This document shows, one piece after another, positions 1-64,000 of a stretch of DNA of 64,000 bases. The DNA comes from Pontiella desulfatans (GTDB lineage Bacteria; Verrucomicrobiota; Kiritimatiellia; Kiritimatiellales; Pontiellaceae): positions 1,426,001 to 1,490,000 of the forward strand of contig NZ_CAAHFG010000001.1 in assembly GCF_900890425.1 (NCBI RefSeq), in the 5' to 3' direction. How positions within the stretch are numbered: position 1 is the first letter of the stretch; the number at the start of each line of letters is the position of its first letter. The translations under genes and the position numbers were made by a program. The notes under the pieces are model-generated. The model had not been told where the DNA came from, did not search any database, and saw only the letters and a list, made by a program, of their open reading frames with translations.

Positions 1-2
1 AG

Positions 3-548
3 GCCTGCCTGCATGAGGGCGGGGTGCGGGTTCCGCTGGTCTGCTGGCAACCCGGCCGGTTTGGGGGTGGGGCCTGGTGCGACACCCCGGCCAACTGCAT
101 TGATATGCTGCCGACACTCGCGGCATTGACGGGAAACAACATTCCGGGGAACGTCGATGGAATAAGCATTGTGCCGCTTTTGGAAAACCCTGCGGCGAAG
201 ATGTCGCCGCGCACGTTTTACTGGCACTATCCTTTCAACGTGATCGTCAATCATCCGGACAACGGCTTGCCGCTCACGCCGCACTCCGCCATTCGCGTGG
301 GCGACCATAAGCTGCTTTGGGATTGGCATGGAAAAATGGTGCTTTACGACATTCGGAACGATCCCTACGAAGAAACGGATTTGGCCGAAGGCATGCCGGA
401 AAAACGGGATCAACTGATGAAACAATTGCAGGCGTGGCTCAAAGACCATGTGGCGCCGCGGTATCTGCCCGTCAGAAATCCGAATTACGATGCAGAAAAG
501 GATGACCGGAAGTATCCGCTCGTGGATCTGACGGGCGCTCTCAAATGA
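3..548 (+). CDS. Sulfatase, C-terminal part (5' end outside window)
   Basis: This is the C-terminal ~180 residues of a type I (formylglycine) sulfatase. The frame is open to the window edge and reads LHEGGVRVP just before the first possible GTG at 24, a stretch typical of the middle of sulfatases, so the gene starts upstream and 24 is not a real start. The visible part has the usual later elements: DMLPTLAALTG, a substrate-side loop, and a C-terminal YDIRNDPYEETDLAE block. The formylglycine motif lies upstream and cannot be seen. It stops 14 bp before the GH105-type gene, suggesting an operon that removes sulfate and then cleaves unsaturated uronic acid. The substrate is not readable from sequence; sulfated algal polysaccharide is inferred from the locus. 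Confidence 0.93.
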   Translation, partial: ACLHEGGVRVPLVCWQPGRFGGGAWCDTPANCIDMLPTLAALTGNNIPGNVDGISIVPLLENPAAKMSPRTFYWHYPFNVIVNHPDNGLPLTPHSAIRVGDHKLLWDWHGKMVLYDIRNDPYEETDLAEGMPEKRDQLMKQLQAWLKDHVAPRYLPVRNPNYDAEKDDRKYPLVDLTGALK

Positions 549-562
549 ATGGAGAATAAATA

Positions 563-1669
563 GTGAACCACCGAATAAAAGGAATCCTCTTTGCCGCGCT
601 GTTGATCACAAGCTGTTCCGCCGTGTCCGATATTTTTGAACCCCGGGAGATCGTGCTCCGCATGGAAAAGGCGGCGCAGTGGCAGCTTGACCATCCGGCG
701 AAATTCGATGTGTTGGAGTGGCATTGGGCGCCGTTTTACATGGGGCTGTCGGATTTGACGGAAACGACCGGCGACCGGAAGTGGATCGATGAAGTGAAGA
801 AGATGGGCGAGACGCATGGCTGGAAGTTTGGCCGACGCCCGTACCACGCGGATGACCACGCCATTGGCCTGGCCTACATCAAGCTCTATCAGTTGGATAA
901 GAAGCCCGAGGTCATCGCGGGGATCCAAAAGGAGTTCGACTGGATTCTGGCCAACCCGCCCAAGCAGATGATCAAGGGGGCAGATGGAAAGATGCGGGAA
1001 ACCTATAACCGCGAACGCTGGAACTGGTGCGATGCACTCTATATGGCTGCGCCGGTTTGGACTGGATTGGGGAAGGTGACCGGCGAGCCGAAGTACTACG
1101 ACTATATGGTGCAGGAGTGGAAGCAGGCGCATGCATGGTATTTCTGCGACGAGCACGACCTGTATTTTCACGACAAGCGCGACATCGTAAAGGTTTCCAA
1201 GGGTGGGGAACGGGTGTTCTGGGCTCGTGGCGATGGCTGGGTGTTCGGTGCCCTGGTTGAAATTCTCCAACTGCTTCCGGAGGACCATCCGGAGCGCGGT
1301 TACTTCCTCGATATCTACAACCGGATGGCGGTTAAGCTGCTTTCGATCCAGAAAGAGAATGGAACGTGGGCGCCAAACCTGTTGGATCCAACGGATCCGC
1401 CGCAGGATGACACGAGCGGTTCGGTGTTTTATGTCTATGGCTTTGCGTGGGGCATCAACCACGGAGTGCTGGATCGGGCAACCTACGAACCCGCAACTCG
1501 AAAAGGGTGGGCGGCCTTGTGCGAGCGGCAGAAAGAGGATGGTCGCCTCATCAATTCCCAGCCGGTTGGCGGTTACCCAAAACCGTTCGACCCCGGCACC
1601 ACCACGGTGTTCAGCATGGGCACCTTCATCAGCGCGGGGGCCGAAGTTTGGAGGATGGTCCGTCCGTAG
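563..1669 (+). CDS. GH105/GH88-like unsaturated glucuronyl/rhamnogalacturonyl hydrolase, lipoprotein
   Basis: A 368-residue protein of the GH88/GH105 (YteR-like) alpha6/alpha6-barrel type. These enzymes remove the 4,5-unsaturated uronic acid that lyases leave on oligosaccharides. Visible features are the aromatic helix WHWAPFYMGLSDL, the YHADDHAIGLAYIKLY segment carrying the likely acid Asp, NWCDALYMAAPVW, and a C-terminal GTFISAGAEVWRM helix. The GTG start at 563 follows GGAGA with 7-bp spacing. The N-terminus is a lipoprotein signal with lipobox ITSC (Cys18), so the enzyme is probably membrane-anchored. Length is normal for the family. The natural partner would be a polysaccharide lyase, but none is in the window. 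Confidence 0.9.
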   Translation: MNHRIKGILFAALLITSCSAVSDIFEPREIVLRMEKAAQWQLDHPAKFDVLEWHWAPFYMGLSDLTETTGDRKWIDEVKKMGETHGWKFGRRPYHADDHAIGLAYIKLYQLDKKPEVIAGIQKEFDWILANPPKQMIKGADGKMRETYNRERWNWCDALYMAAPVWTGLGKVTGEPKYYDYMVQEWKQAHAWYFCDEHDLYFHDKRDIVKVSKGGERVFWARGDGWVFGALVEILQLLPEDHPERGYFLDIYNRMAVKLLSIQKENGTWAPNLLDPTDPPQDDTSGSVFYVYGFAWGINHGVLDRATYEPATRKGWAALCERQKEDGRLINSQPVGGYPKPFDPGTTTVFSMGTFISAGAEVWRMVRP

Positions 1670-1746
1670 ACCTCCTTCGCCGGGTGCGACCCCGCCTGGT
1701 TTGGATGGCAGGCGTGAAATTGCATTTGTTTGATTTCGCATTGGAA

Positions 1747-1760
1747 TTCAACGTGTTAAA
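1747..1760 (+). promoter_or_regulatory. Putative LacI-type operator (site 1, upstream of the regulator gene)
   Basis: TTCAACGTGTTAAA: arms TTCAA and TTAAA around a central CG-containing spacer. It matches the 14-bp consensus TTYAACGATTTGAA seen at six other places. It lies 30 bp before the LacI-type gene, a position suited to autoregulation. It is one of the more divergent copies. Confidence 0.5.
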
Positions 1761-1790
1761 TTCTGCCGTTATCCTAAAGGAGCATGCTGC

Positions 1791-2816
1791 ATGAAAGTGA
1801 CGATGGACGATGTTGCCAAGAAGCTGGGGGTTAGCAATGCAACCGTATCGCTGGCGCTGAATAATTCCCCGAAAATAGCCAGGGCCACCCGCGAAAAAGT
1901 GTTGGCTGCGGCCAAGGAACTCGGCTATCAAACCAATCCGTATATCTCGGCCTTGATGGCCGCACGCCGCCAGGGCAGGAACCCGACGCAAACCCCGGTA
2001 ATTGCCTTGATCACACCGACGCGCGAGGAGGGGGAGTGGAAGACGAACTACCACCTCCAGCGGTTTATTGATGGAAGCTCCAACACGGCGGCGAGCCTGG
2101 GAATCCGTACGGAGACTTTCTGGATCGGGGAGAAAAACATGACGGCCCGGCGCATGAACGACATTTTGTGCAACCGGGGCATTCGCGGAGCCATTATGCT
2201 GACGCACGGGGTTTGGGGGAAAAAGCTCGACTACGCCTGGCAAAACATTGCAACCGTCACATATGGCGTGCGGCAGCTTGAACCGGATACGGATTGGGTG
2301 GCCGCGGATTTCTATGGGAACATGGAAAAAACCTTGGGGATCCTCCGTCGGCACAACCTTGAACGCATCGGCTTTGTGATGGATAAACCGTTCCCCTACA
2401 CCCACCATAACCGCTGGTTGGCCGCCTACCTGATGGAGCAGCAACGGGTTGCGGTCAAGCCGATCAAGAAGATCAAACCCTGGTTGGATCCGGAGCCATC
2501 GTTCGAAAGCTTTTCCAAGTGGTTCCATGCATCCAAGCCGGAAGCCATTATCTGCGTGCGTCCCCCGACCGTGATGGGTTGGCTGGAACGGATGGGGTTG
2601 AACGTGCCGGAAGATATTGGCGTGGTTACCATCGGAACGGCTGAAACCGGCGGAGAGATCAGTGGTATTGTGGAAAACACCCGGACGAGTGGAAAGCTGG
2701 CGGTGGAAATGTTGCTTGAACGCATTTACCACGGTGAATTTGGAAATTATTCGGAACCGCACCATGTCACCGTCAGCGGGGTGTGGAACCGGGGGAAAAC
2801 ACTCAAATACGTTTAG
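1791..2816 (+). CDS. LacI-family transcriptional regulator
   Basis: A 341-residue LacI/GalR regulator. The N-terminus has the canonical helix-turn-helix and hinge helix (residues 4-60: DDVAKKLGVSNATVSLALNN, then KVLAAAKELGYQTNPYISAL). The rest is a periplasmic-binding-protein-like effector domain with IGFVMDKPF and DIGVVTIGTAETGGEISGIV. The start is supported by AAGGAG at 1777-1782. It sits between the sulfatase/GH105 pair and the GH3/symporter pair. An operator-like site 30 bp upstream and six similar sites elsewhere make it the natural candidate controller of the locus (inference). The effector is probably a mono- or disaccharide from the target glycan, but its identity is not visible. Confidence 0.95.
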   Translation: MKVTMDDVAKKLGVSNATVSLALNNSPKIARATREKVLAAAKELGYQTNPYISALMAARRQGRNPTQTPVIALITPTREEGEWKTNYHLQRFIDGSSNTAASLGIRTETFWIGEKNMTARRMNDILCNRGIRGAIMLTHGVWGKKLDYAWQNIATVTYGVRQLEPDTDWVAADFYGNMEKTLGILRRHNLERIGFVMDKPFPYTHHNRWLAAYLMEQQRVAVKPIKKIKPWLDPEPSFESFSKWFHASKPEAIICVRPPTVMGWLERMGLNVPEDIGVVTIGTAETGGEISGIVENTRTSGKLAVEMLLERIYHGEFGNYSEPHHVTVSGVWNRGKTLKYV

Positions 2817-2859
2817 GGGAACTGGCCATGTTTCCCGGAAATCCCAAGGGTTACGGTAT

Positions 2860-2873
2860 TTTAACGGTTTGAA
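2860..2873 (+). promoter_or_regulatory. Putative LacI-type operator (site 2)
   Basis: TTTAACGGTTTGAA, one base off the common core CGAT. It lies in the LacI-GH3 intergenic gap, 94 bp before the preferred GH3 start at 2968. Confidence 0.55.
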
Positions 2874-2967
2874 TATATACGGGGTTTGAATCTGCGTTTG
2901 TGTGGAGGATGGTGTGCGCGTGTGGGAAATCAACCCGCCATATGCACGATCCATTGGACATACGAAT

Positions 2968-5313
2968 ATGATCAAGTCAACCCGAACTGTTCCAGATGCA
3001 AAAGACCCCTCCCTGGAATCGGCCTTGAACGCCGCCGATGGCTATTTGAATGCCGGTCTTCCGGTGGAGGAGCGGGTTGAGCTTCTGCTTTCCAGCATGT
3101 CGGTGGAAGAAAAGGTCAACCAGTTGACCTCCGCCTATGCCAAGACCGACCAGGAAGGCAATGCCCCCGGAGGGCTTGCCGAGGAATTCAAAACCAGGTT
3201 GGAGCAAGGTCTCGGATCGGTGCAGTTCGTCAACCTTCCGCACGATGCCGGGCAATCCGCGGAATTGGCGAATATGATCCAGACCCACCTGCTGGATCAA
3301 AGCGGACGGGGGATTCCCGTCCTGTTGGTCGGCGAGGCCTGCCATGGCCTGATTGCCCACAAGGCCACTTCGTTTCCCCAGGCCATTGCGCTTGCATCAA
3401 CCTGGAATCCGGCTCTGGTTGAACGCGTTTATGCCGTTGCCGCGAAGGAAGCCCGTTCCCGTGGAAACCATCTGATGAATACCCCGGTGCTCGATCTGGC
3501 GCGCGATCCGCGCTGGGGGCGCATGGAGGAAACCTATGGCGAAGACGTCCACATGGTTACGCAGATGGGCCTGGCCGCCGTGCGGGGGCTGCAGGGGGTA
3601 GGCGAAACGGTGGATGCAAACCGGGTGGTGTCGACACTCAAGCATTTCGCGGCCTATGGACAATGCGATGGCGGGCGCAACTTTGCCCCGACCAATGTTC
3701 CGCGACGCCTGTTTATGGAGGAGATCCTCGAGCCGTTCCGTCAGGTTTTTTCGAAGGCCCAAGCCTGGGGGGTAATGCCGTCCCATAGCGAAGTCGACGG
3801 CGTGCCTGCCCACGGCGATGGGCGCCTACTGGTCAATCTGTTACGCAAGGAGTGGGGCTTCAAGGGCGTGGTGGTTTCCGACTACCACGACATCCACCGC
3901 CTGGACCTTCTGCACCATGTGGTACCGACCCAGCAGGATGCCGCATTGCTGGCCCTGCGGGCGGGCGTCACCCTGGATTTCCCGGAAGGGGCCAGCTACC
4001 GGACCTTGATCGAATCGTTGGACTGCAACCCTGAATATAGGCCGGACCTCGATGACCGGGTGCGCGAGGTCCTGACCCTGAAGTTCATGCTGGGGTTGTT
4101 TGAGCAACCCTTTGTGGATGCCGGTAGGGCTGTGGAGATCCAGGATGATCCGGAGAAAAAAAACCTCGCATTGGAAGCGGCGGAAAAGGCGGTGATCCTG
4201 CTGAAAAACAGCAAGCATACGCTTCCGCTGGATAAGGGAAAACTAAAGCGCATCGCGGTCATCGGCCCCAATGCCGAAGAGACGATCCTGGGCGGCTATT
4301 CACACTGGATGACCTCCGCCCGGTCCATCAAGGACGGGCTCGAAGACTATTTGACCGGAAGTGATGTCGAGATTTGTTTTGCGAGGGGGTGCGGCATTAC
4401 GGCCGGCGGCAAAACCTTTGCCCAGCTGGAAACCGGCGAAGAACTCAACACGCCGGTTGAAACGATTCCCTATGACGTTGAGCAGGAATCCATTCGTGCC
4501 GCGGCGGAAATGGCGAAAGGGTGCGATGTGGCCGTGGTCTGCGTGGGGGATGACTACTTCAGTACCCGCGAGGCCTTCTATATGCGGGAGACGCTCGGCG
4601 ACCGGGGCAGCATCGACCTGGTCGGAAACCAGGAAGCCTTGGTTCAGGCAGTGATCGAAACCGGCACGCCCACGGTGGTGGTGCTGATGCATGGGCGTTC
4701 CATCTCGATCAACTACGCCAATGCGCATGCCGCCGCGATATTGGATGGGTGGTACCTGGGCGAGGAGACCGCAACGGCCATCTGCAAAACGCTGTTCGGC
4801 GAAAATAATCCCGGCGGCAAACTGGTGGTCTCGGTGCCGCGCAGCTCGGCCCATCTTCCCTGCCATTACAGCCAGCGCCATTCGGCCAATTGGAAAGGCT
4901 ACCTGTTTGAAGACAGTTCCCCCTTATATTCCTTTGGCTTTGGACTGAGCTACACCACGTTCCGGCTCGATAACATCGCGTTGTCCGCTTCCGTCATCCA
5001 GGCGGGGGATTCCTGCGGGGTCTCGCTCGATGTCACCAACACGGGCCAGATGGCCGGGGATGAGGTTGTTCAAATCTATCTCCGCGACGTGGTGGGTTCC
5101 ACCACGCGTCCGGATAGGATGCTGAAGGCGTTCCGGCGGGTATCGCTGGAACCCGGCCAAACAAAACACCTTTCCCTGACCCTCGATGCGGAGGCCTTCG
5201 AAATGATCGATCTCGATTTTGAACGCGTCATCGAACCGGGCGCATTCACGGTCTTCGTGGGCACATCGTCGCGCATGGAGGATCTGGTGGAATTGACGCT
5301 TTTCGTTGAGTAG
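2968..5313 (+). CDS. Glycoside hydrolase family 3 (beta-glucosidase/beta-xylosidase-like)
   Basis: A 781-residue GH3 enzyme. The N-terminal barrel carries DLARDPRWGRMEETYGED, KHFAAYG and the nucleophile motif VVSDYH (Asp305 from this start). The alpha/beta sandwich follows (ILLKNSKHTLPLDKGKLKRIAVIGPNA), then a C-terminal fibronectin-III-like domain (GDEVVQIYLRDVVGS to FVGTSS). GH3 enzymes release terminal beta-linked glucose or xylose from oligosaccharides. No signal peptide is seen, so it is probably cytoplasmic, acting on oligosaccharides imported by the adjacent symporter. A GTG at 2902 in the same frame would add 22 residues. I prefer ATG 2968 because homology begins shortly after it, but no clear ribosome binding site decides. 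Confidence 0.93.
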   Translation: MIKSTRTVPDAKDPSLESALNAADGYLNAGLPVEERVELLLSSMSVEEKVNQLTSAYAKTDQEGNAPGGLAEEFKTRLEQGLGSVQFVNLPHDAGQSAELANMIQTHLLDQSGRGIPVLLVGEACHGLIAHKATSFPQAIALASTWNPALVERVYAVAAKEARSRGNHLMNTPVLDLARDPRWGRMEETYGEDVHMVTQMGLAAVRGLQGVGETVDANRVVSTLKHFAAYGQCDGGRNFAPTNVPRRLFMEEILEPFRQVFSKAQAWGVMPSHSEVDGVPAHGDGRLLVNLLRKEWGFKGVVVSDYHDIHRLDLLHHVVPTQQDAALLALRAGVTLDFPEGASYRTLIESLDCNPEYRPDLDDRVREVLTLKFMLGLFEQPFVDAGRAVEIQDDPEKKNLALEAAEKAVILLKNSKHTLPLDKGKLKRIAVIGPNAEETILGGYSHWMTSARSIKDGLEDYLTGSDVEICFARGCGITAGGKTFAQLETGEELNTPVETIPYDVEQESIRAAAEMAKGCDVAVVCVGDDYFSTREAFYMRETLGDRGSIDLVGNQEALVQAVIETGTPTVVVLMHGRSISINYANAHAAAILDGWYLGEETATAICKTLFGENNPGGKLVVSVPRSSAHLPCHYSQRHSANWKGYLFEDSSPLYSFGFGLSYTTFRLDNIALSASVIQAGDSCGVSLDVTNTGQMAGDEVVQIYLRDVVGSTTRPDRMLKAFRRVSLEPGQTKHLSLTLDAEAFEMIDLDFERVIEPGAFTVFVGTSSRMEDLVELTLFVE

Positions 5314-5336
5314 TGGGGTCGGTAACATATCCGGCT

Positions 5337-6737
5337 ATGGAAGAGCACCAAAAAACCGCTGAAGAGGATCGCGTCGGCAAGGGCGGCAAATTGGCCTATG
5401 GCATGGGGGCGGTTGCCGAAAACGCCATGCAGAACGGCATCAGCGTCATGGCCAACCCATTCTTCAACGTGGCCTTGAACGTGGCTCCGAGCCTGCTTGG
5501 GATTGCGGTGATGCTCTTCCGGATCTGGGATGCCATAACGGATCCGATCATGGGTTGGATCAGCGATCGAACGCAATCGCGCTTCGGGCGGCGGCGGCCC
5601 TACATTGTTTGCGGGGCGATTGCGGGCGGGGTGCTGTTTGCGCTGATGTGGTGGTGTCCGCGCGGCATGGGCACCACGTTCTATTTCACCTGGTACATGG
5701 TCGTCTCGATTCTTTTCTACACCGCATTCACCGTGTTCGGCGTTCCCTACGTGGCGTTGGGCTATGAGCTGAGCCCGGACTACCACGAGCGCACCCGCAT
5801 CATGTCGTTCCGCACCTGGTTCCAATCCATTGCCGGTTTCTGCATCCAGTGGCTGTTCTGGCTGACGCAGCGCGATTGCTTCGACGACACGGTTGATGGC
5901 ATGCGCTGGGTCGGGATCGGGTTCGGCGCGCTGATGATCATCATGGGGATTACCCCGGGGATCTTCTTGAAGGAACGGCGGTTGACGTCGGCGGAACTGG
6001 ATGCCAACCACAGCAAAAAGGGACTCAGGAGTGTGCTTTCGGTCTTCAAGGTGAAACCGTTTGTCTATCTGCTGGGAGCCTTGGTCACGGCGGTGGCGGG
6101 CATGTTCCTCGTGATCATCTTCGGCTTCTATATCAACGTCTACTACATCTTCGGTGGCGACATGAAGGCGGCTTCCACCGTGCTCGGCGCAGGCGGCACC
6201 GTCTACCACGTCATCTGCATGGCCTCGATCCCGCTCATTGCATGGACGTCCACCCGACTCGGAAAAAAGGCGGCACTCCAGATTTTCCTTTTCCTCGCCA
6301 TCCTCGGCAACGCCGTCAAGTGGTGGGTCTTTACCCCCGGCAATCCATGGCTGCAGTTGATCGCCACCGTGCTGATTGCCCCCGGCCTTTCCGCCGTCTG
6401 GACGCTGCTCGCCTCCATGACGGCCGATGTGACCGACCTGGATGAACTGGAGAACGGCACCCGCCGCGAAGGGGCCTTCGGAGCCTTCTACGGATGGACG
6501 ATGAAGCTGGGCTTTGCCATCTGTTTCTTTGTTGCCGGGCTGATCCTGGAATGGACGGGGTTCGATGCCGCCCTCGGTGGCGCGCAGTCGCCCGATACGC
6601 TGAAGTCGATGTTGTGGCTCTACGCCGTGGTTCCGGTCGTTGGTTTGGCCGGAACGATGCTCTGCGTTTGGCGGTTCCCGATCACCGAAAACGTTGCCCG
6701 CGAAGTCCGCAAAAAACTCGACGCCCGCAATTCGTAG
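5337..6737 (+). CDS. GPH-family sugar:cation symporter (MFS)
   Basis: A ~466-residue, 12-segment membrane protein of the glycoside-pentoside-hexuronide:cation symporter family (MelB/XynB/UidB-like). Visible hallmarks are KLAYGMGAVAENAMQNG at the N-terminus, RIWDAITDPIMGWISDRTQSRFGRRRPYI in the first half, and the mid-protein loop VTDLDELENGTRREGAFG. It should import mono- or oligosaccharides with H+ or Na+. It follows the GH3 gene directly: a GTG at 5313 overlaps the GH3 stop by one base, and ATG 5337 is the alternative I prefer. The pair looks like an uptake-plus-intracellular-cleavage unit. The sugar cannot be read from sequence. Confidence 0.92.
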   Translation: MEEHQKTAEEDRVGKGGKLAYGMGAVAENAMQNGISVMANPFFNVALNVAPSLLGIAVMLFRIWDAITDPIMGWISDRTQSRFGRRRPYIVCGAIAGGVLFALMWWCPRGMGTTFYFTWYMVVSILFYTAFTVFGVPYVALGYELSPDYHERTRIMSFRTWFQSIAGFCIQWLFWLTQRDCFDDTVDGMRWVGIGFGALMIIMGITPGIFLKERRLTSAELDANHSKKGLRSVLSVFKVKPFVYLLGALVTAVAGMFLVIIFGFYINVYYIFGGDMKAASTVLGAGGTVYHVICMASIPLIAWTSTRLGKKAALQIFLFLAILGNAVKWWVFTPGNPWLQLIATVLIAPGLSAVWTLLASMTADVTDLDELENGTRREGAFGAFYGWTMKLGFAICFFVAGLILEWTGFDAALGGAQSPDTLKSMLWLYAVVPVVGLAGTMLCVWRFPITENVAREVRKKLDARNS

Positions 6738-6785
6738 CTTCCCGAAACGGTGGATCCAAAATTATTTCATCTCTAAAGCGACTGT

Positions 6786-6799
6786 TTTAACGATTTGAA
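6786..6799 (+). promoter_or_regulatory. Putative LacI-type operator (site 3)
   Basis: TTTAACGATTTGAA, nearly identical to consensus. It lies 147 bp before the secreted-protein gene at 6947 in a 209-bp gap. A short inverted repeat (AAACCC/GGGTTT, 6798-6813) abuts it on the right. Read from the other strand the site is preceded by GGG, as at the sites at 24860, 15776 and 14008. Confidence 0.6.
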
Positions 6800-6946
6800 A
6801 CCCACGGGGGTTTTAAAAAAAATCGTCCGCCTGTTTTATGCCGTTGTTCAATCGGAATAGGGAACAGGCCGTTCCCGCTCAACCAAATGAAAGAGCGAGG
6901 CATGCAGATGAAAAAGATGGAAACCAACACTATGAAGGAGGGCAAT

Positions 6947-9244
6947 ATGATGAAAAAAACATTGGGCATCATGATCGCGGCAGGAACGCTGGCGAGTATG
7001 GCAACGGCACTGCCGGTGGAGCTAACGTGGAGTACGGTGGCGCCGGAGGATGTGGAATTTTTCGAGGATTATTTGAATACCGTTCCCGGTGCCGGAGGAA
7101 CGACCCATTCGGCGGCGAGCGTGGGCATGGAAATCTGGGCGGGCAATGGAACTGATTTGTCTAGTCCCACCAATCTTCCCATCAATCTTAGCAACGACCC
7201 GGGGCTCAACAACCAAGTGGCGGCCCGGTCTGCCAACAGCAAACCTTCCGTGCTGCTCCACAACAATACAAACGTGATTGCCCGGGTGGATGACATCTTT
7301 CTTTTTTCAGGATGGGGGCCGTATGGTGAAGCCAATTCCTTCCTGGTTCAGGTGGGAACCACCTGGTACATCTCCGACGCCCTGCCCGCAGGTGAATATG
7401 GCTCGACGGCAGGGGGGGATTCCTACAATAACCCCGGCATGCTGATGGGCTATTCCACGCACGACACGGTGTGGCATGTCTTCCATGAAGGCGATTTCGA
7501 TTCGGCCGGATTCAGCAACATGATTCCTTCGGCCGTTGGAACGGCGCTGCCCAATGGAGACATTGTAAACACCGGCATGTTGCAGAATGGCGCCAACAGC
7601 TCGTATATCAAAACCTATGCCATTACGGCCTACACGCCGCCGGGCGATGCCTATTACGTTGCGGCAACGCCGACCGACTGGACGGATTCGACCGCATGGA
7701 GCGATGGTTTTGCTGCAAATGGCGGAACCGTATATTATGCAACCAACAGTGTGGTGTTGGAGACGCCGGCCGCGACGTCCACCTTCCCTGGAATTTCGTT
7801 AAGCCTGTATGCCCCGCAACGGATGGAAATCATGGCCAGCGGAGCCGAAGTGATTACGGTTCCCGAGCTGAAGATGTATGGGGCCGATCTTGGCGCCGGC
7901 ATCATCGATGCGGCGGAAGCCCGGATTGACGGGGCGATTTTGGTTCAAACCGATTCCACGTTCTCCGGGGCAATGGATGAGTCGCGCGACATTCGGGTTC
8001 TTGCCCGGATTGTCAGCGATGCGGATATCACGCTGTCTGCACCTTCACGCACGATCTATATCGATAACCCCACGAATGAGTTCACTGGAACCTGGATCGT
8101 TTCGGGCGGTGCTGCGGAGTTCGCTTCCGTTGGTTCGATCGGCGGTTCGACCGTTTTCGATGTGCAAAGCGGAACATTGCGTATTCAGGACAACTGGAAG
8201 GCATCCGGCTCGGTGACGGTGGCGGACAGCCCTGACGCCTTGGTGGATCTGGGCAACTATGACTGGGCCCTTTCCTCGTTGGTGATTGGCAGCTCCAACG
8301 TGATCGATGGAGCCGTTTACACGGTGGCTGAACTGAATGCCATCGGCGCGAACCCGGTCTTTTCCGGTACAGGAACAGTCCTGATTGGCGCACTTCCGCC
8401 TCCGCCGCCAGAGGATCTGCTGGTGGGGCTGGATACGTGGAGCGGTACCACTGCCCCTGCCGTGCCCTTTACGGCGACAGATATCTCAGCAACCGCGACG
8501 GCGTCTGGTGGCTGGAGTATCACAGATGGCTCCGGTCGTGGCTCCAGTAAGGACGGAACCTGGGGCACCTTTGATGGCAATGGGCATTCTGCAAGCTCGA
8601 ACACAACAGCTGGAGTTGACAACTATACGTTGACCAATGGCAAGACGGACGGCGAGATTACGATTTCGTTTACGAATAACACGGGGGCGGCCATCGACTT
8701 AGGTGCCCTTCATTTTGACGCCGTTGCATTCCGTCCAAATGCCGCCAGAACCTATGCCGTGAACGTATTGGCGGGAAGCGACATTACCGTTGGAACGGTC
8801 TTCACTTCTGCTGCCGGTGCGATCACCAGTCTGGGCGGAAACCTCTTAACAGATGATTTAGACCCCTTAACACACGACCAGCATGACGATATTGATGTCG
8901 GTCTGAATGGTCTTGAAGACCACACCCTCGAAGCGGGCGAAATGGCCATTATCCAGCTGGCGTTCTCGGGAGGAACCGGTTCCGGTTCGGGCCACCATCT
9001 GTTCGTGGACAACGTGGGGATTTCCTCGGCGGCCGCATCGGGGCCGCCCTCGGCGCCGGTGATGACGGTTGAAACTTCCGGATCGGATATGATGGTTTCC
9101 TGGGCGTCGTCGGCATCATTCCAACTCCAGACCCGTCCGAACATGGCGGTGGGTGAATGGATGAATGTTCCCGGAGGAACCACCAGCCCGGTAACGGTGC
9201 CGATGACCAACGATGTTGAGTTCCTGCGGTTGGTTTGGCCATAG
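6947..9244 (+). CDS. Large secreted beta-rich protein with locus-specific shared domain
   Basis: A 765-residue exported protein of no family I recognise. ATG 6947 is chosen because GAAGGAGGG (6934-6942) is an excellent ribosome binding site and the protein then starts with a clear signal peptide (MMKKTLGIMIAAGTLASMATA). Residues ~25-480 are low-charge beta-strand sequence with repeat-like stretches resembling autotransporter-type passengers. Residues ~490-695 are a domain also found in the next two genes (WGTF...LHFDAVAFRP...DDIDVGL..LEDHTLEAGE...HHLFVDNVGIS). The last ~60 residues end in EFLRLVWP, a tail style recurring in other proteins of the window. It may be a surface or matrix glycan-binding protein (inference). 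Confidence 0.8.
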   Translation: MMKKTLGIMIAAGTLASMATALPVELTWSTVAPEDVEFFEDYLNTVPGAGGTTHSAASVGMEIWAGNGTDLSSPTNLPINLSNDPGLNNQVAARSANSKPSVLLHNNTNVIARVDDIFLFSGWGPYGEANSFLVQVGTTWYISDALPAGEYGSTAGGDSYNNPGMLMGYSTHDTVWHVFHEGDFDSAGFSNMIPSAVGTALPNGDIVNTGMLQNGANSSYIKTYAITAYTPPGDAYYVAATPTDWTDSTAWSDGFAANGGTVYYATNSVVLETPAATSTFPGISLSLYAPQRMEIMASGAEVITVPELKMYGADLGAGIIDAAEARIDGAILVQTDSTFSGAMDESRDIRVLARIVSDADITLSAPSRTIYIDNPTNEFTGTWIVSGGAAEFASVGSIGGSTVFDVQSGTLRIQDNWKASGSVTVADSPDALVDLGNYDWALSSLVIGSSNVIDGAVYTVAELNAIGANPVFSGTGTVLIGALPPPPPEDLLVGLDTWSGTTAPAVPFTATDISATATASGGWSITDGSGRGSSKDGTWGTFDGNGHSASSNTTAGVDNYTLTNGKTDGEITISFTNNTGAAIDLGALHFDAVAFRPNAARTYAVNVLAGSDITVGTVFTSAAGAITSLGGNLLTDDLDPLTHDQHDDIDVGLNGLEDHTLEAGEMAIIQLAFSGGTGSGSGHHLFVDNVGISSAAASGPPSAPVMTVETSGSDMMVSWASSASFQLQTRPNMAVGEWMNVPGGTTSPVTVPMTNDVEFLRLVWP

Positions 9245-9331
9245 GGCCCACACCCCCGGTTTAAGTTTTGAGAGGTTGGTTGAGCGGCACCTCCATGCGG
9301 GGTGCCAAATTTAAAGCAAAAGGAGAATGAA

Positions 9332-10048
9332 ATGAAAAAAACAATAGCAATACTTACGGTTGCGGTTTGTGCAGGAGCTATGTCAGCTTCGGCAGCATTA
9401 CTCGTAGGCTGGGATGATAACTTTAATCAACCCAATAACGGCTCCACTACTCCTCCTCCCAAGACAGCAACTGGTTTCTCGGGTTTGGCAACTCCGGACG
9501 CCAATTTAAATTGGTCACGCACGGCTTCAGCCGCGAGCACCGATGGCACTTTCGGTACTTTAGCAGGCGCAGGCACCGAAACTGGTTTCTCAGATGGATT
9601 GGCTTTGAATAACGGAAACAATGGCCATTTCGACTTCACGGTCACGAACGGAACCGCCGATGATTATGACTTGGATTTTTTCCACTTCGACGCGGGCGCT
9701 ACCAGACCGAAGGCGGCGGATAACTGGACTCTATCAGTTCTGTCAGGTGCCCTTACTGTAGGTAATGTAACCAGTGGTGTTTCTCCCAATGGCGGAGGCA
9801 CTCTCGTTTGGGCTGAGAATGACCTCGACTTGACTGGTCTTGCTGACAACACACTGGAAGCAGGGCAATCGGTCGTATTTCGATTAGATTTTGTGCAAGA
9901 TGGCACCATCCAATATGAGGGTGGTCACAACCTGTATTTGGACAACATCGCTATCAGCGGAACTGTGATTCCGGAACCGGCCACGCTGGGTCTGGTTGCT
10001 GCATTCGGTGGCGCAGTACTTTTTATCCGCCATCGCTTCATGATCTAG
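9332..10048 (+). CDS. PEP-CTERM protein made of the shared beta domain
   Basis: A 238-residue exported protein. The start has AAGGAGA at 9319-9325. Layout: signal peptide (1-22), one copy of the ~200-residue domain shared with both neighbours (23-212: VGWDDNF..., DGTFGTLAG, FFHFDAGATRPKAADNWTLSVLSG, LADNTLEAGQ, GGHNLYLDNIAISG), then a PEP-CTERM sorting signal (IPEPATLGL, hydrophobic helix, RHRF). PEP-CTERM tails are processed by an exosortase, and the protein usually ends up at the cell surface or in the extracellular matrix; no exosortase gene is in this window. It is probably transcribed with 6947. Two terminator hairpins follow. Confidence 0.88.
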   Translation: MKKTIAILTVAVCAGAMSASAALLVGWDDNFNQPNNGSTTPPPKTATGFSGLATPDANLNWSRTASAASTDGTFGTLAGAGTETGFSDGLALNNGNNGHFDFTVTNGTADDYDLDFFHFDAGATRPKAADNWTLSVLSGALTVGNVTSGVSPNGGGTLVWAENDLDLTGLADNTLEAGQSVVFRLDFVQDGTIQYEGGHNLYLDNIAISGTVIPEPATLGLVAAFGGAVLFIRHRFMI

Positions 10049-10090
10049 TCTGATCAATACAACCGATGCACTTGAATGGGTGCAAGGTTA

Positions 10091-10113
10091 AGGGGGCTGG
10101 CAAGCCCCCTTTT
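10091..10113 (+). terminator. Intrinsic terminator after the PEP-CTERM gene
   Basis: Perfect 8-bp stem AGGGGGCT/AGCCCCCT with a 4-base loop, followed by TTT. Confidence 0.7.
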
Positions 10114-10119
10114 AAGGAG

Positions 10120-10150
10120 CGGGGGCTGTTCAGTCCCCGTATTCTTTTTA
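10120..10150 (+). terminator. Second hairpin with T-run
   Basis: Stem CGGGGGCTG/CAGTCCCCG with a 2-base apex (near perfect), followed by the T-rich tail TATTCTTTTTA. With the previous hairpin this forms a tandem terminator between 9332 and the following glycosidase gene. Confidence 0.65.
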
Positions 10151-10170
10151 GTGAAAGCGGACGTGTGAAG

Positions 10171-13100
10171 ATGAGGAATATGATGCATCGGCTGAAAAAG
10201 AGTCCGTGGACTACCAGGCAACGAAATGCGCTTTGGATCGTTTCGTGCATTCTTCTCTTCAGCCTGGCACCCCGGGCCTTTTCGGCCATTTCCTATCCGT
10301 ATGCATTGCCGAACCAGCTCAACGCCACGCTCAAGGTGGACACGGGCAGCAAGACCCACTTCAACAACCTGCTGCTGGGGCTGAATACCAACTTTCCGGA
10401 AAACCAGTATGGCTCCGATGGCTATAACGATCCCGACGGTCAGGATCTGATCACGACCTGGAATCCGCCTGCGCTGCGCTTCCCCCACGGCGTGTGGGCC
10501 AACTTCTACGATTGGGAAGTGGATGGCCGCCGGATCTATGACGGCTATGACGGAACCTATGTGGGAGCCGTGACGAATGTTCCTCACCTGCGTTACGGCT
10601 TCCCCGGTTTCAACACGCTCCACAACAACCTGAATTTTGATGTGCTGTTTACCTGGAACGTTAACTACGACAGCCCCGCAAAAGGCGTTGCCCGTTTGCA
10701 GGATCGGGTCGCCAAGGGATTCGACGTAAAATATATCGAGCTGGGCAATGAACACTTCTGGAAAGATCAATGCAGTGAAGCGGTGGATACCGCGCCAGAA
10801 TACATTGCCGTGGCGCAGGCGCACTCGGCAGCGCTGAAGGCGGAAGACCCCTCCATACAGATATCCGTTCCCGTTTCGTGGCGAACCACCGGATACCATG
10901 CCACCTATAACAACGCCCTCATGGCCGACATGAGCTATTACGATGCGGTGTCGCTGCATAAATACCTTCGGACCGACGGGAACTCCGCGACGGAGGTCAA
11001 GGAGGCGCTGAAAAGCCGCTACACCATGATTGAAACCGGGGAATACATTCGTTCCCTCTTCCCCGGGAAACCGATCTGGCTTTCGGAATGGTCGGTGAAG
11101 GTCGATGCCGACGGGAATAATGCCGTTTCCGTTCTCGGCATGACCGAGGTGTATCTGGGCATGTTGAACCGACCGGATTTGTTCGAGACGGCCGACTATT
11201 TCCAGATCCATAACCACGACCCGATGGTCCTGTACGATAAAAACGCCAACCCCAAACATGTGAAGACGAGCATTGGCGCGGCCTACGATATTATCCGCTA
11301 TGTTTTTGAAGACAGCGAAGTCTACGACAGCAGTATCAATTCCAGCGGTATCGAAGAGAATTTGGATGCCGTCAGCGCCGAGGCGGTCATCAACGGCGGC
11401 GACGTGCTGGTCTTTGCCGTCAACAAAACCACCAACAGCGTGCCGCTTGGTTTGATCTTCGACGATGAACTCTACACCGGCAAGTTCTCCCATGGGGCAT
11501 TGAGCTTCAGCGATATCAATGATTTCCCAACCTTCAATTTGGGCGATGACGCTCTCGTTTCCGTTTCTCCGGTGAATGGCGGAATCATGCTTCCTCCCTT
11601 GTCGATCAGCAAAATCAGCGGACTGGCTCCGGGCAGTGGCGCGGTATCCGGTGAAGTGATCATCGAAGCGGAGCAGGCCCAGTTCCAATCTGCATTTTCG
11701 CCCTACACGGTTTCCAGTGAACTGGACGGCACCACCTACATCGTAACCTCAAATGGCACCCCGACCATCAACTACAACAGCGTGGTCATGGCTTCGGGAG
11801 GCATCGCCTCCTACGCGTTCAACTTGTCTGCAACGGGCGATGTGCTGATCGAAGCGCGCGCCGATTTAATAGACTCCAATGCCGATTCGTTCTGGCACCG
11901 CCTCGACGGCGGAACCTGGATCAAGCAGGACGGCTTTAGCGGCGGCGGCTGGCGCTGGTTCACGCTGAACAGCTACACCAATTTGGCGCCCGGTTCCCAT
12001 ACGCTCGAAATTGCCCGCCGCGATCGCGCCAGGATCGACCAGTTCCGGCTGAGTTCCACGCACGCAGAAATCAGCGTGCCGGGCTTGGTAATCGAAGCGG
12101 AAGAGGCTGATGGACAATTGCTTTTCAGTCCGTTTGCTGCGGTCACGTCCAACGGAGCAACCTACGTCGAAGTCCCGCTTGCTTCTGGAAGCGCAAACTA
12201 CAACAGCGTCGCAGAACCCGATGGCCGGGCGACCTACGACTTTTTCCTGATCAACCCCGCCGACATCGTGCTCGAAGCCCGCGTCGATTTCCCAACCTCC
12301 GGAAGCGACTCCTTCTGGCACCGGATGGATGGGGGCAGCTGGACGAAGCAGGACGGCATCAGCGGCGGTGGATGGCGCTGGCTGACCCTTGCCAACTATG
12401 CAAACCTGGACGCCGGTGCCCATCAACTCGAAATTGCCCGCCGTCAGGCGGGAGCCCGGATGGATGCGTTCCGCCTGGTTCCTTCTGCCGGTGGATTCCT
12501 GAGTCCGGAAACCATCGCCGATGCCGGTGGCAACCGGTCGGTGGTCGATGCCGATTTCGATGGCGTGGAATGGATCGCGTTGGATGGAAGCGGCTCCGTG
12601 CCCCAGGGTGGACTTTCGCTCACCAGCTATGTCTGGAAACGGGGTTCCGGGCAGATTGCCACCGGCATCCGTACGAACGTGGCGCTTCCGCTGGGCACCC
12701 ATCTCATTACCTTGCAGGTCACCGACAGCGGCGGTGCAACAAGGAGCGATACCGTAACGATTGCCGTTGAGCCCGCTGTGGGGTCGGGTGATGCCCCCCT
12801 TGTTTTGGCCGGTTGGGATACCTGGAACAATGCCTCTGCCCCGAGTGCGTCGGTGCTCGCGCCGGATGTCGGCGGGACGGCCGTGACAACCGCGGAACAG
12901 CTCGCCTGGAATGTGGTCGACGAACGGGGTGCCAGTGCCGATGGCGACTGGGGAACCTTTGCGGGGCCGCCGACAGCCAGCACCATAACGAATGTGGATA
13001 ATCAAAACATGGAGTTGCCCAATGCGGCCACTGGCGGAGCGATCACCTTCACGATTTCCAACAATGGCGCGTCCGATCTCGAGTTGGGTGCCTTTCATTT

Positions 13101-13791
13101 CGACGCCTATGCCTTCCGTCCCAAGGCCGCCCGGGCTTACGAATTGAGTGTGCTGGCAGGCGGCGGCATTACACCCGGTGTGATCTACACGTCGGCGGAC
13201 GATGAGATCACCGACGTTGGCGGCGCCTGGGATAACTTCGCCCATGATGACATCGACCATTCCCTGGCCGGGCTTACCGACCATACCCTCGGCGCGGGGG
13301 AATCGGTCGATTTCCTGCTGGCCTTCTCGAGCGGAGCCGGCGACGGTTCCGGCGGCCACGATCTGTGGGTGGATAATGTGGCCATCAGTTCCATGCGTGT
13401 TGATCCCTATCCCGACAACGATGGCAACGGCCTACCGGACTGGTGGGAAATCTTTTTCCTCGGTAGTACCGGGCAGGTGGCCGGTGTGGACAGCGACGGC
13501 GACGGACTCTCGAACGGGGATGAGTTGATTGCCGGATCGGATCCCGATGATGCCTACTCCGCGTTGGTCATTCATGAATTCGAAGAAGCAATCGGTGGAG
13601 GGTACACGGTTAAGTGGGACAGCTATAGCGAGCGCACCTATCATGTGCTGAAAACGTCCAACCTCGTTTCCAATGCTTGGCCGTCCGTTTCCGGCCCGCT
13701 GCCGGGCACCGGCGGGGAGATGGCGTTCACGGATGCTTCTCCGGTATCGCCGTCGAATTCGTTCTACAAGATCGAGGTCGCCAAACCGTGA
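10171..13791 (+). CDS. Modular clan GH-A-like glycoside hydrolase with two CBM-like modules, PKD-like and shared domain
   Basis: A 1206-residue exported enzyme. Layout: signal peptide ~1-39; a TIM-barrel-like catalytic domain ~40-490 with ELGNEHFW (likely acid/base Glu194) and WLSEWSVK (likely nucleophile Glu306); two tandem ~130-residue carbohydrate-binding-like repeats (~495-775, each with IEAE, DSFWHR.DGG.W.KQDG and GGGWRW); a PKD-like domain ~776-865; the ~200-residue domain shared with the two previous genes ~875-1075; then a DxDGDG calcium-loop-like spacer and C-terminal beta module. I cannot assign a GH family with confidence; GH39, GH51 or GH86-like clan GH-A is plausible. The catalytic domain is paralogous to 15865-17301. 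ATG 10171 is chosen because an upstream ATG at 10066 would place coding sequence through two terminators. Confidence 0.85.
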   Translation: MRNMMHRLKKSPWTTRQRNALWIVSCILLFSLAPRAFSAISYPYALPNQLNATLKVDTGSKTHFNNLLLGLNTNFPENQYGSDGYNDPDGQDLITTWNPPALRFPHGVWANFYDWEVDGRRIYDGYDGTYVGAVTNVPHLRYGFPGFNTLHNNLNFDVLFTWNVNYDSPAKGVARLQDRVAKGFDVKYIELGNEHFWKDQCSEAVDTAPEYIAVAQAHSAALKAEDPSIQISVPVSWRTTGYHATYNNALMADMSYYDAVSLHKYLRTDGNSATEVKEALKSRYTMIETGEYIRSLFPGKPIWLSEWSVKVDADGNNAVSVLGMTEVYLGMLNRPDLFETADYFQIHNHDPMVLYDKNANPKHVKTSIGAAYDIIRYVFEDSEVYDSSINSSGIEENLDAVSAEAVINGGDVLVFAVNKTTNSVPLGLIFDDELYTGKFSHGALSFSDINDFPTFNLGDDALVSVSPVNGGIMLPPLSISKISGLAPGSGAVSGEVIIEAEQAQFQSAFSPYTVSSELDGTTYIVTSNGTPTINYNSVVMASGGIASYAFNLSATGDVLIEARADLIDSNADSFWHRLDGGTWIKQDGFSGGGWRWFTLNSYTNLAPGSHTLEIARRDRARIDQFRLSSTHAEISVPGLVIEAEEADGQLLFSPFAAVTSNGATYVEVPLASGSANYNSVAEPDGRATYDFFLINPADIVLEARVDFPTSGSDSFWHRMDGGSWTKQDGISGGGWRWLTLANYANLDAGAHQLEIARRQAGARMDAFRLVPSAGGFLSPETIADAGGNRSVVDADFDGVEWIALDGSGSVPQGGLSLTSYVWKRGSGQIATGIRTNVALPLGTHLITLQVTDSGGATRSDTVTIAVEPAVGSGDAPLVLAGWDTWNNASAPSASVLAPDVGGTAVTTAEQLAWNVVDERGASADGDWGTFAGPPTASTITNVDNQNMELPNAATGGAITFTISNNGASDLELGAFHFDAYAFRPKAARAYELSVLAGGGITPGVIYTSADDEITDVGGAWDNFAHDDIDHSLAGLTDHTLGAGESVDFLLAFSSGAGDGSGGHDLWVDNVAISSMRVDPYPDNDGNGLPDWWEIFFLGSTGQVAGVDSDGDGLSNGDELIAGSDPDDAYSALVIHEFEEAIGGGYTVKWDSYSERTYHVLKTSNLVSNAWPSVSGPLPGTGGEMAFTDASPVSPSNSFYKIEVAKP

Positions 13792-14007
13792 TGTGAATTC
13801 CATGCTAAAATGCGTATGAAGAAAATGCCGGACTCTTCGGGCGGTTGCGGATGTCGGGAAAACGCAGGTGATGCCCGTTTTGGATATTCCGACAGCATGG
13901 ACCAGCGGGCTGTCCGCAAGGGAAGCACGCCTGCCGGTTTTGCACAGCCTGTCCGTGTTCAACTCGTTAAAGCGGGGAGCCTGGAAAATGAATTCCGCAT
14001 GCAAGGG

Positions 14008-14021
14008 TTCAACAATATGAA
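14008..14021 (+). promoter_or_regulatory. Putative LacI-type operator (site 4)
   Basis: TTCAACAATATGAA, differing from the site at 24860 by one base. It lies 105 bp before the GH39-like gene, in the 335-bp gap 13792-14126. That gap holds no convincing gene. Confidence 0.5.
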
Positions 14022-14126
14022 TGCATGGCGTGTGTGAAATGCGGGATGGATGGCGTTCTATGACTGTTGCCAGCTGGTGTTTGGCAGTTGCAATGTTGCG
14101 CAGTTGAGGGAGATTTCCGGCAATCC

Positions 14127-15752
14127 ATGACGGCAGTGGTTCAGAATAGAGCGAGTATATGGAAAGGGGGATTGCTGTGTTGCTTCGTCTTTTCTGGTTG
14201 GGTTGGGGGTTCTGCCCAGGCAGCCGTTTCGCTCCGTTGCGATTTCAGCAGCGCAGAAAACCAGCGCGACCCCATGCGGTATCACTGGGATGTCAGCAAC
14301 CGCATCTCGCCGATGCGCCGGTTTAATAGGCCGGTCGGCGAAAAACCCTATATCTGTGTGGTTCGGCCGTTGGGAGGAAAATCCAAGGATGGCGAGAAGC
14401 TTATCGATGAAGACACCTACAAGTGGGATGGCGGCAACTATGTCTACGATTGGGCGCCGCTCAAGACGCAGATCGACACCGTCCAGTCCGGGGCGCGTAT
14501 CTTCCAGTTGATGATCGATAACGTACCCTGGGCCTTTCAGCGGGGGATGGATTTGAAGGGGCAGCAGGAGGTGGAGACCTACGGCAATGCCTGGCCGCCA
14601 AACGATCCTGGGGCCTGGTCTCTTTATATCCAGGAAATGCTGAAGGAGCTCATCAAAACCTATGGTCGGGAACGGGTCGGGCAATGGCGGTTTTGCATCG
14701 GTCGCGAAATCGGAACCGCCGGTCACTGGCGAGGAAGCATGCCGGAGTTCTTCGACCACTACGCATTAACGGTGAAAGCCGTTCATTCGATCCTGCCCGA
14801 AGCAAAGGTCGGTGCCCATTTCCTGTGGGCATCATCCAATAATTCCTACGGACCGGACTTTGTGAAATGGTGCAAGCAAAACAACGTCCACTATGATTTC
14901 GTCGGCGTATCCTATTATCCGTTTTACAATAGGAGCAACCGCGTCGATATCGAGCGCGTATACCGGCTTGATTTTGCGCCCATCAAAGACATTCCGGAGT
15001 GGAATCCGGAGGCGACGTTGGAAATCCATGAGTTTTCACTGATTAAAAGCATGAGCAAACAGGGGAACAGTTTCGATAATGCGCCCAAGGCCCACTCGGA
15101 AGCGTTCACGGTGATGCTCGGAAAAATGATGTATGACCACAATATGCACCATGTGTTCCGATGGGGCACCGGCGAAAACAAGCTGGCCGAGCAGGAATTC
15201 CTCCGGATGAAGGGCAACGTCTATTACGCCGGTTCCAAACAGGGCGAACCCCTCGTCGCCGGCAATAGGATCGATGCTGTGTTTGCACGGGATATGAAGA
15301 ACAATCAGTTCAATATCATGGCCTACAACTACAACGCCGACCCATCGACCAAGAAAGCCGAGCCGGTTGCAATTGCCACCACCCTTCCTTTTCCTCCGTC
15401 CACCCGGATTAAAACCCGTACGGCCGCCTTTGGCGAATCCGGCTTGGAGTGGTCGGACTGGAAAATGCAACGAACCCAATCCGGTAGTGGCAGGGAGGTG
15501 TCGATGCTGGAACTCGGGGTCGGGTTGCCGTCTTTCTCGTTCTGCAAGATCGAAATTCAGGGGCCGGAAGCGGGCCGGCCCACACGCGTTTTAACCAACC
15601 GGGCAGACCAATCGAACGTTGAAGTGGAACTGGGGGATTTGGACGACGGGAACCTGGTTTGCTATATGCGGGGGCGTCGCTACGTCATTCCCATCACCTC
15701 CCTCAGCGATGATGATCAGCTCTACCTGAAAAAATGGGCGGAAGGGAAATAG
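14127..15752 (+). CDS. GH39-like (clan GH-A) exported glycosidase with C-terminal SHD1-like domain
   Basis: A 541-residue exported protein from ATG 14127; a TTG at 14067 is possible but adds an implausible leader. After the signal peptide (to about residue 32) comes a barrel-like domain recalling GH39: YVYDWAPLKTQIDTVQSGARIFQLMIDNVPWAF, and WRFCIGREIGTAGHW where GH39 enzymes have Asn-Glu-Pro (Glu194 here), then ATLEIHEFSL (Glu302, likely nucleophile). The Asn before the acid/base Glu is replaced by Arg, so either the family is divergent or the chemistry is altered. The last ~55 residues (VELGDLDDGNL...YVIPITSLSDDDQLYLKKW) look like an SHD1 (SLA1 homology) domain, common in PVC secreted proteins. 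Xylosidase-type activity is only an inference. Confidence 0.75.
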   Translation: MTAVVQNRASIWKGGLLCCFVFSGWVGGSAQAAVSLRCDFSSAENQRDPMRYHWDVSNRISPMRRFNRPVGEKPYICVVRPLGGKSKDGEKLIDEDTYKWDGGNYVYDWAPLKTQIDTVQSGARIFQLMIDNVPWAFQRGMDLKGQQEVETYGNAWPPNDPGAWSLYIQEMLKELIKTYGRERVGQWRFCIGREIGTAGHWRGSMPEFFDHYALTVKAVHSILPEAKVGAHFLWASSNNSYGPDFVKWCKQNNVHYDFVGVSYYPFYNRSNRVDIERVYRLDFAPIKDIPEWNPEATLEIHEFSLIKSMSKQGNSFDNAPKAHSEAFTVMLGKMMYDHNMHHVFRWGTGENKLAEQEFLRMKGNVYYAGSKQGEPLVAGNRIDAVFARDMKNNQFNIMAYNYNADPSTKKAEPVAIATTLPFPPSTRIKTRTAAFGESGLEWSDWKMQRTQSGSGREVSMLELGVGLPSFSFCKIEIQGPEAGRPTRVLTNRADQSNVEVELGDLDDGNLVCYMRGRRYVIPITSLSDDDQLYLKKWAEGK

Positions 15753-15775
15753 GCCAGATGGACGGGAAAGGTGGG

Positions 15776-15789
15776 GTTAACGATTTGAA
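15776..15789 (+). promoter_or_regulatory. Putative LacI-type operator (site 5)
   Basis: GTTAACGATTTGAA in the 112-bp gap before the next glycosidase, 75 bp from its start at 15865. It is preceded by GGG and followed by ATC, as at the site at 24860. Confidence 0.6.
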
Positions 15790-15864
15790 ATCATGGTCGC
15801 TTGGTTGCTTTTCCCGTTTTGGTCTAATGCTCGTCAATGCTGAATTTTTCAGAGAAGACACCCT

Positions 15865-17301
15865 ATGCAACGCATCGCGCACTATTGGTGGTTGGGGAGA
15901 TTTATGAAGGTTTGTTTTTGCCATAGGTTTAAGATGTCAGGCGTTTGCCTGTTGCTGGCGGCGGGTGCCCTTGCGGATAAGGGTGAAATTGACGCTCTGG
16001 AATATCCATTCACTGTTCCGGGTTCGGCAACCGCATCGGTGTCGGTGAATACGGCAAAGCGGACTCCGGTCAACAATCTGCTGCTGGGGCTGAATGCCAA
16101 CTGGCCGGAAAACCTTTACGGCAAGATCGGCTATAACCATCCGGACGCGCAACGGCTGATCCGCCGGTTCAAACCCTCCTCCCTGCGTTTCCCCCACGGG
16201 GTCTGGGCAAAATTTTACGACTGGGAAAGCGATGGCCGGCGCAAAACGGATAACTATAAAACACCGTATGATGCTTCGGTCACCAACCATCCGACGTTGA
16301 AATATGGTTTCGACGGCCTGCATCAACTGCATCAGGAACTAAAGTTCGATACCGTTTTCACCTATAACCTGAACTATGACTCTCCCGAAAAAGGGGTGCG
16401 CCGCCTGAGGGATCGCAAGGAAAAGGGATTCGATGTCCGATGGGTTGAACTGGGCAACGAACCATTCTGGAAAACCCAGCGTAGCGAGGCCACCAAGACG
16501 CTGGAAGATTACATGGCCGTTTCAAAGGCACATGCCGCCGCATTGAAGGCCGTGGATCCCAAACTCAAGGTCTCGGTTCCCGTTCACTGGCGCGATGCGG
16601 AGACCAATCCGTGGAACCAACCGTTTTTCAAGGAAACCTATTTCGATGCCATCACGGTGCACAAGCATATGGGCGGAGGGGCAAAGGAAACCCTCTTTAC
16701 CGGGGACATCCTCTCCAAGATGGCCAATACCTTTCGCACGATTTTCCCGAACCACCCCATCTGGCTGACGGAATGGTCCACAGGCAAGGGCGACAATGCC
16801 ATCACGGTGCTGGGCATGGCCGATGGATATTTAACCCTGTTTGAAAACCAGGATATTTTCGATATCGCCTGTTTTTTCCAGATGAATGCAGGGCATCCCT
16901 TTTTCCTGTACGACAAAAAAACCGGAGTCCATACCAAGACGGCGTCCGGCGCGGCCTATGAAATGGTTCGCGACCTTTTTGAAAACGCGCAACTGCTGGA
17001 GTGCCAGGTCGAGTCCGTCCAGGTTGGGGAGGGGTTGGATGCGGTTAGGGCGGCTGCCGTCCTGAAGGATGGAACGGTATCGGTTTTTGCCATCAATAAA
17101 ACCCCGGTGGGTGTGCCGCTCAAGCTGGGCATTGACCGTGCGGAGGATGCGCCGGCCTTCAGGCACCAGGCGTTGTCGTTCGATGGCGTCAACCAATTGA
17201 AGACGTTCGCCCCGGAGGAAAAACTTCCGGTCGTGAGCGTGCCGCGAGGCAGCGAAGTCGTGCTGCCGCCCTTGTCGATCAACCGTATCGATCGGTTATA
17301 A
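15865..17301 (+). CDS. Clan GH-A-like exported glycosidase, single-domain paralogue of 10171-13791
   Basis: A 478-residue exported protein aligned end-to-end with the catalytic half of 10171-13791: shared NNLLLGLNxNxPENxYGxxGYNxPD, LRFPHGVWAxFYDWExDGRR, ELGNEPFW (Glu199) and WLTEWSTGKGDNAITVLGMADGYL (Glu303). The paralogue's binding modules and shared beta domain are absent. Start 15865 has AGAGAAG 8 bp upstream; ATG 15904, with GGGGAGA just before it, gives a more compact signal peptide and is a real alternative. It heads a run 15865-21693 with the sulfatase and rhamnosidase behind the operator at 15776. Retro-beta-glycosidase chemistry is inferred from the two Glu motifs; the substrate is unknown. 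Confidence 0.8.
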   Translation: MQRIAHYWWLGRFMKVCFCHRFKMSGVCLLLAAGALADKGEIDALEYPFTVPGSATASVSVNTAKRTPVNNLLLGLNANWPENLYGKIGYNHPDAQRLIRRFKPSSLRFPHGVWAKFYDWESDGRRKTDNYKTPYDASVTNHPTLKYGFDGLHQLHQELKFDTVFTYNLNYDSPEKGVRRLRDRKEKGFDVRWVELGNEPFWKTQRSEATKTLEDYMAVSKAHAAALKAVDPKLKVSVPVHWRDAETNPWNQPFFKETYFDAITVHKHMGGGAKETLFTGDILSKMANTFRTIFPNHPIWLTEWSTGKGDNAITVLGMADGYLTLFENQDIFDIACFFQMNAGHPFFLYDKKTGVHTKTASGAAYEMVRDLFENAQLLECQVESVQVGEGLDAVRAAAVLKDGTVSVFAINKTPVGVPLKLGIDRAEDAPAFRHQALSFDGVNQLKTFAPEEKLPVVSVPRGSEVVLPPLSINRIDRL

Positions 17302-17371
17302 ACACCTGGTGTGTCTTGAAAAACGGGCAACTTTTTGTGAAGGATGTATCAGGCATGACGGAGATGGAACT

Positions 17372-18790
17372 ATGAATGGAACCGGATGGGGATTGGTGCT
17401 TTTGTGCGGGACGGTATTCTTGTCGCAAGGGCAGGCGGCGGAAACCTCGCGAAAAAACATTGTCTTTATTCTGGCCGACGACCAGCGCAACGATGTGCTC
17501 GGCTGTTACGGAAATGATCTCATCCAAACCCCGACGATCGACCAGCTCGCGTCGAACGGGGTGCGGTTCGAAAACTTTTTTTGCGAGACGCCCATCTGCA
17601 GTGCGAGCCGCGCAACGCTCATAAGCGGGCTTTCCCAGCGCACGCATGGGTACAACTTTGGCGAGCCGGCGGTGGATGCCAACTATATTCCCACCAGCTA
17701 TCCGGCCTATCTGAAGGCCAGTGGCTACCGCACGGGCTTCACCGGGAAATATGGGTTCCGTTTCAGCAAGAACGACCGAAAGCAACAGTTCGATTTCTTC
17801 AAACCCTACGACCGCAACCCCTACCTGAAAAAGATGCCGGACGGTTCGTTGCGCCACGAAACCGACCTGTGCGCCGACGCGGCGATTGAATTCATCAAAG
17901 GCAACCCCAAGGGGCAGCCGTTCTGCCTGTCGGTCAGCTTCAATGCATCGCATGCGGAGGACAGCGATCTGCGCCCCGGGTTCCACTTCCAGTGGCCGGA
18001 ATCGACCGATGGCCTCTATGAGGAGATCACTCTGCCGTCACCCAAGCTGGGCGACGATAAATATTTCGAGGCGCTTCCCGGATTCCTGAAGGATGAAGGC
18101 GAGCTTTCGCGCGCCCGCTATTTCTGGCGCTGGGATACGCCCGAAAAATACCAGGTCAACCTGCGCGCCTATTTCCGGATGATTACCGGCATCGACAACG
18201 CCGTTGCCCGGATTCTCGCCGAGCTGAAGACGCAGGGGCTGGATCAAAACACGGTGGTGGTCTATACGGGCGACAACGGGTTCCTGATGGCGGACCGCGG
18301 GCTGGCCGGAAAGTGGAACCACTACGACCAATCCCTTCATGTTCCGTTCATTGTCTACGACCCGGCCCTGCCGGAGCATAAACGGGGCCGCGTGGTTACG
18401 GAGCTCGGCACGCATCTCGATGTTGCCCCGACGATCGTCGAGTGGGCCGGCTTGTCCAAGCCGGCCGTCTACCAGGGGCGGTCGCTGGTCGGGTTGGTGG
18501 AGGATGGGCTGGTTGCGGATTGGCCGCAGGAGGTCTACTGCGAACATAAATTCAAACGCTACAACAACTGGTACGGGGTTCGCGGAAAGCGGTATAAATA
18601 TGCGGTCTACTATGAAGAGCCGGATGGGCCATACGAGTGTCTTTACGATTTGGAAAAAGATCCTGCCGAGGTTGCAAATCTGGCGGCCAACCCCGAATAT
18701 GCCGACGTTCGCAAGGACATGGTCCGGCGGCTGGACGCCTACCTCAACGCCTTCCCGGAGGCATCGGGCAAACCTGACAATAAAGAATAG
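17372..18790 (+). CDS. Sulfatase (formylglycine type, S1)
   Basis: A 472-residue exported sulfatase. ATG 17372 follows GGAGA with good spacing and gives signal peptide MNGTGWGLVLLCGTVFLSQGQA. Metal-site start NIVFILADDQRNDVLGCYG; activation motif CSASR with Cys76 as the residue converted to formylglycine (C-x-A-x-R variant); GKWNHYDQSLHVPFIVYDPAL later; VYTGDNGFL for the second metal ligand pair. It hydrolyses sulfate esters on glycans, and the maturation enzyme is not in the window. It sits 8 bp before the GH78 rhamnosidase, suggesting coordinated desulfation and rhamnose release. The exact S1 subfamily is not determinable by eye. Confidence 0.95.
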   Translation: MNGTGWGLVLLCGTVFLSQGQAAETSRKNIVFILADDQRNDVLGCYGNDLIQTPTIDQLASNGVRFENFFCETPICSASRATLISGLSQRTHGYNFGEPAVDANYIPTSYPAYLKASGYRTGFTGKYGFRFSKNDRKQQFDFFKPYDRNPYLKKMPDGSLRHETDLCADAAIEFIKGNPKGQPFCLSVSFNASHAEDSDLRPGFHFQWPESTDGLYEEITLPSPKLGDDKYFEALPGFLKDEGELSRARYFWRWDTPEKYQVNLRAYFRMITGIDNAVARILAELKTQGLDQNTVVVYTGDNGFLMADRGLAGKWNHYDQSLHVPFIVYDPALPEHKRGRVVTELGTHLDVAPTIVEWAGLSKPAVYQGRSLVGLVEDGLVADWPQEVYCEHKFKRYNNWYGVRGKRYKYAVYYEEPDGPYECLYDLEKDPAEVANLAANPEYADVRKDMVRRLDAYLNAFPEASGKPDNKE

Positions 18791-18798
18791 GGTACTTA

Positions 18799-21693
18799 AT
18801 GAAAAAATGGATAGATACGCGATGGTTCGTTGCAGGAATGATGATGACACTTGTACACGCTAATAGTTTTGGGGTTTCAATGCCGATCGATCTAACCATG
18901 GGGGAAGGTTTTGTGAACCCGCTCGGTTTCCACGATGCCACGCCGGTCTTTTCGTGGAAGCTGCCGGTCGGCGTTCAAAAACAGACCGCTTATCAACTCG
19001 TGGTGAAAGGCGATGGCCTGCTTTGGGACAGCGGTTGGGTTGAATCGGACCGGTCGGTTTTTGTTCCGTACGGGGGCAAGGCACTGGCTTCCCGGCAACA
19101 GGGCGAATGGCAAGTCCGGTTCCGCGATGAAAACGGAAAACAATCGGAATGGAGTGAATCCGCAACCTTTGAACTCGGTCTTCTTTCCAACGCCGATTGG
19201 AAGGCGCAGTGGATCCGTCCCTCCATGCCGGACGCGCCTCCCGTGCCCGAATTCAAATTGATCAAGGCAACCTACCGGGCGAAGGAAAAGCACGAACTCC
19301 AGAAGGACTTGACGGCGTTCTATCGGAAAAAAATCAAGGACAACTTCCTGGAAGTCAACGTGAGGAACCAGGTCCTTGGCGGGGATCCCGCCGAGGGATC
19401 GGTGAAGGAACTGGTGCTGGTCTATCTGTTGGACGGCGAAGAACGAACGAGCATCGTGGAGGAAAACAAAAAGGCAACCTTCCCTCCGATGGAGGCGAAG
19501 GTGGAATCCGTTGCCTGGCTGCGCCGCGAATTTCCGGTGTCTGGGGAGGTCGGGCGCGCCCGACTGTATGTCACGGCGCGCGGGGTGTTCGAAGTGCATC
19601 TGAATGGCGAAAAAGTCGGGAACGATGCGTTCGTTCCCGGGTGGACCTCCTATGCGGACCGGCTCGATACGCTGACGTATGATGTCACTGATAAAATCAT
19701 AGGCGGGCAGAACGCCATCGGGGCGTTGCTGGGGGCGGGATGGTATGCCGGACGTCTGGGCTGGGCGCATGACAAAGGGTTGTTCGGCCGTCATCCGGAG
19801 CTGTTGCTCCAGCTGGAAATCACCTATCGGGATGGCCGCAAGGTGAACGTCGTTTCCAATGGGGAGTGGAAGGCCACGCTGGACGGGCCGATCGTTGTCT
19901 CGAGCATCTACGACGGGGAAACCTACGATGCCCGCAAGGAGATGCCCGGATGGGATAAACCCGGCTATGACGACGCGGCCTGGGGGGCGGTCGGGGTCAA
20001 TGCCGAACCCGGTGCGCAACGGCTCGTTCCCAAGCCCTTTGCCCCGGTCCGGGTAACGGAAACGCTGGCCACCCGGAAAATCACCGAGCCCGAACCCGGT
20101 CGTTTCGTGTTCGACCTCGGGCAAAACATGGTGGGCTGGCCGGTGCTGGATATTCCGGTTGAAAAGGACCGGACTGTAACGCTGCGTGTGGCCGAAATGC
20201 TCAACCAGGACGGCACGATGTATACGGCGAACTATCGCTCGGCCAAAGCAACCGACTTCCATACCGCCGCCCAGACCGGCACGGTTTCGTGGCGGCCCAC
20301 CTTTACCTTCCACGGGTTCCGCTATGTGGAGCTTTCCGGCCTGCCGGAGGGCGCCAAGCCGAAGACGGATTGGGTCCGCGGCGAGGTGCTCCATACCGAT
20401 CTGCCAAGGATTGGTTCGTTCTCCTCGTCGCACGAAAAGCTGAACCAACTCTACAGCAACATCACCTGGGGCCAGCGCGGCAACTTCCTGGATATTCCCA
20501 CCGACTGCCCGCAGCGCGACGAACGCCTCGGCTGGACGGGCGATGCCCAGGCCTTTGCCCCGACCGCGCTGCTCAACTACGACTGCCACGCCTTCTTCAA
20601 GAGCTGGCTCGGCTCCATGCGCGACGACCAGTTTGCCGACGGCCAAATTCCCCATGTGGTTCCCGACATCCTGAATGCCGGGGGCAGCCCCGGCTGGATG
20701 GATGCCGCCACGATTATCCCGTGGGATGTCTATGTGAGCACCGGCGATGCGGAGATGCTCTCCGAAAACTACGGCATGATGGAAAAGCTCGTGGCCTGGT
20801 ACCGGGGGCGGTCAAAGGACGGGCTCATTTCCAAGATGGGTGGTTTCGGCGACTGGCTCCAGCCCTATGCCAAGGACCAGAAGGGCGATACGCCGAAGGA
20901 GCTGCTCGGTACCGCCTTTTACGCCAATAGCGTGCAGATTCTGGCCGACAGCGCAACGGTGCTCGGCAAAAAAGCCGATGCCGCAAAATATGGGGCGGAG
21001 GCCGCGCGGGTGAAGGCCGCCTTTGCCAACCATTATTTCGATGCGGATGGAAAGCTCCGGAACGCCCCGGAAACACAGACGGCCTATCTGCTGGCGATCG
21101 GCTTCAACCTGGTGCCGGATGAGCTTCAGAAGAAGGCGGCAAGGCATCTGGTTGCTTTGGTCGATGCGGCCGACGGCCACCTGCGAACCGGCTTCCTCGG
21201 AACCCCGTTCATCGCGCAGGTGCTCGACGACATGGGCCATGGCGATCTGGCCTATTCCCTTCTTTTCAAGGAAACCTATCCCTCGTGGTTCTTCTCGATC
21301 AACCAGGGCGCCACCACCATGTGGGAGCGCTGGAACAGCTACAGCCATCAGGATGGCTTTGGCAATGTGACCATGAATTCCTTCAACCACTATGCCTACG
21401 GCGCCATTGGCGAATGGATGATCGAACGCGTCGCCGGACTGTCGCTGGACCCGGAACATCCCGGCTACCGGCACTTCTTTGTGCGTCCGCTTTCCGGCGG
21501 CCCGCTCACGTCGGCGCGCGCCGAACTGGAGACCGCCTATGGCAAGGCGGCGAGTGGCTGGAGAAAGGAAGGCAACCGCCTCGCCATGGAGGTCGTCGTT
21601 CCGCCCAATACCACCGCCACCGTCGAATTCCCGAATGGCCGCCCATCGGAAACGGTCGCCCCGGGGGTGCATCGCTTTGAGCTGGAACTGTAG
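18799..21693 (+). CDS. GH78 alpha-L-rhamnosidase
   Basis: A 964-residue exported GH78 enzyme. Ig-like N-terminal domain (LGFHDATPVFSWKLP), jelly-roll modules (ARLYVTARGVFEVHLNGEKVGNDAFVPGWTSY), then an alpha6/alpha6 barrel with DCPQRDERLGWTGDAQ (Glu575, the position of the general acid in characterised GH78 enzymes), TTMWERWNSY (Glu843, base) and a C-terminal beta sandwich. It releases terminal alpha-L-rhamnose by inversion. There is an unusual ~80-residue insertion near residues 150-235, rich in charged residues, between the first and second domains. It lies 8 bp behind the sulfatase and 111 bp ahead of the GH2 gene. Confidence 0.95.
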   Translation: MKKWIDTRWFVAGMMMTLVHANSFGVSMPIDLTMGEGFVNPLGFHDATPVFSWKLPVGVQKQTAYQLVVKGDGLLWDSGWVESDRSVFVPYGGKALASRQQGEWQVRFRDENGKQSEWSESATFELGLLSNADWKAQWIRPSMPDAPPVPEFKLIKATYRAKEKHELQKDLTAFYRKKIKDNFLEVNVRNQVLGGDPAEGSVKELVLVYLLDGEERTSIVEENKKATFPPMEAKVESVAWLRREFPVSGEVGRARLYVTARGVFEVHLNGEKVGNDAFVPGWTSYADRLDTLTYDVTDKIIGGQNAIGALLGAGWYAGRLGWAHDKGLFGRHPELLLQLEITYRDGRKVNVVSNGEWKATLDGPIVVSSIYDGETYDARKEMPGWDKPGYDDAAWGAVGVNAEPGAQRLVPKPFAPVRVTETLATRKITEPEPGRFVFDLGQNMVGWPVLDIPVEKDRTVTLRVAEMLNQDGTMYTANYRSAKATDFHTAAQTGTVSWRPTFTFHGFRYVELSGLPEGAKPKTDWVRGEVLHTDLPRIGSFSSSHEKLNQLYSNITWGQRGNFLDIPTDCPQRDERLGWTGDAQAFAPTALLNYDCHAFFKSWLGSMRDDQFADGQIPHVVPDILNAGGSPGWMDAATIIPWDVYVSTGDAEMLSENYGMMEKLVAWYRGRSKDGLISKMGGFGDWLQPYAKDQKGDTPKELLGTAFYANSVQILADSATVLGKKADAAKYGAEAARVKAAFANHYFDADGKLRNAPETQTAYLLAIGFNLVPDELQKKAARHLVALVDAADGHLRTGFLGTPFIAQVLDDMGHGDLAYSLLFKETYPSWFFSINQGATTMWERWNSYSHQDGFGNVTMNSFNHYAYGAIGEWMIERVAGLSLDPEHPGYRHFFVRPLSGGPLTSARAELETAYGKAASGWRKEGNRLAMEVVVPPNTTATVEFPNGRPSETVAPGVHRFELEL

Positions 21694-21804
21694 TTCCGTC
21701 AACAGGCCTGGCCACGCCCCATCAACCCCATCCGGCGTTAACCCAAGGAATGGTGTTCGCGCAAACGGGTGGACACGAAGACGCGGCGGAAAAAGTAGGG
21801 AACC

Positions 21805-24800
21805 ATGAAAAGATTACTGGTTATAGGTTTGCTGTGTTGTGCGGGGGTGTGTTCGGCGGAGCGGATGCTTTTTGATGACGACTGGAAGTTTATCCAAAAG
21901 GATGTGCCGAAGGCGGAACAGGTGCAGCATCCGGATGCCGGATGGCGCACCTTGGACCTGCCGCACGACTGGACGGTTGAGGGATCGTTCGATCCGAAAA
22001 ACCCGACCACGGACCGCTGCGGATATCTGCCGACGGGGATTGCCTGGTATCGGAAAACCATTGAGGTTCCGAAGGCGTGGAAGGGAAAACAGGTGGCCAT
22101 TGAATTCGACGGGGTGTTCCGCAACAGCACCGTCTGGGCAAATGGAAAAAAACTCGGCCACCGTCCCTATGGATGGATCTCGTTTGGGTATGATGTCAGC
22201 GACATCGTGAACGAGTCGGGCTCGATCACCTTCGCCGTGCGCGTGGACAACCAGCAGCAACATGCCGCGCGGTGGTACACGGGCAGCGGGATCTATGCGC
22301 ATACCTGGATCAACATTCGCGAACCGATCCACATTCCAACCTCCGGAATTTGGATCCGCACGAAAGGTTCGACCGTTTCCATTGATGCAGAGGTGGTGAA
22401 TAAAGCCTCGGGAGCCGAAAAAGCGGTGGTTAAAACAACGGTTCGCGATGCCGAAGGGAATCCGGTTGCAATGAAGGAATTCCCGCTTCTTGTGAAAAGT
22501 GGGGAAACGGCCACGGCGCTGCAGACGTTGGACATCCCGGATCCCAATCGGTGGTCGCCCGAGTCGCCTTATCTGTACACGGCCGTAAGTGAAGTTGTGG
22601 TCGATTCGAAAATCACCGACCGCGTAGAGACCCGATTTGGTGTCCGCGATATCGAGTGGATTCCCGGAAAGGGCATGGTGCTCAATGGCAAGTTGGTGAA
22701 GTTGCGCGGGGTCTGCCAGCATCAGCATGGCGGGGCATTCGGTGCGGCGGTCCCGGAAAAGATTATCCGTTTCCGCGTGGAGCAGATGAAGGCCATGGGC
22801 TGCAACTCCATCCGGACGGCGCACAATCCGCATACGCCGGAATTCTACGACATCTGCGACGAGCTGGGCATCATTGTGATGGACGAGTTTGTGGATGGCT
22901 GGAACCAGAAGGCGCGCGCTGATTATGGCGCGCAGGCGTTTGCCGATTGGTGGAAACAGGACTTGACGGACTGGATCAAGCGCGACCGAAATCATCCCTC
23001 TGTGTTCGTTTGGAGCATTGGCAATGAAACGCATGGCGAAGAGAGTGCCAAAGCGATGCTGGCGCGCTGCCACGAAATCGATCCGACCCGGCCGGTGACC
23101 TCCGGCAGCTCCGAGGAGCAGTTGATGGATATTGTGGGAATGAACGGCGGGAGCGAGAGCCCAAACTGGTTCGAGACGCAGATGCCGAACGACCGCGTTT
23201 TCATTGGCACCGAAAATACACACACCTGGCAAACGCGCGGGTATTACCGCACGCAAACCTGGTATCGGGATGGCATCACGAGCGAGGTTACGGAGATTCC
23301 AAACCTGACCGAAGAGGAAGTTTTTACGGTGGATTGGACGGACAACGCGCACCGCGCGAACCGGAAGCATTTTTATAAGTCGAGCTACGACAATGCGACC
23401 GTACGTTCGCCCGCGCGGCGCATGATTGCCCAGATTCGGGATATTCCCAACAACGCGGGCATGTACCGCTGGACGGGGCACGACTATCTGGGCGAAGCCG
23501 GACTGGCCAGCGGGGCCTGGCCCTTCAAGCTTTTTTCCGGTGGCACGTGCGACCTCGCCAACTTCGAGAAGGATTTGTATTATCTCTACCAAAGCCAGTG
23601 GACGACGGAACCGATGGTCCATATCCTGCCGCACTGGACGCATCCGGCCATGAAACCCGGCACCGAAATCCCGGTCTGGGTCTACTCCAACTGCGATGAA
23701 GTCGAACTCTTCCTCAACGGCAAGTCGCAGGGCAAACAAACGCCCGGAACGAAATGGCAGGAAATGCAGTGCCAATGGATGGTGGGTTGGACGCCGGGGT
23801 CGGTTGTGGCCGTGGGATATGACGGGGGAAGGAAAGCCGCTGAAAAAATGATTCGCACGGCGGATGAGCCTGCACAGCTCCAACTCTCCGTCGACGGGGA
23901 ACCGCTTGCCGCTTCCGGGAAAGACCTTGTGCAGGTGCGCACCACCTTCAGGGATGCGAAGGGGGAGTTTTATCCGTATGGCGAAAACCGTGTTTTCTTC
24001 AATGTCCAGGGTCCCGCAAAAATCAAAGCGCTGGACAACGGCAAGCCGAACGATGTTGAACCCTTCCACGGAACCACCGACCGCATGGCCTTCTTCGGTT
24101 TGGCCCGCGCCTACATCGAATCCGGGAAGGATGATGGTGCCGTGGCTTTGGTGGCCGGGGCTATTCTGGGCGATAAAAAACTCGTGGTCTCCAGCACGGT
24201 CCATATCGATGTTCAACAGATTGCGTTGCGGGGTAAGCAGGCCTTCCAAACGCCGGAAATCTTCTTCACCACCGATGGAAGCACGCCCTCCGTCAAGTCG
24301 ACAAGGTACAACGGCGGCTTCGAGGTGGCCTTGGGCACAACGGTCAAGGCGCTGGTGATGATCGGCGGCCAGCCGGCCCTGGTGATGGAGGAGCGCTTCG
24401 CGGATGACGTGGGTTTGCTCTGGGAAGGTGGCGGGCTCGATACCGAGTTCGGCGGCGACCAGGCCGAAGATGCCGAGTTCCAGGGGGCAACAAAATCAAC
24501 CGAGGGTCGAAACTATAACGGCTCCGGTTTCCTGGACATGGGAAAGAAAACGGGGGCCTATGTTGAGTGGTATCGCGAAAACGACGGCGATACCACCAAG
24601 GTGGATCTGATCATTCGCCATAGCGGTGCCGCAAAGGGGCGCACACCGCTCAAGGTTCGGTTGAATGTGAATGGCCAAATGATGGAGCAGGTGGTTTCCC
24701 TGCCGCCTTCGGCAAACTGGGGAAGGCAGTGGAGAACCGTTTCCGTGCCCATCACCTTGAAACGCGGGGCCAATACGATCCGGCTCACCACGGTGGATGC

Positions 24801-24840
24801 CCAGGGGCTCTTCCTCGATGAAATCGAAATCGGGAACTGA
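21805..24840 (+). CDS. GH2 enzyme (beta-galactosidase-like) with C-terminal carbohydrate-binding domain
   Basis: A 1011-residue exported GH2 protein. Signal peptide MKRLLVIGLLCCAGVCSA; sugar-binding jelly roll (DLPHDWTVEGSFDP...GWISFGYDVSD), Ig-like domain, TIM barrel with GMVLNGKLVKLRGVCQHQHGG, SIRTAHNPHTPEFYDICDELG, FVWSIGNETHGEE (acid/base Glu408) and VFIGTENTHTW (nucleophile Glu470). Then a DUF4982-like domain (VWVYSNCDEVELFLNGKSQGKQ) and a CBM6/35-like C-terminus (GAYVEWYRENDGDTTKVDLIIRHSG...DEIEIGN). GH2 specificity (galactosidase, glucuronidase, xylosidase and others) cannot be settled here. It is the last gene before the operator at 24860. Confidence 0.92.
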   Translation: MKRLLVIGLLCCAGVCSAERMLFDDDWKFIQKDVPKAEQVQHPDAGWRTLDLPHDWTVEGSFDPKNPTTDRCGYLPTGIAWYRKTIEVPKAWKGKQVAIEFDGVFRNSTVWANGKKLGHRPYGWISFGYDVSDIVNESGSITFAVRVDNQQQHAARWYTGSGIYAHTWINIREPIHIPTSGIWIRTKGSTVSIDAEVVNKASGAEKAVVKTTVRDAEGNPVAMKEFPLLVKSGETATALQTLDIPDPNRWSPESPYLYTAVSEVVVDSKITDRVETRFGVRDIEWIPGKGMVLNGKLVKLRGVCQHQHGGAFGAAVPEKIIRFRVEQMKAMGCNSIRTAHNPHTPEFYDICDELGIIVMDEFVDGWNQKARADYGAQAFADWWKQDLTDWIKRDRNHPSVFVWSIGNETHGEESAKAMLARCHEIDPTRPVTSGSSEEQLMDIVGMNGGSESPNWFETQMPNDRVFIGTENTHTWQTRGYYRTQTWYRDGITSEVTEIPNLTEEEVFTVDWTDNAHRANRKHFYKSSYDNATVRSPARRMIAQIRDIPNNAGMYRWTGHDYLGEAGLASGAWPFKLFSGGTCDLANFEKDLYYLYQSQWTTEPMVHILPHWTHPAMKPGTEIPVWVYSNCDEVELFLNGKSQGKQTPGTKWQEMQCQWMVGWTPGSVVAVGYDGGRKAAEKMIRTADEPAQLQLSVDGEPLAASGKDLVQVRTTFRDAKGEFYPYGENRVFFNVQGPAKIKALDNGKPNDVEPFHGTTDRMAFFGLARAYIESGKDDGAVALVAGAILGDKKLVVSSTVHIDVQQIALRGKQAFQTPEIFFTTDGSTPSVKSTRYNGGFEVALGTTVKALVMIGGQPALVMEERFADDVGLLWEGGGLDTEFGGDQAEDAEFQGATKSTEGRNYNGSGFLDMGKKTGAYVEWYRENDGDTTKVDLIIRHSGAAKGRTPLKVRLNVNGQMMEQVVSLPPSANWGRQWRTVSVPITLKRGANTIRLTTVDAQGLFLDEIEIGN

Positions 24841-24859
24841 TTGAAGATCCCCACGGGGT

Positions 24860-24873
24860 TTCAACGATATGAA
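24860..24873 (+). promoter_or_regulatory. Putative LacI-type operator (site 6)
   Basis: TTCAACGATATGAA immediately after the GH2 stop. An ATG at 24869 lies inside this site, which argues that the next gene begins further downstream. A CCCC/GGGG inverted repeat (24849-24858) touches its left side. Confidence 0.6.
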
Positions 24874-24961
24874 ATCTACAGGTTTTGCAATACGTCATGG
24901 AATCGGGGAGTGTGTTTGGCGATTGGTCCGGGGGGGGGTGGAAAGAATGGGATGTGAAGGC

Positions 24962-26755
24962 ATGATGAAAGAAAACGTTTTGCAGTGGGCCACGGTTTCG
25001 GTGGCAGGAATAATGATGGGGTCGACGACCCTGGCGGCTCCAACGCATTTGGTCGATGAACGACCGGTTGAGATATCGCACGTTTCGCCGGATGTCGTTC
25101 TGGTGGACTTCGGGAAGGTGGCCTATGGCAATCTTCGCCTCCAACCACCGGCCAATGCCACCGGCACGGTAACGGTTCATTTCGGCGAGGATTTTGTGGA
25201 CGGGCGGATCAACCGCAAGCCAAAGGGAACGGTTCGCTACAATCAGACCTCGGTCACGCTGGCCGGCAGCCAGGCCATTGTTGCCGCACCGCCGGCGGAC
25301 CCGCGCAATACGGAATTGGTGTCGACCAGGAAACATTATCATCCGCCGGCCATCCTGACTCCGGAGGAGTGGGGCGTGGTGCTGCCTTTCCGATGGGTGG
25401 AAATCGAGGGATGGAACGGGACGTTGAAGCCGGAGCAGATTGTTCGCCAATCGGCCTATGCCTCGACCTGGAAGGATGATGCGGCAGCATTCGAATCCTC
25501 GGATGACATGCTGAACCGAATCTGGGACCTGTGCCGCTATTCCATCAAGGCCACCACCTTTGCCGGGGTGTATGTGGATGGCGACCGCGAGCGCATCCCC
25601 TACGAAGCCGATGCCTATTTGAACCAGCTCAGCCATTACTACACGGATGACGACAAGGTCATGGCGCGGGATACCATCAACTACCTGCTGCTGGATGGCA
25701 TTGGTACCTGGCCGACGGAATGGGCGCCGCACATGGTCTTCATGGTCCACGCCGACTGGATGCATACCGGTGATCTCGGCTGGATGTCCGGGCGCTACCA
25801 GGCGCTGAAGTCCAAGCTTCTGCTGCATCGCAAGGGGGACGATGGACTGATCTTCAGTGAAGAAGTCGATATGAAGAAAACCGATATTGTGGATTGGCCC
25901 CAGAAAGAGCGGGACGGTTATGTCTTCACTCCGCGCAACACCGTGGTGAATGCTTTTTATCTGCGCGCCATCAAGCTGATGGCCGAAATGGCGAGGGCGA
26001 TTGGTTTCGAAGAGGAGGCAAAGCGCTATGAGGCCGACTTCGACGCGTCCTACGCCGCCTTCCAGAAAACGTTTTTCGATGAGGGCAAGGGCTTGTACCT
26101 GGACGGCGTTGATACCGACCACATTTCATCGCACGCCAATCTCTATCCATTGGCCTTCGGCCTCGTCCCGGAACCGCATCGGTCGGGGATGGCGGACTGG
26201 TTGGCTGGGCGCGGTATGCGCTGCTCGGTCTATGCCGCGCAGTATCTGATGGAAGGCCTTTTTGAAAACGGGGCGGGAACCCAGGCGCTGGCCTTGATGG
26301 TCGCCGATAACGACCGCAGCTGGAAACACATGGTGGATAGCGGCACCACCATCTCTTGGGAAGCGTGGGACCTGAAATATAAACCGAACCAGGACTGGAA
26401 CCATGCCTGGGGCGCGGCCCCGGCCAATCTGCTCCCGCGCTACGTGCTCGGTGCCGAGCCCTTGGCGCCCAGTTGGAAAACCGCGCGGATTTCGCCGAAC
26501 CTTGGGGATCTCAAATCCGCCCAAGGTAAAGTGCCCACCCGTATGGGCGCCATCCTTGTTGAGTGGGAAGTTGCGGGCAACTTCAAGATGAAGCTGCAGC
26601 TGCCTGAAGGCATGGCCGCCCAGGTGGATCTGCCCGCGGTTGGGGAATCAAGCCAGGTGCTGTTGGATGGAAAGCCGGTAAAGGCCTCGCTGCGGGCTGG
26701 TCGATGGGTGCTTGAGGAACGGGTTGAAGGATCCGTTGTGATTGAAGTCAGATAA
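24962..26755 (+). CDS. GH78-like rhamnosidase, short form
   Basis: A ~597-residue exported six-hairpin glycosidase related to GH78. It keeps DVVLVDFGKVAYGNLRL, a jelly-roll remnant and the barrel with VDGDRERIPYEADAYLNQ (in place of DCPQRDERLGWTGDAQ), TISWEAWDLKYKPNQDWNHAWGAAP and the C-terminal beta domain (ISPNLGDLKSAQGKVPT...EWEV). The long N-terminal modules of its neighbours are missing. Start chosen at ATG 24962 (GAAGG nearby), giving signal peptide ...WATVSVAGIMMGSTTLAA; an earlier ATG lies inside the operator. It is followed 10 bp later by the permease. Alpha-rhamnosidase activity is inferred; another alpha-linked sugar is possible. Confidence 0.82.
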   Translation: MMKENVLQWATVSVAGIMMGSTTLAAPTHLVDERPVEISHVSPDVVLVDFGKVAYGNLRLQPPANATGTVTVHFGEDFVDGRINRKPKGTVRYNQTSVTLAGSQAIVAAPPADPRNTELVSTRKHYHPPAILTPEEWGVVLPFRWVEIEGWNGTLKPEQIVRQSAYASTWKDDAAAFESSDDMLNRIWDLCRYSIKATTFAGVYVDGDRERIPYEADAYLNQLSHYYTDDDKVMARDTINYLLLDGIGTWPTEWAPHMVFMVHADWMHTGDLGWMSGRYQALKSKLLLHRKGDDGLIFSEEVDMKKTDIVDWPQKERDGYVFTPRNTVVNAFYLRAIKLMAEMARAIGFEEEAKRYEADFDASYAAFQKTFFDEGKGLYLDGVDTDHISSHANLYPLAFGLVPEPHRSGMADWLAGRGMRCSVYAAQYLMEGLFENGAGTQALALMVADNDRSWKHMVDSGTTISWEAWDLKYKPNQDWNHAWGAAPANLLPRYVLGAEPLAPSWKTARISPNLGDLKSAQGKVPTRMGAILVEWEVAGNFKMKLQLPEGMAAQVDLPAVGESSQVLLDGKPVKASLRAGRWVLEERVEGSVVIEVR

Positions 26756-26765
26756 GGGATGAAGC

Positions 26766-28175
26766 ATGAGTGATGAACAACAGGAAAAGCATGGCGAGTT
26801 CGAACGCGAACCGGTGCCCGCGTCGAAGACCCGGGGGCTGAAGGCTTTCGTGGGCATGTATGCCGGCGAGCACTGCGCCGGAACGGAATTGATGATCGGC
26901 CCGCTGTTCGTGGCGGCGGGGGTGAGCGCGTTCGATGTGGTTTTCGGCTTGTTGATCGGCAACTTGTTGGCGGTGCTGAGCTGGATGTTCCTGTGTGCGC
27001 CGATCGCGGTGCGGGCGCGCTTGACGTTGTATTACCAGTTGGAAAAAATCTGTGGCCGGAATCTCGTCACCCTATACAACCTCGCCAACGGGGTGATGTT
27101 CTGTTTCCTGGCCGGCTCCATGATCACGGTGTCGGCGACGGCGCTCGGGGTCTGGTTTAATTTTCCCATGCCGGGGCTGACGGATATTTATCCGAACAGC
27201 GTCGGGTGGGTGCTTGCGGTGCTGGGCATTGGTGCGCTCATCACCTTGGTCGCGGCCTGGGGCTACGACATGGTTTCCAGGGTGGCCAACATCGCCGCGC
27301 CCTGGATGGTACTGGTCTTCCTGGGCTTCGGGATCATTGGACTGCGCCAGTTCATCGAGGTGACGGGAGCGGAAGTGAATTCCCTCTCCAGCCTCTGGGC
27401 GCTTTGCAACGAGTCCATCTTCAAGGGGGGCGATCCGCTTCCCGGGCAGGTCAAGTTTACCTTCTGGCATGTAACCTTCTTTGCATGGTTCGCGAATATG
27501 GCGATGCATGTGGGCATGTCCGATCTCTCCGTTTTGCGTTTCGCGAAAAAGTCGTGGCATGGGGTTGCCTCGGCGTCCGGCATGTATGTCGGCCACTTCA
27601 TGGCCTGGCTCGCGGCGGCGGTGCTTTACTCCTTGCAGCTGCATCTAGACCCGTCCAACACGGACGTGCTGCCGGGGCCGCTGGCCTACCGCGCGGCCGG
27701 TGTGGCCGGACTCATCTGCGTCATTGTTGCCGGATGGACGACCGCCAACCCGACGATCTACCGCGCCGGCCTGGCCTTCCAGGCGATCATGCCGAAAAAA
27801 TCGCGCTTCGCCGTAACGATCGGCACCGGCATGCTGGCCACGCTGGCCGGGTTGTTCCCCGGCATTGCCATGAAGCTGCTCGGCTTTGTGGCGCTCTATG
27901 GCTTGATCCTCATGCCGATGGGCGCGGTCGTCTTTACCGATTTCTGGATCTTCCCGAAACTGGGGCTCAGGCAATATTATGCGGAACACAGGAAGATCTC
28001 GATCAACTGGGCGGCCGGCATCGCCTGGATCGCCACGTTGGCCATCTGCGTGGCGTTGGTGAAATCCGGAAAGCCGCAGTTCCAGATCTTCTTTGTTTCT
28101 TTGCCCGGCTGGTTCATCGCCTCGGGGCTCTACATCTTGATTAGCAAGTTCACGCAGAAGGGGACGGAAGCATGA
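26766..28175 (+). CDS. NCS1-type (purine/cytosine permease-like) transporter
   Basis: A 469-residue membrane protein with about 12 hydrophobic segments, resembling nucleobase:cation symporter-1 / purine-cytosine permease proteins: GLKAFVGMYAGEHCAGTELMIGPLFVAAGVSAFDVVFGLLIGN near the N-terminus, ANIAAPWMVLVFLGFGI in the middle, and GWTTANPTIYRAGLAFQAI in the second half. Characterised members move nucleobases, allantoin or hydantoins. Here it is embedded between rhamnosidase genes, so it may carry a sugar or other product of the locus (inference). Its stop overlaps the next gene by 4 bp. Confidence 0.85.
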   Translation: MSDEQQEKHGEFEREPVPASKTRGLKAFVGMYAGEHCAGTELMIGPLFVAAGVSAFDVVFGLLIGNLLAVLSWMFLCAPIAVRARLTLYYQLEKICGRNLVTLYNLANGVMFCFLAGSMITVSATALGVWFNFPMPGLTDIYPNSVGWVLAVLGIGALITLVAAWGYDMVSRVANIAAPWMVLVFLGFGIIGLRQFIEVTGAEVNSLSSLWALCNESIFKGGDPLPGQVKFTFWHVTFFAWFANMAMHVGMSDLSVLRFAKKSWHGVASASGMYVGHFMAWLAAAVLYSLQLHLDPSNTDVLPGPLAYRAAGVAGLICVIVAGWTTANPTIYRAGLAFQAIMPKKSRFAVTIGTGMLATLAGLFPGIAMKLLGFVALYGLILMPMGAVVFTDFWIFPKLGLRQYYAEHRKISINWAAGIAWIATLAICVALVKSGKPQFQIFFVSLPGWFIASGLYILISKFTQKGTEA

Positions 28176-28363
28176 AAAAAGTAGCGGAAATTATCTCATA
28201 TCTTTCTCTTGTCCTGATTGTTCTCGCTCCGATCCTGTTTTATGCCGGGAAAGTTGATTTGGAGATGAACAAGCTGTTGCTGACCACCGCAACCGTCACG
28301 TGGTTCGCCAGCGCGCTCTGCTGGATCGGGCGCGAAACGAGTGCTGATTCCGTCCCGGAATAA
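28172..28363 (+). CDS. Small two-helix membrane protein coupled to the permease
   Basis: A 63-residue protein whose ATG overlaps the permease stop (ATGA), with GGACGGAAG just upstream, so it is translationally coupled. Residues ~8-27 and ~33-53 are hydrophobic helices (YLSLVLIVLAPILFYAG and LLLTTATVTWFASALCWIG) and the tail is short and acidic. No family recognised. Its size, topology and coupling suggest an accessory subunit of the transporter (inference). Confidence 0.75.
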   Translation: MKKVAEIISYLSLVLIVLAPILFYAGKVDLEMNKLLLTTATVTWFASALCWIGRETSADSVPE

Positions 28364-29855
28364 CCGACGGACTTTCGGAGTGCAGAGTTGCCGCCTAATC
28401 CCACTCATGCTGTTCCTTTCCTCTTGGGCTGTATGGGGATCGGTACAGCCTGTTGATTTGCGCTGTGAATACCGGGTTGATCCACTCGGGATTGATAATG
28501 TGCAGCCCCGTTTGAGCTGGAAGATTCTGGATCCGGATAAAACGCGCGGGCAACGACAGACCGGCTATCAGGTGCTGGTGGCGAGCAGCCTCGAAAAACT
28601 GAACCAGGACATCGGCGACCTGTGGGACTCCGGAGCCGTGAAGGAGTCGCAGTCGGCAAATAATGTGTATCAGGGGGCTTCGCTGAAATCCGGTATGGAG
28701 TGTTTGTGGAAAGTCCGGATCTGCGATATCGATGGCAAGGTGTCGGACTGGAGCCCGGTTGCGCGCTTTACGGTCGGCCTACTGGATTCCACCGATTGGA
28801 AGGGGGAATGGATCCTCAAAGAAGACCAACTGAAGACCGATCATAACTGGTACCGCAAAAACTTCACCCTTTCAGCGGAGCCAACCTCGGGTTTTGTTTA
28901 TGTGGCGTCGTTCGGCTATCACGAACTCTATGTGAACGGCCGAAAGGTGACGGATCAAGTGATGAACCCGGTTTCGTCCTACATGAAGAAGCGCATTCCG
29001 TATCTGACCTACGATATTTCCGCCCATCTGAAAAAGGGCGACAACGTGATTGCGGTCTGGCATGCGGCAGGCTGGGCGCGTTGGAGACGGATTCGCGAAT
29101 ATCGGAACATTCCGTTCGTATTTAAGGCGCAGGCGGAAATTGAAGTCGGAAATGAGCGTTTGTCGTTCGGTTCGGATACCAGTTGGAAATGTAAAAAAAG
29201 TCATACGGAATATTATGGCGATTGGGACATCCTTCGGTTTGGCGGGGAAACGATTGATGATCGTCGCAAGGAAGACGACTGGAATACGGCCGTTTATGAT
29301 GATCGCAACTGGGCGAACGCAGTCGTGTATGATGCCGCGGAACTCAATGCAAAAATCCCGGAAGGCGATAACATCAGCTTTGCGCTTAACAGCAATAAAG
29401 ACCGATCACTGAGATCGTTGTACAGCCCTATTAAAGCAGAATTAAGTGCGCAGATGGTCGAGCCTCAGGTTCGGTTTAAAGAGATAGCGCCGATTGAGGT
29501 GAAGGACAACAAAGACGGTACGTATCGCATTGATATGGGTGAAAACTACACCGGCTTTTTTGAGATGAATTTGTATGACGGTGCTGAAGGGGACTCCGTG
29601 ATCTTCGAAATCAGCGACCAGACCGAACTCGTCATGAACTGGAAACAGAAAAGCCAGTATATCTTTGGTAAAAGCGGCAAAGGCCGTTTTACGAACCGGT
29701 TCAACCTGGCCGGTGGTCGGTGGATCACGGTGTATGGGTTGAATTATAAACCGAAGTTGGAAGACATTAAGGGTTATGTCATTACCAACGACCGGAAACA
29801 AATCAGCACGTTCGAATCGTCCAACGAGCTGCTGAATAAAATCTACAAAATCAAC

Positions 29856-31312
29856 CATTGTCATCCCATAGATATTGAAAAAAAAGGCTGGCATGTGCCG
29901 TTGAAATCCTCCACTCGGAGGGTATGAAAAAACAACATAAACACAAGCCAGCCGGACATAGGTATACAACCTTGAAACAATTGTGCAATCTGATTCCCGG
30001 ACACATGGTGTCGAGCCTTGCGCAGAAGCATGGCGTGGACATTCAAAGCCGGACGTACACGCCGTGGAGCCATGTGGTTTCTTTGCTGTACGCCCACTTC
30101 TCCCATGCACTCGGACTCAACGATGTGTGCGACGCGCTCCAGATGAACGCGGCGGCGCTCTCTACCATCCGCGGCGCGGTTCCTCCGTCGCGTAACAACC
30201 TGAGCCACGCGAACAAGATCCGCAACGCGGACATGGCCGAAGAGCTCTACTGGTGCATGATGAAGCATCTGATGGATACGGTTCCGGGCTTCGCGAAGGG
30301 CAAGGTTCGGCGCGGATACCTCCGGCGCTTCAGCAAGACGATCCATGCGCTGGACTCGACCACGATCCAGCTCGTCGCCAACTGCATGGACTGGGCGAAG
30401 CATCGCCGCCGCAAGGCTGCGGCCAAGTGCCACCTGCGCCTCGACCTGCAAAGCTTCCTGCCCCGGTGCGCCATCATCGACACGGCGAAGCACCATGACA
30501 GCACGATGACCCAAAGCCTGTGCGCCGAGCTCAAACCCGGTGAAATCGCCGTGTTCGACAAGGCCTACAACAAGTTCAAGCATCTTTTCGAGCTGACGGT
30601 GCGCGGTGTCTGGTGGGTTGGCCGGGCGAAGGACAACATGCAGTACAAGGTGGTGCGCACCCTCGAAACCACCGGGCACAAGCGCATCCTGCGCGACGAG
30701 GTCATCGAGATGGTGGTCGAAGCATCGAAGAAAGCCTATCCGTGCGAGTTGCGCCGGGTCGTGGCGCTGGTCGAGATCAACGGCAAGGATGTCGAGATCG
30801 CCTTCATCACCAACCATCTGGAGTGGAGCGCGTGGACGGTCGCCGAACTCTACCGTTGCCGCTGGGACATCGAGGTGTTCTTCAAGGAGATCAAGCAGAC
30901 GCTCCAGCTCTCCGACTTCCTGGGCTACAGCGCCAACGCCGTGCGCTGGCAGATTTGGATGGGGTTGCTTGTCCACCTGCTGATGCGCTGCCTCGCGTTC
31001 ATGCACGGCTGGGAGCACAGCTTCAAGCGGCAGTTCACTGTTGTGCGCGCGGTGCTTTGGCGCCGGTGGAACCTGCCCGCCTTGCTGGATTCCTATGGGA
31101 CAGCCAAACCGCCCGGCCGCATACGGGGTGCGCCGGAACAGGCGTATCTGCCGGGGTTTGTCTAAGAGCTGTGGGACAGCCATATGCACAAAGCGCGGAA
31201 CCATGGTTAACCTTCAACAAAAAATCGGAATTGACTAAATGAATCGGACATCAGAAACCTTAACAAAAACGGGGTTTTACTCTCCGTCAGCACCACCTAT
31301 GGGATGAATGTG
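29856..31312 (+). mobile_element. IS4-family insertion sequence inside the GH78 gene
   Basis: A 1457-bp element. Ends: CATTGTCATCCCATAG on the left and, reverse-complemented, CACATTCATCCCATAG on the right (13 of 16 match). It is flanked by 9-bp direct repeats AAAATCAAC at 29847-29855 and 31313-31321, a typical IS4-family duplication (a 10-bp reading AAAATCAACC with IS start at 29857 is also possible). It carries one transposase. The intact repeats and frame suggest insertion without later rearrangement. Confidence 0.9.
29924..31165 (+). CDS. IS4-family transposase
   Basis: A 413-residue DDE transposase. First Asp in TIHALDSTTIQL; second in GEIAVFDKAYNKF; Glu in the Y-(2)-R-(3)-E-(6)-K signature YRCRWDIEVFFKEIKQ that defines IS4 family enzymes. 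An N-terminal DUF4372-like region (HMVSSLAQKHGVDIQSRTYTPWSHVVSLLYAHFS) is present. CGGAGGG 5 bp upstream supports the start. It looks intact and possibly active. Confidence 0.95.
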   Translation: MKKQHKHKPAGHRYTTLKQLCNLIPGHMVSSLAQKHGVDIQSRTYTPWSHVVSLLYAHFSHALGLNDVCDALQMNAAALSTIRGAVPPSRNNLSHANKIRNADMAEELYWCMMKHLMDTVPGFAKGKVRRGYLRRFSKTIHALDSTTIQLVANCMDWAKHRRRKAAAKCHLRLDLQSFLPRCAIIDTAKHHDSTMTQSLCAELKPGEIAVFDKAYNKFKHLFELTVRGVWWVGRAKDNMQYKVVRTLETTGHKRILRDEVIEMVVEASKKAYPCELRRVVALVEINGKDVEIAFITNHLEWSAWTVAELYRCRWDIEVFFKEIKQTLQLSDFLGYSANAVRWQIWMGLLVHLLMRCLAFMHGWEHSFKRQFTVVRAVLWRRWNLPALLDSYGTAKPPGRIRGAPEQAYLPGFV

Positions 31313-33074
31313 AAAATCAACCTGAATACCTGTCTTGCGAACACCATCGATGGAATCTTGGTCGATTGTCCCCACCGCGAACGCCGTGGCTGGGGGGAAG
31401 TGACTGTGGCGGCCATGTATGGCGACGCGCTGCCCAACTTCGAAAGCGGGGCCTTCATGGATCAATATGCGCAGTTTATGCGTGATGCCCAGTTTAAGGA
31501 CGGCCAGATCCGGGGGGTTATTAACGAAGAGGATCGTCCGTTCCTGATGTGGAAGGCCAACAGCCCGATCACGATTTGGGAAACCTTTAAGATGCTGGGC
31601 GATAAAAAAATACTACGGGATAATTACGATTCCATGCGGAAATGGATGGAGTGGATGCACCAAGCCTCCAATTATGAAACCGGTGGAGCTCTCAAAATAG
31701 GAGCACGCGGAGCACGTGAAATGCCGGGCCTGGGCGACTGGTGTACGCCACACGGGAATTTCTGGGACAGCAGTAATTCACCGGATGCGGCCCACTTCAA
31801 CAACTGTACCTATGCCTATATGCTCGATTGTTCCAAGAAAATGGCCGAAGCCTTGGGTGAAACCAACGACGCGGAAACCTATGCCGACCGCCTCAGGGTT
31901 TAGCGGACAGCAACGCACAAACTCTCCTACAATCCCGCGACAGGACAATACCTTGACGGCAAGCAAGTCGATCAGGCCTTTGCCTTATTGGCCGGCGTGA
32001 CACCCCCGGAGGAACGTGAAAAGGTCCGAGCGCAACTGGCGGATAATGTGCTTTATTCATTCCCGTATTATGATGCCGGAAGCTCCGGGCAGGCACTTTA
32101 CACCCGCTTCTTCGCCGAATATGGCGAGCGCATGGATTTGGTTTATGAGTTGCTCAAGGATACTGGCCATCCCAGTTATGGATACTTTGTCGAGCAGGGG
32201 AAAACCGTTTGGCCGGAGCGTTGGTCCGCGGTTGGAGACAGCCAGATCCACACCTGTTATACCGGGATCGGTGCCTACTTCATTAAAGGTTTTGGCGGCA
32301 TCCGTCCCGATCCGGCCAACCCCGGAATGAAAAACGTTATCATCAAGCCAGCGCCGGTTGGCGACCTGACGTACGCCAACACCGAATTCGAATCGATGTA
32401 TGGCAACATTGTCGTGAACTGGAAACGCGAGGGCAGGGGCGCGAGCTACCACATTGAAATCCCCGTTAATTGCACGGCCAAAGTCTATCTTCCATCCCTA
32501 GGAAAAGAAGGGGTGAAAGAAGCCGGTGAAATGGTCGGTGTTAAATACCTCGGTACGGAACAAAGCGAAGCCGTCGGCAACTATGTCGTGTACCGGGTTG
32601 AGTCCGGCACATACGACTTTACCGTCGACCAGATGCCCAGAATCGAATTTCCGAAACCGCTGTACAAGGGGGCGAACCGTTCAAGGATTGGGCGCATGAA
32701 TGCCTCCTCCATGTTTATTGAAACGGAAAAACTACCTGGCTTCGAAGCCTTTAAGGCCAACGATGGTAATCCGGATACCTGCTGGCAGGCCGGCGGAGTC
32801 AAAGATCAATGGCTGGAAGTGGAATGGGTCAAGCCGCAGACCTTCAGCAAGGTAGTGATCAACGAAGTCGGAAATGAAATCAAACGCTACAAGGTTCAGG
32901 CCTGGGGTGGAAATGGATGGCAGGATCTGGCGGTAGGCGAAACCTGCGGTTCAGAAAAAACACATGCCTTCGATGCCGTGACCGCAAGCCAATGCCGGAT
33001 ATTTATCATTGATGCTTCAAAAGCCGCATCGATATCCGAGTTCGGGATATTTTAAAGCGATCCCGTAACGGAGC

Positions 33075-33092
33075 GGGGGCTTTCCTGCCCCC
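33075..33092. terminator. Hairpin between convergent genes
   Basis: GGGGGC/GCCCCC stem with a 6-base loop in the 41-bp gap between the + strand GH78 pseudogene and the minus-strand GH78 gene. There is no T-run on either side, so bidirectional termination is plausible but not certain. Confidence 0.45.
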
Positions 33093-33096
33093 GGTG

Positions 33097-35946
33097 CTAT
33101 TCATAGGCAAAGCGATAAACACCGGAGCCGACTTCGCACTTCAGCCATTTCTGTTCGCCCTCAATGACGGGTGTGAGCTTTTTCTGGAGTCCGCGTTGAT
33201 TTCCTTCGGACAGTTCTTTCCCGGAACGGTAGGGGATGAAGAAGGTTGCGGTGGTGTTCGGTGGAACTTCGATTTCCCACGTGAATGCACCGCCATCTTT
33301 TTTCCATTCGCTGCGGATTTTGCCATAGGGCGATTCCACGCTGGTTTTAACCCAGTCGATCTGATCGGTCAGCTGCGGCTTGAGCTGGAAATGTTTATAG
33401 CCTGCCGTCTTCTCGTCCGGCCGGATGCCGCCGAGCGCTTCGTGCATGAAAGCCGTGAACCCGCCGTTCATGGGATGGTTGAACGAGTTGCTGAATTTTA
33501 CCTTGGTCCAGTCGAACCGGCGTTCCGGCCAGGTGGATAAACCCAGGTTCATGATAAATCCGGGTCCGGGGAAGGTGGTGTCGTTCAGCATGCGGTGCGC
33601 CTGAGCGCCGTGCCCGTTGTCCGCCAGAACCGTATACAGATGGCGCAGGCCATGAATCCCGCAGGCATGATGACCGTTGTGCCGTTCGTTGATGTCGAAT
33701 AGCAGGCCTGCAACGCGGTCTTCGATTTCATCCTCGGGCACCATGCCGAGTTTCAGCGCCATCACGGTGGCCGTCTGGCTTCCGTAGTGTTTCAAATCAC
33801 TTCCTTCAATCGGTTTCAAGTAAACCCTGTCGAAGGCTTTCTGGATACGATCGGCTTCTTCAAGGCACCCTTTGCTGTAGTCGGCATCGCTCATCAGAAG
33901 CGCCATTTCGCTAATCAGTTGCAGCGCCTGGTAATAGAAGGCCGTGCCGGAAACGTAGGGGTGGCACTCCATGAACTCGGGGGCGGCCTTGCGGTCCCAG
34001 TTGGGTGGGCACCAGTCGCCGAGGCCGTTATCGATCACGCCGTCCTTGTTTTTGAACGATTTGTAGTAGGTGATGAAATCCTTGAAATGTTCATAGTGCG
34101 GCTTGAAGGCTTCGGCATCGCCCGTATGCACATACATGCGCCACGGAATGATGATGTAGGCGATTGCCCAATCAATCGTAGCCACGCGGTTGCACCGTTT
34201 GCCCGGTGCCACCATGGGCGGTACGCCGGGGCTGTCCGGTAGAATCCGTTTAGCTTTATGATCCTTGTTCAGGCTATCCTGGATGTCGCGGACATATTTG
34301 GAAAAAAACCGCGCCATGTCATAGTTGTAGAGGCTGAGATCCGCCGTGGCGTGGGCATCGCCGAGCCACCCGCATTTTTCGCGGTGGGGGCAGTCTTCCG
34401 GGAAGGAATGCCAGTTGCCTTCGAGGCTCAGCAGACTGGCGGCATACTGTTTATTGAGCATCTCATTCGATGACTCAAACGAGCCGGTCTTTTCAAGCGC
34501 ACTACGAACAAAGACCGCTTCAATGCTCTCCGCCGTCGGCGCCTGGGCAAGGCCGCTGATTTCCAGGTATTGGAAGCCGGAGTAGACAAAGCGGGGCGAG
34601 TAGGATTCCGGGCCGCCTCCTTTGCAGATGTAAAAGTGTTCTTCCGGTGCGCCGGGAGCGCCGCCGCGGGTTTTCTGTTCTCCCCGGCCGGTGTCCCGAT
34701 CCAGCACTTCGGTGGGATAGAACCGGATCACGTCGCCACTGTTCTGGTTCAGTTTAATATCATACCAGCCGGAAAAGTTTTTGCCGAAATCGACCAGGTA
34801 GGTGTCGTCAGTCACCTTCTTGATGGAAACGGGCTTGAAACGTTCCACCTCTTTGATCGGTGGCAGCAGCTGCGGACGCAGTTTGTGGTCGGGGCAAGGT
34901 GCGGGAACGATTACAGCTTGCTGCCAGCAGGAATCGTCGAGGCCGGGTTTCGACCAGCCTGGGATTTCCCGGCGGGCATCGTAGGTTTCGCCCCAGTAGG
35001 CGTTATCGAACAGGATCGGGCTGACGGTGGCTTTCCAGCTGGTGTCGGTTGCGAAGGTCTCGTGGCTACCGTCGGCATATTCCACGAACAGCTTGGCGCG
35101 CAACCTAGGTTTGCCATATTCAAATTTAGGATTGAAAGCGAGGTTCTGGCCGTAGAACCCGTTGCCGAGCCAAACGCCGAGGGCATTCGTGCCTGGTTTT
35201 AGGGCATCGGTGATGTCATGCACCACATAGAGCGTGTGCTTTTCATAGTTGGTCTGGCCGGGATCGAGGACGTGGTCGCTGGTCTTTTTCCCGTTGATGT
35301 AAAATTCGGAATAGCCGATGCCGCTCACGTAGGCACGTGCCTTTTTAACCTCTTTGGCAATGTTGATCTCTTTGCGCAGCAGGGGAGAGGGATTGGAACG
35401 GAGCACGTCGTCTTTGTTGCTCGGCTTACGGCTGGCGAATTCCGAATCGCGCGTATCCTTCTCCAGCCCGATCCATTCTGAACCTTTCCAATCATTGGAA
35501 TCCAGCAACGCCATTTCCCAGGAAGCGGTTTCCGACCACGCGCTGGTGTTCCCCTTGCTGACGGTAACCTGAACTTTCCAATGGCAGGACTGCCGGCTCT
35601 GCAGTTTTTTCCCAAGGTATGGAACCAGCACGGACTGCGAAGATGAAATGACGCCGCTGTCCCACAGGTCGCCCTGGTTGTTGGCCAGGTTTTCCGGACT
35701 GCTCGAAACCAGGATGCGGAAAGACTGCTGTTCGACGTTCTTAGCGGTTGTATCGTTGACCCTGACCTTCCAACTGAGCCGGGGTTGCGTGATGTCGAGC
35801 TGGATCGGATCGCGAAGGTGCTCGACCTTGAGGTCATATAGGCTGACGCCGCCACTTGCTTGGGCATTGACCCAACTCAGTATAAGAAGTGCCGTAAGCT
35901 TTGAAGCACGTATTGAAGGGGTAGATTGTAGTATTGATCGTTTCAT
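33097..35946 (-). CDS. GH78 alpha-L-rhamnosidase
   Basis: A 949-residue exported GH78 enzyme: signal peptide (to about residue 30), Ig-like QLDITQPRLSWKV, jelly-roll modules (ARAYVSGIGYSEFYINGKKTSDHVLDPGQTNYEKH), barrel with FPEDCPHREKCGWLGDAHATADL, LGLSTWPERRFDWT and SNSFNHPMNGGFTAFMHEALGG, then the C-terminal beta domain. Compared with 18799-21693 the active-site Glu sits in HREKCGW, closer to the disrupted GH78. It is 42 bp downstream of the GH106 gene on the same strand, a two-gene rhamnosidase operon. It may cover part of the role of the broken GH78 gene that faces it. Confidence 0.94.
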   Translation of the reverse strand: MKRSILQSTPSIRASKLTALLILSWVNAQASGGVSLYDLKVEHLRDPIQLDITQPRLSWKVRVNDTTAKNVEQQSFRILVSSSPENLANNQGDLWDSGVISSSQSVLVPYLGKKLQSRQSCHWKVQVTVSKGNTSAWSETASWEMALLDSNDWKGSEWIGLEKDTRDSEFASRKPSNKDDVLRSNPSPLLRKEINIAKEVKKARAYVSGIGYSEFYINGKKTSDHVLDPGQTNYEKHTLYVVHDITDALKPGTNALGVWLGNGFYGQNLAFNPKFEYGKPRLRAKLFVEYADGSHETFATDTSWKATVSPILFDNAYWGETYDARREIPGWSKPGLDDSCWQQAVIVPAPCPDHKLRPQLLPPIKEVERFKPVSIKKVTDDTYLVDFGKNFSGWYDIKLNQNSGDVIRFYPTEVLDRDTGRGEQKTRGGAPGAPEEHFYICKGGGPESYSPRFVYSGFQYLEISGLAQAPTAESIEAVFVRSALEKTGSFESSNEMLNKQYAASLLSLEGNWHSFPEDCPHREKCGWLGDAHATADLSLYNYDMARFFSKYVRDIQDSLNKDHKAKRILPDSPGVPPMVAPGKRCNRVATIDWAIAYIIIPWRMYVHTGDAEAFKPHYEHFKDFITYYKSFKNKDGVIDNGLGDWCPPNWDRKAAPEFMECHPYVSGTAFYYQALQLISEMALLMSDADYSKGCLEEADRIQKAFDRVYLKPIEGSDLKHYGSQTATVMALKLGMVPEDEIEDRVAGLLFDINERHNGHHACGIHGLRHLYTVLADNGHGAQAHRMLNDTTFPGPGFIMNLGLSTWPERRFDWTKVKFSNSFNHPMNGGFTAFMHEALGGIRPDEKTAGYKHFQLKPQLTDQIDWVKTSVESPYGKIRSEWKKDGGAFTWEIEVPPNTTATFFIPYRSGKELSEGNQRGLQKKLTPVIEGEQKWLKCEVGSGVYRFAYE

Positions 35947-35988
35947 TCTAATTCCGCTTCCGGCAGATGGGTTGTGAACCTAAGTTGG

Positions 35989-38900
35989 TTAAAGCTCAAC
36001 GGCGATTCCCCGATGCAGGAAGACGGGGCCGGTGAGTCCTGCCGGTATCGGTGTTTCGTCTTTCTTCGGGCCACTGATTACCCAGCTCTTGCGTGAATCC
36101 GGTTTTTGTTGGGCATCATAGATCAGCCGGTTGAACCAGGTGTTGGTGACTTTGATTTCGATCCGGTTTTTCCCGGTTTTCAACTGCTGCGTAATATCCG
36201 CCCGGTACGGAGGTGCCCAGACGAAGGCGGCGGAGGTTCCGTTCACCACAACCTCGGCCATGTTGTCGACGCGCCCCAGATCGAGCAGGTAACGCTGGTT
36301 CGGTTGTTTTGCATCGAGGTTGAAAAAGGTTTGGTAGGTGGCCGTTCCGGAAAAGGCTTTGGCTTCCTCATCGTCCAGCTCCGACCACGGCATGACCGAA
36401 TCCAACTTAACGTCAGTGTTGGCAACCCACTCCGGCGGAAAAGCGAGCGTCCAGCCGTTGTTCAGTGGAGCAGTTTGTGCACCTTTGATTCCCACGGTCT
36501 GGATGCTCCCGGCGTATGCGGTGAGTTGATAGGTTCCGTTTTGCCAGGCCGTTTGGGTGGTGGGGTCGAGCGCGGGCAGCGGACGGGGTTCAATCCAGGG
36601 CATACGGCGCTGTTCAGGTGTCAGCCCGAAGATCGGGAACGGTGTGCTTTGATCCTGACGGTTTAGATCGGTGGCATCGATGACCGTCTTTCCATCGCGC
36701 TCGATTTTTACATAAGTGGGCTGGCTTGCTTCCCCTTCAAAGGTAATGAAGGCCGCGCCGGTTGCCGGGAGATTCATGGGGACAACGGTGTGCGTTTCGG
36801 TGATGGAATAGACGGGCAGTGCGGTTTTGGTGCCTGTTGCCGGATCCCACAGAAACGGTTGGCCTTTCGCGCGGAACTGCAGGTTTGCGACCAAGGGGTC
36901 AAACCGGCTGGCAGCAATGAAGTAGATCTCTTGCTTGTCGGTTCTGCGGTGGCACCAGGTGGCGCCTGTGGTTCCGATCAGATCCGGCTGGATGCCGAGT
37001 GCCTGTAAATGATCCACCAGATCACCGCCCCAGAGCAGTCGGCCTTTTCCGATTCGTTTATCGCCTGATTCAGCAGGGGTTTCTCCCCAGAGTTTTGCGA
37101 CCAAGCGTTTGAACAGTTCGTCGGCCTTGGATCCACCGGAGAGCGATGCATTCAGGTCGGGCGCGGAACCAATGACGGTGGATCCTTGTTCGATCAGGGA
37201 TTTCAGTCGGGCGAGCGTTTCCGGTTTCAGGCGTCGGCATTGTTCCTCGGCCAGCCAGATGAGACGCCATTGGGTACCGTTTGAAATCTGTAGGTTTCCG
37301 TCTTTTGCCTGAAGGCTGTTCACCAGCACATCGTGGTTGAGATAGTCGAACTTGTATCCATTCGGGAAGGGCGAATGCTGAACGGGTTTGTGATCCAGGT
37401 CGTCGCCGAGATACCAGAGCACATCCGACACCGGAAGCCCGCTCTGCAACAGGACATGGCAGCGGGCAATGTAGTCGGTAAACTCCGGCATATGTTTCCA
37501 CCAGGTTTGTCCACGAATAAACGGGGTACCGATGGTGCCGCCGAACGTGGTGCCCGGGGCGCGGTCGAACGGGTTGTGGGTGAAGGTGTGGAAAACCACA
37601 TGGTTGATCCCCTGCGCAAAATGGAGGTTGGCCAGATGCTTTATCGTGTAAAAATGCTCGTCCCAGTTGGTGTGCGCCTTACCGCCGGCCAGGGTGAACG
37701 ACTCGGCGGCGATCAACGGTTTTCCGTAGATGTGGGCCGAAGAAACCATCGGCGCGGTGGGCTTGGTTTCAAATCCTCCCCAGTGCGGATCGTTCGGCGT
37801 CCAGGCCTCGCACATGGGAATGTCGGCCTTGCTGGAAAACTGAAGGATGTCGCCCGGAGAGACATCGCCGATGGCGGTTTCGAAGGAGAGGGTCAGTCCG
37901 CGCTCCCGGCCAAGCTCGGCCATGCGGCCGAAATAGTGGTCGACCAATAGATCGTTGATCGTGTCGCGCCAATCACGTAGGAAGCGTTCGGAAGTCGGCA
38001 CATCATTAATCACCCAGCCGGAGAGGGCGGGCAGCATCGTGCGGAGCGGATAGCCCAGGCGGGTTTCAAACTCTTCTTCCATCTCCGGAGTCCAGGTCTG
38101 GGTGTAGCATTCCCAACTGTCGATCAGCATACCCTGCAGACGTCCATTGTCAGCAGGGCCGCCAGGCTGGCTGAGGCGCCCAATGTAACCGGAAAAATGG
38201 GTGTCCGCACCGCGCTTTGAAAGTTTGTTGCACTCAAAGCCGGTGGCTTCCGGCGGAGCGGGTTTGTTTTTAACACCGGTATTCACATGGCCGTATCGCA
38301 CAATGGTCCAGTTTCCCTTCGGTGCTTTCCAGTTCAGCGAACCGTCGCTCTCCATTTTATCTGAGAGATCGATAATGTCGTCCACCTGAATATGGCTGGC
38401 AGGATTCTGGTTTGGCGGTTCAGTGCGTTCCAGGCTACGCAGCACATAGCCGGCCTGTCCCCGCCAGTCGTTCAGTCGGGCACCGTTGTAAAGCCGCAGG
38501 TAGGTCAGTTCGAGCGGATGATTGTTTTCAAAAATGATGCGGAAGCGGTTCGATTTAAAGTCCGGGAACGCCAGATGGATGCCATGTTCCGGCAGACGAT
38601 CCTGCCAGTTGCCGCGCGGAATCACACGCGAGCCAATATCTTTCCATCCGTTGGAACCATGACCCTGCAGGCGGATGACGGTGTCCGAATCAAAACTCCG
38701 CCGCTTCATCAGCTGCTCGGTCGGGGGAACCTCGATGGTGCGCAGTACGGTCGGTTCCGCAAAGGTCAGCTCAAGCCAGGTACGGTCTTTCTTGGTTACC
38801 GGAAGTTGAATTTTCGGGTTCCCGTCTTTGGAAAAAAGGCTGTTCCAATCCGCATTTTTCAGATTGCTTTTTATGCTGACGGGGATCATTGGCTCGGCTA

Positions 38901-39426
38901 CGTCGTTGGCGGGGGTGGGGAAGGCCAGAACGGCGACGTCCTGATAGTTTCGCCACTCTTCATCACTCGGCATGGGAACGGGCAGGGTTACTGGTTGCTC
39001 TCCCTGAAAATCGGTTCGGCTCCAGATAAGATGGCGCATGGCATCCTCCGGCTGAATCCATGGTCCGCCCGACATCGCCCAGCCGGGGCAATTCTGCATG
39101 GTGAACTTAAGATCCAGCCGATCGGCTTCATCGGCAACATGGCCAATAAGACTGTCCCACTGCGGGCTGAGGGTTTGTATCTGCGGTTCCACGCCCGGCC
39201 AGGCGCCTCCTCGGCCGTGAAAAAGATGGAAGCCTTTAAACCCGGCGCCTTTGACCGCTTCGAGGTCGGTGGTCAGGAATTCCTTATTCACGTTGCCGCC
39301 GATAAGGTGGAACCAGGTTTCCGGCCGGATTGCTGAAGGCGGATTTTTGAAGTCGGTTTCATCCGTGGATGCCTGCACCACGCTGGCTGCTGCGCACAAA
39401 AATAATAATTTTACATTCACTGTCAT
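35989..39426 (-). CDS. GH106 alpha-L-rhamnosidase
   Basis: A 1145-residue exported protein of the GH106 type. Signal peptide MTVNVKLLFLCAAASVVQAS, then the family opening FKNPPSAIRPETWFHLIGGNVNKEFLTTDLEAVKGAGFKGFHLFHGRGG and TMQNCPGWAMSGGPWI of the barrel, LIDSWECYTQTWTPEMEEEFETRLGYP (likely catalytic Glu region), AAESFTLAGGKAHTNWDEHFYTIKHLANLHFAQGINHVVFHTFTHNPF, and C-terminal galactose-binding-like sheets (YLLDLGRVDNMAEVVVNGTSAAFVWAPPY). GH106 enzymes invert terminal alpha-L-rhamnose, including internal branches of RG-II in characterised cases. First gene of a minus-strand operon preceded by operator site 7. Confidence 0.92.
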   Translation of the reverse strand: MTVNVKLLFLCAAASVVQASTDETDFKNPPSAIRPETWFHLIGGNVNKEFLTTDLEAVKGAGFKGFHLFHGRGGAWPGVEPQIQTLSPQWDSLIGHVADEADRLDLKFTMQNCPGWAMSGGPWIQPEDAMRHLIWSRTDFQGEQPVTLPVPMPSDEEWRNYQDVAVLAFPTPANDVAEPMIPVSIKSNLKNADWNSLFSKDGNPKIQLPVTKKDRTWLELTFAEPTVLRTIEVPPTEQLMKRRSFDSDTVIRLQGHGSNGWKDIGSRVIPRGNWQDRLPEHGIHLAFPDFKSNRFRIIFENNHPLELTYLRLYNGARLNDWRGQAGYVLRSLERTEPPNQNPASHIQVDDIIDLSDKMESDGSLNWKAPKGNWTIVRYGHVNTGVKNKPAPPEATGFECNKLSKRGADTHFSGYIGRLSQPGGPADNGRLQGMLIDSWECYTQTWTPEMEEEFETRLGYPLRTMLPALSGWVINDVPTSERFLRDWRDTINDLLVDHYFGRMAELGRERGLTLSFETAIGDVSPGDILQFSSKADIPMCEAWTPNDPHWGGFETKPTAPMVSSAHIYGKPLIAAESFTLAGGKAHTNWDEHFYTIKHLANLHFAQGINHVVFHTFTHNPFDRAPGTTFGGTIGTPFIRGQTWWKHMPEFTDYIARCHVLLQSGLPVSDVLWYLGDDLDHKPVQHSPFPNGYKFDYLNHDVLVNSLQAKDGNLQISNGTQWRLIWLAEEQCRRLKPETLARLKSLIEQGSTVIGSAPDLNASLSGGSKADELFKRLVAKLWGETPAESGDKRIGKGRLLWGGDLVDHLQALGIQPDLIGTTGATWCHRRTDKQEIYFIAASRFDPLVANLQFRAKGQPFLWDPATGTKTALPVYSITETHTVVPMNLPATGAAFITFEGEASQPTYVKIERDGKTVIDATDLNRQDQSTPFPIFGLTPEQRRMPWIEPRPLPALDPTTQTAWQNGTYQLTAYAGSIQTVGIKGAQTAPLNNGWTLAFPPEWVANTDVKLDSVMPWSELDDEEAKAFSGTATYQTFFNLDAKQPNQRYLLDLGRVDNMAEVVVNGTSAAFVWAPPYRADITQQLKTGKNRIEIKVTNTWFNRLIYDAQQKPDSRKSWVISGPKKDETPIPAGLTGPVFLHRGIAVEL

Positions 39427-39859
39427 TAATCCCTGTTTCGACTGCCCTGAAGCCTGATCTCTAAAGTGTTGGCAGAATAATCAGTACATACTTACGGAAA
39501 TGGTCGGAAACCTCAAATTAACCCTTGTTCAAATCGTTGAATATTTTCCAGTGCTTCAAGCGGTCGGTTGGCAAATGATGAAATACTAGGACTGACACGA
39601 ATGGTGAGCCTCTTTATGGAGGGCGAGGTTCCACCCGAGCCGCCCGCCGCACCGGATCGTTATTCGCCACAAACCTCCTTCGCCAAGGCTACGGCGGTCA
39701 AGTATCGCGCAGGGAAACGCAAGGACGGGGCGGAAATAAATTCTGGAGTGCGCCGGGAACTGAAAGGCCACGCCGCTTTAAAAACCGGTGCGGATGGTAT
39801 TTCTACAGGACAATTGAACGACAAGACTATTTCGGTGCGGGTGGATTTTTTAAACCGCT
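39427..39859. other. Intergenic region between the GH106 promoter and the repeat array
   Basis: It contains operator site 7. From about 39601 there is degenerate sequence related to the following repeats (GAGGGCGAGGTTCCA, GGTGCGGA, AAAGGCCACGCCGCTTTA). I see no credible gene; short open frames here are compositional. Confidence 0.5.
39528..39541 (-). promoter_or_regulatory. Putative LacI-type operator (site 7)
   Basis: On the minus strand TTCAACGATTTGAA, the best copy: perfect 5-bp arms TTCAA/TTGAA around CGAT. It lies 101 bp before the GH106 start and ties the minus-strand rhamnosidase operon to the + strand locus. Confidence 0.65.
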
Positions 39860-40377
39860 GCGTCCGCACCGGAAATAGTCCTGTCGTTAATCGTCTTGTG
39901 AAAAAAACGGGTTGGAGGGCGAGGTTCCATCCGAGCCGTTCGTGGAGGGGCGGAAAGAAATTATGGAGTACGGCAGGAACGGAAAGGCCACGCCGCTTTA
40001 AAAACCGGTGCGGACGGTTTTGTTGGCCACACAATTGAGAAGCAATTGCGCGCAGAAAGCACAAAGACCACAGCCAGGCTCTTTATCCCTATAAACTTAA
40101 CTAGAATGGTCTCACCACAGAGGACACGAAGGCACAGAGGAGCGGGAATGTTCAATTGCTCTGCGTCTCGGTGACCTCTGTGGTAAAAAACAAACCTGTT
40201 TAATTGGGTATGATTCACACCAAAGCGGCTTCGCAGCAGAAAAAATGACAGAACAATTAGGACAGAATGATTTCCTTTATGCCGTAACCATGAATTATTT
40301 TGTCCTAATTATTCTGTCAAAAAAATTGCACGATTTGCTTAACCGCGAATGAACACCAATGAACACGAATTTCCGCT
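39860..40377. repeat. Non-coding repeat array, unit 1 (518 bp)
   Basis: The unit starts at GCGTCCGCACCGGAAATAG. It contains inverted repeat A at 40114-40184 (ACCACAGAGGACACGAAGG... / ...CTCGGTGACCTCTGTGGT) and inverted repeat B at 40246-40319 (TGACAGAACAATTAGGACAG... / ...TGTCCTAATTATTCTGTCA), then AACCGCGAATGAACAC. The left third differs from units 2 and 3, which have a different GC-rich insert. Confidence 0.8.
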
Positions 40378-40869
40378 GCGTCCGCACCGGAAATAGTCCT
40401 GTCGTTAATCGTCTTGTGAAAAAAACGGGTTGGAGGGCGAGGTTCCATCCGAGCCGCCCGTGGAGGGGCGGACGCTGTCCGCCCAGGCGCACGGCGTGCG
40501 CCCCTCCAGCAAGGCATCGCAGGCGTTGGGATGGCCACACAATTGAGAAGCAATTGCGCGCATAGAACAAAGACCACAGCCAGGCTCTTTATCCCTATAA
40601 ACTTAACTTGAATGGTCTCACCACAGAGGACACGAAGGCACAGAGGAGCGGGAATGTTCAATTGCTCTGTGTCTCGGTGACCTCTGTGGTAAAAAAATCT
40701 GTTTAATTGGGTATGATTCACACCAAAGCGGCTTTGCAGCAGAAAAAATGACAGAACAATTAGGACAGAATGATTTCCTTTATGCCGTAACCATGAATCA
40801 TTTTGTCCTAATTATTCTGTCAAAAAAATGCACGATTTGCTTAACCGCGAATGAACACGAATTCCCTCT
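40378..40869. repeat. Non-coding repeat array, unit 2 (492 bp)
   Basis: Same order as unit 1: CCGCACCGGAAATAG block, GC-rich insert CGCCCAGGCGCACGGCGTGC, inverted repeat A at 40620-40690, inverted repeat B at 40749-40822, AACCGCGAATGAACACG. Very high identity to unit 3 by eye. Confidence 0.85.
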
Positions 40870-41377
40870 GCGCCCGCACCGGAAATAGTCCTGTCGTTAA
40901 TCGTCTTGTGAAAAAAATCGGGTTGGAGGGCGAGGTTCCATCCGAGCCGCCCGTGGAGGGGCGGACGCTGTCCGCCCAGGCGCACGGCGTGCGCCCCTCC
41001 AGCAAGGCATCGCAGGCGATGGGATGGCCACACAATTGAGAAGCAATTGCGCGCATAGAACAACGACCACAGCCAGGCTCTTTATCCCTATGAACTTAAC
41101 TTGAATGGTCTCACCACAGAGGACACGAAGGCACAGAGGAGCGGGAATGTTCAATTGCTCTGTGTCTCGGTGACCTCTGTGGTAAAAAAACAAACCTGTT
41201 TAATTGGGTATGATTCACACCAAAGCGGCTTCGCAGTAGAAAAAATGACAGAACAATTGGGACAGAATGATTTCCTTTATGCCGTAACCATGAATTATTT
41301 TGTCCTAATTATTCTGTCAAAAAAAATGCACGATTTGCTTAACCGCGAATGAACACCAATGAACACGAATTTCCCCT
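40870..41377. repeat. Non-coding repeat array, unit 3 (508 bp)
   Basis: Near-copy of unit 2 with inverted repeat A at 41113-41183 and inverted repeat B at 41246-41319. Differences from unit 2 are scattered single bases plus a short AACACCAATG addition. Confidence 0.85.
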
Positions 41378-41539
41378 GCGCCCGCACCGGAAATAGTCCT
41401 GTTATAAATCGTCCTGTAAAATCTCTCTTTGTCCGCACCGAGAATCATTTTGCCAAAATCCTGCCCAGCCCGGCCATGAGCAGGCAAGAAAGCCCGCTCC
41501 ACATTTGGAGGGCGAGGTTCCATCCGAGCCGGTGCGGGC
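41378..41539. repeat. Non-coding repeat array, partial unit 4
   Basis: It begins with the same GCGCCCGCACCGGAAATAG, diverges after ~40 bp (TTATAAATCGTCCTGTAAAA), and ends in GAGGGCGAGGTTCCATCCGAGCC, which also occurs inside each full unit. It abuts the 3' end of the integrase gene. Confidence 0.6.
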
Positions 41540-42528
41540 CTACAGCAAATCCAGCGGGCTCTTCACGGCATGGAGGTCGTGTTCCATGACATGGGTGTAG
41601 ATTTCGGTGGTCTTGACGTGCTTGTGGCCCATCATTTCCTGCACCATGCGAATGGTCGTGCCGTTTTCCAGCAGGTGGGTGGCGAAGCTGTGGCGCAGCG
41701 TATGAACCGTTGCCCGCTTGCGGATGCCCGCTTTGCCCACCGCCTCCTTCACGGCTTTTTGGAACCCGGACTCCAGCACGTGGTGCCGCATCTCTTTCCC
41801 GGATCGCGGATCGATCGACCGCTTCTTTGCCGGAAAGACATACTGCCAGCCCGTTTCCCGGCAGGCGTTCCGGTATTTGCGCGCCAGTGCCTCGGGAACA
41901 TGCACCTCCCCGAACCCCTCGCGCAGATCTTTTTGGTGCAATTCGACCACCCGCTCCACATGGTTGGCCAGCACGGCGCGAACAACCTCGGGCAGCGGAA
42001 CCGTCCGGTCCTTGCTCCCTTTCCCTCCGCGCACGAAAAGATTGCCCTGGCCGAAGTCGATGTCCTGCACCCGCAGCCGGATGCACTCCATCAACCGCAG
42101 GCCGCAGCCATACGTGAGCTGGGCCATCAGCTGGTGCGTCCCCTGCATCCGCGCTAGCACCTGTGCAACCTCCGCCTTCGTCAGGACCGTCGGCGGCTTG
42201 CGATGCCGCTTGCTGCGCACCGGGGCCATCGCCCCGAGATCAAGGTCGAGCACATCGCGGTAGAGAAAGAGATGGCGTTGAGCGCCTGCCGCTGGGTCGA
42301 GGCCGCAACGCCCTGTTTTTCGGCCAGATGGCTCAGGTAGCGCTCCACTTCCGGCGCGCCCATCGCGGAGGGATGCCGGCTCATGCCGTAGAACGCCAGG
42401 AAACGCTTGATCCAGTCGCAATACGTTTGCTCCGTCCGGTAGGCATAGTGGTAATAGCGCATCGTTTCGCGCACTTGATCCATTAGTTTATGGTTTTTGT
42501 CGGGTTTAAACTTCTTCTTGTCTTCCAT
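41540..42528 (-). pseudogene. intI: Integron integrase (IntI-type tyrosine recombinase), frameshifted
   Basis: Two overlapping frames encode one integron integrase. The N-terminal frame starts at 42528 (GAGG upstream) with the core-binding domain (MDQVRETMRYYHYAYRTEQTYCDWIKRF). It shifts near 42270, where one base is missing between ...QRQALNAI and LFLYRDVLDLDLG. The second frame carries the catalytic domain: Box I Arg in TYGCGLRLMECIRLR and Box II HTLRHSFATHL...MMGHKHVKTTEIYTHV. The IntI-specific insert, KYRNACRETGWQYVFPAKKRSIDPRSG, separates it from XerC/D. As read it makes no full-length enzyme. Orientation is divergent from the cassettes, as expected. Confidence 0.92.
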
Positions 42529-42711
42529 AAAAACCTCACTAATATATTCATATCTGGAGTGGATCGTAAGATTAGGTCATCTATGGATTATTGGCCAGCG
42601 ATTTTTCCGGTTTTAACATAAAATAGCGTCATACATGGAGAATCCGTCCAGCCCATAGGGTACGTAGGTGGAATATTTTCCATGGACGCAACTGTTGGCA
42701 AAGGAAAAATC
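42529..42711. other. Gap between integrase and first cassette gene, presumed attI region
   Basis: AT-rich 183 bp between the integrase start and the first cassette gene. attI sites are not recognisable by eye because they lack strong symmetry; location alone makes this the expected place. No gene seen. Confidence 0.35.
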
Positions 42712-42972
42712 ATGAACAAGCCAGACACAATTTTACCCACAAAAGAAGAACTCGAGTCAAAATCTCGATCTCTTGCAAATGAAATTATCACAATCCCTTT
42801 ATATGATTCTGCAAAGCGAACCGCCTGCATACTGAAACATATCACCGGAATGCGTGATGAAATCGCAAGGCGTATTTGCGATGCAGGAACTAAAGACAAA
42901 GAAAACTCCGAAGCAGAACCTGAAGATGTGGATATGGACATTGTAAGTAGAGTTATTGCAGAAAGCTTATAA
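42712..42972 (+). CDS. Integron cassette 1: small charged protein of unknown function
   Basis: An 86-residue protein, unrecognised, mostly helical and charged (KEELESKSRSLANEIITIPLYDSAKRTACILKHITGMRDEIARRI...), with no signal peptide. ATG 42712 has AAAGGA 6 bp upstream; an in-frame ATG at 42682 is less well placed. It ends 8 bp before attC-like site 1. Lower GC than the flanking glycan genes, as usual for cassettes. Confidence 0.7.
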   Translation: MNKPDTILPTKEELESKSRSLANEIITIPLYDSAKRTACILKHITGMRDEIARRICDAGTKDKENSEAEPEDVDMDIVSRVIAESL

Positions 42973-42980
42973 AAAAAAAT

Positions 42981-43068
42981 TGCCAACCAGAGCCTTGACC
43001 TTACCGTGAAAACGCCCGTCGATTCGGTCAAAGTTTATGTGCACGGCAGGTCAGGCTGAACGTTCGAA
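42981..43068 (+). other. attC-like recombination site 1
   Basis: Imperfect hairpin. Left arm 42991-43008 (AGCCTTGACCTTACCGTG) pairs with 43042-43057 (CACGGCAGGTCAGGCT), leaving two unpaired bases in the longer left arm. This fits the bulged attC stem that integrases read as single-stranded DNA. The outer ends are GCCAAC and GTTCGAA, close to but not matching the classical RYYYAAC/GTTRRRY. The spacer starts AAAACGCCCGTCGA, as at site 2. Confidence 0.8.
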
Positions 43069-43300
43069 AGCAAAAATATGATTAAACCATTCATAGCATT
43101 GTTCCCGATAATTATGCTGGCGGGCTGTAGCATAACCCGGCCTTATGATGATCTTTGGTTTCGTCATTATGGTGTAAGGGAAGATAACCTCTATGTTTTA
43201 GTTGAACGGTCACGTGGCAAATTAACCCATGAATTGGGCCCCGATCCCAGAGACAGATACGACTGCTGGCTTGGGTCCCAAAACTGGTCCACCCGTTGTG

Positions 43301-44224
43301 TTAGCCCGGCACCAGGTTATAGGTTAAATATCTATCCAGTATAGTGGCGTTGTCAAGGCGGGGTCGGAGGGAGGCCGGAGGCCGACCGCAGAGCACGCCT
43401 TGGGTGACCATCGCAAAGCCTTTCGGTGTTTCAAGTTTCAAGCTCCTGTGCGGACGAACATGGTTGTATTCGATTCGCCAGTCTTCGATGACGACCCTTG
43501 CTTCCGACAGCGTCCATAGCTGTTCCCGTTCAAGGCATTCTTCCCTCAGCCTGCTATGGAAGCTTTCAATGAATCCATTCTGCCATGGACTGCCTGGATC
43601 AATGTAGAGCGTCCTGATGCCGGCACAGCGCAGCCACTGCTGCAACGACTGCTCGATGAACTCCGAACCGTTGTCGCTTCGGATATACTCAGGAGCACCA
43701 TGCAGCTCGATTGGGCGGAACACCTGGTTAAGGACATCTTTGGCCTGGATGCGCCGGGCAACATGGATCAGGTGGCATTCCCGGGTATGCTCATCCACCA
43801 CGGTCAGCATTTTAAGCCGTCCGCCACGGACCGTACGGTCATGAATAAAGTCCCAGGTCCATACGTGGCCCCGGTGATCCGCCTTCGTCGGCAGGCCTGT
43901 AGAAAGGCCCTGCCTGCGCCGTTTAGGCTTTCGCTTTGGTACCCGCAGGTCCAGCTCACGTCGAATCCGTTGAACCATCCGCTTACCCACCTTCCAACCG
44001 TCCTCCTGCAGCAGTTTGGTAATCTTCGGATAGCCCCAGCGACGATGCTTCAATGAATAGCGTTTCACGGCAGCCCGCAGGTGCTTCGTCCATGCATCCG
44101 GCTCCTTGGCTTGGTACCGGAAGGTGGATCGGTGGATCTTGAAATAGCGACAGGCCTGACGCCCGGAACAGCGGCCCTGGGTCACAAAGCCCAGAGCCAC
44201 CTGTCGTTTATGCCCCGGACTCAA
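43301..44224 (-). CDS. IS3-family transposase OrfB (type 1)
   Basis: DDE transposase with Asp in TWDFIHDRT, Asp in RSDNGSEFIE and Glu in NGFIESFHSRLREECL. Its start overlaps the OrfA stop after an A7 run (GAAAAAAAGC) suited to -1 frameshifting, the usual way IS3 elements make OrfAB. The frame runs past the element's left end and stops in flanking cassette DNA, so the last ~13 residues (after NATILDR) are host-encoded. Confidence 0.88.
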   Translation of the reverse strand: MSPGHKRQVALGFVTQGRCSGRQACRYFKIHRSTFRYQAKEPDAWTKHLRAAVKRYSLKHRRWGYPKITKLLQEDGWKVGKRMVQRIRRELDLRVPKRKPKRRRQGLSTGLPTKADHRGHVWTWDFIHDRTVRGGRLKMLTVVDEHTRECHLIHVARRIQAKDVLNQVFRPIELHGAPEYIRSDNGSEFIEQSLQQWLRCAGIRTLYIDPGSPWQNGFIESFHSRLREECLEREQLWTLSEARVVIEDWRIEYNHVRPHRSLKLETPKGFAMVTQGVLCGRPPASLRPRLDNATILDRYLTYNLVPG

Positions 44225-44555
44225 AGCTTTTTTTCGATCGCCTCCTGCAGGATCTCCATGCCCAGCACCTGATCGGCTACAATCTTCTTCAGTCGCCGGT
44301 TCTCCGCTTCGAGCTCCTTGAGCCGCTTGGCCTGCTTCACTTCCAGCAGCCCGAGTTCCTTCTTCCAGCGGTAAAACGTCTGCTCAGAGATGTTATACTC
44401 ATCACACACCTGCAGGACGGTCAGCTCCCCATCCGCTTTGCGCAGGATACGGACCTTCTCTTCTATGCTTCTTCTCTTGCCCTTCATCTTGTCTGGCTCC
44501 TTGGGTTGAGGCGCCCAGACTAACGCATTACGTGGGCCAGTTTTCGTGGACACTG
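43340..44555 (-). mobile_element. IS3-family insertion sequence (type 1) in cassette 2
   Basis: About 1216 bp with two overlapping transposase frames on the minus strand. Proposed 4-bp target duplication CCAG (43336-43339 and 44556-44559), chosen because it restores the cassette 2 frame exactly. The terminal inverted repeats are poor under this boundary (left ...AGTGGC, right, reverse complement, CAGTGTCC), so the ends could be off by a few bases. Confidence 0.75.
44221..44487 (-). CDS. IS3-family OrfA (type 1)
   Basis: An 88-residue helix-turn-helix protein starting MKGKRRSIEEKVRILRKADG with VCDEYNISEQTFYRWKKELG, then a leucine-rich coiled coil (LKELEAENRRLKKIVADQ). The longer frame upstream of 44487 leaves the element and is not used. 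Confidence 0.88.
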   Translation of the reverse strand: MKGKRRSIEEKVRILRKADGELTVLQVCDEYNISEQTFYRWKKELGLLEVKQAKRLKELEAENRRLKKIVADQVLGMEILQEAIEKKL

Positions 44556-44897
44556 CCAGAATATCAAATGCGTCTTGAACAGTTAGAAAAGCAAGAGGCA
44601 GAAGCCAGTAAAACCGCCGAAAAAGAAACAATCGGTCATAAGAAATCTCAGCTTACGGAAACACTCGATACGCTTGTCGCAAGCAGTAAGCAATGGGTTG
44701 AGGTAATTCGATTAGTGCGCCTACCCCCAATCTTAAACCACGGATCGGTGAACTTAAGGTGGAACCTGCGGTTCCCTGTTCCGTGTTCTGGCGGCCAACG
44801 AGCCGCCCTTCCATGATGCCGTCGCGGAGCGGAGCCCGTCCCCGAAGGGGCGGCCCGGAGGGCCGAGGGCGGAGCGCAGCGACGGCATCACTTGCGA

Positions 44898-45743
44898 TCA
44901 TGTTCTGACTGCTCCTTCCATGAATACCTCGGCGGGGGTGCGTTTGTCCAGAGCGCTGTGCTTCCTCTCGTGGTTGTAATATTTAAAATAGCTGTCAAGG
45001 CCCCGATGCAACGCATGCCCGTCGGCATAGCATGCGGGATAGATTTTCTCATACTTCACCGACCACCACAGTCGTTCGATGAATACGTTGTCCAACGCCC
45101 GGCCTCGCCCGTCCATGCTGATGGTGATGTTCTCGTTTAACAGGACACCGGTGAAGGCGTTCGAGGTGAACTGGCTTCCTTGGTCGGTGTTGAATATCTC
45201 CGGATTCCCCTGCGTCAGCGCACGCTCCAGCGCATCAACGCAGAACGTGCTCTCCATGGTGCTTGAGAGCTCCCAGGCGAGCACATAGCGGCTGTACCAG
45301 TCGATTACGGCGGTCAGGTACATGTATCCATGCCGCATCGGGATGTAGGTGATGTCCGTACTCCAAACCTGGTTCACCCGTTCGATGTCCACATTGCGCA
45401 GCAAATAAGGGTAGATCTTGTGCCTCGGGGCGGGCTTGCTCGTGTGCGGACCGGGCGTGATGGCCTGAATCCCCATCAGCTGCATGAGGCGGGCGACCCG
45501 CTTGTGATTGACATCATAGTCTTGATCACGCAACCAGTCCGTCATGCGTGGATAGCCGAACTCCGGATGCCGGAGATACTGCTCGTCGATCAAACGCATC
45601 AGAAGCAGGTTCTCCGGCGTTTCCGGGGCGGGGTCGTAGTAGAAGCCCGATCTGGGGACGCCTGCGAGCCTACACTGCCGCCGAACCGAATAATCGGTGC
45701 CGGGCTCCACCCAGCTGCGGCGCGTTGAAAGCGGCAGGCTCAT
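44898..45743 (-). CDS. IS3-family transposase OrfB (type 2, copy A)
   Basis: 281 residues from ATG 45743, which overlaps the OrfA stop (ATGA) next to an A7 slippage run. It has the HTH-like GVPRSGFYYDP opening, then the DDE core: STDITYIPM, NTDQGSQFTS, and IERLWWSVKYE. A frame extending further upstream overlaps OrfA and is used only in the frameshift fusion. Confidence 0.9.
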   Translation of the reverse strand: MSLPLSTRRSWVEPGTDYSVRRQCRLAGVPRSGFYYDPAPETPENLLLMRLIDEQYLRHPEFGYPRMTDWLRDQDYDVNHKRVARLMQLMGIQAITPGPHTSKPAPRHKIYPYLLRNVDIERVNQVWSTDITYIPMRHGYMYLTAVIDWYSRYVLAWELSSTMESTFCVDALERALTQGNPEIFNTDQGSQFTSNAFTGVLLNENITISMDGRGRALDNVFIERLWWSVKYEKIYPACYADGHALHRGLDSYFKYYNHERKHSALDKRTPAEVFMEGAVRT

Positions 45744-46024
45744 AGCTTTTTTTCGAGCCACTTCACGTCCATCTTCAGACGCCCGATCTCTTCGTAAAGT
45801 GGAGCCGTAAGCTCTTCTTCCGTTTGAGCCTGCTTCTTTTTCCCCGATGCAAAAAGATCCGGCGCATTCGAAAGCAACTGCTTCTTCCAATCCGAAATCT
45901 GGTTCGGATGGACCTGATATTCCGATGCCAGCTCCGCCAATGTCTTCACGCCCTTGATGGCCTCAATCGCCACCTTGGCCTTGAACTTGTCCGTGAATGT
46001 TCTTCGTTTTCTTCCCATTTCCAT
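45740..46024 (-). CDS. IS3-family OrfA (type 2, copy A)
   Basis: 94-residue HTH protein: RRTFTDKFKAKVAIEAIKGVKTLAELASEYQVHPNQISDWKKQLL, then a helix ending DVKWLEKKL at the A7 run. Confidence 0.9.
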   Translation of the reverse strand: MEMGRKRRTFTDKFKAKVAIEAIKGVKTLAELASEYQVHPNQISDWKKQLLSNAPDLFASGKKKQAQTEEELTAPLYEEIGRLKMDVKWLEKKL

Positions 46025-46121
46025 GCGTCCTTTTGTACCATGTTGAGGACGCAGGTTCCACTTAAGCCGGTGGTCCGAAAATCGGGGTTAAGCGCATAGT
46101 TAGCAAGTTTATGACATAAAA

Positions 46122-46208
46122 ACCTAACAAGCACATGGACTTTACGGTGAAAACGCCAGTCGATTAAGTGAAGTTTATGAGCACCGAAAGTCACGTGTAA
46201 CGTTCGAT
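46122..46208 (+). other. attC-like recombination site 2
   Basis: The left boundary ACCTAAC fits RYYYAAC. Left arm 46132-46149 (CACATGGACTTTACGGTG) pairs with 46182-46197 (CACCGAAAGTCACGTG), again 18 against 16 bases with two extrahelical bases on the left. Right boundary GTTCGAT. The spacer begins AAAACGCCAGTCGATT and includes AGTTTATG, as at site 1. It lies 3 bp after the restored stop of cassette 2. Confidence 0.85.
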
Positions 46209-46637
46209 ATCTGCAAAAAGAAGGACACCTAAAATGAATGTGAAATTATTGAGCACATGCTTATGCGGGACGTTAATTCTCTTATTTACTTCTGGTTGGG
46301 AAGAGAGTCCAGAACAAGTATGTCATCAAGACGAGCTAATAGGTCGAACTCAAAATATTGTTTTAGCAACAGTAATATCAGCGGTATCTCTTCCTGAGAA
46401 CGGTGAGGTTTTATACCAATTTAAAACTGAAGAGGTCATTAAAGGAAACGCCTATTGCGCCTTCCCCCAATCTTAAACCACGGATCGGTGAACTTAAGGT
46501 GGAACCTGCGGTTCCCTGTTCCGTGTTCTGGCGGCCAACGAGCCGCCCTTCCATGATGCCGTCGCGGAGCGGAGCCCGTCCCCGAAGGGGCGGCCCGGAG
46601 GGCCGAGGGCGGAGCGCAGCGACGGCATCACTTGCGA

Positions 46638-47483
46638 TCATGTTCTGACTGCTCCTTCCATGAATACCTCGGCGGGGGTGCGTTTGTCCAGAGCGCTGTG
46701 CTTCCTCTCGTGGTTGTAATATTTAAAATAGCTGTCAAGGCCCCGATGCAACGCATGCCCGTCGGCATAGCATGCGGGATAGATTTTCTCATACTTCACC
46801 GACCACCACAGTCGTTCGATGAATACGTTGTCCAACGCCCGGCCTCGCCCGTCCATGCTGATGGTGATGTTCTCGTTTAACAGGACACCGGTGAAGGCGT
46901 TCGAGGTGAACTGGCTTCCTTGGTCGGTGTTGAATATCTCCGGATTCCCCTGCGTCAGCGCACGCTCCAGCGCATCAACGCAGAACGTGCTCTCCATGGT
47001 GCTTGAGAGCTCCCAGGCGAGCACATAGCGGCTGTACCAGTCGATTACGGCGGTCAGGTACATGTATCCATGCCGCATCGGGATGTAGGTGATGTCCGTA
47101 CTCCAAACCTGGTTCACCCGTTCGATGTCCACATTGCGCAGCAAATAAGGGTAGATCTTGTGCCTCGGGGCGGGCTTGCTCGTGTGCGGACCGGGCGTGA
47201 TGGCCTGAATCCCCATCAGCTGCATGAGGCGGGCGACCCGCTTGTGATTGACATCATAGTCTTGATCACGCAACCAGTCCGTCATGCGTGGATAGCCGAA
47301 CTCCGGATGCCGGAGATACTGCTCGTCGATCAAACGCATCAGAAGCAGGTTCTCCGGCGTTTCCGGGGCGGGGTCGTAGTAGAAGCCCGATCTGGGGACG
47401 CCTGCGAGCCTACACTGCCGCCGAACCGAATAATCGGTGCCGGGCTCCACCCAGCTGCGGCGCGTTGAAAGCGGCAGGCTCAT
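46638..47483 (-). CDS. IS3-family transposase OrfB (type 2, copy B)
   Basis: Identical to the copy A product as far as can be seen: STDITYIPM, NTDQGSQFTS, IERLWWSVKYE. ATG 47483 overlaps the OrfA stop. Confidence 0.9.
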   Translation of the reverse strand: MSLPLSTRRSWVEPGTDYSVRRQCRLAGVPRSGFYYDPAPETPENLLLMRLIDEQYLRHPEFGYPRMTDWLRDQDYDVNHKRVARLMQLMGIQAITPGPHTSKPAPRHKIYPYLLRNVDIERVNQVWSTDITYIPMRHGYMYLTAVIDWYSRYVLAWELSSTMESTFCVDALERALTQGNPEIFNTDQGSQFTSNAFTGVLLNENITISMDGRGRALDNVFIERLWWSVKYEKIYPACYADGHALHRGLDSYFKYYNHERKHSALDKRTPAEVFMEGAVRT

Positions 47484-47764
47484 AGCTTTTTTTCGAGCCA
47501 CTTCACGTCCATCTTCAGACGCCCGATCTCTTCGTAAAGTGGAGCCGTAAGCTCTTCTTCCGTTTGAGCCTGCTTCTTTTTCCCCGATGCAAAAAGATCC
47601 GGCGCATTCGAAAGCAACTGCTTCTTCCAATCCGAAATCTGGTTCGGATGGACCTGATATTCCGATGCCAGCTCCGCCAATGTCTTCACGCCCTTGATGG
47701 CCTCAATCGCCACCTTGGCCTTGAACTTGTCCGTGAATGTTCTTCGTTTTCTTCCCATTTCCAT
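47480..47764 (-). CDS. IS3-family OrfA (type 2, copy B)
   Basis: Identical 94-residue HTH/leucine-rich OrfA, ending at the A7 slippage run. Confidence 0.9.
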   Translation of the reverse strand: MEMGRKRRTFTDKFKAKVAIEAIKGVKTLAELASEYQVHPNQISDWKKQLLSNAPDLFASGKKKQAQTEEELTAPLYEEIGRLKMDVKWLEKKL

Positions 47765-48121
47765 GCGTCCTTTTGTACCATGTTGAGGACGCAGGTTCCA
47801 CTTAAGCCGGTGGTCCGAAAATCGGGGTTAAGCGCATATGGCAGAGATTATTTTTCGATCAAAGGTATCCCGACATTATACGAACACAATCTAAAATCAT
47901 TTAACTTCCACTCAGACCCATTATTTTGGGAACAAAACCAAGCACGCTTATATGTAGACGAAGGTCGGAGAATTCAACCTTCATTCTGCACAGGGTGTAA
48001 CTATCTTATTTTTCTTGGCCATCCATATCATGTAAGAAGTTTTGAACGTATTATTGATACAAAAAACGACAAGTGGCTGGTCTATGTTAAGAAAAAAGCA
48101 GAAGAGCAAAAACAAAAATCG

Positions 48122-48199
48122 AACCAACGGGTTGACCCTACTGTGAAAACGCCCGTTGAGTCAGGCAACGAACAAGGCACAGCGGGTCACCCGTAAAAG
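48122..48199 (+). other. attC-like recombination site 3
   Basis: Left arm 48128-48145 (CGGGTTGACCCTACTGTG) pairs with 48178-48193 (CACAGCGGGTCACCCG), the same 18/16 geometry as sites 1 and 2. Spacer AAAACGCCCGTTGAGTC. The right boundary is degenerate (GTAAAAG instead of GTTRRRY). It overlaps the 3' end of the cassette 3 reading frame and is the last site seen; the array seems to end here. Confidence 0.78.
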
Positions 48200-48266
48200 G
48201 GGTCAGTCCGCACATTGCGTCATTAAGATAATTGACTGCCTGATTCCAGCGGCGTAGTTTCCGTCT

Positions 48267-48518
48267 ATGCCGAGAGCAGTCAGACATGAGTATGAGGGTG
48301 CGGTGTATCATGTGATGTGCCGCGGGAATAACGGGCAGTCGATTTTTGAATCGGTTCACCAAGATGGTTATTCCAATGCGCCGCCGGTTGCCGTTGAAGA
48401 AGGAAGTGGCCAGCGGCTGTTTCTTTCTACTTTGCAAGAGGTTTGCGAGCAGGCGGGCTGGATTGTTCATGCCTATGTGCTGATGTCGAACCATTATCAT
48501 CTCCTGCTGGAAACACCC
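48267..48518 (+). pseudogene. REP-associated tyrosine (Y1) transposase fragment
   Basis: The frame opens MPRAVRHEYEGAVYHVMCRGNN and contains VHAYVLMSNHYHLLLETP with the His-x-His metal motif of Y1/IS200-like TnpA(REP) proteins. The region between is degenerate, and homology stops after LLLETP, before the catalytic Tyr, so the protein is non-functional. The frame itself continues to 48776 without recognisable content. Confidence 0.8.
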
Positions 48519-48893
48519 GTTCTGTCAAAAGTTTTCGGCCATATTGGCCATATCATGCCCAAAACCAATGGGTTGCGACAAAATCGCCGCTCTCCCCCCT
48601 TTTGGGTGTCTTTTGGGGGAGTTGTCCATAGGCGTCGGCTCGGCGAGAATGGGCGTAAGTCACTCGTCGGAGGCGAGTTGGCGACTGTGGTCAACTCCCT
48701 CCGCAACCTCTTCATTGCATTCCTTTTACGCTCAGTTTTCATAAAATTTTTGACAGAACCATTTATCTGTGCTTAATAAGGGAAGCTGATAATTAATGAC
48801 ATGCTGTTTTTACTGTAACCGCTTTCAGATTTCAAGTTTTTTTGGACGATTCATGGGATCCTCCGGGGGATCGGCCGGTGCATTTGAATCAAA
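48519..48893. other. Gap after the transposase fragment
   Basis: 375 bp with no convincing gene: degenerate DNA to ~48780, then the TGTAACCGCTTTCA site. It marks the boundary between the mobile zone and the minus-strand sulfatase operon. Confidence 0.4.
48814..48827. promoter_or_regulatory. Orphan copy of the second operator motif
   Basis: TGTAACCGCTTTCA (reverse complement TGAAAGCGGTTACA), matching the operator-like sites upstream of the 55-63 kb genes. Here it lies downstream of the aldo/keto reductase gene and has no obvious gene to control. Confidence 0.4.
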
Positions 48894-49835
48894 TTACCAA
48901 GGGAGCAGGTTGGTTCCGTTGTTTGTGTGTTCGTTCCAGAAGGTTTCAAGGCGACTGCGCTCGCTCATCGTGAGCTGACTGCCGGATGCTCCCATATTTG
49001 TTTCCAGCTGTCGGATTGAACGGGCGCCCGGAATTACACATCCGACCTCTGGATAGGAAAGCAGGTAGGCCAGGGCTTTTTGAGGCAGCGGGGTGCCGTC
49101 TTCTGTCAGCCAGGCCAGTTGGTCAATCAATTCCGCGCGCTGTCGGATTTGTTCGGGTGTCCAGCGGTCGCGCACGCCGGTGAAGGTGCTCTGTGCATTG
49201 TATTTACCCGATAGCCATCCGCTGTCGAGCGGCACCTTGGTCAGGATGCCGACATCTTTTTCGCGAACCAGGTCGAACGTCCGGCGCGCATCCTGATGCA
49301 GGATGTTGAACAACACTTCGAGCACCTGGGCATCCGAGGTTTCCAGACATTGGAAAATTTCGTCCGACCAGTCCAGGCTGGCGCCGTAGAAGCGGATTTT
49401 TCCCTGGTCGCGCGCTTTGCGCACGGCATCCCAGATGGGGTGCGAGCCGTCGCGGAATTCGGGGTGGGGGCTGTGCAGCATGAAGACATCGAGATAGTCG
49501 GTCTGAAGCCGTTCGAGCGAATCGTGCAGGCTCTGCCACATCCACTCCTCGGAATAATCGGTTCCGCCGCCGGGAACATGGCCGAATTTGCTGACGAGCA
49601 CGACTTCGTCACGACGGCCTTTCAGTGCTTCGCCCAACAGTCGCTCGGAATGCGTGTCGGTATAGTTCGGGGCGGTATCGAACAGGTTGCAGCCCAGGTC
49701 CAGTGCGCAATGCACAAGCGCATGAGCTTCCTTGTCCTCTATGGTGCCCCAGAATTCACTCGAGCCCAGCTGCCAGGTTCCGTAGCCGACTTCGGATACT
49801 TCGAGTCCGGTTTTTCCTAACCTTCGTTTTTTCAT
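48894..49835 (-). CDS. Aldo/keto reductase
   Basis: A 313-residue NAD(P)H-dependent aldo/keto reductase. Catalytic tetrad visible: Asp and Tyr in CNLFDTAPNYTDTHSE, Lys in VVLVSKFGH, His in VFMLHSPHPEF. C-terminal cofactor-binding part ALAYLLSYPEVGCVIPGARSIRQLETNM. Start at 49835: the ATG overlaps the sulfatase stop (ATGA), so the two are translationally coupled; the longer upstream frame is a shadow of the sulfatase. No signal peptide, so cytoplasmic. Related enzymes oxidise or reduce deoxysugars such as L-fucose or L-rhamnose, a plausible but unproven role here. Confidence 0.92.
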   Translation of the reverse strand: MKKRRLGKTGLEVSEVGYGTWQLGSSEFWGTIEDKEAHALVHCALDLGCNLFDTAPNYTDTHSERLLGEALKGRRDEVVLVSKFGHVPGGGTDYSEEWMWQSLHDSLERLQTDYLDVFMLHSPHPEFRDGSHPIWDAVRKARDQGKIRFYGASLDWSDEIFQCLETSDAQVLEVLFNILHQDARRTFDLVREKDVGILTKVPLDSGWLSGKYNAQSTFTGVRDRWTPEQIRQRAELIDQLAWLTEDGTPLPQKALAYLLSYPEVGCVIPGARSIRQLETNMGASGSQLTMSERSRLETFWNEHTNNGTNLLPW

Positions 49836-51421
49836 CGGTGGAGTTTTCCTGTGTGGATGTAGGGGGCTTCGAAGGCGGAGTCGGGCACTGCGTTTTCTTT
49901 GCGCTGCGCTGCGAGTTTCTTTTTCATGCGCTCGACAACGGTGCTGTATTCCGGGTTGTTGTGCAGGCTCTTTACTTCGTTCGGGTCGTTCTGGATGTCG
50001 AACAGTTCGCAGGTGTCGTCGGTGTAGTAGTGAATCAGTTTGTAGCGGCTGTCGCGCACGCCGTCGTGACGCGGAACGTTGTGTTCGCCATTGGTGTAGT
50101 AGTGGTAATAGATTGTCTGGCGCCAATGACTATTTTGGCCTTCGGCCAGAAGAGGGAGAAGAGATTGGCCCTGCATTTCTGGGGGGGCTTCAAGTCCGGC
50201 GGCAGAGAGCAGGGTGGGGGCGTAGTCAATGTTCTGTACCAGCTCGCTGACTTCGGTGCCGGGTTTGATTTTTCCGGGCCAGCGGACGACGAGCGGCATG
50301 CGCAGGGACTCTTCATACATCCAGCGTTTGTCGGCCATGCCGTGTTCGCCGATGTAGTAGGACTGGTCGGAGGAATAGATGACGATGGTGTCGTTTTCGA
50401 GATCGTTGTCTTCGAGCCACTGAAGCAGGCGGCCGACGTTCTGGTCGACGGCCGCGACGCAGCGCAGGTAGCTCTTCAGCATGGTCTGGTATTTGAAGCG
50501 CTGGAGCCGAACCGGATCCTGGGACGCTTTGCTATGCATGAAGTCGTAGTAGGCCTGAACCTGTTCGTCGTAGGCTTTGTGCCAGGCTTCGACCTGTTCG
50601 GGCGTCATGCGCTTGAGCGCTTTTTTATGTTCGTTGTCCTGCGGGTAGTCGGTGCCTTTGGGCGGGATCATCGCCAGCTTGGCGGTATCGAGTCCCATCC
50701 AGTGTTTAGAAAGATAGGGCTGACGGTTTTTATAGTTGTCGAGCAGGGTTTCCGGTTCCGGCAAATCCTGATCCTTATACATTTCCGCATTGCGGATGGG
50801 CGGCAGCTGCGGGACGTGCGGCGATTTAAACTGGCACATCAGCAGGAAAGGTTTTTCCTGATCGCGGTTTTCCAGCCATTGAATGGACCGATCAGTAATC
50901 ACATCGGTGGAATAGCCCATGAGCGTTTCAGGACCGTTAATCGTGTTAAAATTCGGGTTGAAATAATCGCCCTGTCCTCCGGATGAGGCCAGCACCATCC
51001 AGTAATCAAATTCATCTACAGGATCCGGCTTCAGGTGCCACTTTCCGATCAGGGCTGTCTGGTAGCCGGCCTGTTCTTTGAGCAGGCGCGGGAAGATTGT
51101 TTGGCTGCCGTCCCATTTGGCACCGTTATAGGTGACGCCGTTGAGATGGCTGTGTTTGCCGGTGAGGACGGTGGCGCGGCTGGGCTGACAGATGGAGTTG
51201 GCACAAAAACTTTCGCGGAAGATGGCACCTTCCTGAGCCAACCGGTCAATGTTCGGGGTGGGGTTGAGCGGGGCCATGCGGCCGTTGTATGCACCGATGG
51301 CCTGTGTGGAGTGGTCGTCGGAAAAGATGAAGAGAATATTGGGTGGTTGCTGGATCGGTTTAGCCCCAGCCAAAGCGGATGAGACCGTGAGTGCGGCTGT
51401 AAGTATATATGCGAGTTTCAT
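49832..51421 (-). CDS. Sulfatase (formylglycine type, S1)
   Basis: A 529-residue exported sulfatase. Start at 51421 (AAGGATA upstream) gives signal peptide MKLAYILTAALTVSSALAGA; an open frame reaching 51541 is not used. NILFIFSDDHSTQAIGAYNG; activation motif CQPSR with Cys78; TALIGKWHL; IYSSDQSYYIGEHGMADKRWMYEESLRMPLVVRWPG; C-terminal LFDIQNDPNEVKSLHNNPEY. Complete. It lies 16 bp after the fusion sulfatase and is coupled to the reductase. Confidence 0.95.
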   Translation of the reverse strand: MKLAYILTAALTVSSALAGAKPIQQPPNILFIFSDDHSTQAIGAYNGRMAPLNPTPNIDRLAQEGAIFRESFCANSICQPSRATVLTGKHSHLNGVTYNGAKWDGSQTIFPRLLKEQAGYQTALIGKWHLKPDPVDEFDYWMVLASSGGQGDYFNPNFNTINGPETLMGYSTDVITDRSIQWLENRDQEKPFLLMCQFKSPHVPQLPPIRNAEMYKDQDLPEPETLLDNYKNRQPYLSKHWMGLDTAKLAMIPPKGTDYPQDNEHKKALKRMTPEQVEAWHKAYDEQVQAYYDFMHSKASQDPVRLQRFKYQTMLKSYLRCVAAVDQNVGRLLQWLEDNDLENDTIVIYSSDQSYYIGEHGMADKRWMYEESLRMPLVVRWPGKIKPGTEVSELVQNIDYAPTLLSAAGLEAPPEMQGQSLLPLLAEGQNSHWRQTIYYHYYTNGEHNVPRHDGVRDSRYKLIHYYTDDTCELFDIQNDPNEVKSLHNNPEYSTVVERMKKKLAAQRKENAVPDSAFEAPYIHTGKLHR

Positions 51422-51437
51422 AATGCTGTATCCTTGT

Positions 51438-54290
51438 CTATTGAAAAACCAACCTGAAGAAATTATGTCTGTCCGAGGGCGAGACGTCCATCCTGTACGA
51501 TTCTTCTTCGTAATCAGGATCTTCAGTTGAATGCGGGCCATCGAAAAGAATGGCGTTGGCTTGATTCCATGCTCCGGTCAAAGTGTTATTTTGTTCTATG
51601 TTGTATAGCGGTGCGGGGATGTTGTTTTCTCCTGAGGGCGCTACCCGTTTTCTGTAGGTGACTTCAACCCGGTTCGATGGCGAGAGCGGTTTAAAGTTCC
51701 AGGAAAGACCGTTGGTATGAACCGAAGGTGAATCGACAGGAAGACCCAGAAGATATTCTTCCAGATTAGAGATGCCATCGTTATCCATGTCGGTGCCGGG
51801 GAAGGCCGATTCCACCCATTCAGCCACATTGGTTGCTTCGTATATGACATGATATTCCGGAAGTCGAATGTCCATATGATAGGTGGTATTTGAACTCCAG
51901 CGGGACGCATCGGTGATCAGGTCAAATTCAGCCAGCGTATTGGTGTAGTGGGTGTACAACCGTTCGACGACTGCCGGATGTTCTGGATAGAGATCCGTGG
52001 TTTCGCTGATGTCATCAATAATTCGATAGAGGCCGGGCGGGGTGGATTCGTTCCGGTCATGATCAACCAGTTTCCATTCATTGTCGCGCGCCACCCAGCG
52101 ATCATTATGCCACCAGAGAACAATATCATTCGGCGGGGTTGCTGTTTGTCCGGTAATAGCGGGAATGAGGTTGTTACCATCCATAATATCTTCCGGAGCG
52201 AAGCTTCCTCCTGCGAGATTGACGGCGGTAGGCAACAGGTCGAGTCCGGAGACCGTGAAGTCATAACTGAGACCTTCCGGCAGTTGATCTTTCCATTGCA
52301 TGCAGAAGGGGACGCGGATTCCGCCATCCCAGAGGTCGCCTTTCACGCCGCGCAGCGGCGTATTATAAGACTCGTTTCCACCTCCTGCGCCCGTGCCGCC
52401 GTTATCGCTGAAGAAAATAATCATTGTATCTTCCTCGATGTTGTTGGTTCGGACGGCATCAAGAATGTTTCCAACCGCCAGGTCCATAGAATAAACCATG
52501 CTGATCAGTTTTTCCCGGATCGTCAGGGCGGCAGCATTTTTACCGAACAGAATCTGTGAGTGTTCATCCGATGCGGTCATTGGGCCGTGCGGTGCATTGA
52601 ATGGTACATAGAGATAGAATGGTTCATGTGCATGTCGGTTAATGAACGAGACGGCCTCGCGTCCGAAGGCGTCGGTGATATATTCGTCTTCCCGGTCGAC
52701 CGGAAACATGCCGCGCATGATACGGCGGTTCAGGTTTTCGTTGGTGTTGTCTTCGGGGTAGTAGCTGGTTGCCCCATTGTTAAACCCGAAAAATTCATCG
52801 AATCCGCGGTGTGGCGGAAAATGATCGCGGGAATCGCCTCCATGCCATTTCCCGATCATACCCGTGGCGTAGCCCAGATCCTGCATGCGATGACCGAAAC
52901 AGGTCATATCGGTTGGAATGCCATCCTGCATAATTTCACCGGTAGCCGGATCTTCCATATGCCAGGTGGCGGGGGTGTCGTGCAGGGCAAAGCGGTTCTG
53001 GTACTGCCCGGTCATCAGCCCGCCGCGGGAGGGGGAGCAGACGGGGCCGCAGGCATAGCCTGCGGTGAAGGTCACGCCGTTGGCGGCAATAGTGTCAATA
53101 TTGGGGGTGATAATATCTGATGCGCCCAGTGGCTGAAATCCGCAGTCGGCATAACCGAGGTCATCGGCAAACAGGATAATGATGTTGGGCTTTGCGACGG
53201 GAGGGGCAGTATTGATTTCCCGCACCCAGATAAAGCCTTGTGTGTATAGGGGGGCGGTGAACCATTCAAGTCCAGGAGCGAGGGAGGGGAGGGTTAGTGT
53301 GTGGAATTGGCCGGAAATAGCTCCGTTGATGTTTCCGTCAAACAGGTCGAATGCATCACCCGCTTCCAAAGGATCACTATCGTTCAGCAGGGTAATATTG
53401 AGGACGCCATCACAAATGATCGATCCATCGGTTTTAATTTTGTCAGCCGACCGGATCGTTCCTGATTTAGCAATCTCGAGGGACGTGGTGGACGATGTGC
53501 CGAAGGCGATGTCAGCTAGATCCATATCGAGGATGCTGCCGATGGTTCCATCGCTGAGATCTGCCCCTTCTGCGGGATCGAAGGACGGGGGCGTGTAGAC
53601 GGTCGCTGCGGTGTAGCCGATGGTGGCACTTTCCATCGTGAACCAGGCGGCTGTATCGACGGTATTCGGTGTAATGACATCGAGTTTCCATTCAATGGAA
53701 ATGCCGGTGATGGTTTCGTAAGTGATACCACCATCGACAAATGGATCTGTGTCCCATGTGATTGTGTTCCATGCGGCGATAACCGCATCTTCCATTGCGG
53801 ATCCGCTGGTGGCCTCCGTATTGAAAATATTTGTTAAGCCGCTGGTGGCTGTGTAGTTCGTATCCGTTGTCATCAGCGTGATCTCATACCCCATTTGGTA
53901 ATTCTGATCATCTGTCGCAATATTGATGAAGCTGGCTACACCGGCAAATGCAATATCGGCGACATTAAAGTTGGGGGAGATAGCGGTTAATTTTGTGGTG
54001 GATGGGTTATAGTCCGAATCCTCCGTGACAGCTGTGTCATCCAGCAGGTTGATCGGTGCTGTAAATGAAAGAGTTGATGTGGGAGCCGTTGCTCCGGAGC
54101 TTGTTTTGTATTGCACAGCGCCGCCGTTTTTTCCGGCATTATAGTAAATCATCTCTTCACCGGTGGTAGGCAGGTTGCCATCCGGAGGCGATGTGAAAGA
54201 GGGATCATCCAGCAGGTTGTTTACCTGGATTCCGCCGGCATAGAGTCCAGTTGCTACAACTAGTGTTGTTATCAGAATTAACTTGTTCAC
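51438..54290 (-). CDS. Sulfatase fused to an N-terminal passenger-like beta domain and a C-terminal module
   Basis: A 950-residue exported protein. GTG 54290, with AAAAGG at 7-bp spacing, gives MNKLILITTLVVATGLYAGG. Residues ~20-360 are beta-rich and end in GDAFDLFDGNINGAISGQFHTLTLPSLAPGLEWFTAPLYTQGFIWV, a block otherwise seen just before PEP-CTERM tails in this window. Residues ~370-790 are a full sulfatase: NIIILFADDLGYADCG, activation motif CSPSR (Cys418), GMIGKWHGGDSRDHFPPHRGFDEFFG, FFSDNGGTGAGGG, LRGVKGDLWDGGIRVPFCMQW. The C-terminus has DMDNDGISNLEEYLLG followed by a ~100-residue beta module ending FFRLVFQ. The combination suggests a surface-displayed sulfatase. Confidence 0.9.
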   Translation of the reverse strand: MNKLILITTLVVATGLYAGGIQVNNLLDDPSFTSPPDGNLPTTGEEMIYYNAGKNGGAVQYKTSSGATAPTSTLSFTAPINLLDDTAVTEDSDYNPSTTKLTAISPNFNVADIAFAGVASFINIATDDQNYQMGYEITLMTTDTNYTATSGLTNIFNTEATSGSAMEDAVIAAWNTITWDTDPFVDGGITYETITGISIEWKLDVITPNTVDTAAWFTMESATIGYTAATVYTPPSFDPAEGADLSDGTIGSILDMDLADIAFGTSSTTSLEIAKSGTIRSADKIKTDGSIICDGVLNITLLNDSDPLEAGDAFDLFDGNINGAISGQFHTLTLPSLAPGLEWFTAPLYTQGFIWVREINTAPPVAKPNIIILFADDLGYADCGFQPLGASDIITPNIDTIAANGVTFTAGYACGPVCSPSRGGLMTGQYQNRFALHDTPATWHMEDPATGEIMQDGIPTDMTCFGHRMQDLGYATGMIGKWHGGDSRDHFPPHRGFDEFFGFNNGATSYYPEDNTNENLNRRIMRGMFPVDREDEYITDAFGREAVSFINRHAHEPFYLYVPFNAPHGPMTASDEHSQILFGKNAAALTIREKLISMVYSMDLAVGNILDAVRTNNIEEDTMIIFFSDNGGTGAGGGNESYNTPLRGVKGDLWDGGIRVPFCMQWKDQLPEGLSYDFTVSGLDLLPTAVNLAGGSFAPEDIMDGNNLIPAITGQTATPPNDIVLWWHNDRWVARDNEWKLVDHDRNESTPPGLYRIIDDISETTDLYPEHPAVVERLYTHYTNTLAEFDLITDASRWSSNTTYHMDIRLPEYHVIYEATNVAEWVESAFPGTDMDNDGISNLEEYLLGLPVDSPSVHTNGLSWNFKPLSPSNRVEVTYRKRVAPSGENNIPAPLYNIEQNNTLTGAWNQANAILFDGPHSTEDPDYEEESYRMDVSPSDRHNFFRLVFQ

Positions 54291-54312
54291 ATTCCAGCCT
54301 TTTAGGATGAGC

Positions 54313-54337
54313 AAAAAGGCCGCTGAACGGGCTTTTT
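54313..54337. terminator. Hairpin between the PEP-CTERM gene and the fusion sulfatase gene
   Basis: AAAAAGGCC/GGGCTTTTT with one mismatch, A- and T-runs on both sides. On the minus strand it could reduce readthrough from the PEP-CTERM gene into the sulfatase operon. Confidence 0.5.
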
Positions 54338-54361
54338 ACAACTTTATGAAGGATTGTTAAT

Positions 54362-55168
54362 CTACATCATGAAGCGGCGGCGTACAAATAGAAGCGTGCC
54401 GCCCATTGCTGCAATCAATCCGAGTGTGGCCGGTTCAGGGATTACACTAACACCATCGACAACATAGTTATCAAAGGAACTATTGAAATTTGACGTGTTG
54501 TTCTTGTTGACCAAACCGGTCACCTTGAACTCCACACTTTGATCTGTAGCAAGTGCTCCCAGCGAAGAAAGGTCAAAGCTGACGTTCTGATCAATCACGG
54601 ATGTGGTTGATGCCGTCAATCCCCAGCCGGTTGCGCGGGTAGTTGTTCCCACGTTGTACATATCAAGCGTACTGCCCGTTGTGCCTGTGGGATTCGTGAC
54701 GGTCTGGACTTCTCCGATGCTATTGGTCGCTCCGCCAATAATTGCATAAAGGCCAATGGAATCCATTACACTTGCACCGTCGGAATAGACGGAAACATCA
54801 AGACTAAGTGTTGCCCCGGAAAAGTTCAGGTACTCACCTGCTGTTAGAGGATTCAACGTGAATTTAACGCCGGATTCAGTTGCAGCCATAGAGACCGTGT
54901 CGCTGTCATTGAAGGAACGCTGATTGATGTAGTAGGCAATTCCGCCTACGCCATCGGAACGCTCGGCTAGTTGCTGGACTTGGGGATTGGTTCCTGGAGC
55001 GGGATTCGCAAGTTCAAAGCTCATAGGCGTAGCACCAATTGCTCCTCCGCTAACTGATGCACTAAAATCGTTGTTGTTAAAGTCATATGTAATGACTGCT
55101 CCAAACGTTGATAGTGCCATGGCAGTACTCGCTGTCACTAAGACCGCTAATGCATATATCTTCATCAT
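54362..55168 (-). CDS. PEP-CTERM exported protein
   Basis: A 268-residue exported protein: signal peptide MMKIYALAVLVTASTAMALSTFG, beta-sandwich-like middle (ITYDFNNNDFSASVSGG, LNPLTAGEYLNFSGATLSLDVSVYSDG, DQSVEFKVTGLVN), and PEP-CTERM tail VIPEPATLGLIAAMGGTLLFVRRRF. No enzyme motif. It is the first gene after the operator-like site at 55190 and heads the sulfatase-reductase run; the ribosome binding site is weak. Confidence 0.88.
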   Translation of the reverse strand: MMKIYALAVLVTASTAMALSTFGAVITYDFNNNDFSASVSGGAIGATPMSFELANPAPGTNPQVQQLAERSDGVGGIAYYINQRSFNDSDTVSMAATESGVKFTLNPLTAGEYLNFSGATLSLDVSVYSDGASVMDSIGLYAIIGGATNSIGEVQTVTNPTGTTGSTLDMYNVGTTTRATGWGLTASTTSVIDQNVSFDLSSLGALATDQSVEFKVTGLVNKNNTSNFNSSFDNYVVDGVSVIPEPATLGLIAAMGGTLLFVRRRFMM

Positions 55169-55189
55169 ATATTTTTTCTTTTATTTGCA

Positions 55190-55203
55190 TGGAACCGCTT
55201 ACA
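55190..55203 (-). promoter_or_regulatory. Second operator-like motif (site a)
   Basis: Minus strand TGTAAGCGGTTCCA, 22 bp before the PEP-CTERM start. Central CG and opposed half-sites are typical of LacI-family operators. Confidence 0.55.
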
Positions 55204-55215
55204 ACAGGCTCCTTA

Positions 55216-55242
55216 TAAAACCCCGACCGGTAAAGGCCGGGG
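55216..55242 (-). terminator. Intrinsic terminator after the 870-residue protein gene
   Basis: Minus strand: CCCCGGCC-loop-GGTCGGGG stem followed by TTTTAT. Confidence 0.7.
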
Positions 55243-55262
55243 CTGTTCTTTTTGATTGGAAA

Positions 55263-57875
55263 TTAGTTTTCTTTGATGAAGAGCTGGATAAACTTGGCTC
55301 CAAGGTCAGTCGCGGTGCTGTTGGTTACCGCTTCGAAACCATCCAGCTCCGGTCCAATGCCCTCAATGATGGTATCGTTATTGGTCCACGCTGCGTCAAA
55401 CACCAGGTCTGTACTCGTTGCTAATGAGTAATCAATGCCGCTGTTGGCAGCCGTACGACGCGGGTAGATGTAGATGAAGGTCGATCCGTCATTAGAAGCG
55501 CCCATTTCAACCTGGCCGCGATTGGCTGCGTTGGTTGGATCGCCATTAAGACCATATTCATACAGATTGTTTATACCGTCCATATCCGGATCTGCTTCAT
55601 CGGCTGCATCATCGCCTTCCAGTCCATATTTGCCGGTCCACAGGTTGAATGAGGACTCGACCTGAATACCATAATTAATGGTGATGTTATCAAAGCTTAC
55701 ACGGGATGCCGGAAGGCCTTCGGTGACGCCCGGGATGTCGCGTGCCGCGATTTCCAGGAACCAGCTATCATCTCCCAGACCTCCTACATTAGCTAGCGAT
55801 AGAGGGGAGAGGGCGGACAACGTGTCAGAAGGTGTAACACGAGCTGATCCAGTCATTGTGATGTTCGTGCTGCCGTCCATGAAATCGGTAATTTCAACAG
55901 CGGTCGCATCGGTTACGTTCAGGCCGCCAAATACGACGGTTGAGATATCTTCAGTGGATGATATTGAAACCTGAAGTTTCAAGACTTCATCATCATCCGT
56001 TAAAGTGGTCAGCCCCGAATCGTGGCGAAAATCACTTTTACCGGCAGGACCGCCTTTCAAGCCTTGAATGGCTGTTCCGTATAAGCCGACGGTGTAGTTG
56101 TTAATCTGGGTATCCGGGAAGTCTCCGACACTGAGCGTCAGGGTAACTATGGTATTCCCATTCGTTATAGATCCGGCAGTGGAAACCTGATCAGCCAGGA
56201 AGTCGGCATTCAAAAAATCCGTAAAATTGACACTTTTGTACGAAACGCCCGGTTCGCCCACGGAGATCGAGCCGTCTACGGAAAGATCATCGGTATAGAA
56301 CTCGGCTCCTTCGGGAAGATTATTGGTTGGAAGTTCTACGAAAGAGAAGGCTCCGGTATACGAACCGGCGCTGAACAGTTTAAATGAATCACCGATTTTA
56401 AAGATGTTGGTATTTACAGCGAGTACAATCAGATCTCCACCATAGGTGATTGTTCCATCACCAATCGCCAGCTGATCCCCGGCGGCCGTGGTTGGGTTCA
56501 GACTGAAGTTATGTGTGCCGCTACCCAGTTCAAGGTTGCCGATACTATTTGCATTTGCGGTGAAAGAGGCCACGTTGCTGATGCCACCAACCGTAAGATC
56601 ATTGATGATGAGTGTGGCTTCAGCACTGTTAAGTAAGATTTCTCCGTTACCGTTCAGATTGCCGAGAACTTTATCTGATGCTGTCGCATTGAAAATCTGG
56701 CTTCCATTGGCCGTGACGGTCAGTTCTGAAAAATCCGTTTCGTTGCCGTTAAAGGCGATGGCGCCATTGTCGAGGACGTTTATTTTTGTTCCTGCTTCAA
56801 CACCTGAATCGAGCTGGAAGTTAAGGCGGCCAATATTCTGCATGGTGAAATCACCGCCGAGGTTGATATCTTTCAGGTCAATCCATCTTGCCGGTTTTGA
56901 AAGGGCCGTTCGTAATTCATTGGTAATGGTAATAATCTGCAGATTATTGCTGATGCCGTAAAATTGAAGCGCCGCATCACCATTCCATTCCAGTTCGTCA
57001 ACGACCACGTTTAGATTGGTGGCAGGATAAACGGCACGTGCGGTCGCTGTTCCTTCCAGGATGACGTCAGAGCCGTCGATCCAGTTGGTCCATGCACTCT
57101 GGTTTGCAAACGGACCTACGCCCCAGCTCGGGGATGTGGTATCCCAGGTTACAGGGGAGTTAACATAGGATTCTTCGGCCACATCTCCGGTTCCAAGTCG
57201 AATTGTTCCTGTGTAGTTACTGACAAAATTTTGGCTGAGCTCGTAGTCAAAGCTGATCTGTCCCAGCGCGGTAACACCATCTGTGGACGTGTGAAGGACT
57301 GCATAATTCAGAGACCAGCTGTTTGTGGTAGCTAGGGTTAAATCATTGAGTCCAGCACCTGTAATATCTGCTACGCCATAGTTGCCCTTTGGTGAATTAT
57401 CGGGAGCTTTGATGACCAATTCGTTATCGCTGTTGTCGAATAGTGTGCGATCATCTTGTCCCGCAGTATTTCCTTCGTAGCGGATATTTAGATTATTGAA
57501 TGCAAGGCTGTCGAGCAGGTCCGCTCCAGAGGAAATAGAAATGGTGAACTTGGCAAAGTCACCGGCACGAACACGTTCGTCTCCTACTCCGACTCCTGCG
57601 CCATTCGGAAATATATTTACGTTTGTTTGTGTAGAGGATGAGATGATGGCTGAGTCATTGGTGAAATTATACCCTGCAACATTCAGTGCAAAGCTGACGC
57701 CATCCTGGGTTTTTGTGAATGTAATACTGCCGTCATCCTCATCTGTTTTGTCTAACGAGTTCCAGTTCTTTGATTCATCGCTTGATGGAAATCCAAAGTC
57801 AATCTGGGCGGCTTCAGCAGCTGAAATCCCTAAGGATATTAGGGCGGCTAGTAATAAGGGTGTTCTTTTCATCAT
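55263..57875 (-). CDS. Large exported beta-rich protein with C-terminal module
   Basis: 870 residues; AGGAGG directly before ATG 57875 decides the start; signal peptide MMKRTPLLLAALISLGISAAEA. Residues ~20-560 hold two similar beta sections separated by passenger-like repeats (LGNLNGNGEILLNSAEATLIINDLTVGG), including IGDSFKLFSAGSYTGAFSFVELPTNNLPEGAEFYTDDLSVDGSISV, the FxLF...LP block also found in neighbours. Near the end: DPDMDGINNLYEYGLNGDP, then a beta module ending FIQLFIKEN. No catalytic motif recognised. Probably a surface or matrix protein under the operator-like site at 57958. Confidence 0.8.
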   Translation of the reverse strand: MMKRTPLLLAALISLGISAAEAAQIDFGFPSSDESKNWNSLDKTDEDDGSITFTKTQDGVSFALNVAGYNFTNDSAIISSSTQTNVNIFPNGAGVGVGDERVRAGDFAKFTISISSGADLLDSLAFNNLNIRYEGNTAGQDDRTLFDNSDNELVIKAPDNSPKGNYGVADITGAGLNDLTLATTNSWSLNYAVLHTSTDGVTALGQISFDYELSQNFVSNYTGTIRLGTGDVAEESYVNSPVTWDTTSPSWGVGPFANQSAWTNWIDGSDVILEGTATARAVYPATNLNVVVDELEWNGDAALQFYGISNNLQIITITNELRTALSKPARWIDLKDINLGGDFTMQNIGRLNFQLDSGVEAGTKINVLDNGAIAFNGNETDFSELTVTANGSQIFNATASDKVLGNLNGNGEILLNSAEATLIINDLTVGGISNVASFTANANSIGNLELGSGTHNFSLNPTTAAGDQLAIGDGTITYGGDLIVLAVNTNIFKIGDSFKLFSAGSYTGAFSFVELPTNNLPEGAEFYTDDLSVDGSISVGEPGVSYKSVNFTDFLNADFLADQVSTAGSITNGNTIVTLTLSVGDFPDTQINNYTVGLYGTAIQGLKGGPAGKSDFRHDSGLTTLTDDDEVLKLQVSISSTEDISTVVFGGLNVTDATAVEITDFMDGSTNITMTGSARVTPSDTLSALSPLSLANVGGLGDDSWFLEIAARDIPGVTEGLPASRVSFDNITINYGIQVESSFNLWTGKYGLEGDDAADEADPDMDGINNLYEYGLNGDPTNAANRGQVEMGASNDGSTFIYIYPRRTAANSGIDYSLATSTDLVFDAAWTNNDTIIEGIGPELDGFEAVTNSTATDLGAKFIQLFIKEN

Positions 57876-57957
57876 TTTTCCTCCTGAAATGCTTTTAAAG
57901 GCATGGCATCACCATGATGCAGCAAGAGCCTCCTTCAAGCTTCAATATGCTTTCTAA

Positions 57958-57971
57958 TGTAACCGCGTACA
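57958..57971 (-). promoter_or_regulatory. Second operator-like motif (site b)
   Basis: Minus strand TGTACGCGGTTACA, 83 bp before the 870-residue protein's start, in a 356-bp gap (57876-58231) with no gene. A weaker half-match, TGTAAGCGATTTGC on the + strand, lies at 58095-58108. Confidence 0.5.
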
Positions 57972-58231
57972 TTTGTCAAGTTTGTTTGATGTGAAATGAT
58001 TTCGGGTGTGTAATGGTCATTCCTTCAGCGTCTTATGGGTTTTTGAAGTTGCTGGGGTATGTTGTGTTATCTTTGTGAATAAATGCGCTTGTAATGTAAG
58101 CGATTTGCCGGGGTGAAAATGTGTTTTTGTATATAAATGGGATGGCACTTTCTCAGGGGATCTTTTTAGTTCTGAAGAGCATCATGCACAACGGTTTCGA
58201 CGGGGGTAATCGGAACGATGATGCAAACACG

Positions 58232-58912
58232 TTATGGTCCGGCAAAAAGCATTCCGAGTGTACCTTGTATCGAATCGGTTGAGATGATTGCGTGCAGGGT
58301 AGGGTTGTCAATGACGACAAAAAATGTGGTTCCGGAGTCATTTCCGGAAATGTGATGCATCACCATTTTGTATTCTATACTGATGATGTCTGAGAGTTTA
58401 ACGCCGCCTTGTGCATCAAGATCTCCGAGGTATACCCCGTTTTGCCAGGTTGGATTTTTTATACAGACGGTATTGTTCTTAATTTTATGAGGCTGAAATG
58501 ATTCTGATTTGAGCTGATAGGTTCCCTGTTTAGTGATGATGTCAATGGCGACAAAATATTCAAGTTTGAGGCCGGCCCCTGCGCGTCCTGCTGTCTTACT
58601 GAAAAAGCTTGATTGCTCTTCACTGAAGCTGAATCCCTTAAGGATGGTGTTGTCTGCGTCGTAATTGGGAAGGCTGCTCAGGTCGGTGCAGATTCCTTTG
58701 GCTACATGCCAGGTGTCATTAGGGGCACCGTCTTTCGCATCAAAAACAATGTTATCCGGCCCGTTGTCACGCCATTCGCCATTCAGGCTCCATACATCAC
58801 GGTTGATGGTGCCGGAAAATTCGCCTGCCTGGATAATGTTGTTGGTAAAGAAATAGGCATGTGCTGAAAAAGCGAAAACGGAAAAGATCGTGATCAGTGC
58901 TGATTTTTTCAT
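58232..58912 (-). CDS. Exported protein of unknown function (226 residues)
   Basis: Start 58912 has GGAGA 7 bp upstream; signal peptide MKKSALITIFSVFAFSAHA. The mature part is a probable beta sandwich (GEFSGTINRDVWSLNGEWRDNGPDNIVFDAKDGAPNDTWHVAKG; YFVAIDIITKQGTYQLKSESF). It ends GTLGMLFAGP, without a PEP-CTERM tail or the C-terminal module of its neighbours, so it may be freely secreted or a shortened relative. No family recognised. Confidence 0.75.
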   Translation of the reverse strand: MKKSALITIFSVFAFSAHAYFFTNNIIQAGEFSGTINRDVWSLNGEWRDNGPDNIVFDAKDGAPNDTWHVAKGICTDLSSLPNYDADNTILKGFSFSEEQSSFFSKTAGRAGAGLKLEYFVAIDIITKQGTYQLKSESFQPHKIKNNTVCIKNPTWQNGVYLGDLDAQGGVKLSDIISIEYKMVMHHISGNDSGTTFFVVIDNPTLHAIISTDSIQGTLGMLFAGP

Positions 58913-58956
58913 GAAGAATTCTCCGGTTTTAAAGAGTGAAAATCAGAGGCTGTGTG

Positions 58957-58970
58957 GGTAAGCGCTTACA
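58957..58970 (-). promoter_or_regulatory. Second operator-like motif (site c)
   Basis: Minus strand TGTAAGCGCTTACC with a perfect 12-bp palindrome GTAAGCGCTTAC, 44 bp before the 226-residue protein's start. The most symmetrical copy. Confidence 0.65.
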
Positions 58971-58980
58971 TTTGAGGCGA

Positions 58981-59009
58981 AAAAATATCCCCCGACAGGT
59001 TGGTCGGGG
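58981..59009 (-). terminator. Intrinsic terminator after the 383-residue PEP-CTERM gene
   Basis: Minus strand: CCCCGAC/GTCGGGG stem with a 6-base loop, then GGATATTTTTT. Confidence 0.75.
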
Positions 59010-59020
59010 TGTTGTCTGAA

Positions 59021-60172
59021 TTAGATCATGAAACGACGGCGAATAAAGAGCAGCCCCGAGCCGAAGGCTCCGATAAGCCCGATGGTTGCGGGTTCCGGAA
59101 TCACGGTAATGGTTCCTGTGCCTCCGGCCGCAAGATCGGAGGTGTCCCACGAAAGCCCGCTGTGGAGTTGCGGCATCGATATACTGTCGAAGCTGCCGAG
59201 CAGGGTATTGGAAAACAGGTCGAAAGTATCCCCCACCATCAGCGCATCGCTACCTGCAGTCAGGCTCACGGTCAGATCGCCGCCCAGCGTAAGGGCGCGC
59301 GATTCCCAGTCGACGGTGAACTGATCCTGCTCAATCTGGGCGCCGTTCTTGCTGATATCCATGCTGGTGGATGCTCCGGAAACGAAAGCCGCGGCGATCC
59401 CCCAGCCGAAATTAATCGAATCGGTGGCGTTGCCATTGCCCATGTCGGCGCCCATGTTGTTTATCGTCAGGCTGTTGAGCCCGTTGGCGTTTCCATCGCG
59501 AATGATTGTTCCGCTTCCGCCCAGGGTGCCCATGTTTATATATTGTTCGCCGGCGGCATCGTCAATATTGTCGTCGAAGCGCAACTGGCCGCCCTCCATC
59601 CTGACATTGGAACTCGTGCCGAGCGTGCCGAGCCCCCTGACGATGAGGTTGCCTTGGCTAAGGGTGGCCGTTCCATTGATCTTGTTCCCGCCGTCGGCCA
59701 GAATCAGCCATTGGCTGCCGGTTTTGGTGAAGTCGCCTGAGGTGGCGAAATCCCAGTAGAAGCTATTGGCCTTCTCGGTGTTTATGACTGCTCCGGAGGA
59801 GAGGTTCAGTTGCAACTGCCCGCCGCCGGGTTTTTGCATGCGGTTGATGGAGGCGGTGCTGCCGGAGGTCTGGTAGGTGCGGATGCCGCCGACACTGACG
59901 CTTCCATAGTTTTGCCAGTTGAAGAGGATGCCGCCCGTTCCTTCTAATCCAAAATGAAGAACGTCGCCACTGGACACGGCACTGATGATTCCGCCGCCAC
60001 CACCGGTTGAATCCGTGTTCCAGGTGACCGCGGTTGGGTCGACCGTTAAGGCGCCTCCACTGTTGTTGACGCCGAACCCCGGCGTGGAACCGTTGTAGTC
60101 TAGATAAAGGTCTGCCCCAAACGACAAAGCCGGTAGCGCGGCCGCCAGCAATCCTGCAATTGTTTTTTTCAT
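59021..60172 (-). CDS. PEP-CTERM passenger-like exported protein
   Basis: 383 residues from ATG 60172 (GAGGGG upstream): signal peptide MKKTIAGLLAAALPALSFG, then beta repeats (WNTDSTGGGGGIISAVSSGDVLHFGLEGTGGILFNW...VGGIRTYQTSGSTASINRMQK), GDTFDLFSNTLLGSFDSISMPQLHSGLSWDTSDLAAGGTGTITV and PEP-CTERM tail VIPEPATIGLIGAFGSGLLFIRRRF. The first ~300 residues are clearly paralogous to the product of the preceding gene (60232-62529). Probably in one transcript with it; a GCCCGG/CCGGGC hairpin (60199-60217) lies between them. Confidence 0.88.
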   Translation of the reverse strand: MKKTIAGLLAAALPALSFGADLYLDYNGSTPGFGVNNSGGALTVDPTAVTWNTDSTGGGGGIISAVSSGDVLHFGLEGTGGILFNWQNYGSVSVGGIRTYQTSGSTASINRMQKPGGGQLQLNLSSGAVINTEKANSFYWDFATSGDFTKTGSQWLILADGGNKINGTATLSQGNLIVRGLGTLGTSSNVRMEGGQLRFDDNIDDAAGEQYINMGTLGGSGTIIRDGNANGLNSLTINNMGADMGNGNATDSINFGWGIAAAFVSGASTSMDISKNGAQIEQDQFTVDWESRALTLGGDLTVSLTAGSDALMVGDTFDLFSNTLLGSFDSISMPQLHSGLSWDTSDLAAGGTGTITVIPEPATIGLIGAFGSGLLFIRRRFMI

Positions 60173-60231
60173 GGTTTTCCCCTCGTTGATGGAACGTGCC
60201 CGGCCGTGGGCCGGGCATTCCGGTTTCAATC

Positions 60232-62529
60232 CTAGTCCTGTTGAACTTCCAGCCGGATGAACTCAGCATCGCCAATATCCGTTCGGTTGGTGACGGACTT
60301 GAAGTTGTTTGTGATGGCGACCTCGTCCACGAACTCAACCCCGTTGGTAACCCATTCGGGGTCGATGGCCAGATTGCCCTTCAGCTTGACGGCATAAGCC
60401 AGCGAGCTGTCGTCGGTGCGTTCGTTGTGCACATAGTAGAACCAGTCCGATCCGCCGTCTTCAGCCACGGTGAATACAGGAAGTTTGTCGCCGGCATCGT
60501 CAGCCGTCGGATTGCCATCGAGGGCGTATTCGAGCAGGTTGTCCATGCCGTCGTTGTCAACGAAGTCGTCATTCGGACCTCCGATATCCACGCCCCAGCC
60601 ACCTGCCCAGACGTCATATGGGCTGGGGGCGCTGTCACGGGTGAGGGTAACATTATCCACCATGCATGATTGGTTTCCGGATCCGGTGCCCGCATTTGTG
60701 GTTGTTGTCCAATGGAACAGTGCCCGAACCATGGCCGATCCGGCTGGGGCTGTGGCAACAATATTGGTATGCGCCCAGGCATTGGTGGAAATGGCGGCAT
60801 CAATATCCAGTGAGTCCCTGGAAATTTCTGCACTGCCGCCATCCAGCCATACCAACGCCATTTCAACCTGTCCGCCGTTTGCTCGGAAGTTGTCCTGAAC
60901 TTTAAATCCGGCATCCAGGTTGTATTCAATACCTGCTGCTGTCGCCTTGTCCTGGTAGAAGGAATTGGTCGCGCTCTTGTTCCAGCCTTTCATCCAGGCA
61001 CCTTGCTCCTCGACCGCCTCGGGTTCCGAAGCCCATGTGGATTTTTGGATGCCTTGCTGGCTGCCATCCTGCGTCCAATCGCCATTGGCATCGATGGTCG
61101 TGCCGCCGCTTACGAGGGCAGGAAGTTCGAAGTCGCCGTTGCGCAGACCGAAGGGCACCGTGGTCGATGCCTCTGCACTGGGATCGCCTTCGGCAGGGAC
61201 AAAGTTATAGGCGCTAACTTGGTAGTAGTAGGTAATGTCATCGGCAAGGGTGGTCGTGTCGGTGTATTCACTAATGCCAACGTCGGCGATTTCGACGAAG
61301 CCACTGCCACTAGTTTCGGAGCGGTAAACCTTGTATCCGGTAACCGTTAGTTCCGAGTTGTCGTCCCAATCCAGGCTGACCGTGTAGATATTGCTGACGG
61401 CAACGAGGCCGGTCGGGGCTGAAGGGGCGTTGGTGTCCGCTGTCACCACCGAAATGGTGCCGGAAGAAGAGAGTAGGGCGCTACTCCAGATTAGGCCGGG
61501 GTCGCCGGGGTCTGGGAGGTTGATCGTATCAAAACTCCCTAGCATGGTGGCATTCTGGGCATGGTTGATCCGGAAGAGTTCAAACGTGTCGCCGTCTGCT
61601 AGTGGTTCGCTGCCGGGGAGCAATTCGACGTTCAAGGTGCCCGCCTGAGTCATGGTTTGGCTGCCCCAGCGAACCCAGATCTGGTCGCTATAGTTAGTGG
61701 CGCCCATTTTAGTGACTTCCATATCCGACACGGAGGAGGGATTAAGGGCGAAGCTGGCACCGGCGTCAAAATCGATTAAGTCTGTAGCTACACCATTCGT
61801 CATATTGACGCCCATGGAGTTGACATCAATATTCCATAAGTTACCTGCCCCGTCCTGCCGGACTTTACCTGAGCCGGAGAGGATTCCCACATTGGCTGTG
61901 CCGCTCAGGCCGCCTTGGATGCGGAATTGTCCGCCATTGAGCTTGAAGCTGGAGTTGGAATCAACGGTGTTAAGGTCTTTTACGATGATGTTATTTTGGC
62001 TGATCGTGCATGTTCCGTTTACCTTCGGGCCGCCATCGGAAAAAATGAGCCATTTTTCACCGACCTTTTCGAAATCTCCGAAGGTTCCGAGAAGCCACCA
62101 AAGGCTACATTCTTTTTCTGAATCAAAAAAGGCTCCCGGTGCCCATTGAATGGTTTGGAATTCTGAGTTTTCACTGTTGGTTTTTTGAAAACGACTGATG
62201 TTGGCCGTACTGCCGGCCGTTTGGTAAGTGTGGATCCCGCCAACAGTTGCGTTCGTGTAATATGTCCAGTTGAAGAGGATGCCTCCTCCGCCTTCGAGTC
62301 CGAAGTGCAGGATATCGCCATCACTCACATTAGTGATCGCTCCACCCGCTCCACCCGTGGAGTCCGTGTTCCAAATGAGGTTCGTAAAGTTAACCTCGAT
62401 GGGGGAGTTGTTGGTGTTGACGTCAAAACCGGCGGATGCGCCATTGAGGTCAAGATATAAATCGGCTGCGTGCGAGGCAGCGGCTGCGCAGAACAGGGCA
62501 GCGATGGTGGTTACTGTGCTTCTTTTCAT
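60232..62529 (-). CDS. Exported modular protein: passenger-like domain, FnIII, binding-like domain, C-terminal module
   Basis: 765 residues; AGGAGAAGAGGAA before ATG 62529; signal peptide MKRSTVTTIAALFCAAAASHA. Order: passenger-like region ~20-370 (WNTDSTGGAGGAITNVSDGDILHFGLEGGGGILFNW, GDTFELFRINHAQNATMLGSFDTINLP), fibronectin III domain ~375-465 (APSAPTGLVAVSNIYTVSLDWDDN..GYKVYRSETSGSGF), a beta-sandwich ~470-630 (LRNGDFELPAL.., GQVEMALVWLDGG), and the C-terminal module with DFVDNDGMDNLLEYALDGNP ending FIRLEVQQD. Compared with its paralogue it has exchanged the PEP-CTERM tail for this module. Confidence 0.85.
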   Translation of the reverse strand: MKRSTVTTIAALFCAAAASHAADLYLDLNGASAGFDVNTNNSPIEVNFTNLIWNTDSTGGAGGAITNVSDGDILHFGLEGGGGILFNWTYYTNATVGGIHTYQTAGSTANISRFQKTNSENSEFQTIQWAPGAFFDSEKECSLWWLLGTFGDFEKVGEKWLIFSDGGPKVNGTCTISQNNIIVKDLNTVDSNSSFKLNGGQFRIQGGLSGTANVGILSGSGKVRQDGAGNLWNIDVNSMGVNMTNGVATDLIDFDAGASFALNPSSVSDMEVTKMGATNYSDQIWVRWGSQTMTQAGTLNVELLPGSEPLADGDTFELFRINHAQNATMLGSFDTINLPDPGDPGLIWSSALLSSSGTISVVTADTNAPSAPTGLVAVSNIYTVSLDWDDNSELTVTGYKVYRSETSGSGFVEIADVGISEYTDTTTLADDITYYYQVSAYNFVPAEGDPSAEASTTVPFGLRNGDFELPALVSGGTTIDANGDWTQDGSQQGIQKSTWASEPEAVEEQGAWMKGWNKSATNSFYQDKATAAGIEYNLDAGFKVQDNFRANGGQVEMALVWLDGGSAEISRDSLDIDAAISTNAWAHTNIVATAPAGSAMVRALFHWTTTTNAGTGSGNQSCMVDNVTLTRDSAPSPYDVWAGGWGVDIGGPNDDFVDNDGMDNLLEYALDGNPTADDAGDKLPVFTVAEDGGSDWFYYVHNERTDDSSLAYAVKLKGNLAIDPEWVTNGVEFVDEVAITNNFKSVTNRTDIGDAEFIRLEVQQD

Positions 62530-62648
62530 TTCCTCTTCTCCTGTTAGTTGGCTAGTCCTTGTTGAAACCGTTGTGCATGTTTCCTTCGATACGCATCTAA
62601 AGAGGCCTGTTGACGCGCCTGTTTCTCATGCATGAACCAATTTATAAA

Positions 62649-62662
62649 TGAAACCGCTTACA
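62649..62662 (-). promoter_or_regulatory. Second operator-like motif (site d)
   Basis: Minus strand TGTAAGCGGTTTCA, 119 bp before the 765-residue protein's start. Confidence 0.6.
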
Positions 62663-62725
62663 TGGGCAAGCCGGTTTTTTTTGTTTTTTTTTGTCCTGAT
62701 TTTTGAAAAGCGCTCGTGGGCGGGC

Positions 62726-64000
62726 TCACTCCTTTTGGACGATAATGCGTCCGAAGCGGTTCGATGCCTCCGAAGTGGTGATATGATCGGATACAGAAAC
62801 CCGTTCAAACCCGGTGTCAACGGGCGTGGTGGTTTCAGAGGAAACCGCATCGGTCCAGTTGGTGGTCAGGCAGTCGGTAAACTGCGCTTTGTAGGTGAGG
62901 TCGTCGGCCTGTATGCGGCGGATATATTCCACCACGAGTCTGTTTTCACTCCCGGAAAATTCCCAATGGGGCAGCCCGTTGTTTCCAGAGGCTGGAAGAG
63001 TATAGCGCTCAGAAAGGTGCGGGTTAATGTTGAAGGCGTAGTCCAGCGTGTATCCAGCATCGGTGGATAAGCCGTGAACGGATGCCCAGTCTGCAAAGTT
63101 GGTAATCACAGAGGAGGGGGCGTTGCCGCTGATGCTGAATTCAGCCACAAAGTTTCTGGCGCGGTTTCCGTTCGATCCGTCTTCTGTGCTGATCATGGTG
63201 AAGGCCGACAGGCCGTCGATGCCGGGATCCTGCGTGAGCGACTGGGTGGAGGACACATCAGTCAACGTTGTGAATCCACTGTCCGGACTGGTTATCGTGT
63301 AGGTTCTGGCCGCGTTGTTTCCTTTGGTGGAAATAAAACCGATCTCCGAGATGGAATAATTGGTGGCACCGGAGCCGAGGGTGACGGATACCGAGGTGAT
63401 ATCCATGGTCAGGGTATACCCGGGATCAAGCCGGTAGCCGGCACTCAGTCGATCCACTGAACCTCCTGTGGCATTCACTGAAAACCCGATTTCAACCTGA
63501 TCATCGGTTCCGCCGGTTCCATCAATGTCGAGGCCGTTGATGGTGATGGCCGGTGCGGAAATGGTTCCGCCCTGAGTGGTTGATGCGGTGGTGCTGTTGC
63601 CGTTCAGTGTGGATGCGAGATCTTCCGCTGCACCAAAGGTGACGGACAGGGTATGTGTTTGTGAGGTGGGTGGAGCAGATATGGCCAGGGAAACGGTTGC
63701 GGTGGAAGCGCCGGCATTGTTTACGGCGGAATACGTGAAGGAGTCATGCCCTGTGTATCCATTCGTGGCAGCATAAACAAATGATCCATCCGCATTCAGT
63801 TCAAGAATGCCGTGGCTGACGTCTGATACCAGCGATGCGCTCAGGGTGCCGCCGCTTCCTGGGACATCGTTATCAAGGATTCCGGGGCTTGGAACCGTGA
63901 TCGCCTTCGGGGCGGTTTCACTATAGCTGTCTGGATTCGCTGTTGGCGGAAGAGTCAGCTCAATCTCCCGCATGGCTTCGCGCGTTTCAATGGAGAGATT
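62726..64000 (-). CDS. C-terminal part of an exported protein with cadherin/VCBS-like Ig domain (5' end outside window)
   Basis: The frame is open to the window edge (…NLSIETREAMREIELTLPP), so the first Met at 63973 is internal and the N-terminus lies beyond 64000. Visible: an Ig/VCBS-like domain (TANPDSYSETAPKAITVPSPGILDNDVPG...HGILELNADGSFVYAATNGYTGHDSFTYSA), a beta domain of ~170 residues (TLSVTFGAAEDLASTLNG...), and the recurrent C-terminal module (YTLDYAFNINPHLS...RLVVEYIRRIQADDLTYKAQFTDCLTTNWTDAV) ending FGRIIVQKE. The helical piece before the Ig domain may be the end of an enzyme, for example a sulfatase, but that is a guess. Confidence 0.8.
   Translation of the reverse strand, partial: NLSIETREAMREIELTLPPTANPDSYSETAPKAITVPSPGILDNDVPGSGGTLSASLVSDVSHGILELNADGSFVYAATNGYTGHDSFTYSAVNNAGASTATVSLAISAPPTSQTHTLSVTFGAAEDLASTLNGNSTTASTTQGGTISAPAITINGLDIDGTGGTDDQVEIGFSVNATGGSVDRLSAGYRLDPGYTLTMDITSVSVTLGSGATNYSISEIGFISTKGNNAARTYTITSPDSGFTTLTDVSSTQSLTQDPGIDGLSAFTMISTEDGSNGNRARNFVAEFSISGNAPSSVITNFADWASVHGLSTDAGYTLDYAFNINPHLSERYTLPASGNNGLPHWEFSGSENRLVVEYIRRIQADDLTYKAQFTDCLTTNWTDAVSSETTTPVDTGFERVSVSDHITTSEASNRFGRIIVQKE

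Follow-up and report, generated by a model that had tools for sequence, protein, structure and literature searches.

A 200-residue module copied between enzymes of marine bacteria, mostly in gene clusters for rhamnose-rich sulfated polysaccharides

Introduction

Marine Planctomycetota and Verrucomicrobiota possess hundreds of enzymes for the degradation of sulfated polysaccharides. To our knowledge, little is known about how these enzymes stay on their substrates. A 64,000-nucleotide stretch of the Pontiella desulfatans genome (the window) raises this question in a particular form: three consecutive genes code for a passenger-like protein, a small protein with a sorting tail and a glycosidase, and all three proteins carry the same domain of about 200 residues. 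What could one domain contribute to such different proteins?

The relevant features of the window are:

6947..9244, + strand: gene 1, a secreted 765-aa protein with a PATR/passenger-like beta-rich region, the domain and a short C-terminal tail
8414..9031, + strand: domain copy 1, subfamily A, 206 aa, 318 bits
9332..10048, + strand: gene 2, a 238-aa protein made up only of a signal peptide, the domain and a putative PEP-CTERM tail
9395..9958, + strand: domain copy 2, the solo form, 188 aa, 273 bits
10092..10140, + strand: two tandem terminator-like hairpins from a consensus scan, at about 10092-10109 and 10119-10140
10171..13791, + strand: gene 3, a 1206-aa glycosidase
12796..13392, + strand: domain copy 3 (d3), subfamily A, 199 aa, 340 bits, the copy that was modelled

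Three homologous domains in consecutive genes

The shared domain, first proposed in an initial annotation of this DNA, was confirmed by open reading frame calls and BLASTP. The copies of 188-206 aa are homologous (E 4e-21 to 3e-45), with pairwise identities of 37% (E 4e-21), 47% (E 3e-45) and 39% (E 4e-22) and local alignment scores 22-44 standard deviations above shuffles (n=500). They have 54 residues invariantly in common, of which the wider family keeps only a minority invariant, and their sequences contain no cysteine. The most divergent of the three is copy 2, which groups with a solo copy of genome G016. The motif given in the initial annotation holds as an approximate pattern but not to the letter (copy 1 reads GLDTW; copy 2 reads GWDDN and ADNTLEAGQ), and the protein lengths it gave correspond to internal ATG starts directly before the signal peptides.

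The passenger region of gene 1 is homologous to domain-bearing proteins in two other clusters of the same genome. In gene 2 a PEP-CTERM motif is visible by eye (PEPATLGLVAAFGGAVLFIRHRF), its scores being under the curated cut-offs (15.4 vs 20.7 bits in Pfam, 13.7 vs 16 in NCBIfam). Gene 3 comprises a clan-A-like catalytic part, a CBM6-like region, a PKD-like region, the domain, TSP3 and a C-terminal tail; the Pfam matches to Glyco_hydro_cc (12.7 bits) and CBM_6 (15.9) are below cut-off, and K319L-like PKD scored 24.9 and TSP3_bac 24.8 bits (just below cut-off). Its catalytic part is 46% identical to the protein encoded at 15865-17301, which does pass Glyco_hydro_cc (21.2 vs 21). The three genes are indeed consecutive, but whether they form the single operon that had been proposed is uncertain, because the two hairpins separate genes 2 and 3; the number of terminator-like sites in the region was not above that of shuffles in this consensus-only scan.

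The three copies are not a local triplication, since the P. desulfatans genome contains 32 copies of the domain, of which 11 are closely related (subfamily A) and 21 distantly (subfamily B).

The domain has no named family but a familiar predicted fold

Sequence searches of Pfam-A, NCBIfam and the PDB gave no family match at a meaningful level, in accordance with the earlier view that the domain belongs to no named family. Among 43 members no Pfam CBM model scored above its cut-off (the best was CBM_3, E 0.016, in 3 members), and neither CBM_4_9, the ricin family nor a dockerin or cohesin signature was matched within the domain; Dockerin_1 matched only a separate segment that follows the domain in L056, L058 and L059. 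A plasmid search gave no match to the domain either. Scattered weak family matches were discarded as they differ from member to member, and a CBM_4_9-like region of L169 (58-192), considered as an extra repeat, had no match to the family profile.

Structure prediction, which the initial annotation had suggested, gave a confident all-beta model for the isolated copy 3 (AlphaFold2, pLDDT 90.4, pTM 0.89), a jelly-roll beta-sandwich most similar to MAM domains and to CBM61, 8, 22, 4 and 35. The best structural matches listed for the whole domain are CBM61, CBM8, CBM22, CBM4-2, CBM35 and MAM chains (Z 10-12.4). MAM 4gwm is the top single match among those listed (Z 12.4), and many structural families in the list tie within about 1-2 Z units. 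Along its full length the domain matches the fold of jelly-roll CBMs (CBM4, CBM8, CBM11, CBM22, CBM35, CBM61; Z 10-12, rmsd about 3 Å). Like them it has an accessory place on enzymes, occurs in tandem and is shuffled between unrelated catalytic domains, and it would likewise bind through loop residues. In contrast to them, its ligand is putative, and it is only 9-12% identical to the solved structures. MAM domains (meprin, neuropilin) share the beta-sandwich, but they are extracellular animal domains with conserved disulfide cysteines, whereas the window copies are cysteine-free and stand in a context of bacterial polysaccharide degradation. Domains that bind proteins, such as MAM and those of ephrin receptors, belong to this fold class as well.

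The two subfamilies differ in the conservation of their loop residues. W38, R44, W52, N76, R108, R113 and H188 are invariant in subfamily A only (in 42-43 of 43 members). The scaffold residues S47, D49, G53, N89, D103, D162, D193 and N194 are common to A and B.

The domain has been exchanged between unrelated proteins

Subfamily A occurs across Kiritimatiellae, other Verrucomicrobiota and Planctomycetota, joined to proteins of at least six unrelated kinds or solo with a PEP-CTERM tail. Its partners include propellers resembling rhamnose-glucuronate lyases, a clan-A glycosidase, PATR passengers and unnamed families. In BNR_4, clan-A GH, pectate-lyase-like and other proteins the domain is found on the C- or the N-terminal side, frequently as the last element but one, and up to two or three copies occur per protein, also in tandem. 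This is the position of a non-catalytic module in carbohydrate-active proteins, one of the features of the CBM class. Several planctomycete copies have a catalytic domain on one side and, on the other, a separate type I dockerin. One recurrent unnamed partner, 'EVWMG' (L060), gave a predicted structure of pLDDT 47; a PL28-like identity for the L062 partner was dropped, as it matched nothing in Pfam, the PDB or NCBIfam.

The exchange can be followed at the DNA level. In Bythopirellula two unrelated enzymes carry modules with 91% DNA identity over 741 nt, and Pontiella has near-identical modules on unrelated proteins (89-90% DNA identity). For one such pair, L067:8283 and L067:11588, the shared block stops where the domain ends. 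In several pairs the duplicated DNA covers the tail plus the domain.

Subfamily A is linked to rhamnosidase loci

The genes around the three domain copies encode a set of glycosidases and a sulfatase:

2902..5313, + strand: GH3 glycosidase
14067..15752, + strand: GH39 alpha-1,4-L-rhamnosidase-like protein (PF01229; NF042992 E 5e-161, below that model's cut-off)
15865..17301, + strand: paralogue of the gene 3 catalytic part, without any accessory domain
17309..18790, + strand: sulfatase (PF00884 E 2.5e-53)
18799..21693, + strand: GH78 alpha-L-rhamnosidase (PF17389 E 8e-118)
24869..26755, + strand: GH78 rhamnosidase
33097..35946, - strand: GH78 rhamnosidase
35989..39426, - strand: GH106 rhamnosidase (PF17132 E 4e-176)

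In the P. desulfatans genome all 11 subfamily A copies are at most 36 kb from a GH78 or GH106 gene and 8 are within 25 kb, compared with 1 of the 21 B copies. A permutation of clusters within this genome gave p 0.07. As this is weak alone, the test was widened to nine genomes, where 12 of 18 A clusters were within 25 kb of GH78/GH106 rhamnosidases vs 1.6 expected, the loci compared being mutually related and the events not independent. Three of the six clusters that are not near a rhamnosidase come from the related genomes G823, G816 and G834, which have one or two rhamnosidase matches each, located elsewhere. The domain is absent from the rhamnosidase-rich relatives G005 (16) and G048 (14). 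The copies are not scattered, the outcome that the initial annotation had named as speaking against its proposal, but linked to glycan loci; its other such outcome, a match to a known family, did not occur by sequence, the resemblance to CBMs being structural.

Glycan binding and its alternatives

The best reading of these results is a new CBM-like family, set apart by the comparison with Pfam, NCBIfam and the PDB, whose subfamilies bind different sulfated glycans. We consider it likely that the domain, itself non-catalytic, binds glycans as a CBM-like module, that its subfamilies have diverged in ligand and that subfamily A binds a sulfated rhamnose/uronate polymer. Indirect support for glycan binding comes from the CBM/MAM-type fold, the attachment to many unrelated enzymes, the shuffling as a unit, the location in rhamnosidase and sulfatase loci and the different loop conservation of the subfamilies. 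The module would tether secreted enzymes to the sulfated polysaccharide, and the solo PEP-CTERM form would probably tether the cell surface to it.

An alternative is that the domain docks proteins to each other, the solo PEP-CTERM copy being an anchored receptor and the enzyme copies docking to it homotypically, or to another surface protein, so that a cell-bound enzyme complex is built. Solo PEP-CTERM and fused copies do occur together in the window, as they do in loci from five further genomes (L123-L126, L137), a PATR-type protein bearing the domain recurs next to the solo copy, and protein contacts are a function of MAM and related folds. Yet other loci showed fused copies with no solo copy close by, no conserved partner domain was found, and the invariant loop set is cationic and aromatic, as expected for anionic sugars. 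Two further points lower the likelihood of scaffold docking: some planctomycete copies precede a separate dockerin, which would duplicate the function, and the domain occurs at either protein end and in tandem. We regard this alternative as unlikely. There is a slightly smaller chance that both ideas apply, with exosortase-anchored solo copies and enzyme or PATR copies assembling homotypically on the polysaccharide into a non-cellulosomal cell-surface complex, in which glycan-specific loops would choose the enzymes recruited.

It is equally improbable that the domain is a ligand-free spacer or folding aid that spread as a convenient C-terminal secretion cassette with a tail or dockerin. The frequent penultimate position and the duplications that include the tail would fit this, but the N-terminal, tandem and solo copies and the L067 block ending with the domain would not, and subfamily-specific loop conservation is unexpected for an inert spacer. 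A catalytic domain, such as a small lyase or esterase of the jelly-roll type, is the least probable explanation and a very doubtful one. The polar residues D49, D103, R108, R113, H188 and D193 are invariant and the size of the domain is within the range of jelly-roll lyases; against this, its nearest folds are binding modules, and it is mostly joined to another, often identifiable, catalytic domain, in up to three copies.

Candidate ligands

As a glycan-binding module, subfamily A would most likely bind a sulfated rhamnose/uronate polymer (ulvan or rhamnan-like) via a proposed surface of conserved Arg/His/Trp loop residues. The nearest solved structures to the BNR_4 propeller partners are L-rhamnose-alpha-1,4-D-glucuronate lyases (E 3e-41, 8e-51), and these partners, of the PL42/GH145/PL24/PL25 type, resemble the Rha-GlcA lyase FoRham1 and the GH145 enzyme BT3686 (PMC8377490). 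Such propellers supply the catalytic part, the accessory domain being a unit distinct from them. We did not settle on ulvan as the exact ligand because the partners are nearer to these lyases of the gum arabic type, ulvan lyases being more distant, and because ulvan is not among the P. desulfatans substrates named in the part of the source consulted (PMC7356697).

A Nonlabens ulvan lyase has a separately expressible ulvan-binding domain with proven binding, which is ricin/lectin-like, of 18 kDa and followed by a Por secretion signal (PMC5361163). It is likewise an accessory domain C-terminal to an enzyme for a rhamnose-uronate polymer, but it belongs to another sequence family, whereas the domain described here is modelled as a jelly-roll and its binding is predicted.

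The A-specific residues would provide a short list for testing sulfated rhamnose/uronate recognition, and the module might serve as a probe that binds algal polysaccharides. Being invisible to Pfam, concentrated in rhamnose loci as subfamily A and found on carrageenase-like enzymes as subfamily B, it would also be a tag by which substrates could be assigned to unannotated enzyme families. Subfamily B copies are carried by enzymes of other sulfated-glycan loci; some of them are joined to lambda-carrageenase-like enzymes, such as the one at G000:C3:964469, near sulfatases and fucosidases.

Three genes with one common domain

ORF calling and pairwise alignment recovered three ORFs with one copy each of a common domain of about 200 residues, as the initial annotation had claimed:
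8414-9031, domain copy 1, in gene 1 (765-residue passenger-like protein)
9395-9958, domain copy 2, in gene 2 (238-residue PEP-CTERM protein)
12796-13392, domain copy 3, in gene 3 (1206-residue glycosidase)

The copies are pairwise 37-47% identical (BLASTP, E 4e-21 to 3e-45), and their local alignment scores lie 22-44 standard deviations above those of shuffled sequences. The three different architectures that had been proposed are borne out by the ORFs and domain matches: gene 1 encodes a beta-rich passenger, the domain and a tail; gene 2 a signal peptide, the domain and a PEP-CTERM segment, which is visible by eye and scores under the curated cut-offs; gene 3 a glycosidase, accessory regions, the domain, TSP3 and a tail. 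Since two terminator-like hairpins in tandem separate genes 2 and 3, a single operon is not certain.

The C-terminal tails following the domain (9032-9241 and 13546-13788) are of the type '..W.(D/S)V.G....F.(R/K)(L/I)..', which recurs in many other secreted proteins of the Pontiella genome and may serve in sorting or anchoring. The catalytic part of gene 3 has a second copy (15865-17301, 46% identical), which stands without any accessory domains, and the pair is a natural comparison for what the module adds.

Family, fold and distribution

Searching the Pontiella genome with a profile built from the three window copies gave 32 copies. Eleven score high (222-340 bits) and make up subfamily A, the close relatives; they fall into three clusters that share one contig. 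The other 21 score low (19-66 bits) and make up subfamily B. On iteration, the profile unites both in one family, the B copies then scoring 70-164 bits. The view that this is no named family held up, as 43 members were without a consistent Pfam or NCBIfam match; the profile also matched no PDB sequence. An AF2 model of copy 3, made with 16 relatives (mean pLDDT 90.4, pTM 0.89), has eleven strands and no helices. Foldseek and VIA-align place this model among the jelly-roll beta-sandwiches, next to MAM of meprin (Z 12.4), CBM61 (11.8), CBM8 (10.7), CBM22 of Xyn10B and CBM4-2 (both 10.6) and CBM35 (10.2); because many families tie, we claim no single structural family. This is a real family, apparently uncatalogued as judged from Pfam, NCBIfam and PDB sequences, of a known kind and with a testable ligand hypothesis.

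In an even sample of genomes, A-like matches (E <= 1e-10) occurred in 10 of 387 Verrucomicrobiota and 1 of 392 Planctomycetota, the latter being the query genome itself; the broader family occurred in 20 of the 387 Verrucomicrobiota. Short patterns run against about 85,000 species genomes, a search that detects close relatives only, matched just Opitutae, Pontiellaceae, Pirellulaceae, Bythopirellula and Haloferula. The family is scattered unevenly over the phyla, which together with the shared enzyme sets suggests that loci and domain spread together by transfer.

Partners and exchange of the module

Subfamily A is joined to BNR_4 propellers, whose nearest solved relatives are L-rhamnose-alpha-1,4-D-glucuronate lyase and GH145 proteins (PMC8377490), to the window's clan-A glycosidase, its homologue in genome G016 and similar planctomycete proteins (loci L056 and L059), to one pectate-lyase-like protein, and to several families without a Pfam match, here named EVWMG, F3497 and PLjelly. 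On PATR passengers it sits at the C-terminus in Pontiella and at the N-terminus in other Verrucomicrobiota. Solo PEP-CTERM forms exist in nine genomes, tandem pairs and triples occur, and a type I dockerin comes after some of the copies in Pirellulaceae.

On the domain tree, some copies cluster with others from their own genome and some with copies on the same kind of partner. In Bythopirellula, only very short branches separate the domains of four enzymes of three types; an EVWMG and a PLjelly enzyme share 91% DNA identity over 741 nt, the remainder being unrelated, and two EVWMG enzymes are 97% identical across domain and tail and about 64-73% elsewhere. Three unrelated proteins of the third Pontiella cluster are 89-90% DNA-identical over the domain, and in one pair the identity stops at the domain end. 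Hence the module moves independently of its partners.

In rhamnosidase loci, three partner families recur (the N-terminal parts of L060, about 310 residues, L065:3497-7201 and L062) that had no Pfam or NCBIfam match; they are probably enzymes yet to be named that act on the same polymer; the AF2 model of the L060 part reached a pLDDT of only 47. A 698-residue protein (L137:11051-13144) consists of three tandem domain copies with no recognised catalytic part and adjoins two solo copies. In the third cluster (L067), the slot after the PATR protein is occupied by a PEP-CTERM protein (10713-11504) whose domain is another, unrecognised one, instead of a solo domain.

Linkage to rhamnosidases and possible role

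In the Pontiella genome, no A copy is more than 36 kb from a GH78 or GH106 gene, and 8 of the 11 are within 25 kb, compared with 1 of 21 B copies within 25 kb. Of the 18 A clusters in nine genomes, 12 have a rhamnosidase no more than 25 kb away, where random placement would give 1.6. As for the others, G311:C11 and G275:C22 adjoin BNR_4 genes, the G016 cluster is 28 kb away, just past the limit, and three from related genomes are elsewhere, one of them near CotH, lamin-tail and GH10-like genes. Genome G021 has 2 GH78 matches (G000 and G016 have 30 and 15) and no A copy. The converse fails: G005 and G048 are rhamnosidase-rich (16 and 14) without an A copy. Because descent or transfer connects the compared loci, the linkage is an association and not a set of independent events.

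Alignment of 43 A and 22 B copies showed S47, D49, G53, N89, D103, D162, L165, D193 and N194 retained in both subfamilies, whereas W38, R44, W52, N76, R108, R113 and H188, (nearly) invariant in A, are lost or replaced in B. Most A-specific residues fall in loops of the AF2 model, so that the subfamilies would differ at positions where ligands would be read; an anionic sugar would be a suitable ligand for the Arg/His/Trp set. Among the B copies there are fusions to lambda-carrageenase-like enzymes, with sulfatases, GH29, GH95 and GH2 nearby.

The likeliest reading is that of CBM-like modules which would keep secreted enzymes attached to a sulfated polymer and, in the PEP-CTERM form, probably attach the cell surface to it as well, subfamily A reading a rhamnose/uronate polymer and B others. 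The predicted fold, the exchange of modules, the linkage and the divergent conservation are the findings behind this reading, from which binding, ligand and anchoring are inferred. The main rival explanation is that the domain docks proteins. PMC8857213 describes Verrucomicrobiota that specialise in sulfated methyl pentoses (fucose, rhamnose), in keeping with the ecological setting. PMC7356697 reports 56 rhamnosidase genes for Pontiella desulfatans F1 and suggests rhamnans as possible substrates; our count of 35 GH78 and 27 GH106 matches, some of them fragments, is similar. One GH78 gene of the window (28341-33055) is split and looks like it was broken by an IS element:
28341-29927, GH78 N-terminal part
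29924-31165, DDE transposase ORF (PF01609) interrupting the gene
31304-31903 and 31988-33055, two GH78 C-terminal fragments with a TAG between them

A mobile-element patch further along comprises a phage-integrase ORF (41543-42418), 43304-44221, and two equally long ORFs (354 residues) with the same ends and an integrase core (rve/HTH_21), 1740 bases apart (44901-45962 and 46641-47702).

Follow-up and report, generated by a model that had tools for sequence, protein, structure and literature searches.

In the polysaccharide utilisation loci of the Bacteroidota, surface glycan-binding proteins are encoded in sets with enzymes; to our knowledge, binder and enzyme as a rule have no domain in common. 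Among sulfatases of solved structure, the best relatives by sequence and fold of the catalytic domain described here are PsS1_19B, an exo-4S-kappa-carrageenan sulfatase (6prm, 6psm), i-CgsB and ZgCgsA. We take PsS1_19B, the iota-carrageenan sulfatases and ZgCgsA to be S1_19 enzymes. The S1_19 chains compared here are single-domain, of 451-480 aa, whereas the protein described here is multi-domain, with ~370 aa added in front and ~140 aa behind.

According to an earlier description, proteins with PEP-CTERM tails are highly diverse and show little homology to proteins already known (PMC1569441). For Pontiella desulfatans F1, a genome of 8.6 Mbp in 5 contigs has been reported, with 521 sulfatases, most of which have a signal peptide; the same source reports S1_19 enzymes in both Pontiella type strains (PMC6388578), and both strains, F1 included, are reported to grow on kappa-carrageenan (PMC7356697).

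Here we describe P0001, a gene in a 64,000-nt stretch of DNA (the window) from this marine polysaccharide-eating bacterium, which encodes a predicted sulfate-removing enzyme with a module of surface-sorted proteins in its front half, and which is present twice in the genome. P0001 is a further sulfatase architecture in a genome that ranks among the richest in sulfatases yet described. It also belongs to a wider habit of the genus, in which a surface-sorted protein lies beside a larger protein with the same domain. This neighbour pattern is more useful than the single protein as a handle on the function of exosortase cargo in Kiritimatiellae that degrade polysaccharides: a shared domain lends itself to expression by itself and to binding assays, and the partner enzyme, where present, hints at the likely substrate.

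A multi-domain sulfatase gene and its surroundings

In the open-reading-frame analysis of the window, P0001 is a single frame that begins with GTG and is free of stops (Table 1). Residues 1 to ~357 close with GDAFDLFDGNINGAISGQFHTLTLPSLAPGLEW, and the C-terminal module includes TDMDNDGISNLEEY and ends in ...NFFRLVFQ. Neither the first 370 residues nor the tail are covered by any Pfam or NCBIfam model at E<=1.

Table 1. Features of P0001 and of the genes around it (positions in the window)
Feature	Position	Strand	Evidence
P0006, second S1 sulfatase, SGSH_C type, 16 bases downstream of P0001	49832..51421	-	PF00884 + PF16347
P0001, putatively exported multi-domain S1 sulfatase	51438..54290	-	open frame and full-length paralog, 63% identity
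Putative Sec-type signal peptide MNKLILITTLVVATGLYAG, residues 1-19	54234..54290	-	judged by eye
N-terminal beta domain, ~215 aa, residues 20-235, orphan family	53586..54233	-	profile search and mostly-strand low-confidence model
GDxFDLF/GLEW block, ~85 aa, residues ~269-354, common to matrix proteins	53229..53486	-	profile matches
Block/sulfatase junction	53150..53220	-	residues 350-380 87% identical to paralog; pN 0.07 vs pS 0.77
S1 sulfatase domain, residues ~365-805	51876..53198	-	PF00884, 6prm and Foldseek matches
CSPSR formylglycine motif	53025..53039	-	sequence; C, P, S, R invariant in 13/13 aligned sulfatases
C-terminal module, ~140 aa, residues ~805-949: DxDxDG segment (51774-51791) and ~100-aa tail	51441..51875	-	sequence/profile comparison
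P0005, PEP-CTERM protein, upstream of P0001	54362..55168	-	TIGR02595, 23.6 bits
P0004, large matrix-type protein, block 56265-56507 and DxDxDG tail	55263..57875	-	profile matches
P0002, PEP-CTERM protein, block 59117-59368	59021..60172	-	TIGR02595 and block profile
P0003, block 61453-61728, then Fn3-like sequence and DxDxDG tail, no PEP-CTERM	60232..62529	-	body shared with P0002

An earlier note, made from the letters of this DNA, had read a complete sulfatase with CSPSR after the block, and this is borne out: PF00884 covers residues 376-702 (E=1.8e-52, 179 bits against a cut-off of 25). The nearest solved chain by sequence is 6prm (E=1.9e-91, residues 373-813), an S1_16 enzyme being the next relative after the S1_19 chains, and Foldseek aligned the model with a sulfatase at a TM of 0.83 (normalised to 6psm, 36% identity). 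Twelve residues (D376, D377, C418, P420, S421, R422, K481, H483, H568, D629, N630, K650) are invariant in 13/13 aligned sulfatases, and we take them to be the expected metal-binding and catalytic residues. Judged by these features (PF00884 above cut-off, CxPSR, metal and catalytic residues), P0001 would be a type I (S1, formylglycine) sulfatase, and its nearest solved chains place the catalytic domain closest to the S1_19 carrageenan sulfatases. Since S1_19 enzymes and growth on kappa-carrageenan are also reported for both type strains, the 4-sulfate of that type of polysaccharide is the first candidate substrate.

The N-terminal domain is of a much rarer kind. Its profile found 3 proteins in 345 class genomes, namely P0001, its paralog and a protein of a congener (L019) that continues into Fn3-like repeats and ends in a DxDxDG tail; no PEP-CTERM protein was found to carry it, and 0/3 bearers have that tail as far as the sequence reaches. 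Structure prediction had been put forward as a check. Of the full-length model (mean pLDDT 59.1) only the sulfatase part is good, and the block reaches pLDDT 83-96 over residues 291-360, better than the N-terminal domain, which is mostly strands at low confidence (mean pLDDT 57.8) and had no Foldseek match at E<=0.001. In VIA its best Z was 5.8, in a tie among viral jelly rolls, the furin P-domain, CBM28 and others; CBM28 stood in the Z 5 rows, level with unrelated beta-sandwiches against a low-confidence model, and Pfam had no match for the domain. With such tied values and such a model, we claim no fold assignment for this domain.

The block, by contrast with the domain before it, is widely shared. 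In P0002 the counterpart stretch GDTFDLFSNTLLGSFDSISMPQLHSGLSW leads into VIPEPATIGLIGAFGSGLLFIRRRFMI, the PEP-CTERM tail (TIGR02595 17.7 bits, cut-off 16). The two blocks are 36% identical, a 26-block profile in which both are included scores them at 92.7 (P0001) and 81.7 bits (P0002), and P0001 alone as query found the P0003 block at 1.3e-10; we judge the likeness to P0002 to be beyond chance. The earlier comparison of the front ~350 residues with P0002 thus holds for the closing block but not for the N-terminal ~240 residues, which are unshared. Searched with the profile, the genome has 12 places at E<=0.01, and at E<=1e-4 there are matches in 71/276 of the phylum's genomes, where some of the proteins concerned are very long. 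Among 56 distinct block-bearing frames, which are best matches and not a random sample, the block is followed by PEP-CTERM in 34, a DxDxDG tail in 12, a sulfatase in 2, other sequence in 3 and the locus end in 5 (the script counted 35/10/2/4/5; L075 and L021 were reassigned to the DxDxDG class by eye). The two frames with a sulfatase are P0001 and its paralog. Because DxDxDG tails and other sequence also come after it, the block marks a boundary between modules and is not in itself an anchor.

For the C-terminal tail, profile comparison with the tails of P0003, P0004 and two other proteins gave 53% probability and E=1.3e-4 in one comparison of 103 columns, and with a second tail set the alignment was limited to the 25-column DxDxDG part, so that we call the P0001 and P0003/P0004 tails, as far as such alignments go, of the same kind only.

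The cluster runs on the minus strand as P0003, P0002, a small protein (58232-58912), P0004, P0005, P0001 and P0006, the last of which possibly shares an operon with P0001. P0002 and P0003 have their whole body in common (E=6.2e-84) and differ at their ends, and the body domain of P0005 heads a sulfatase ~52 kb away (L012:5053-8001, E=4.7e-80). Beside the sulfatase cluster is a stretch rich in mobile elements, with IS3 transposases at 44898-45890(-) and 46638-47630(-), whose translations are identical and which lie 1740 bases apart, and a third at 43301-44224. Also, an integron integrase at 41540-42421(-) scores 330.8 bits with TIGR02249 (cut-off 265) and has ~500-base direct repeats downstream (39855-41421); the two together may form a cassette array that is oriented unusually.

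The junction between block and sulfatase

The joining of block and sulfatase in one gene, as the earlier note had read it, is real. A search of the 8,658,305 bases of the genome, in 6 contigs, found a second full-length gene 0.7 Mb from P0001 (L002:1462-4320, that is G000:C1:2180601-2183411), which has the same domain order, no stops and ~62-63% identity over residues 12-943. Comparison of the two genes, in which synonymous sites are saturated or nearly so, gave pS 0.79 / pN 0.38 (dN 0.52) for the N-terminal domain, 0.86 / 0.31 (dN 0.39) for the block, 0.70 / 0.12 (dN 0.12) for the sulfatase domain and 0.82 / 0.38 (dN 0.52) for the tail. By these substitution counts, with pN far below pS at the junction itself (Table 1), every segment is under purifying selection and the frame is preserved and constrained across the junction, which answers the earlier note's refuting condition of a stop or frameshift between the two parts. 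That an assembly error, a frameshift or a chance read-through fuses two genes here was found to have no point in its support; a second full-length copy has the same order and a conserved junction, in which amino-acid changes are few, and we therefore give such an error practically no credence.

In its sulfatase domain the paralog carries an in-frame 8-residue insertion, PSAGSGQA (L002:2639-2655), which corresponds to a short repeat of dispersed type. This 17-base pattern recurs at L010:4296-4312, on the 3' side of the region of another sulfatase frame in the same cluster; the 64,000-nt window has no copy of it.

The domain order, which was also to be sought elsewhere, turned up in this second copy but in no other genome. 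At 1e-150 the architecture was found in 1/288 genomes of the phylum, which is the P. desulfatans genome itself, and at 1e-95 a search with P0001 found 8/345 class genomes, again including its own; the matches outside it cover residues ~354-797 only, in frames of 472-608 aa that are without the front half. A scan of named genomes with an alignment of the two paralogs gave 36 pattern stretches, 0 of them confirmed, the own genome perhaps not being covered. The architecture was thus found here only in this genome, while the sulfatase itself is of a known kind. Among the matches listed in the open-access literature searched, no description of such a multi-domain architecture was found.

What the front half may do

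The architecture, the real junction, the conserved active-site residues and the sharing of modules are observed, and we give a somewhat better than even chance to an explanation in which P0001 is an exported S1 sulfatase that its front half keeps on polysaccharide outside the cell; export, maturation, substrate and holding are the steps that we infer. Once exported and matured, the enzyme would depend on formylglycine, probably with 4-sulfated, carrageenan-type galactans as its substrate. Two putative non-catalytic beta modules precede the sulfatase, with a common DxDxDG tail behind. The second of these, the block, belongs to the module pool of the organism's PEP-CTERM surface-sorted proteins, and what follows it is swapped: PEP-CTERM, DxDxDG, a string of Fn3-like sequence, or an enzyme. 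The front half would then most likely tether the enzyme to an algal substrate or to the cell's own sulfated slime. Three observations count against such holding. In the paralog comparison the N-terminal domain and the tail evolve at ~four times the rate of the catalytic domain, a pace that a loosely constrained spacer would explain no less than a binder. The model of the N-terminal domain found no structural match of significance, nor does the domain have a known binding function. Lastly, the closest relatives of the catalytic domain in other genomes (46-52% identity) are without the front half, which is thus not needed for catalysis.

Three other roles for the front half have to be weighed. 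The earlier note had suggested that the enzyme may be surface-displayed; the front half could then serve as its anchor. The genome does encode an exosortase, and the block is common to a PEP-CTERM protein of the same cluster, but at least 12 of the 56 block contexts are without PEP-CTERM, and P0001 itself, in which the block is no anchor, has neither that tail nor any other visible anchor. Neither TIGR02595 nor PF07589 matched at E<=1, so that P0001 does not count as a PEP-CTERM protein; no Pfam match outside the sulfatase was found at E<=1 for the autotransporter (type V) features sought, a beta-barrel or PATR repeats; and no NCBIfam model of a type IX sorting domain matched at E<=1, a search that a diverged signal would escape. 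Display of this sort is therefore not upheld as proposed, and we consider it unlikely.

Frequent domain shuffling could also have left the N-terminal domain and the block as hitch-hikers with no selected role, which would agree with how often adjacent genes of this genome share modules. We rate this rather less probable than surface display, with pN well below pS in both segments pointing to constrained sequence. A folding aid or prosequence, cleaved after export, would agree with the fast evolution of the front half and with its absence from related sulfatases; yet the front half includes the block, a module with which many matrix-type proteins end just before their sorting tail, and of these three roles the cleaved one seems to us the least probable. 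Holding to polysaccharide remains the explanation that we favour.

PEP-CTERM genes and neighbours with the same domain

The earlier suggestion of a matrix protein joined to a hydrolase stands for the block, since a matrix-protein module and a sulfatase do lie in one real gene, and such joining recurs elsewhere in the genome; it does not extend to the N-terminal domain, which was found in no PEP-CTERM protein. Sulfatase frames of at least 500 aa in the loci examined from this genome were compared with 93 PEP-CTERM frames, and 9/37 have an extension that matches one at E<1e-3, including the P0001 paralog via its block; the extensions of P0001 itself gave no match to the 93 frames at that threshold. 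For 4/9 of these sulfatases (L044, L048, L050, L054) the matching PEP-CTERM gene is close by. The joining of matrix modules to sulfatases is thus common in this genome. Other multi-domain sulfatases of the genome (e.g. L010, L012, L043, L044, L046, L048-L052) resemble P0001 in having non-catalytic domains at the N-terminus and, in many cases, a tail at the C-terminus, but the N-terminal domains are different ones, and the combination of N-terminal domain and block occurs only in P0001 and its paralog. P0001 is likewise tied to the PEP-CTERM proteins P0002, through the block, and P0005 in a genome where the body domains of such proteins are shared with large neighbours, some of them enzymes, although it lacks the PEP-CTERM tail.

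Genome-wide, TIGR02595 exceeded its cut-off at no fewer than 93 PEP-CTERM sites (150/200 candidates scored), and PF09721 identified one exosortase. The 20 kb around the 93 sites made up 87 regions (L206-L292), in which 90 frames were located and 3 dropped as not located. Using a threshold of at least 100 aligned residues at E<1e-5 in a non-PEP frame of at least 400 aa, we found a large frame with the same body domain anywhere in the regions for 46/90 PEP-CTERM genes. Such a neighbour lies within 10 kb for 38/90 (permuted mean 0.83, maximum 5) and within 500 bp for 31/90 (permuted mean 0.53, maximum 4) over 2000 shuffles of PEP-CTERM identities among positions, a statistic whose database is the PEP-CTERM surroundings only and in which members of duplicated-gene runs are non-independent.

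Nearly all of these neighbours (56/57) share the strand of their first-listed partner. That most of them are hydrolases was considered and rejected, as only 17/57 have an enzyme family above the Pfam cut-off and 40/57 have none. The enzymes comprise 7 sulfatases (one also GH43), 3 SASA esterases, a GDSL hydrolase, a polysaccharide deacetylase, an acetyl xylan esterase-like protein, an alginate lyase, a GH43, a GHL15 and a di-haem peroxidase. In 3-kb loci, where overlapping frames in one locus are unscreened and one or two cases may be fragments, the neighbour was present for 4/29 and 2/12 PEP-CTERM frames of two congeners (G308 and G227), for 6/28 of the own genome and for 0/15 of a distant phylum member (G217). 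Among the matches listed in the open-access literature searched, no description of such domain-matched neighbours was found.

These pairs may, as a tentative and rather doubtful proposal, be matched sets. The small PEP-CTERM protein would carry a free copy of a domain for sorting by the exosortase, the adjacent large protein would join the same domain to a catalytic or structural part, and both copies of the domain would bind the same polysaccharide or a similar one, the surface-sorted cargo thereby marking the docking place of the matching enzyme; P0001 would form one such set with the block of P0002-P0004. If true, PEP-CTERM cargo, in which homology has long gone unrecognised, would gain a testable role in polysaccharide degradation. 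The arrangement may be likened to the Bacteroidota loci, where the gene of a non-enzymatic surface protein also adjoins genes of degradative enzymes, but by analogy only, as the Pontiella neighbours share a domain and sorting is by PEP-CTERM and exosortase.

Two domain-matched cases lie in the window itself: a PEP-CTERM gene at 9284-10045 between two large genes with its domain (6791-13788, plus strand), and P0002/P0003 (59021-62529, minus strand). Elsewhere, a 1359-aa frame with sulfatase and GH43 (L233:10929-15005) adjoins a PEP-CTERM gene with which it shares a third domain. Additionally, four consecutive genes at L213:6614-16320 have one common domain, encoding a PEP-CTERM protein and three large proteins of 868, 971 and 1085 aa, the latter two of which are GHL15 and esterase-like.
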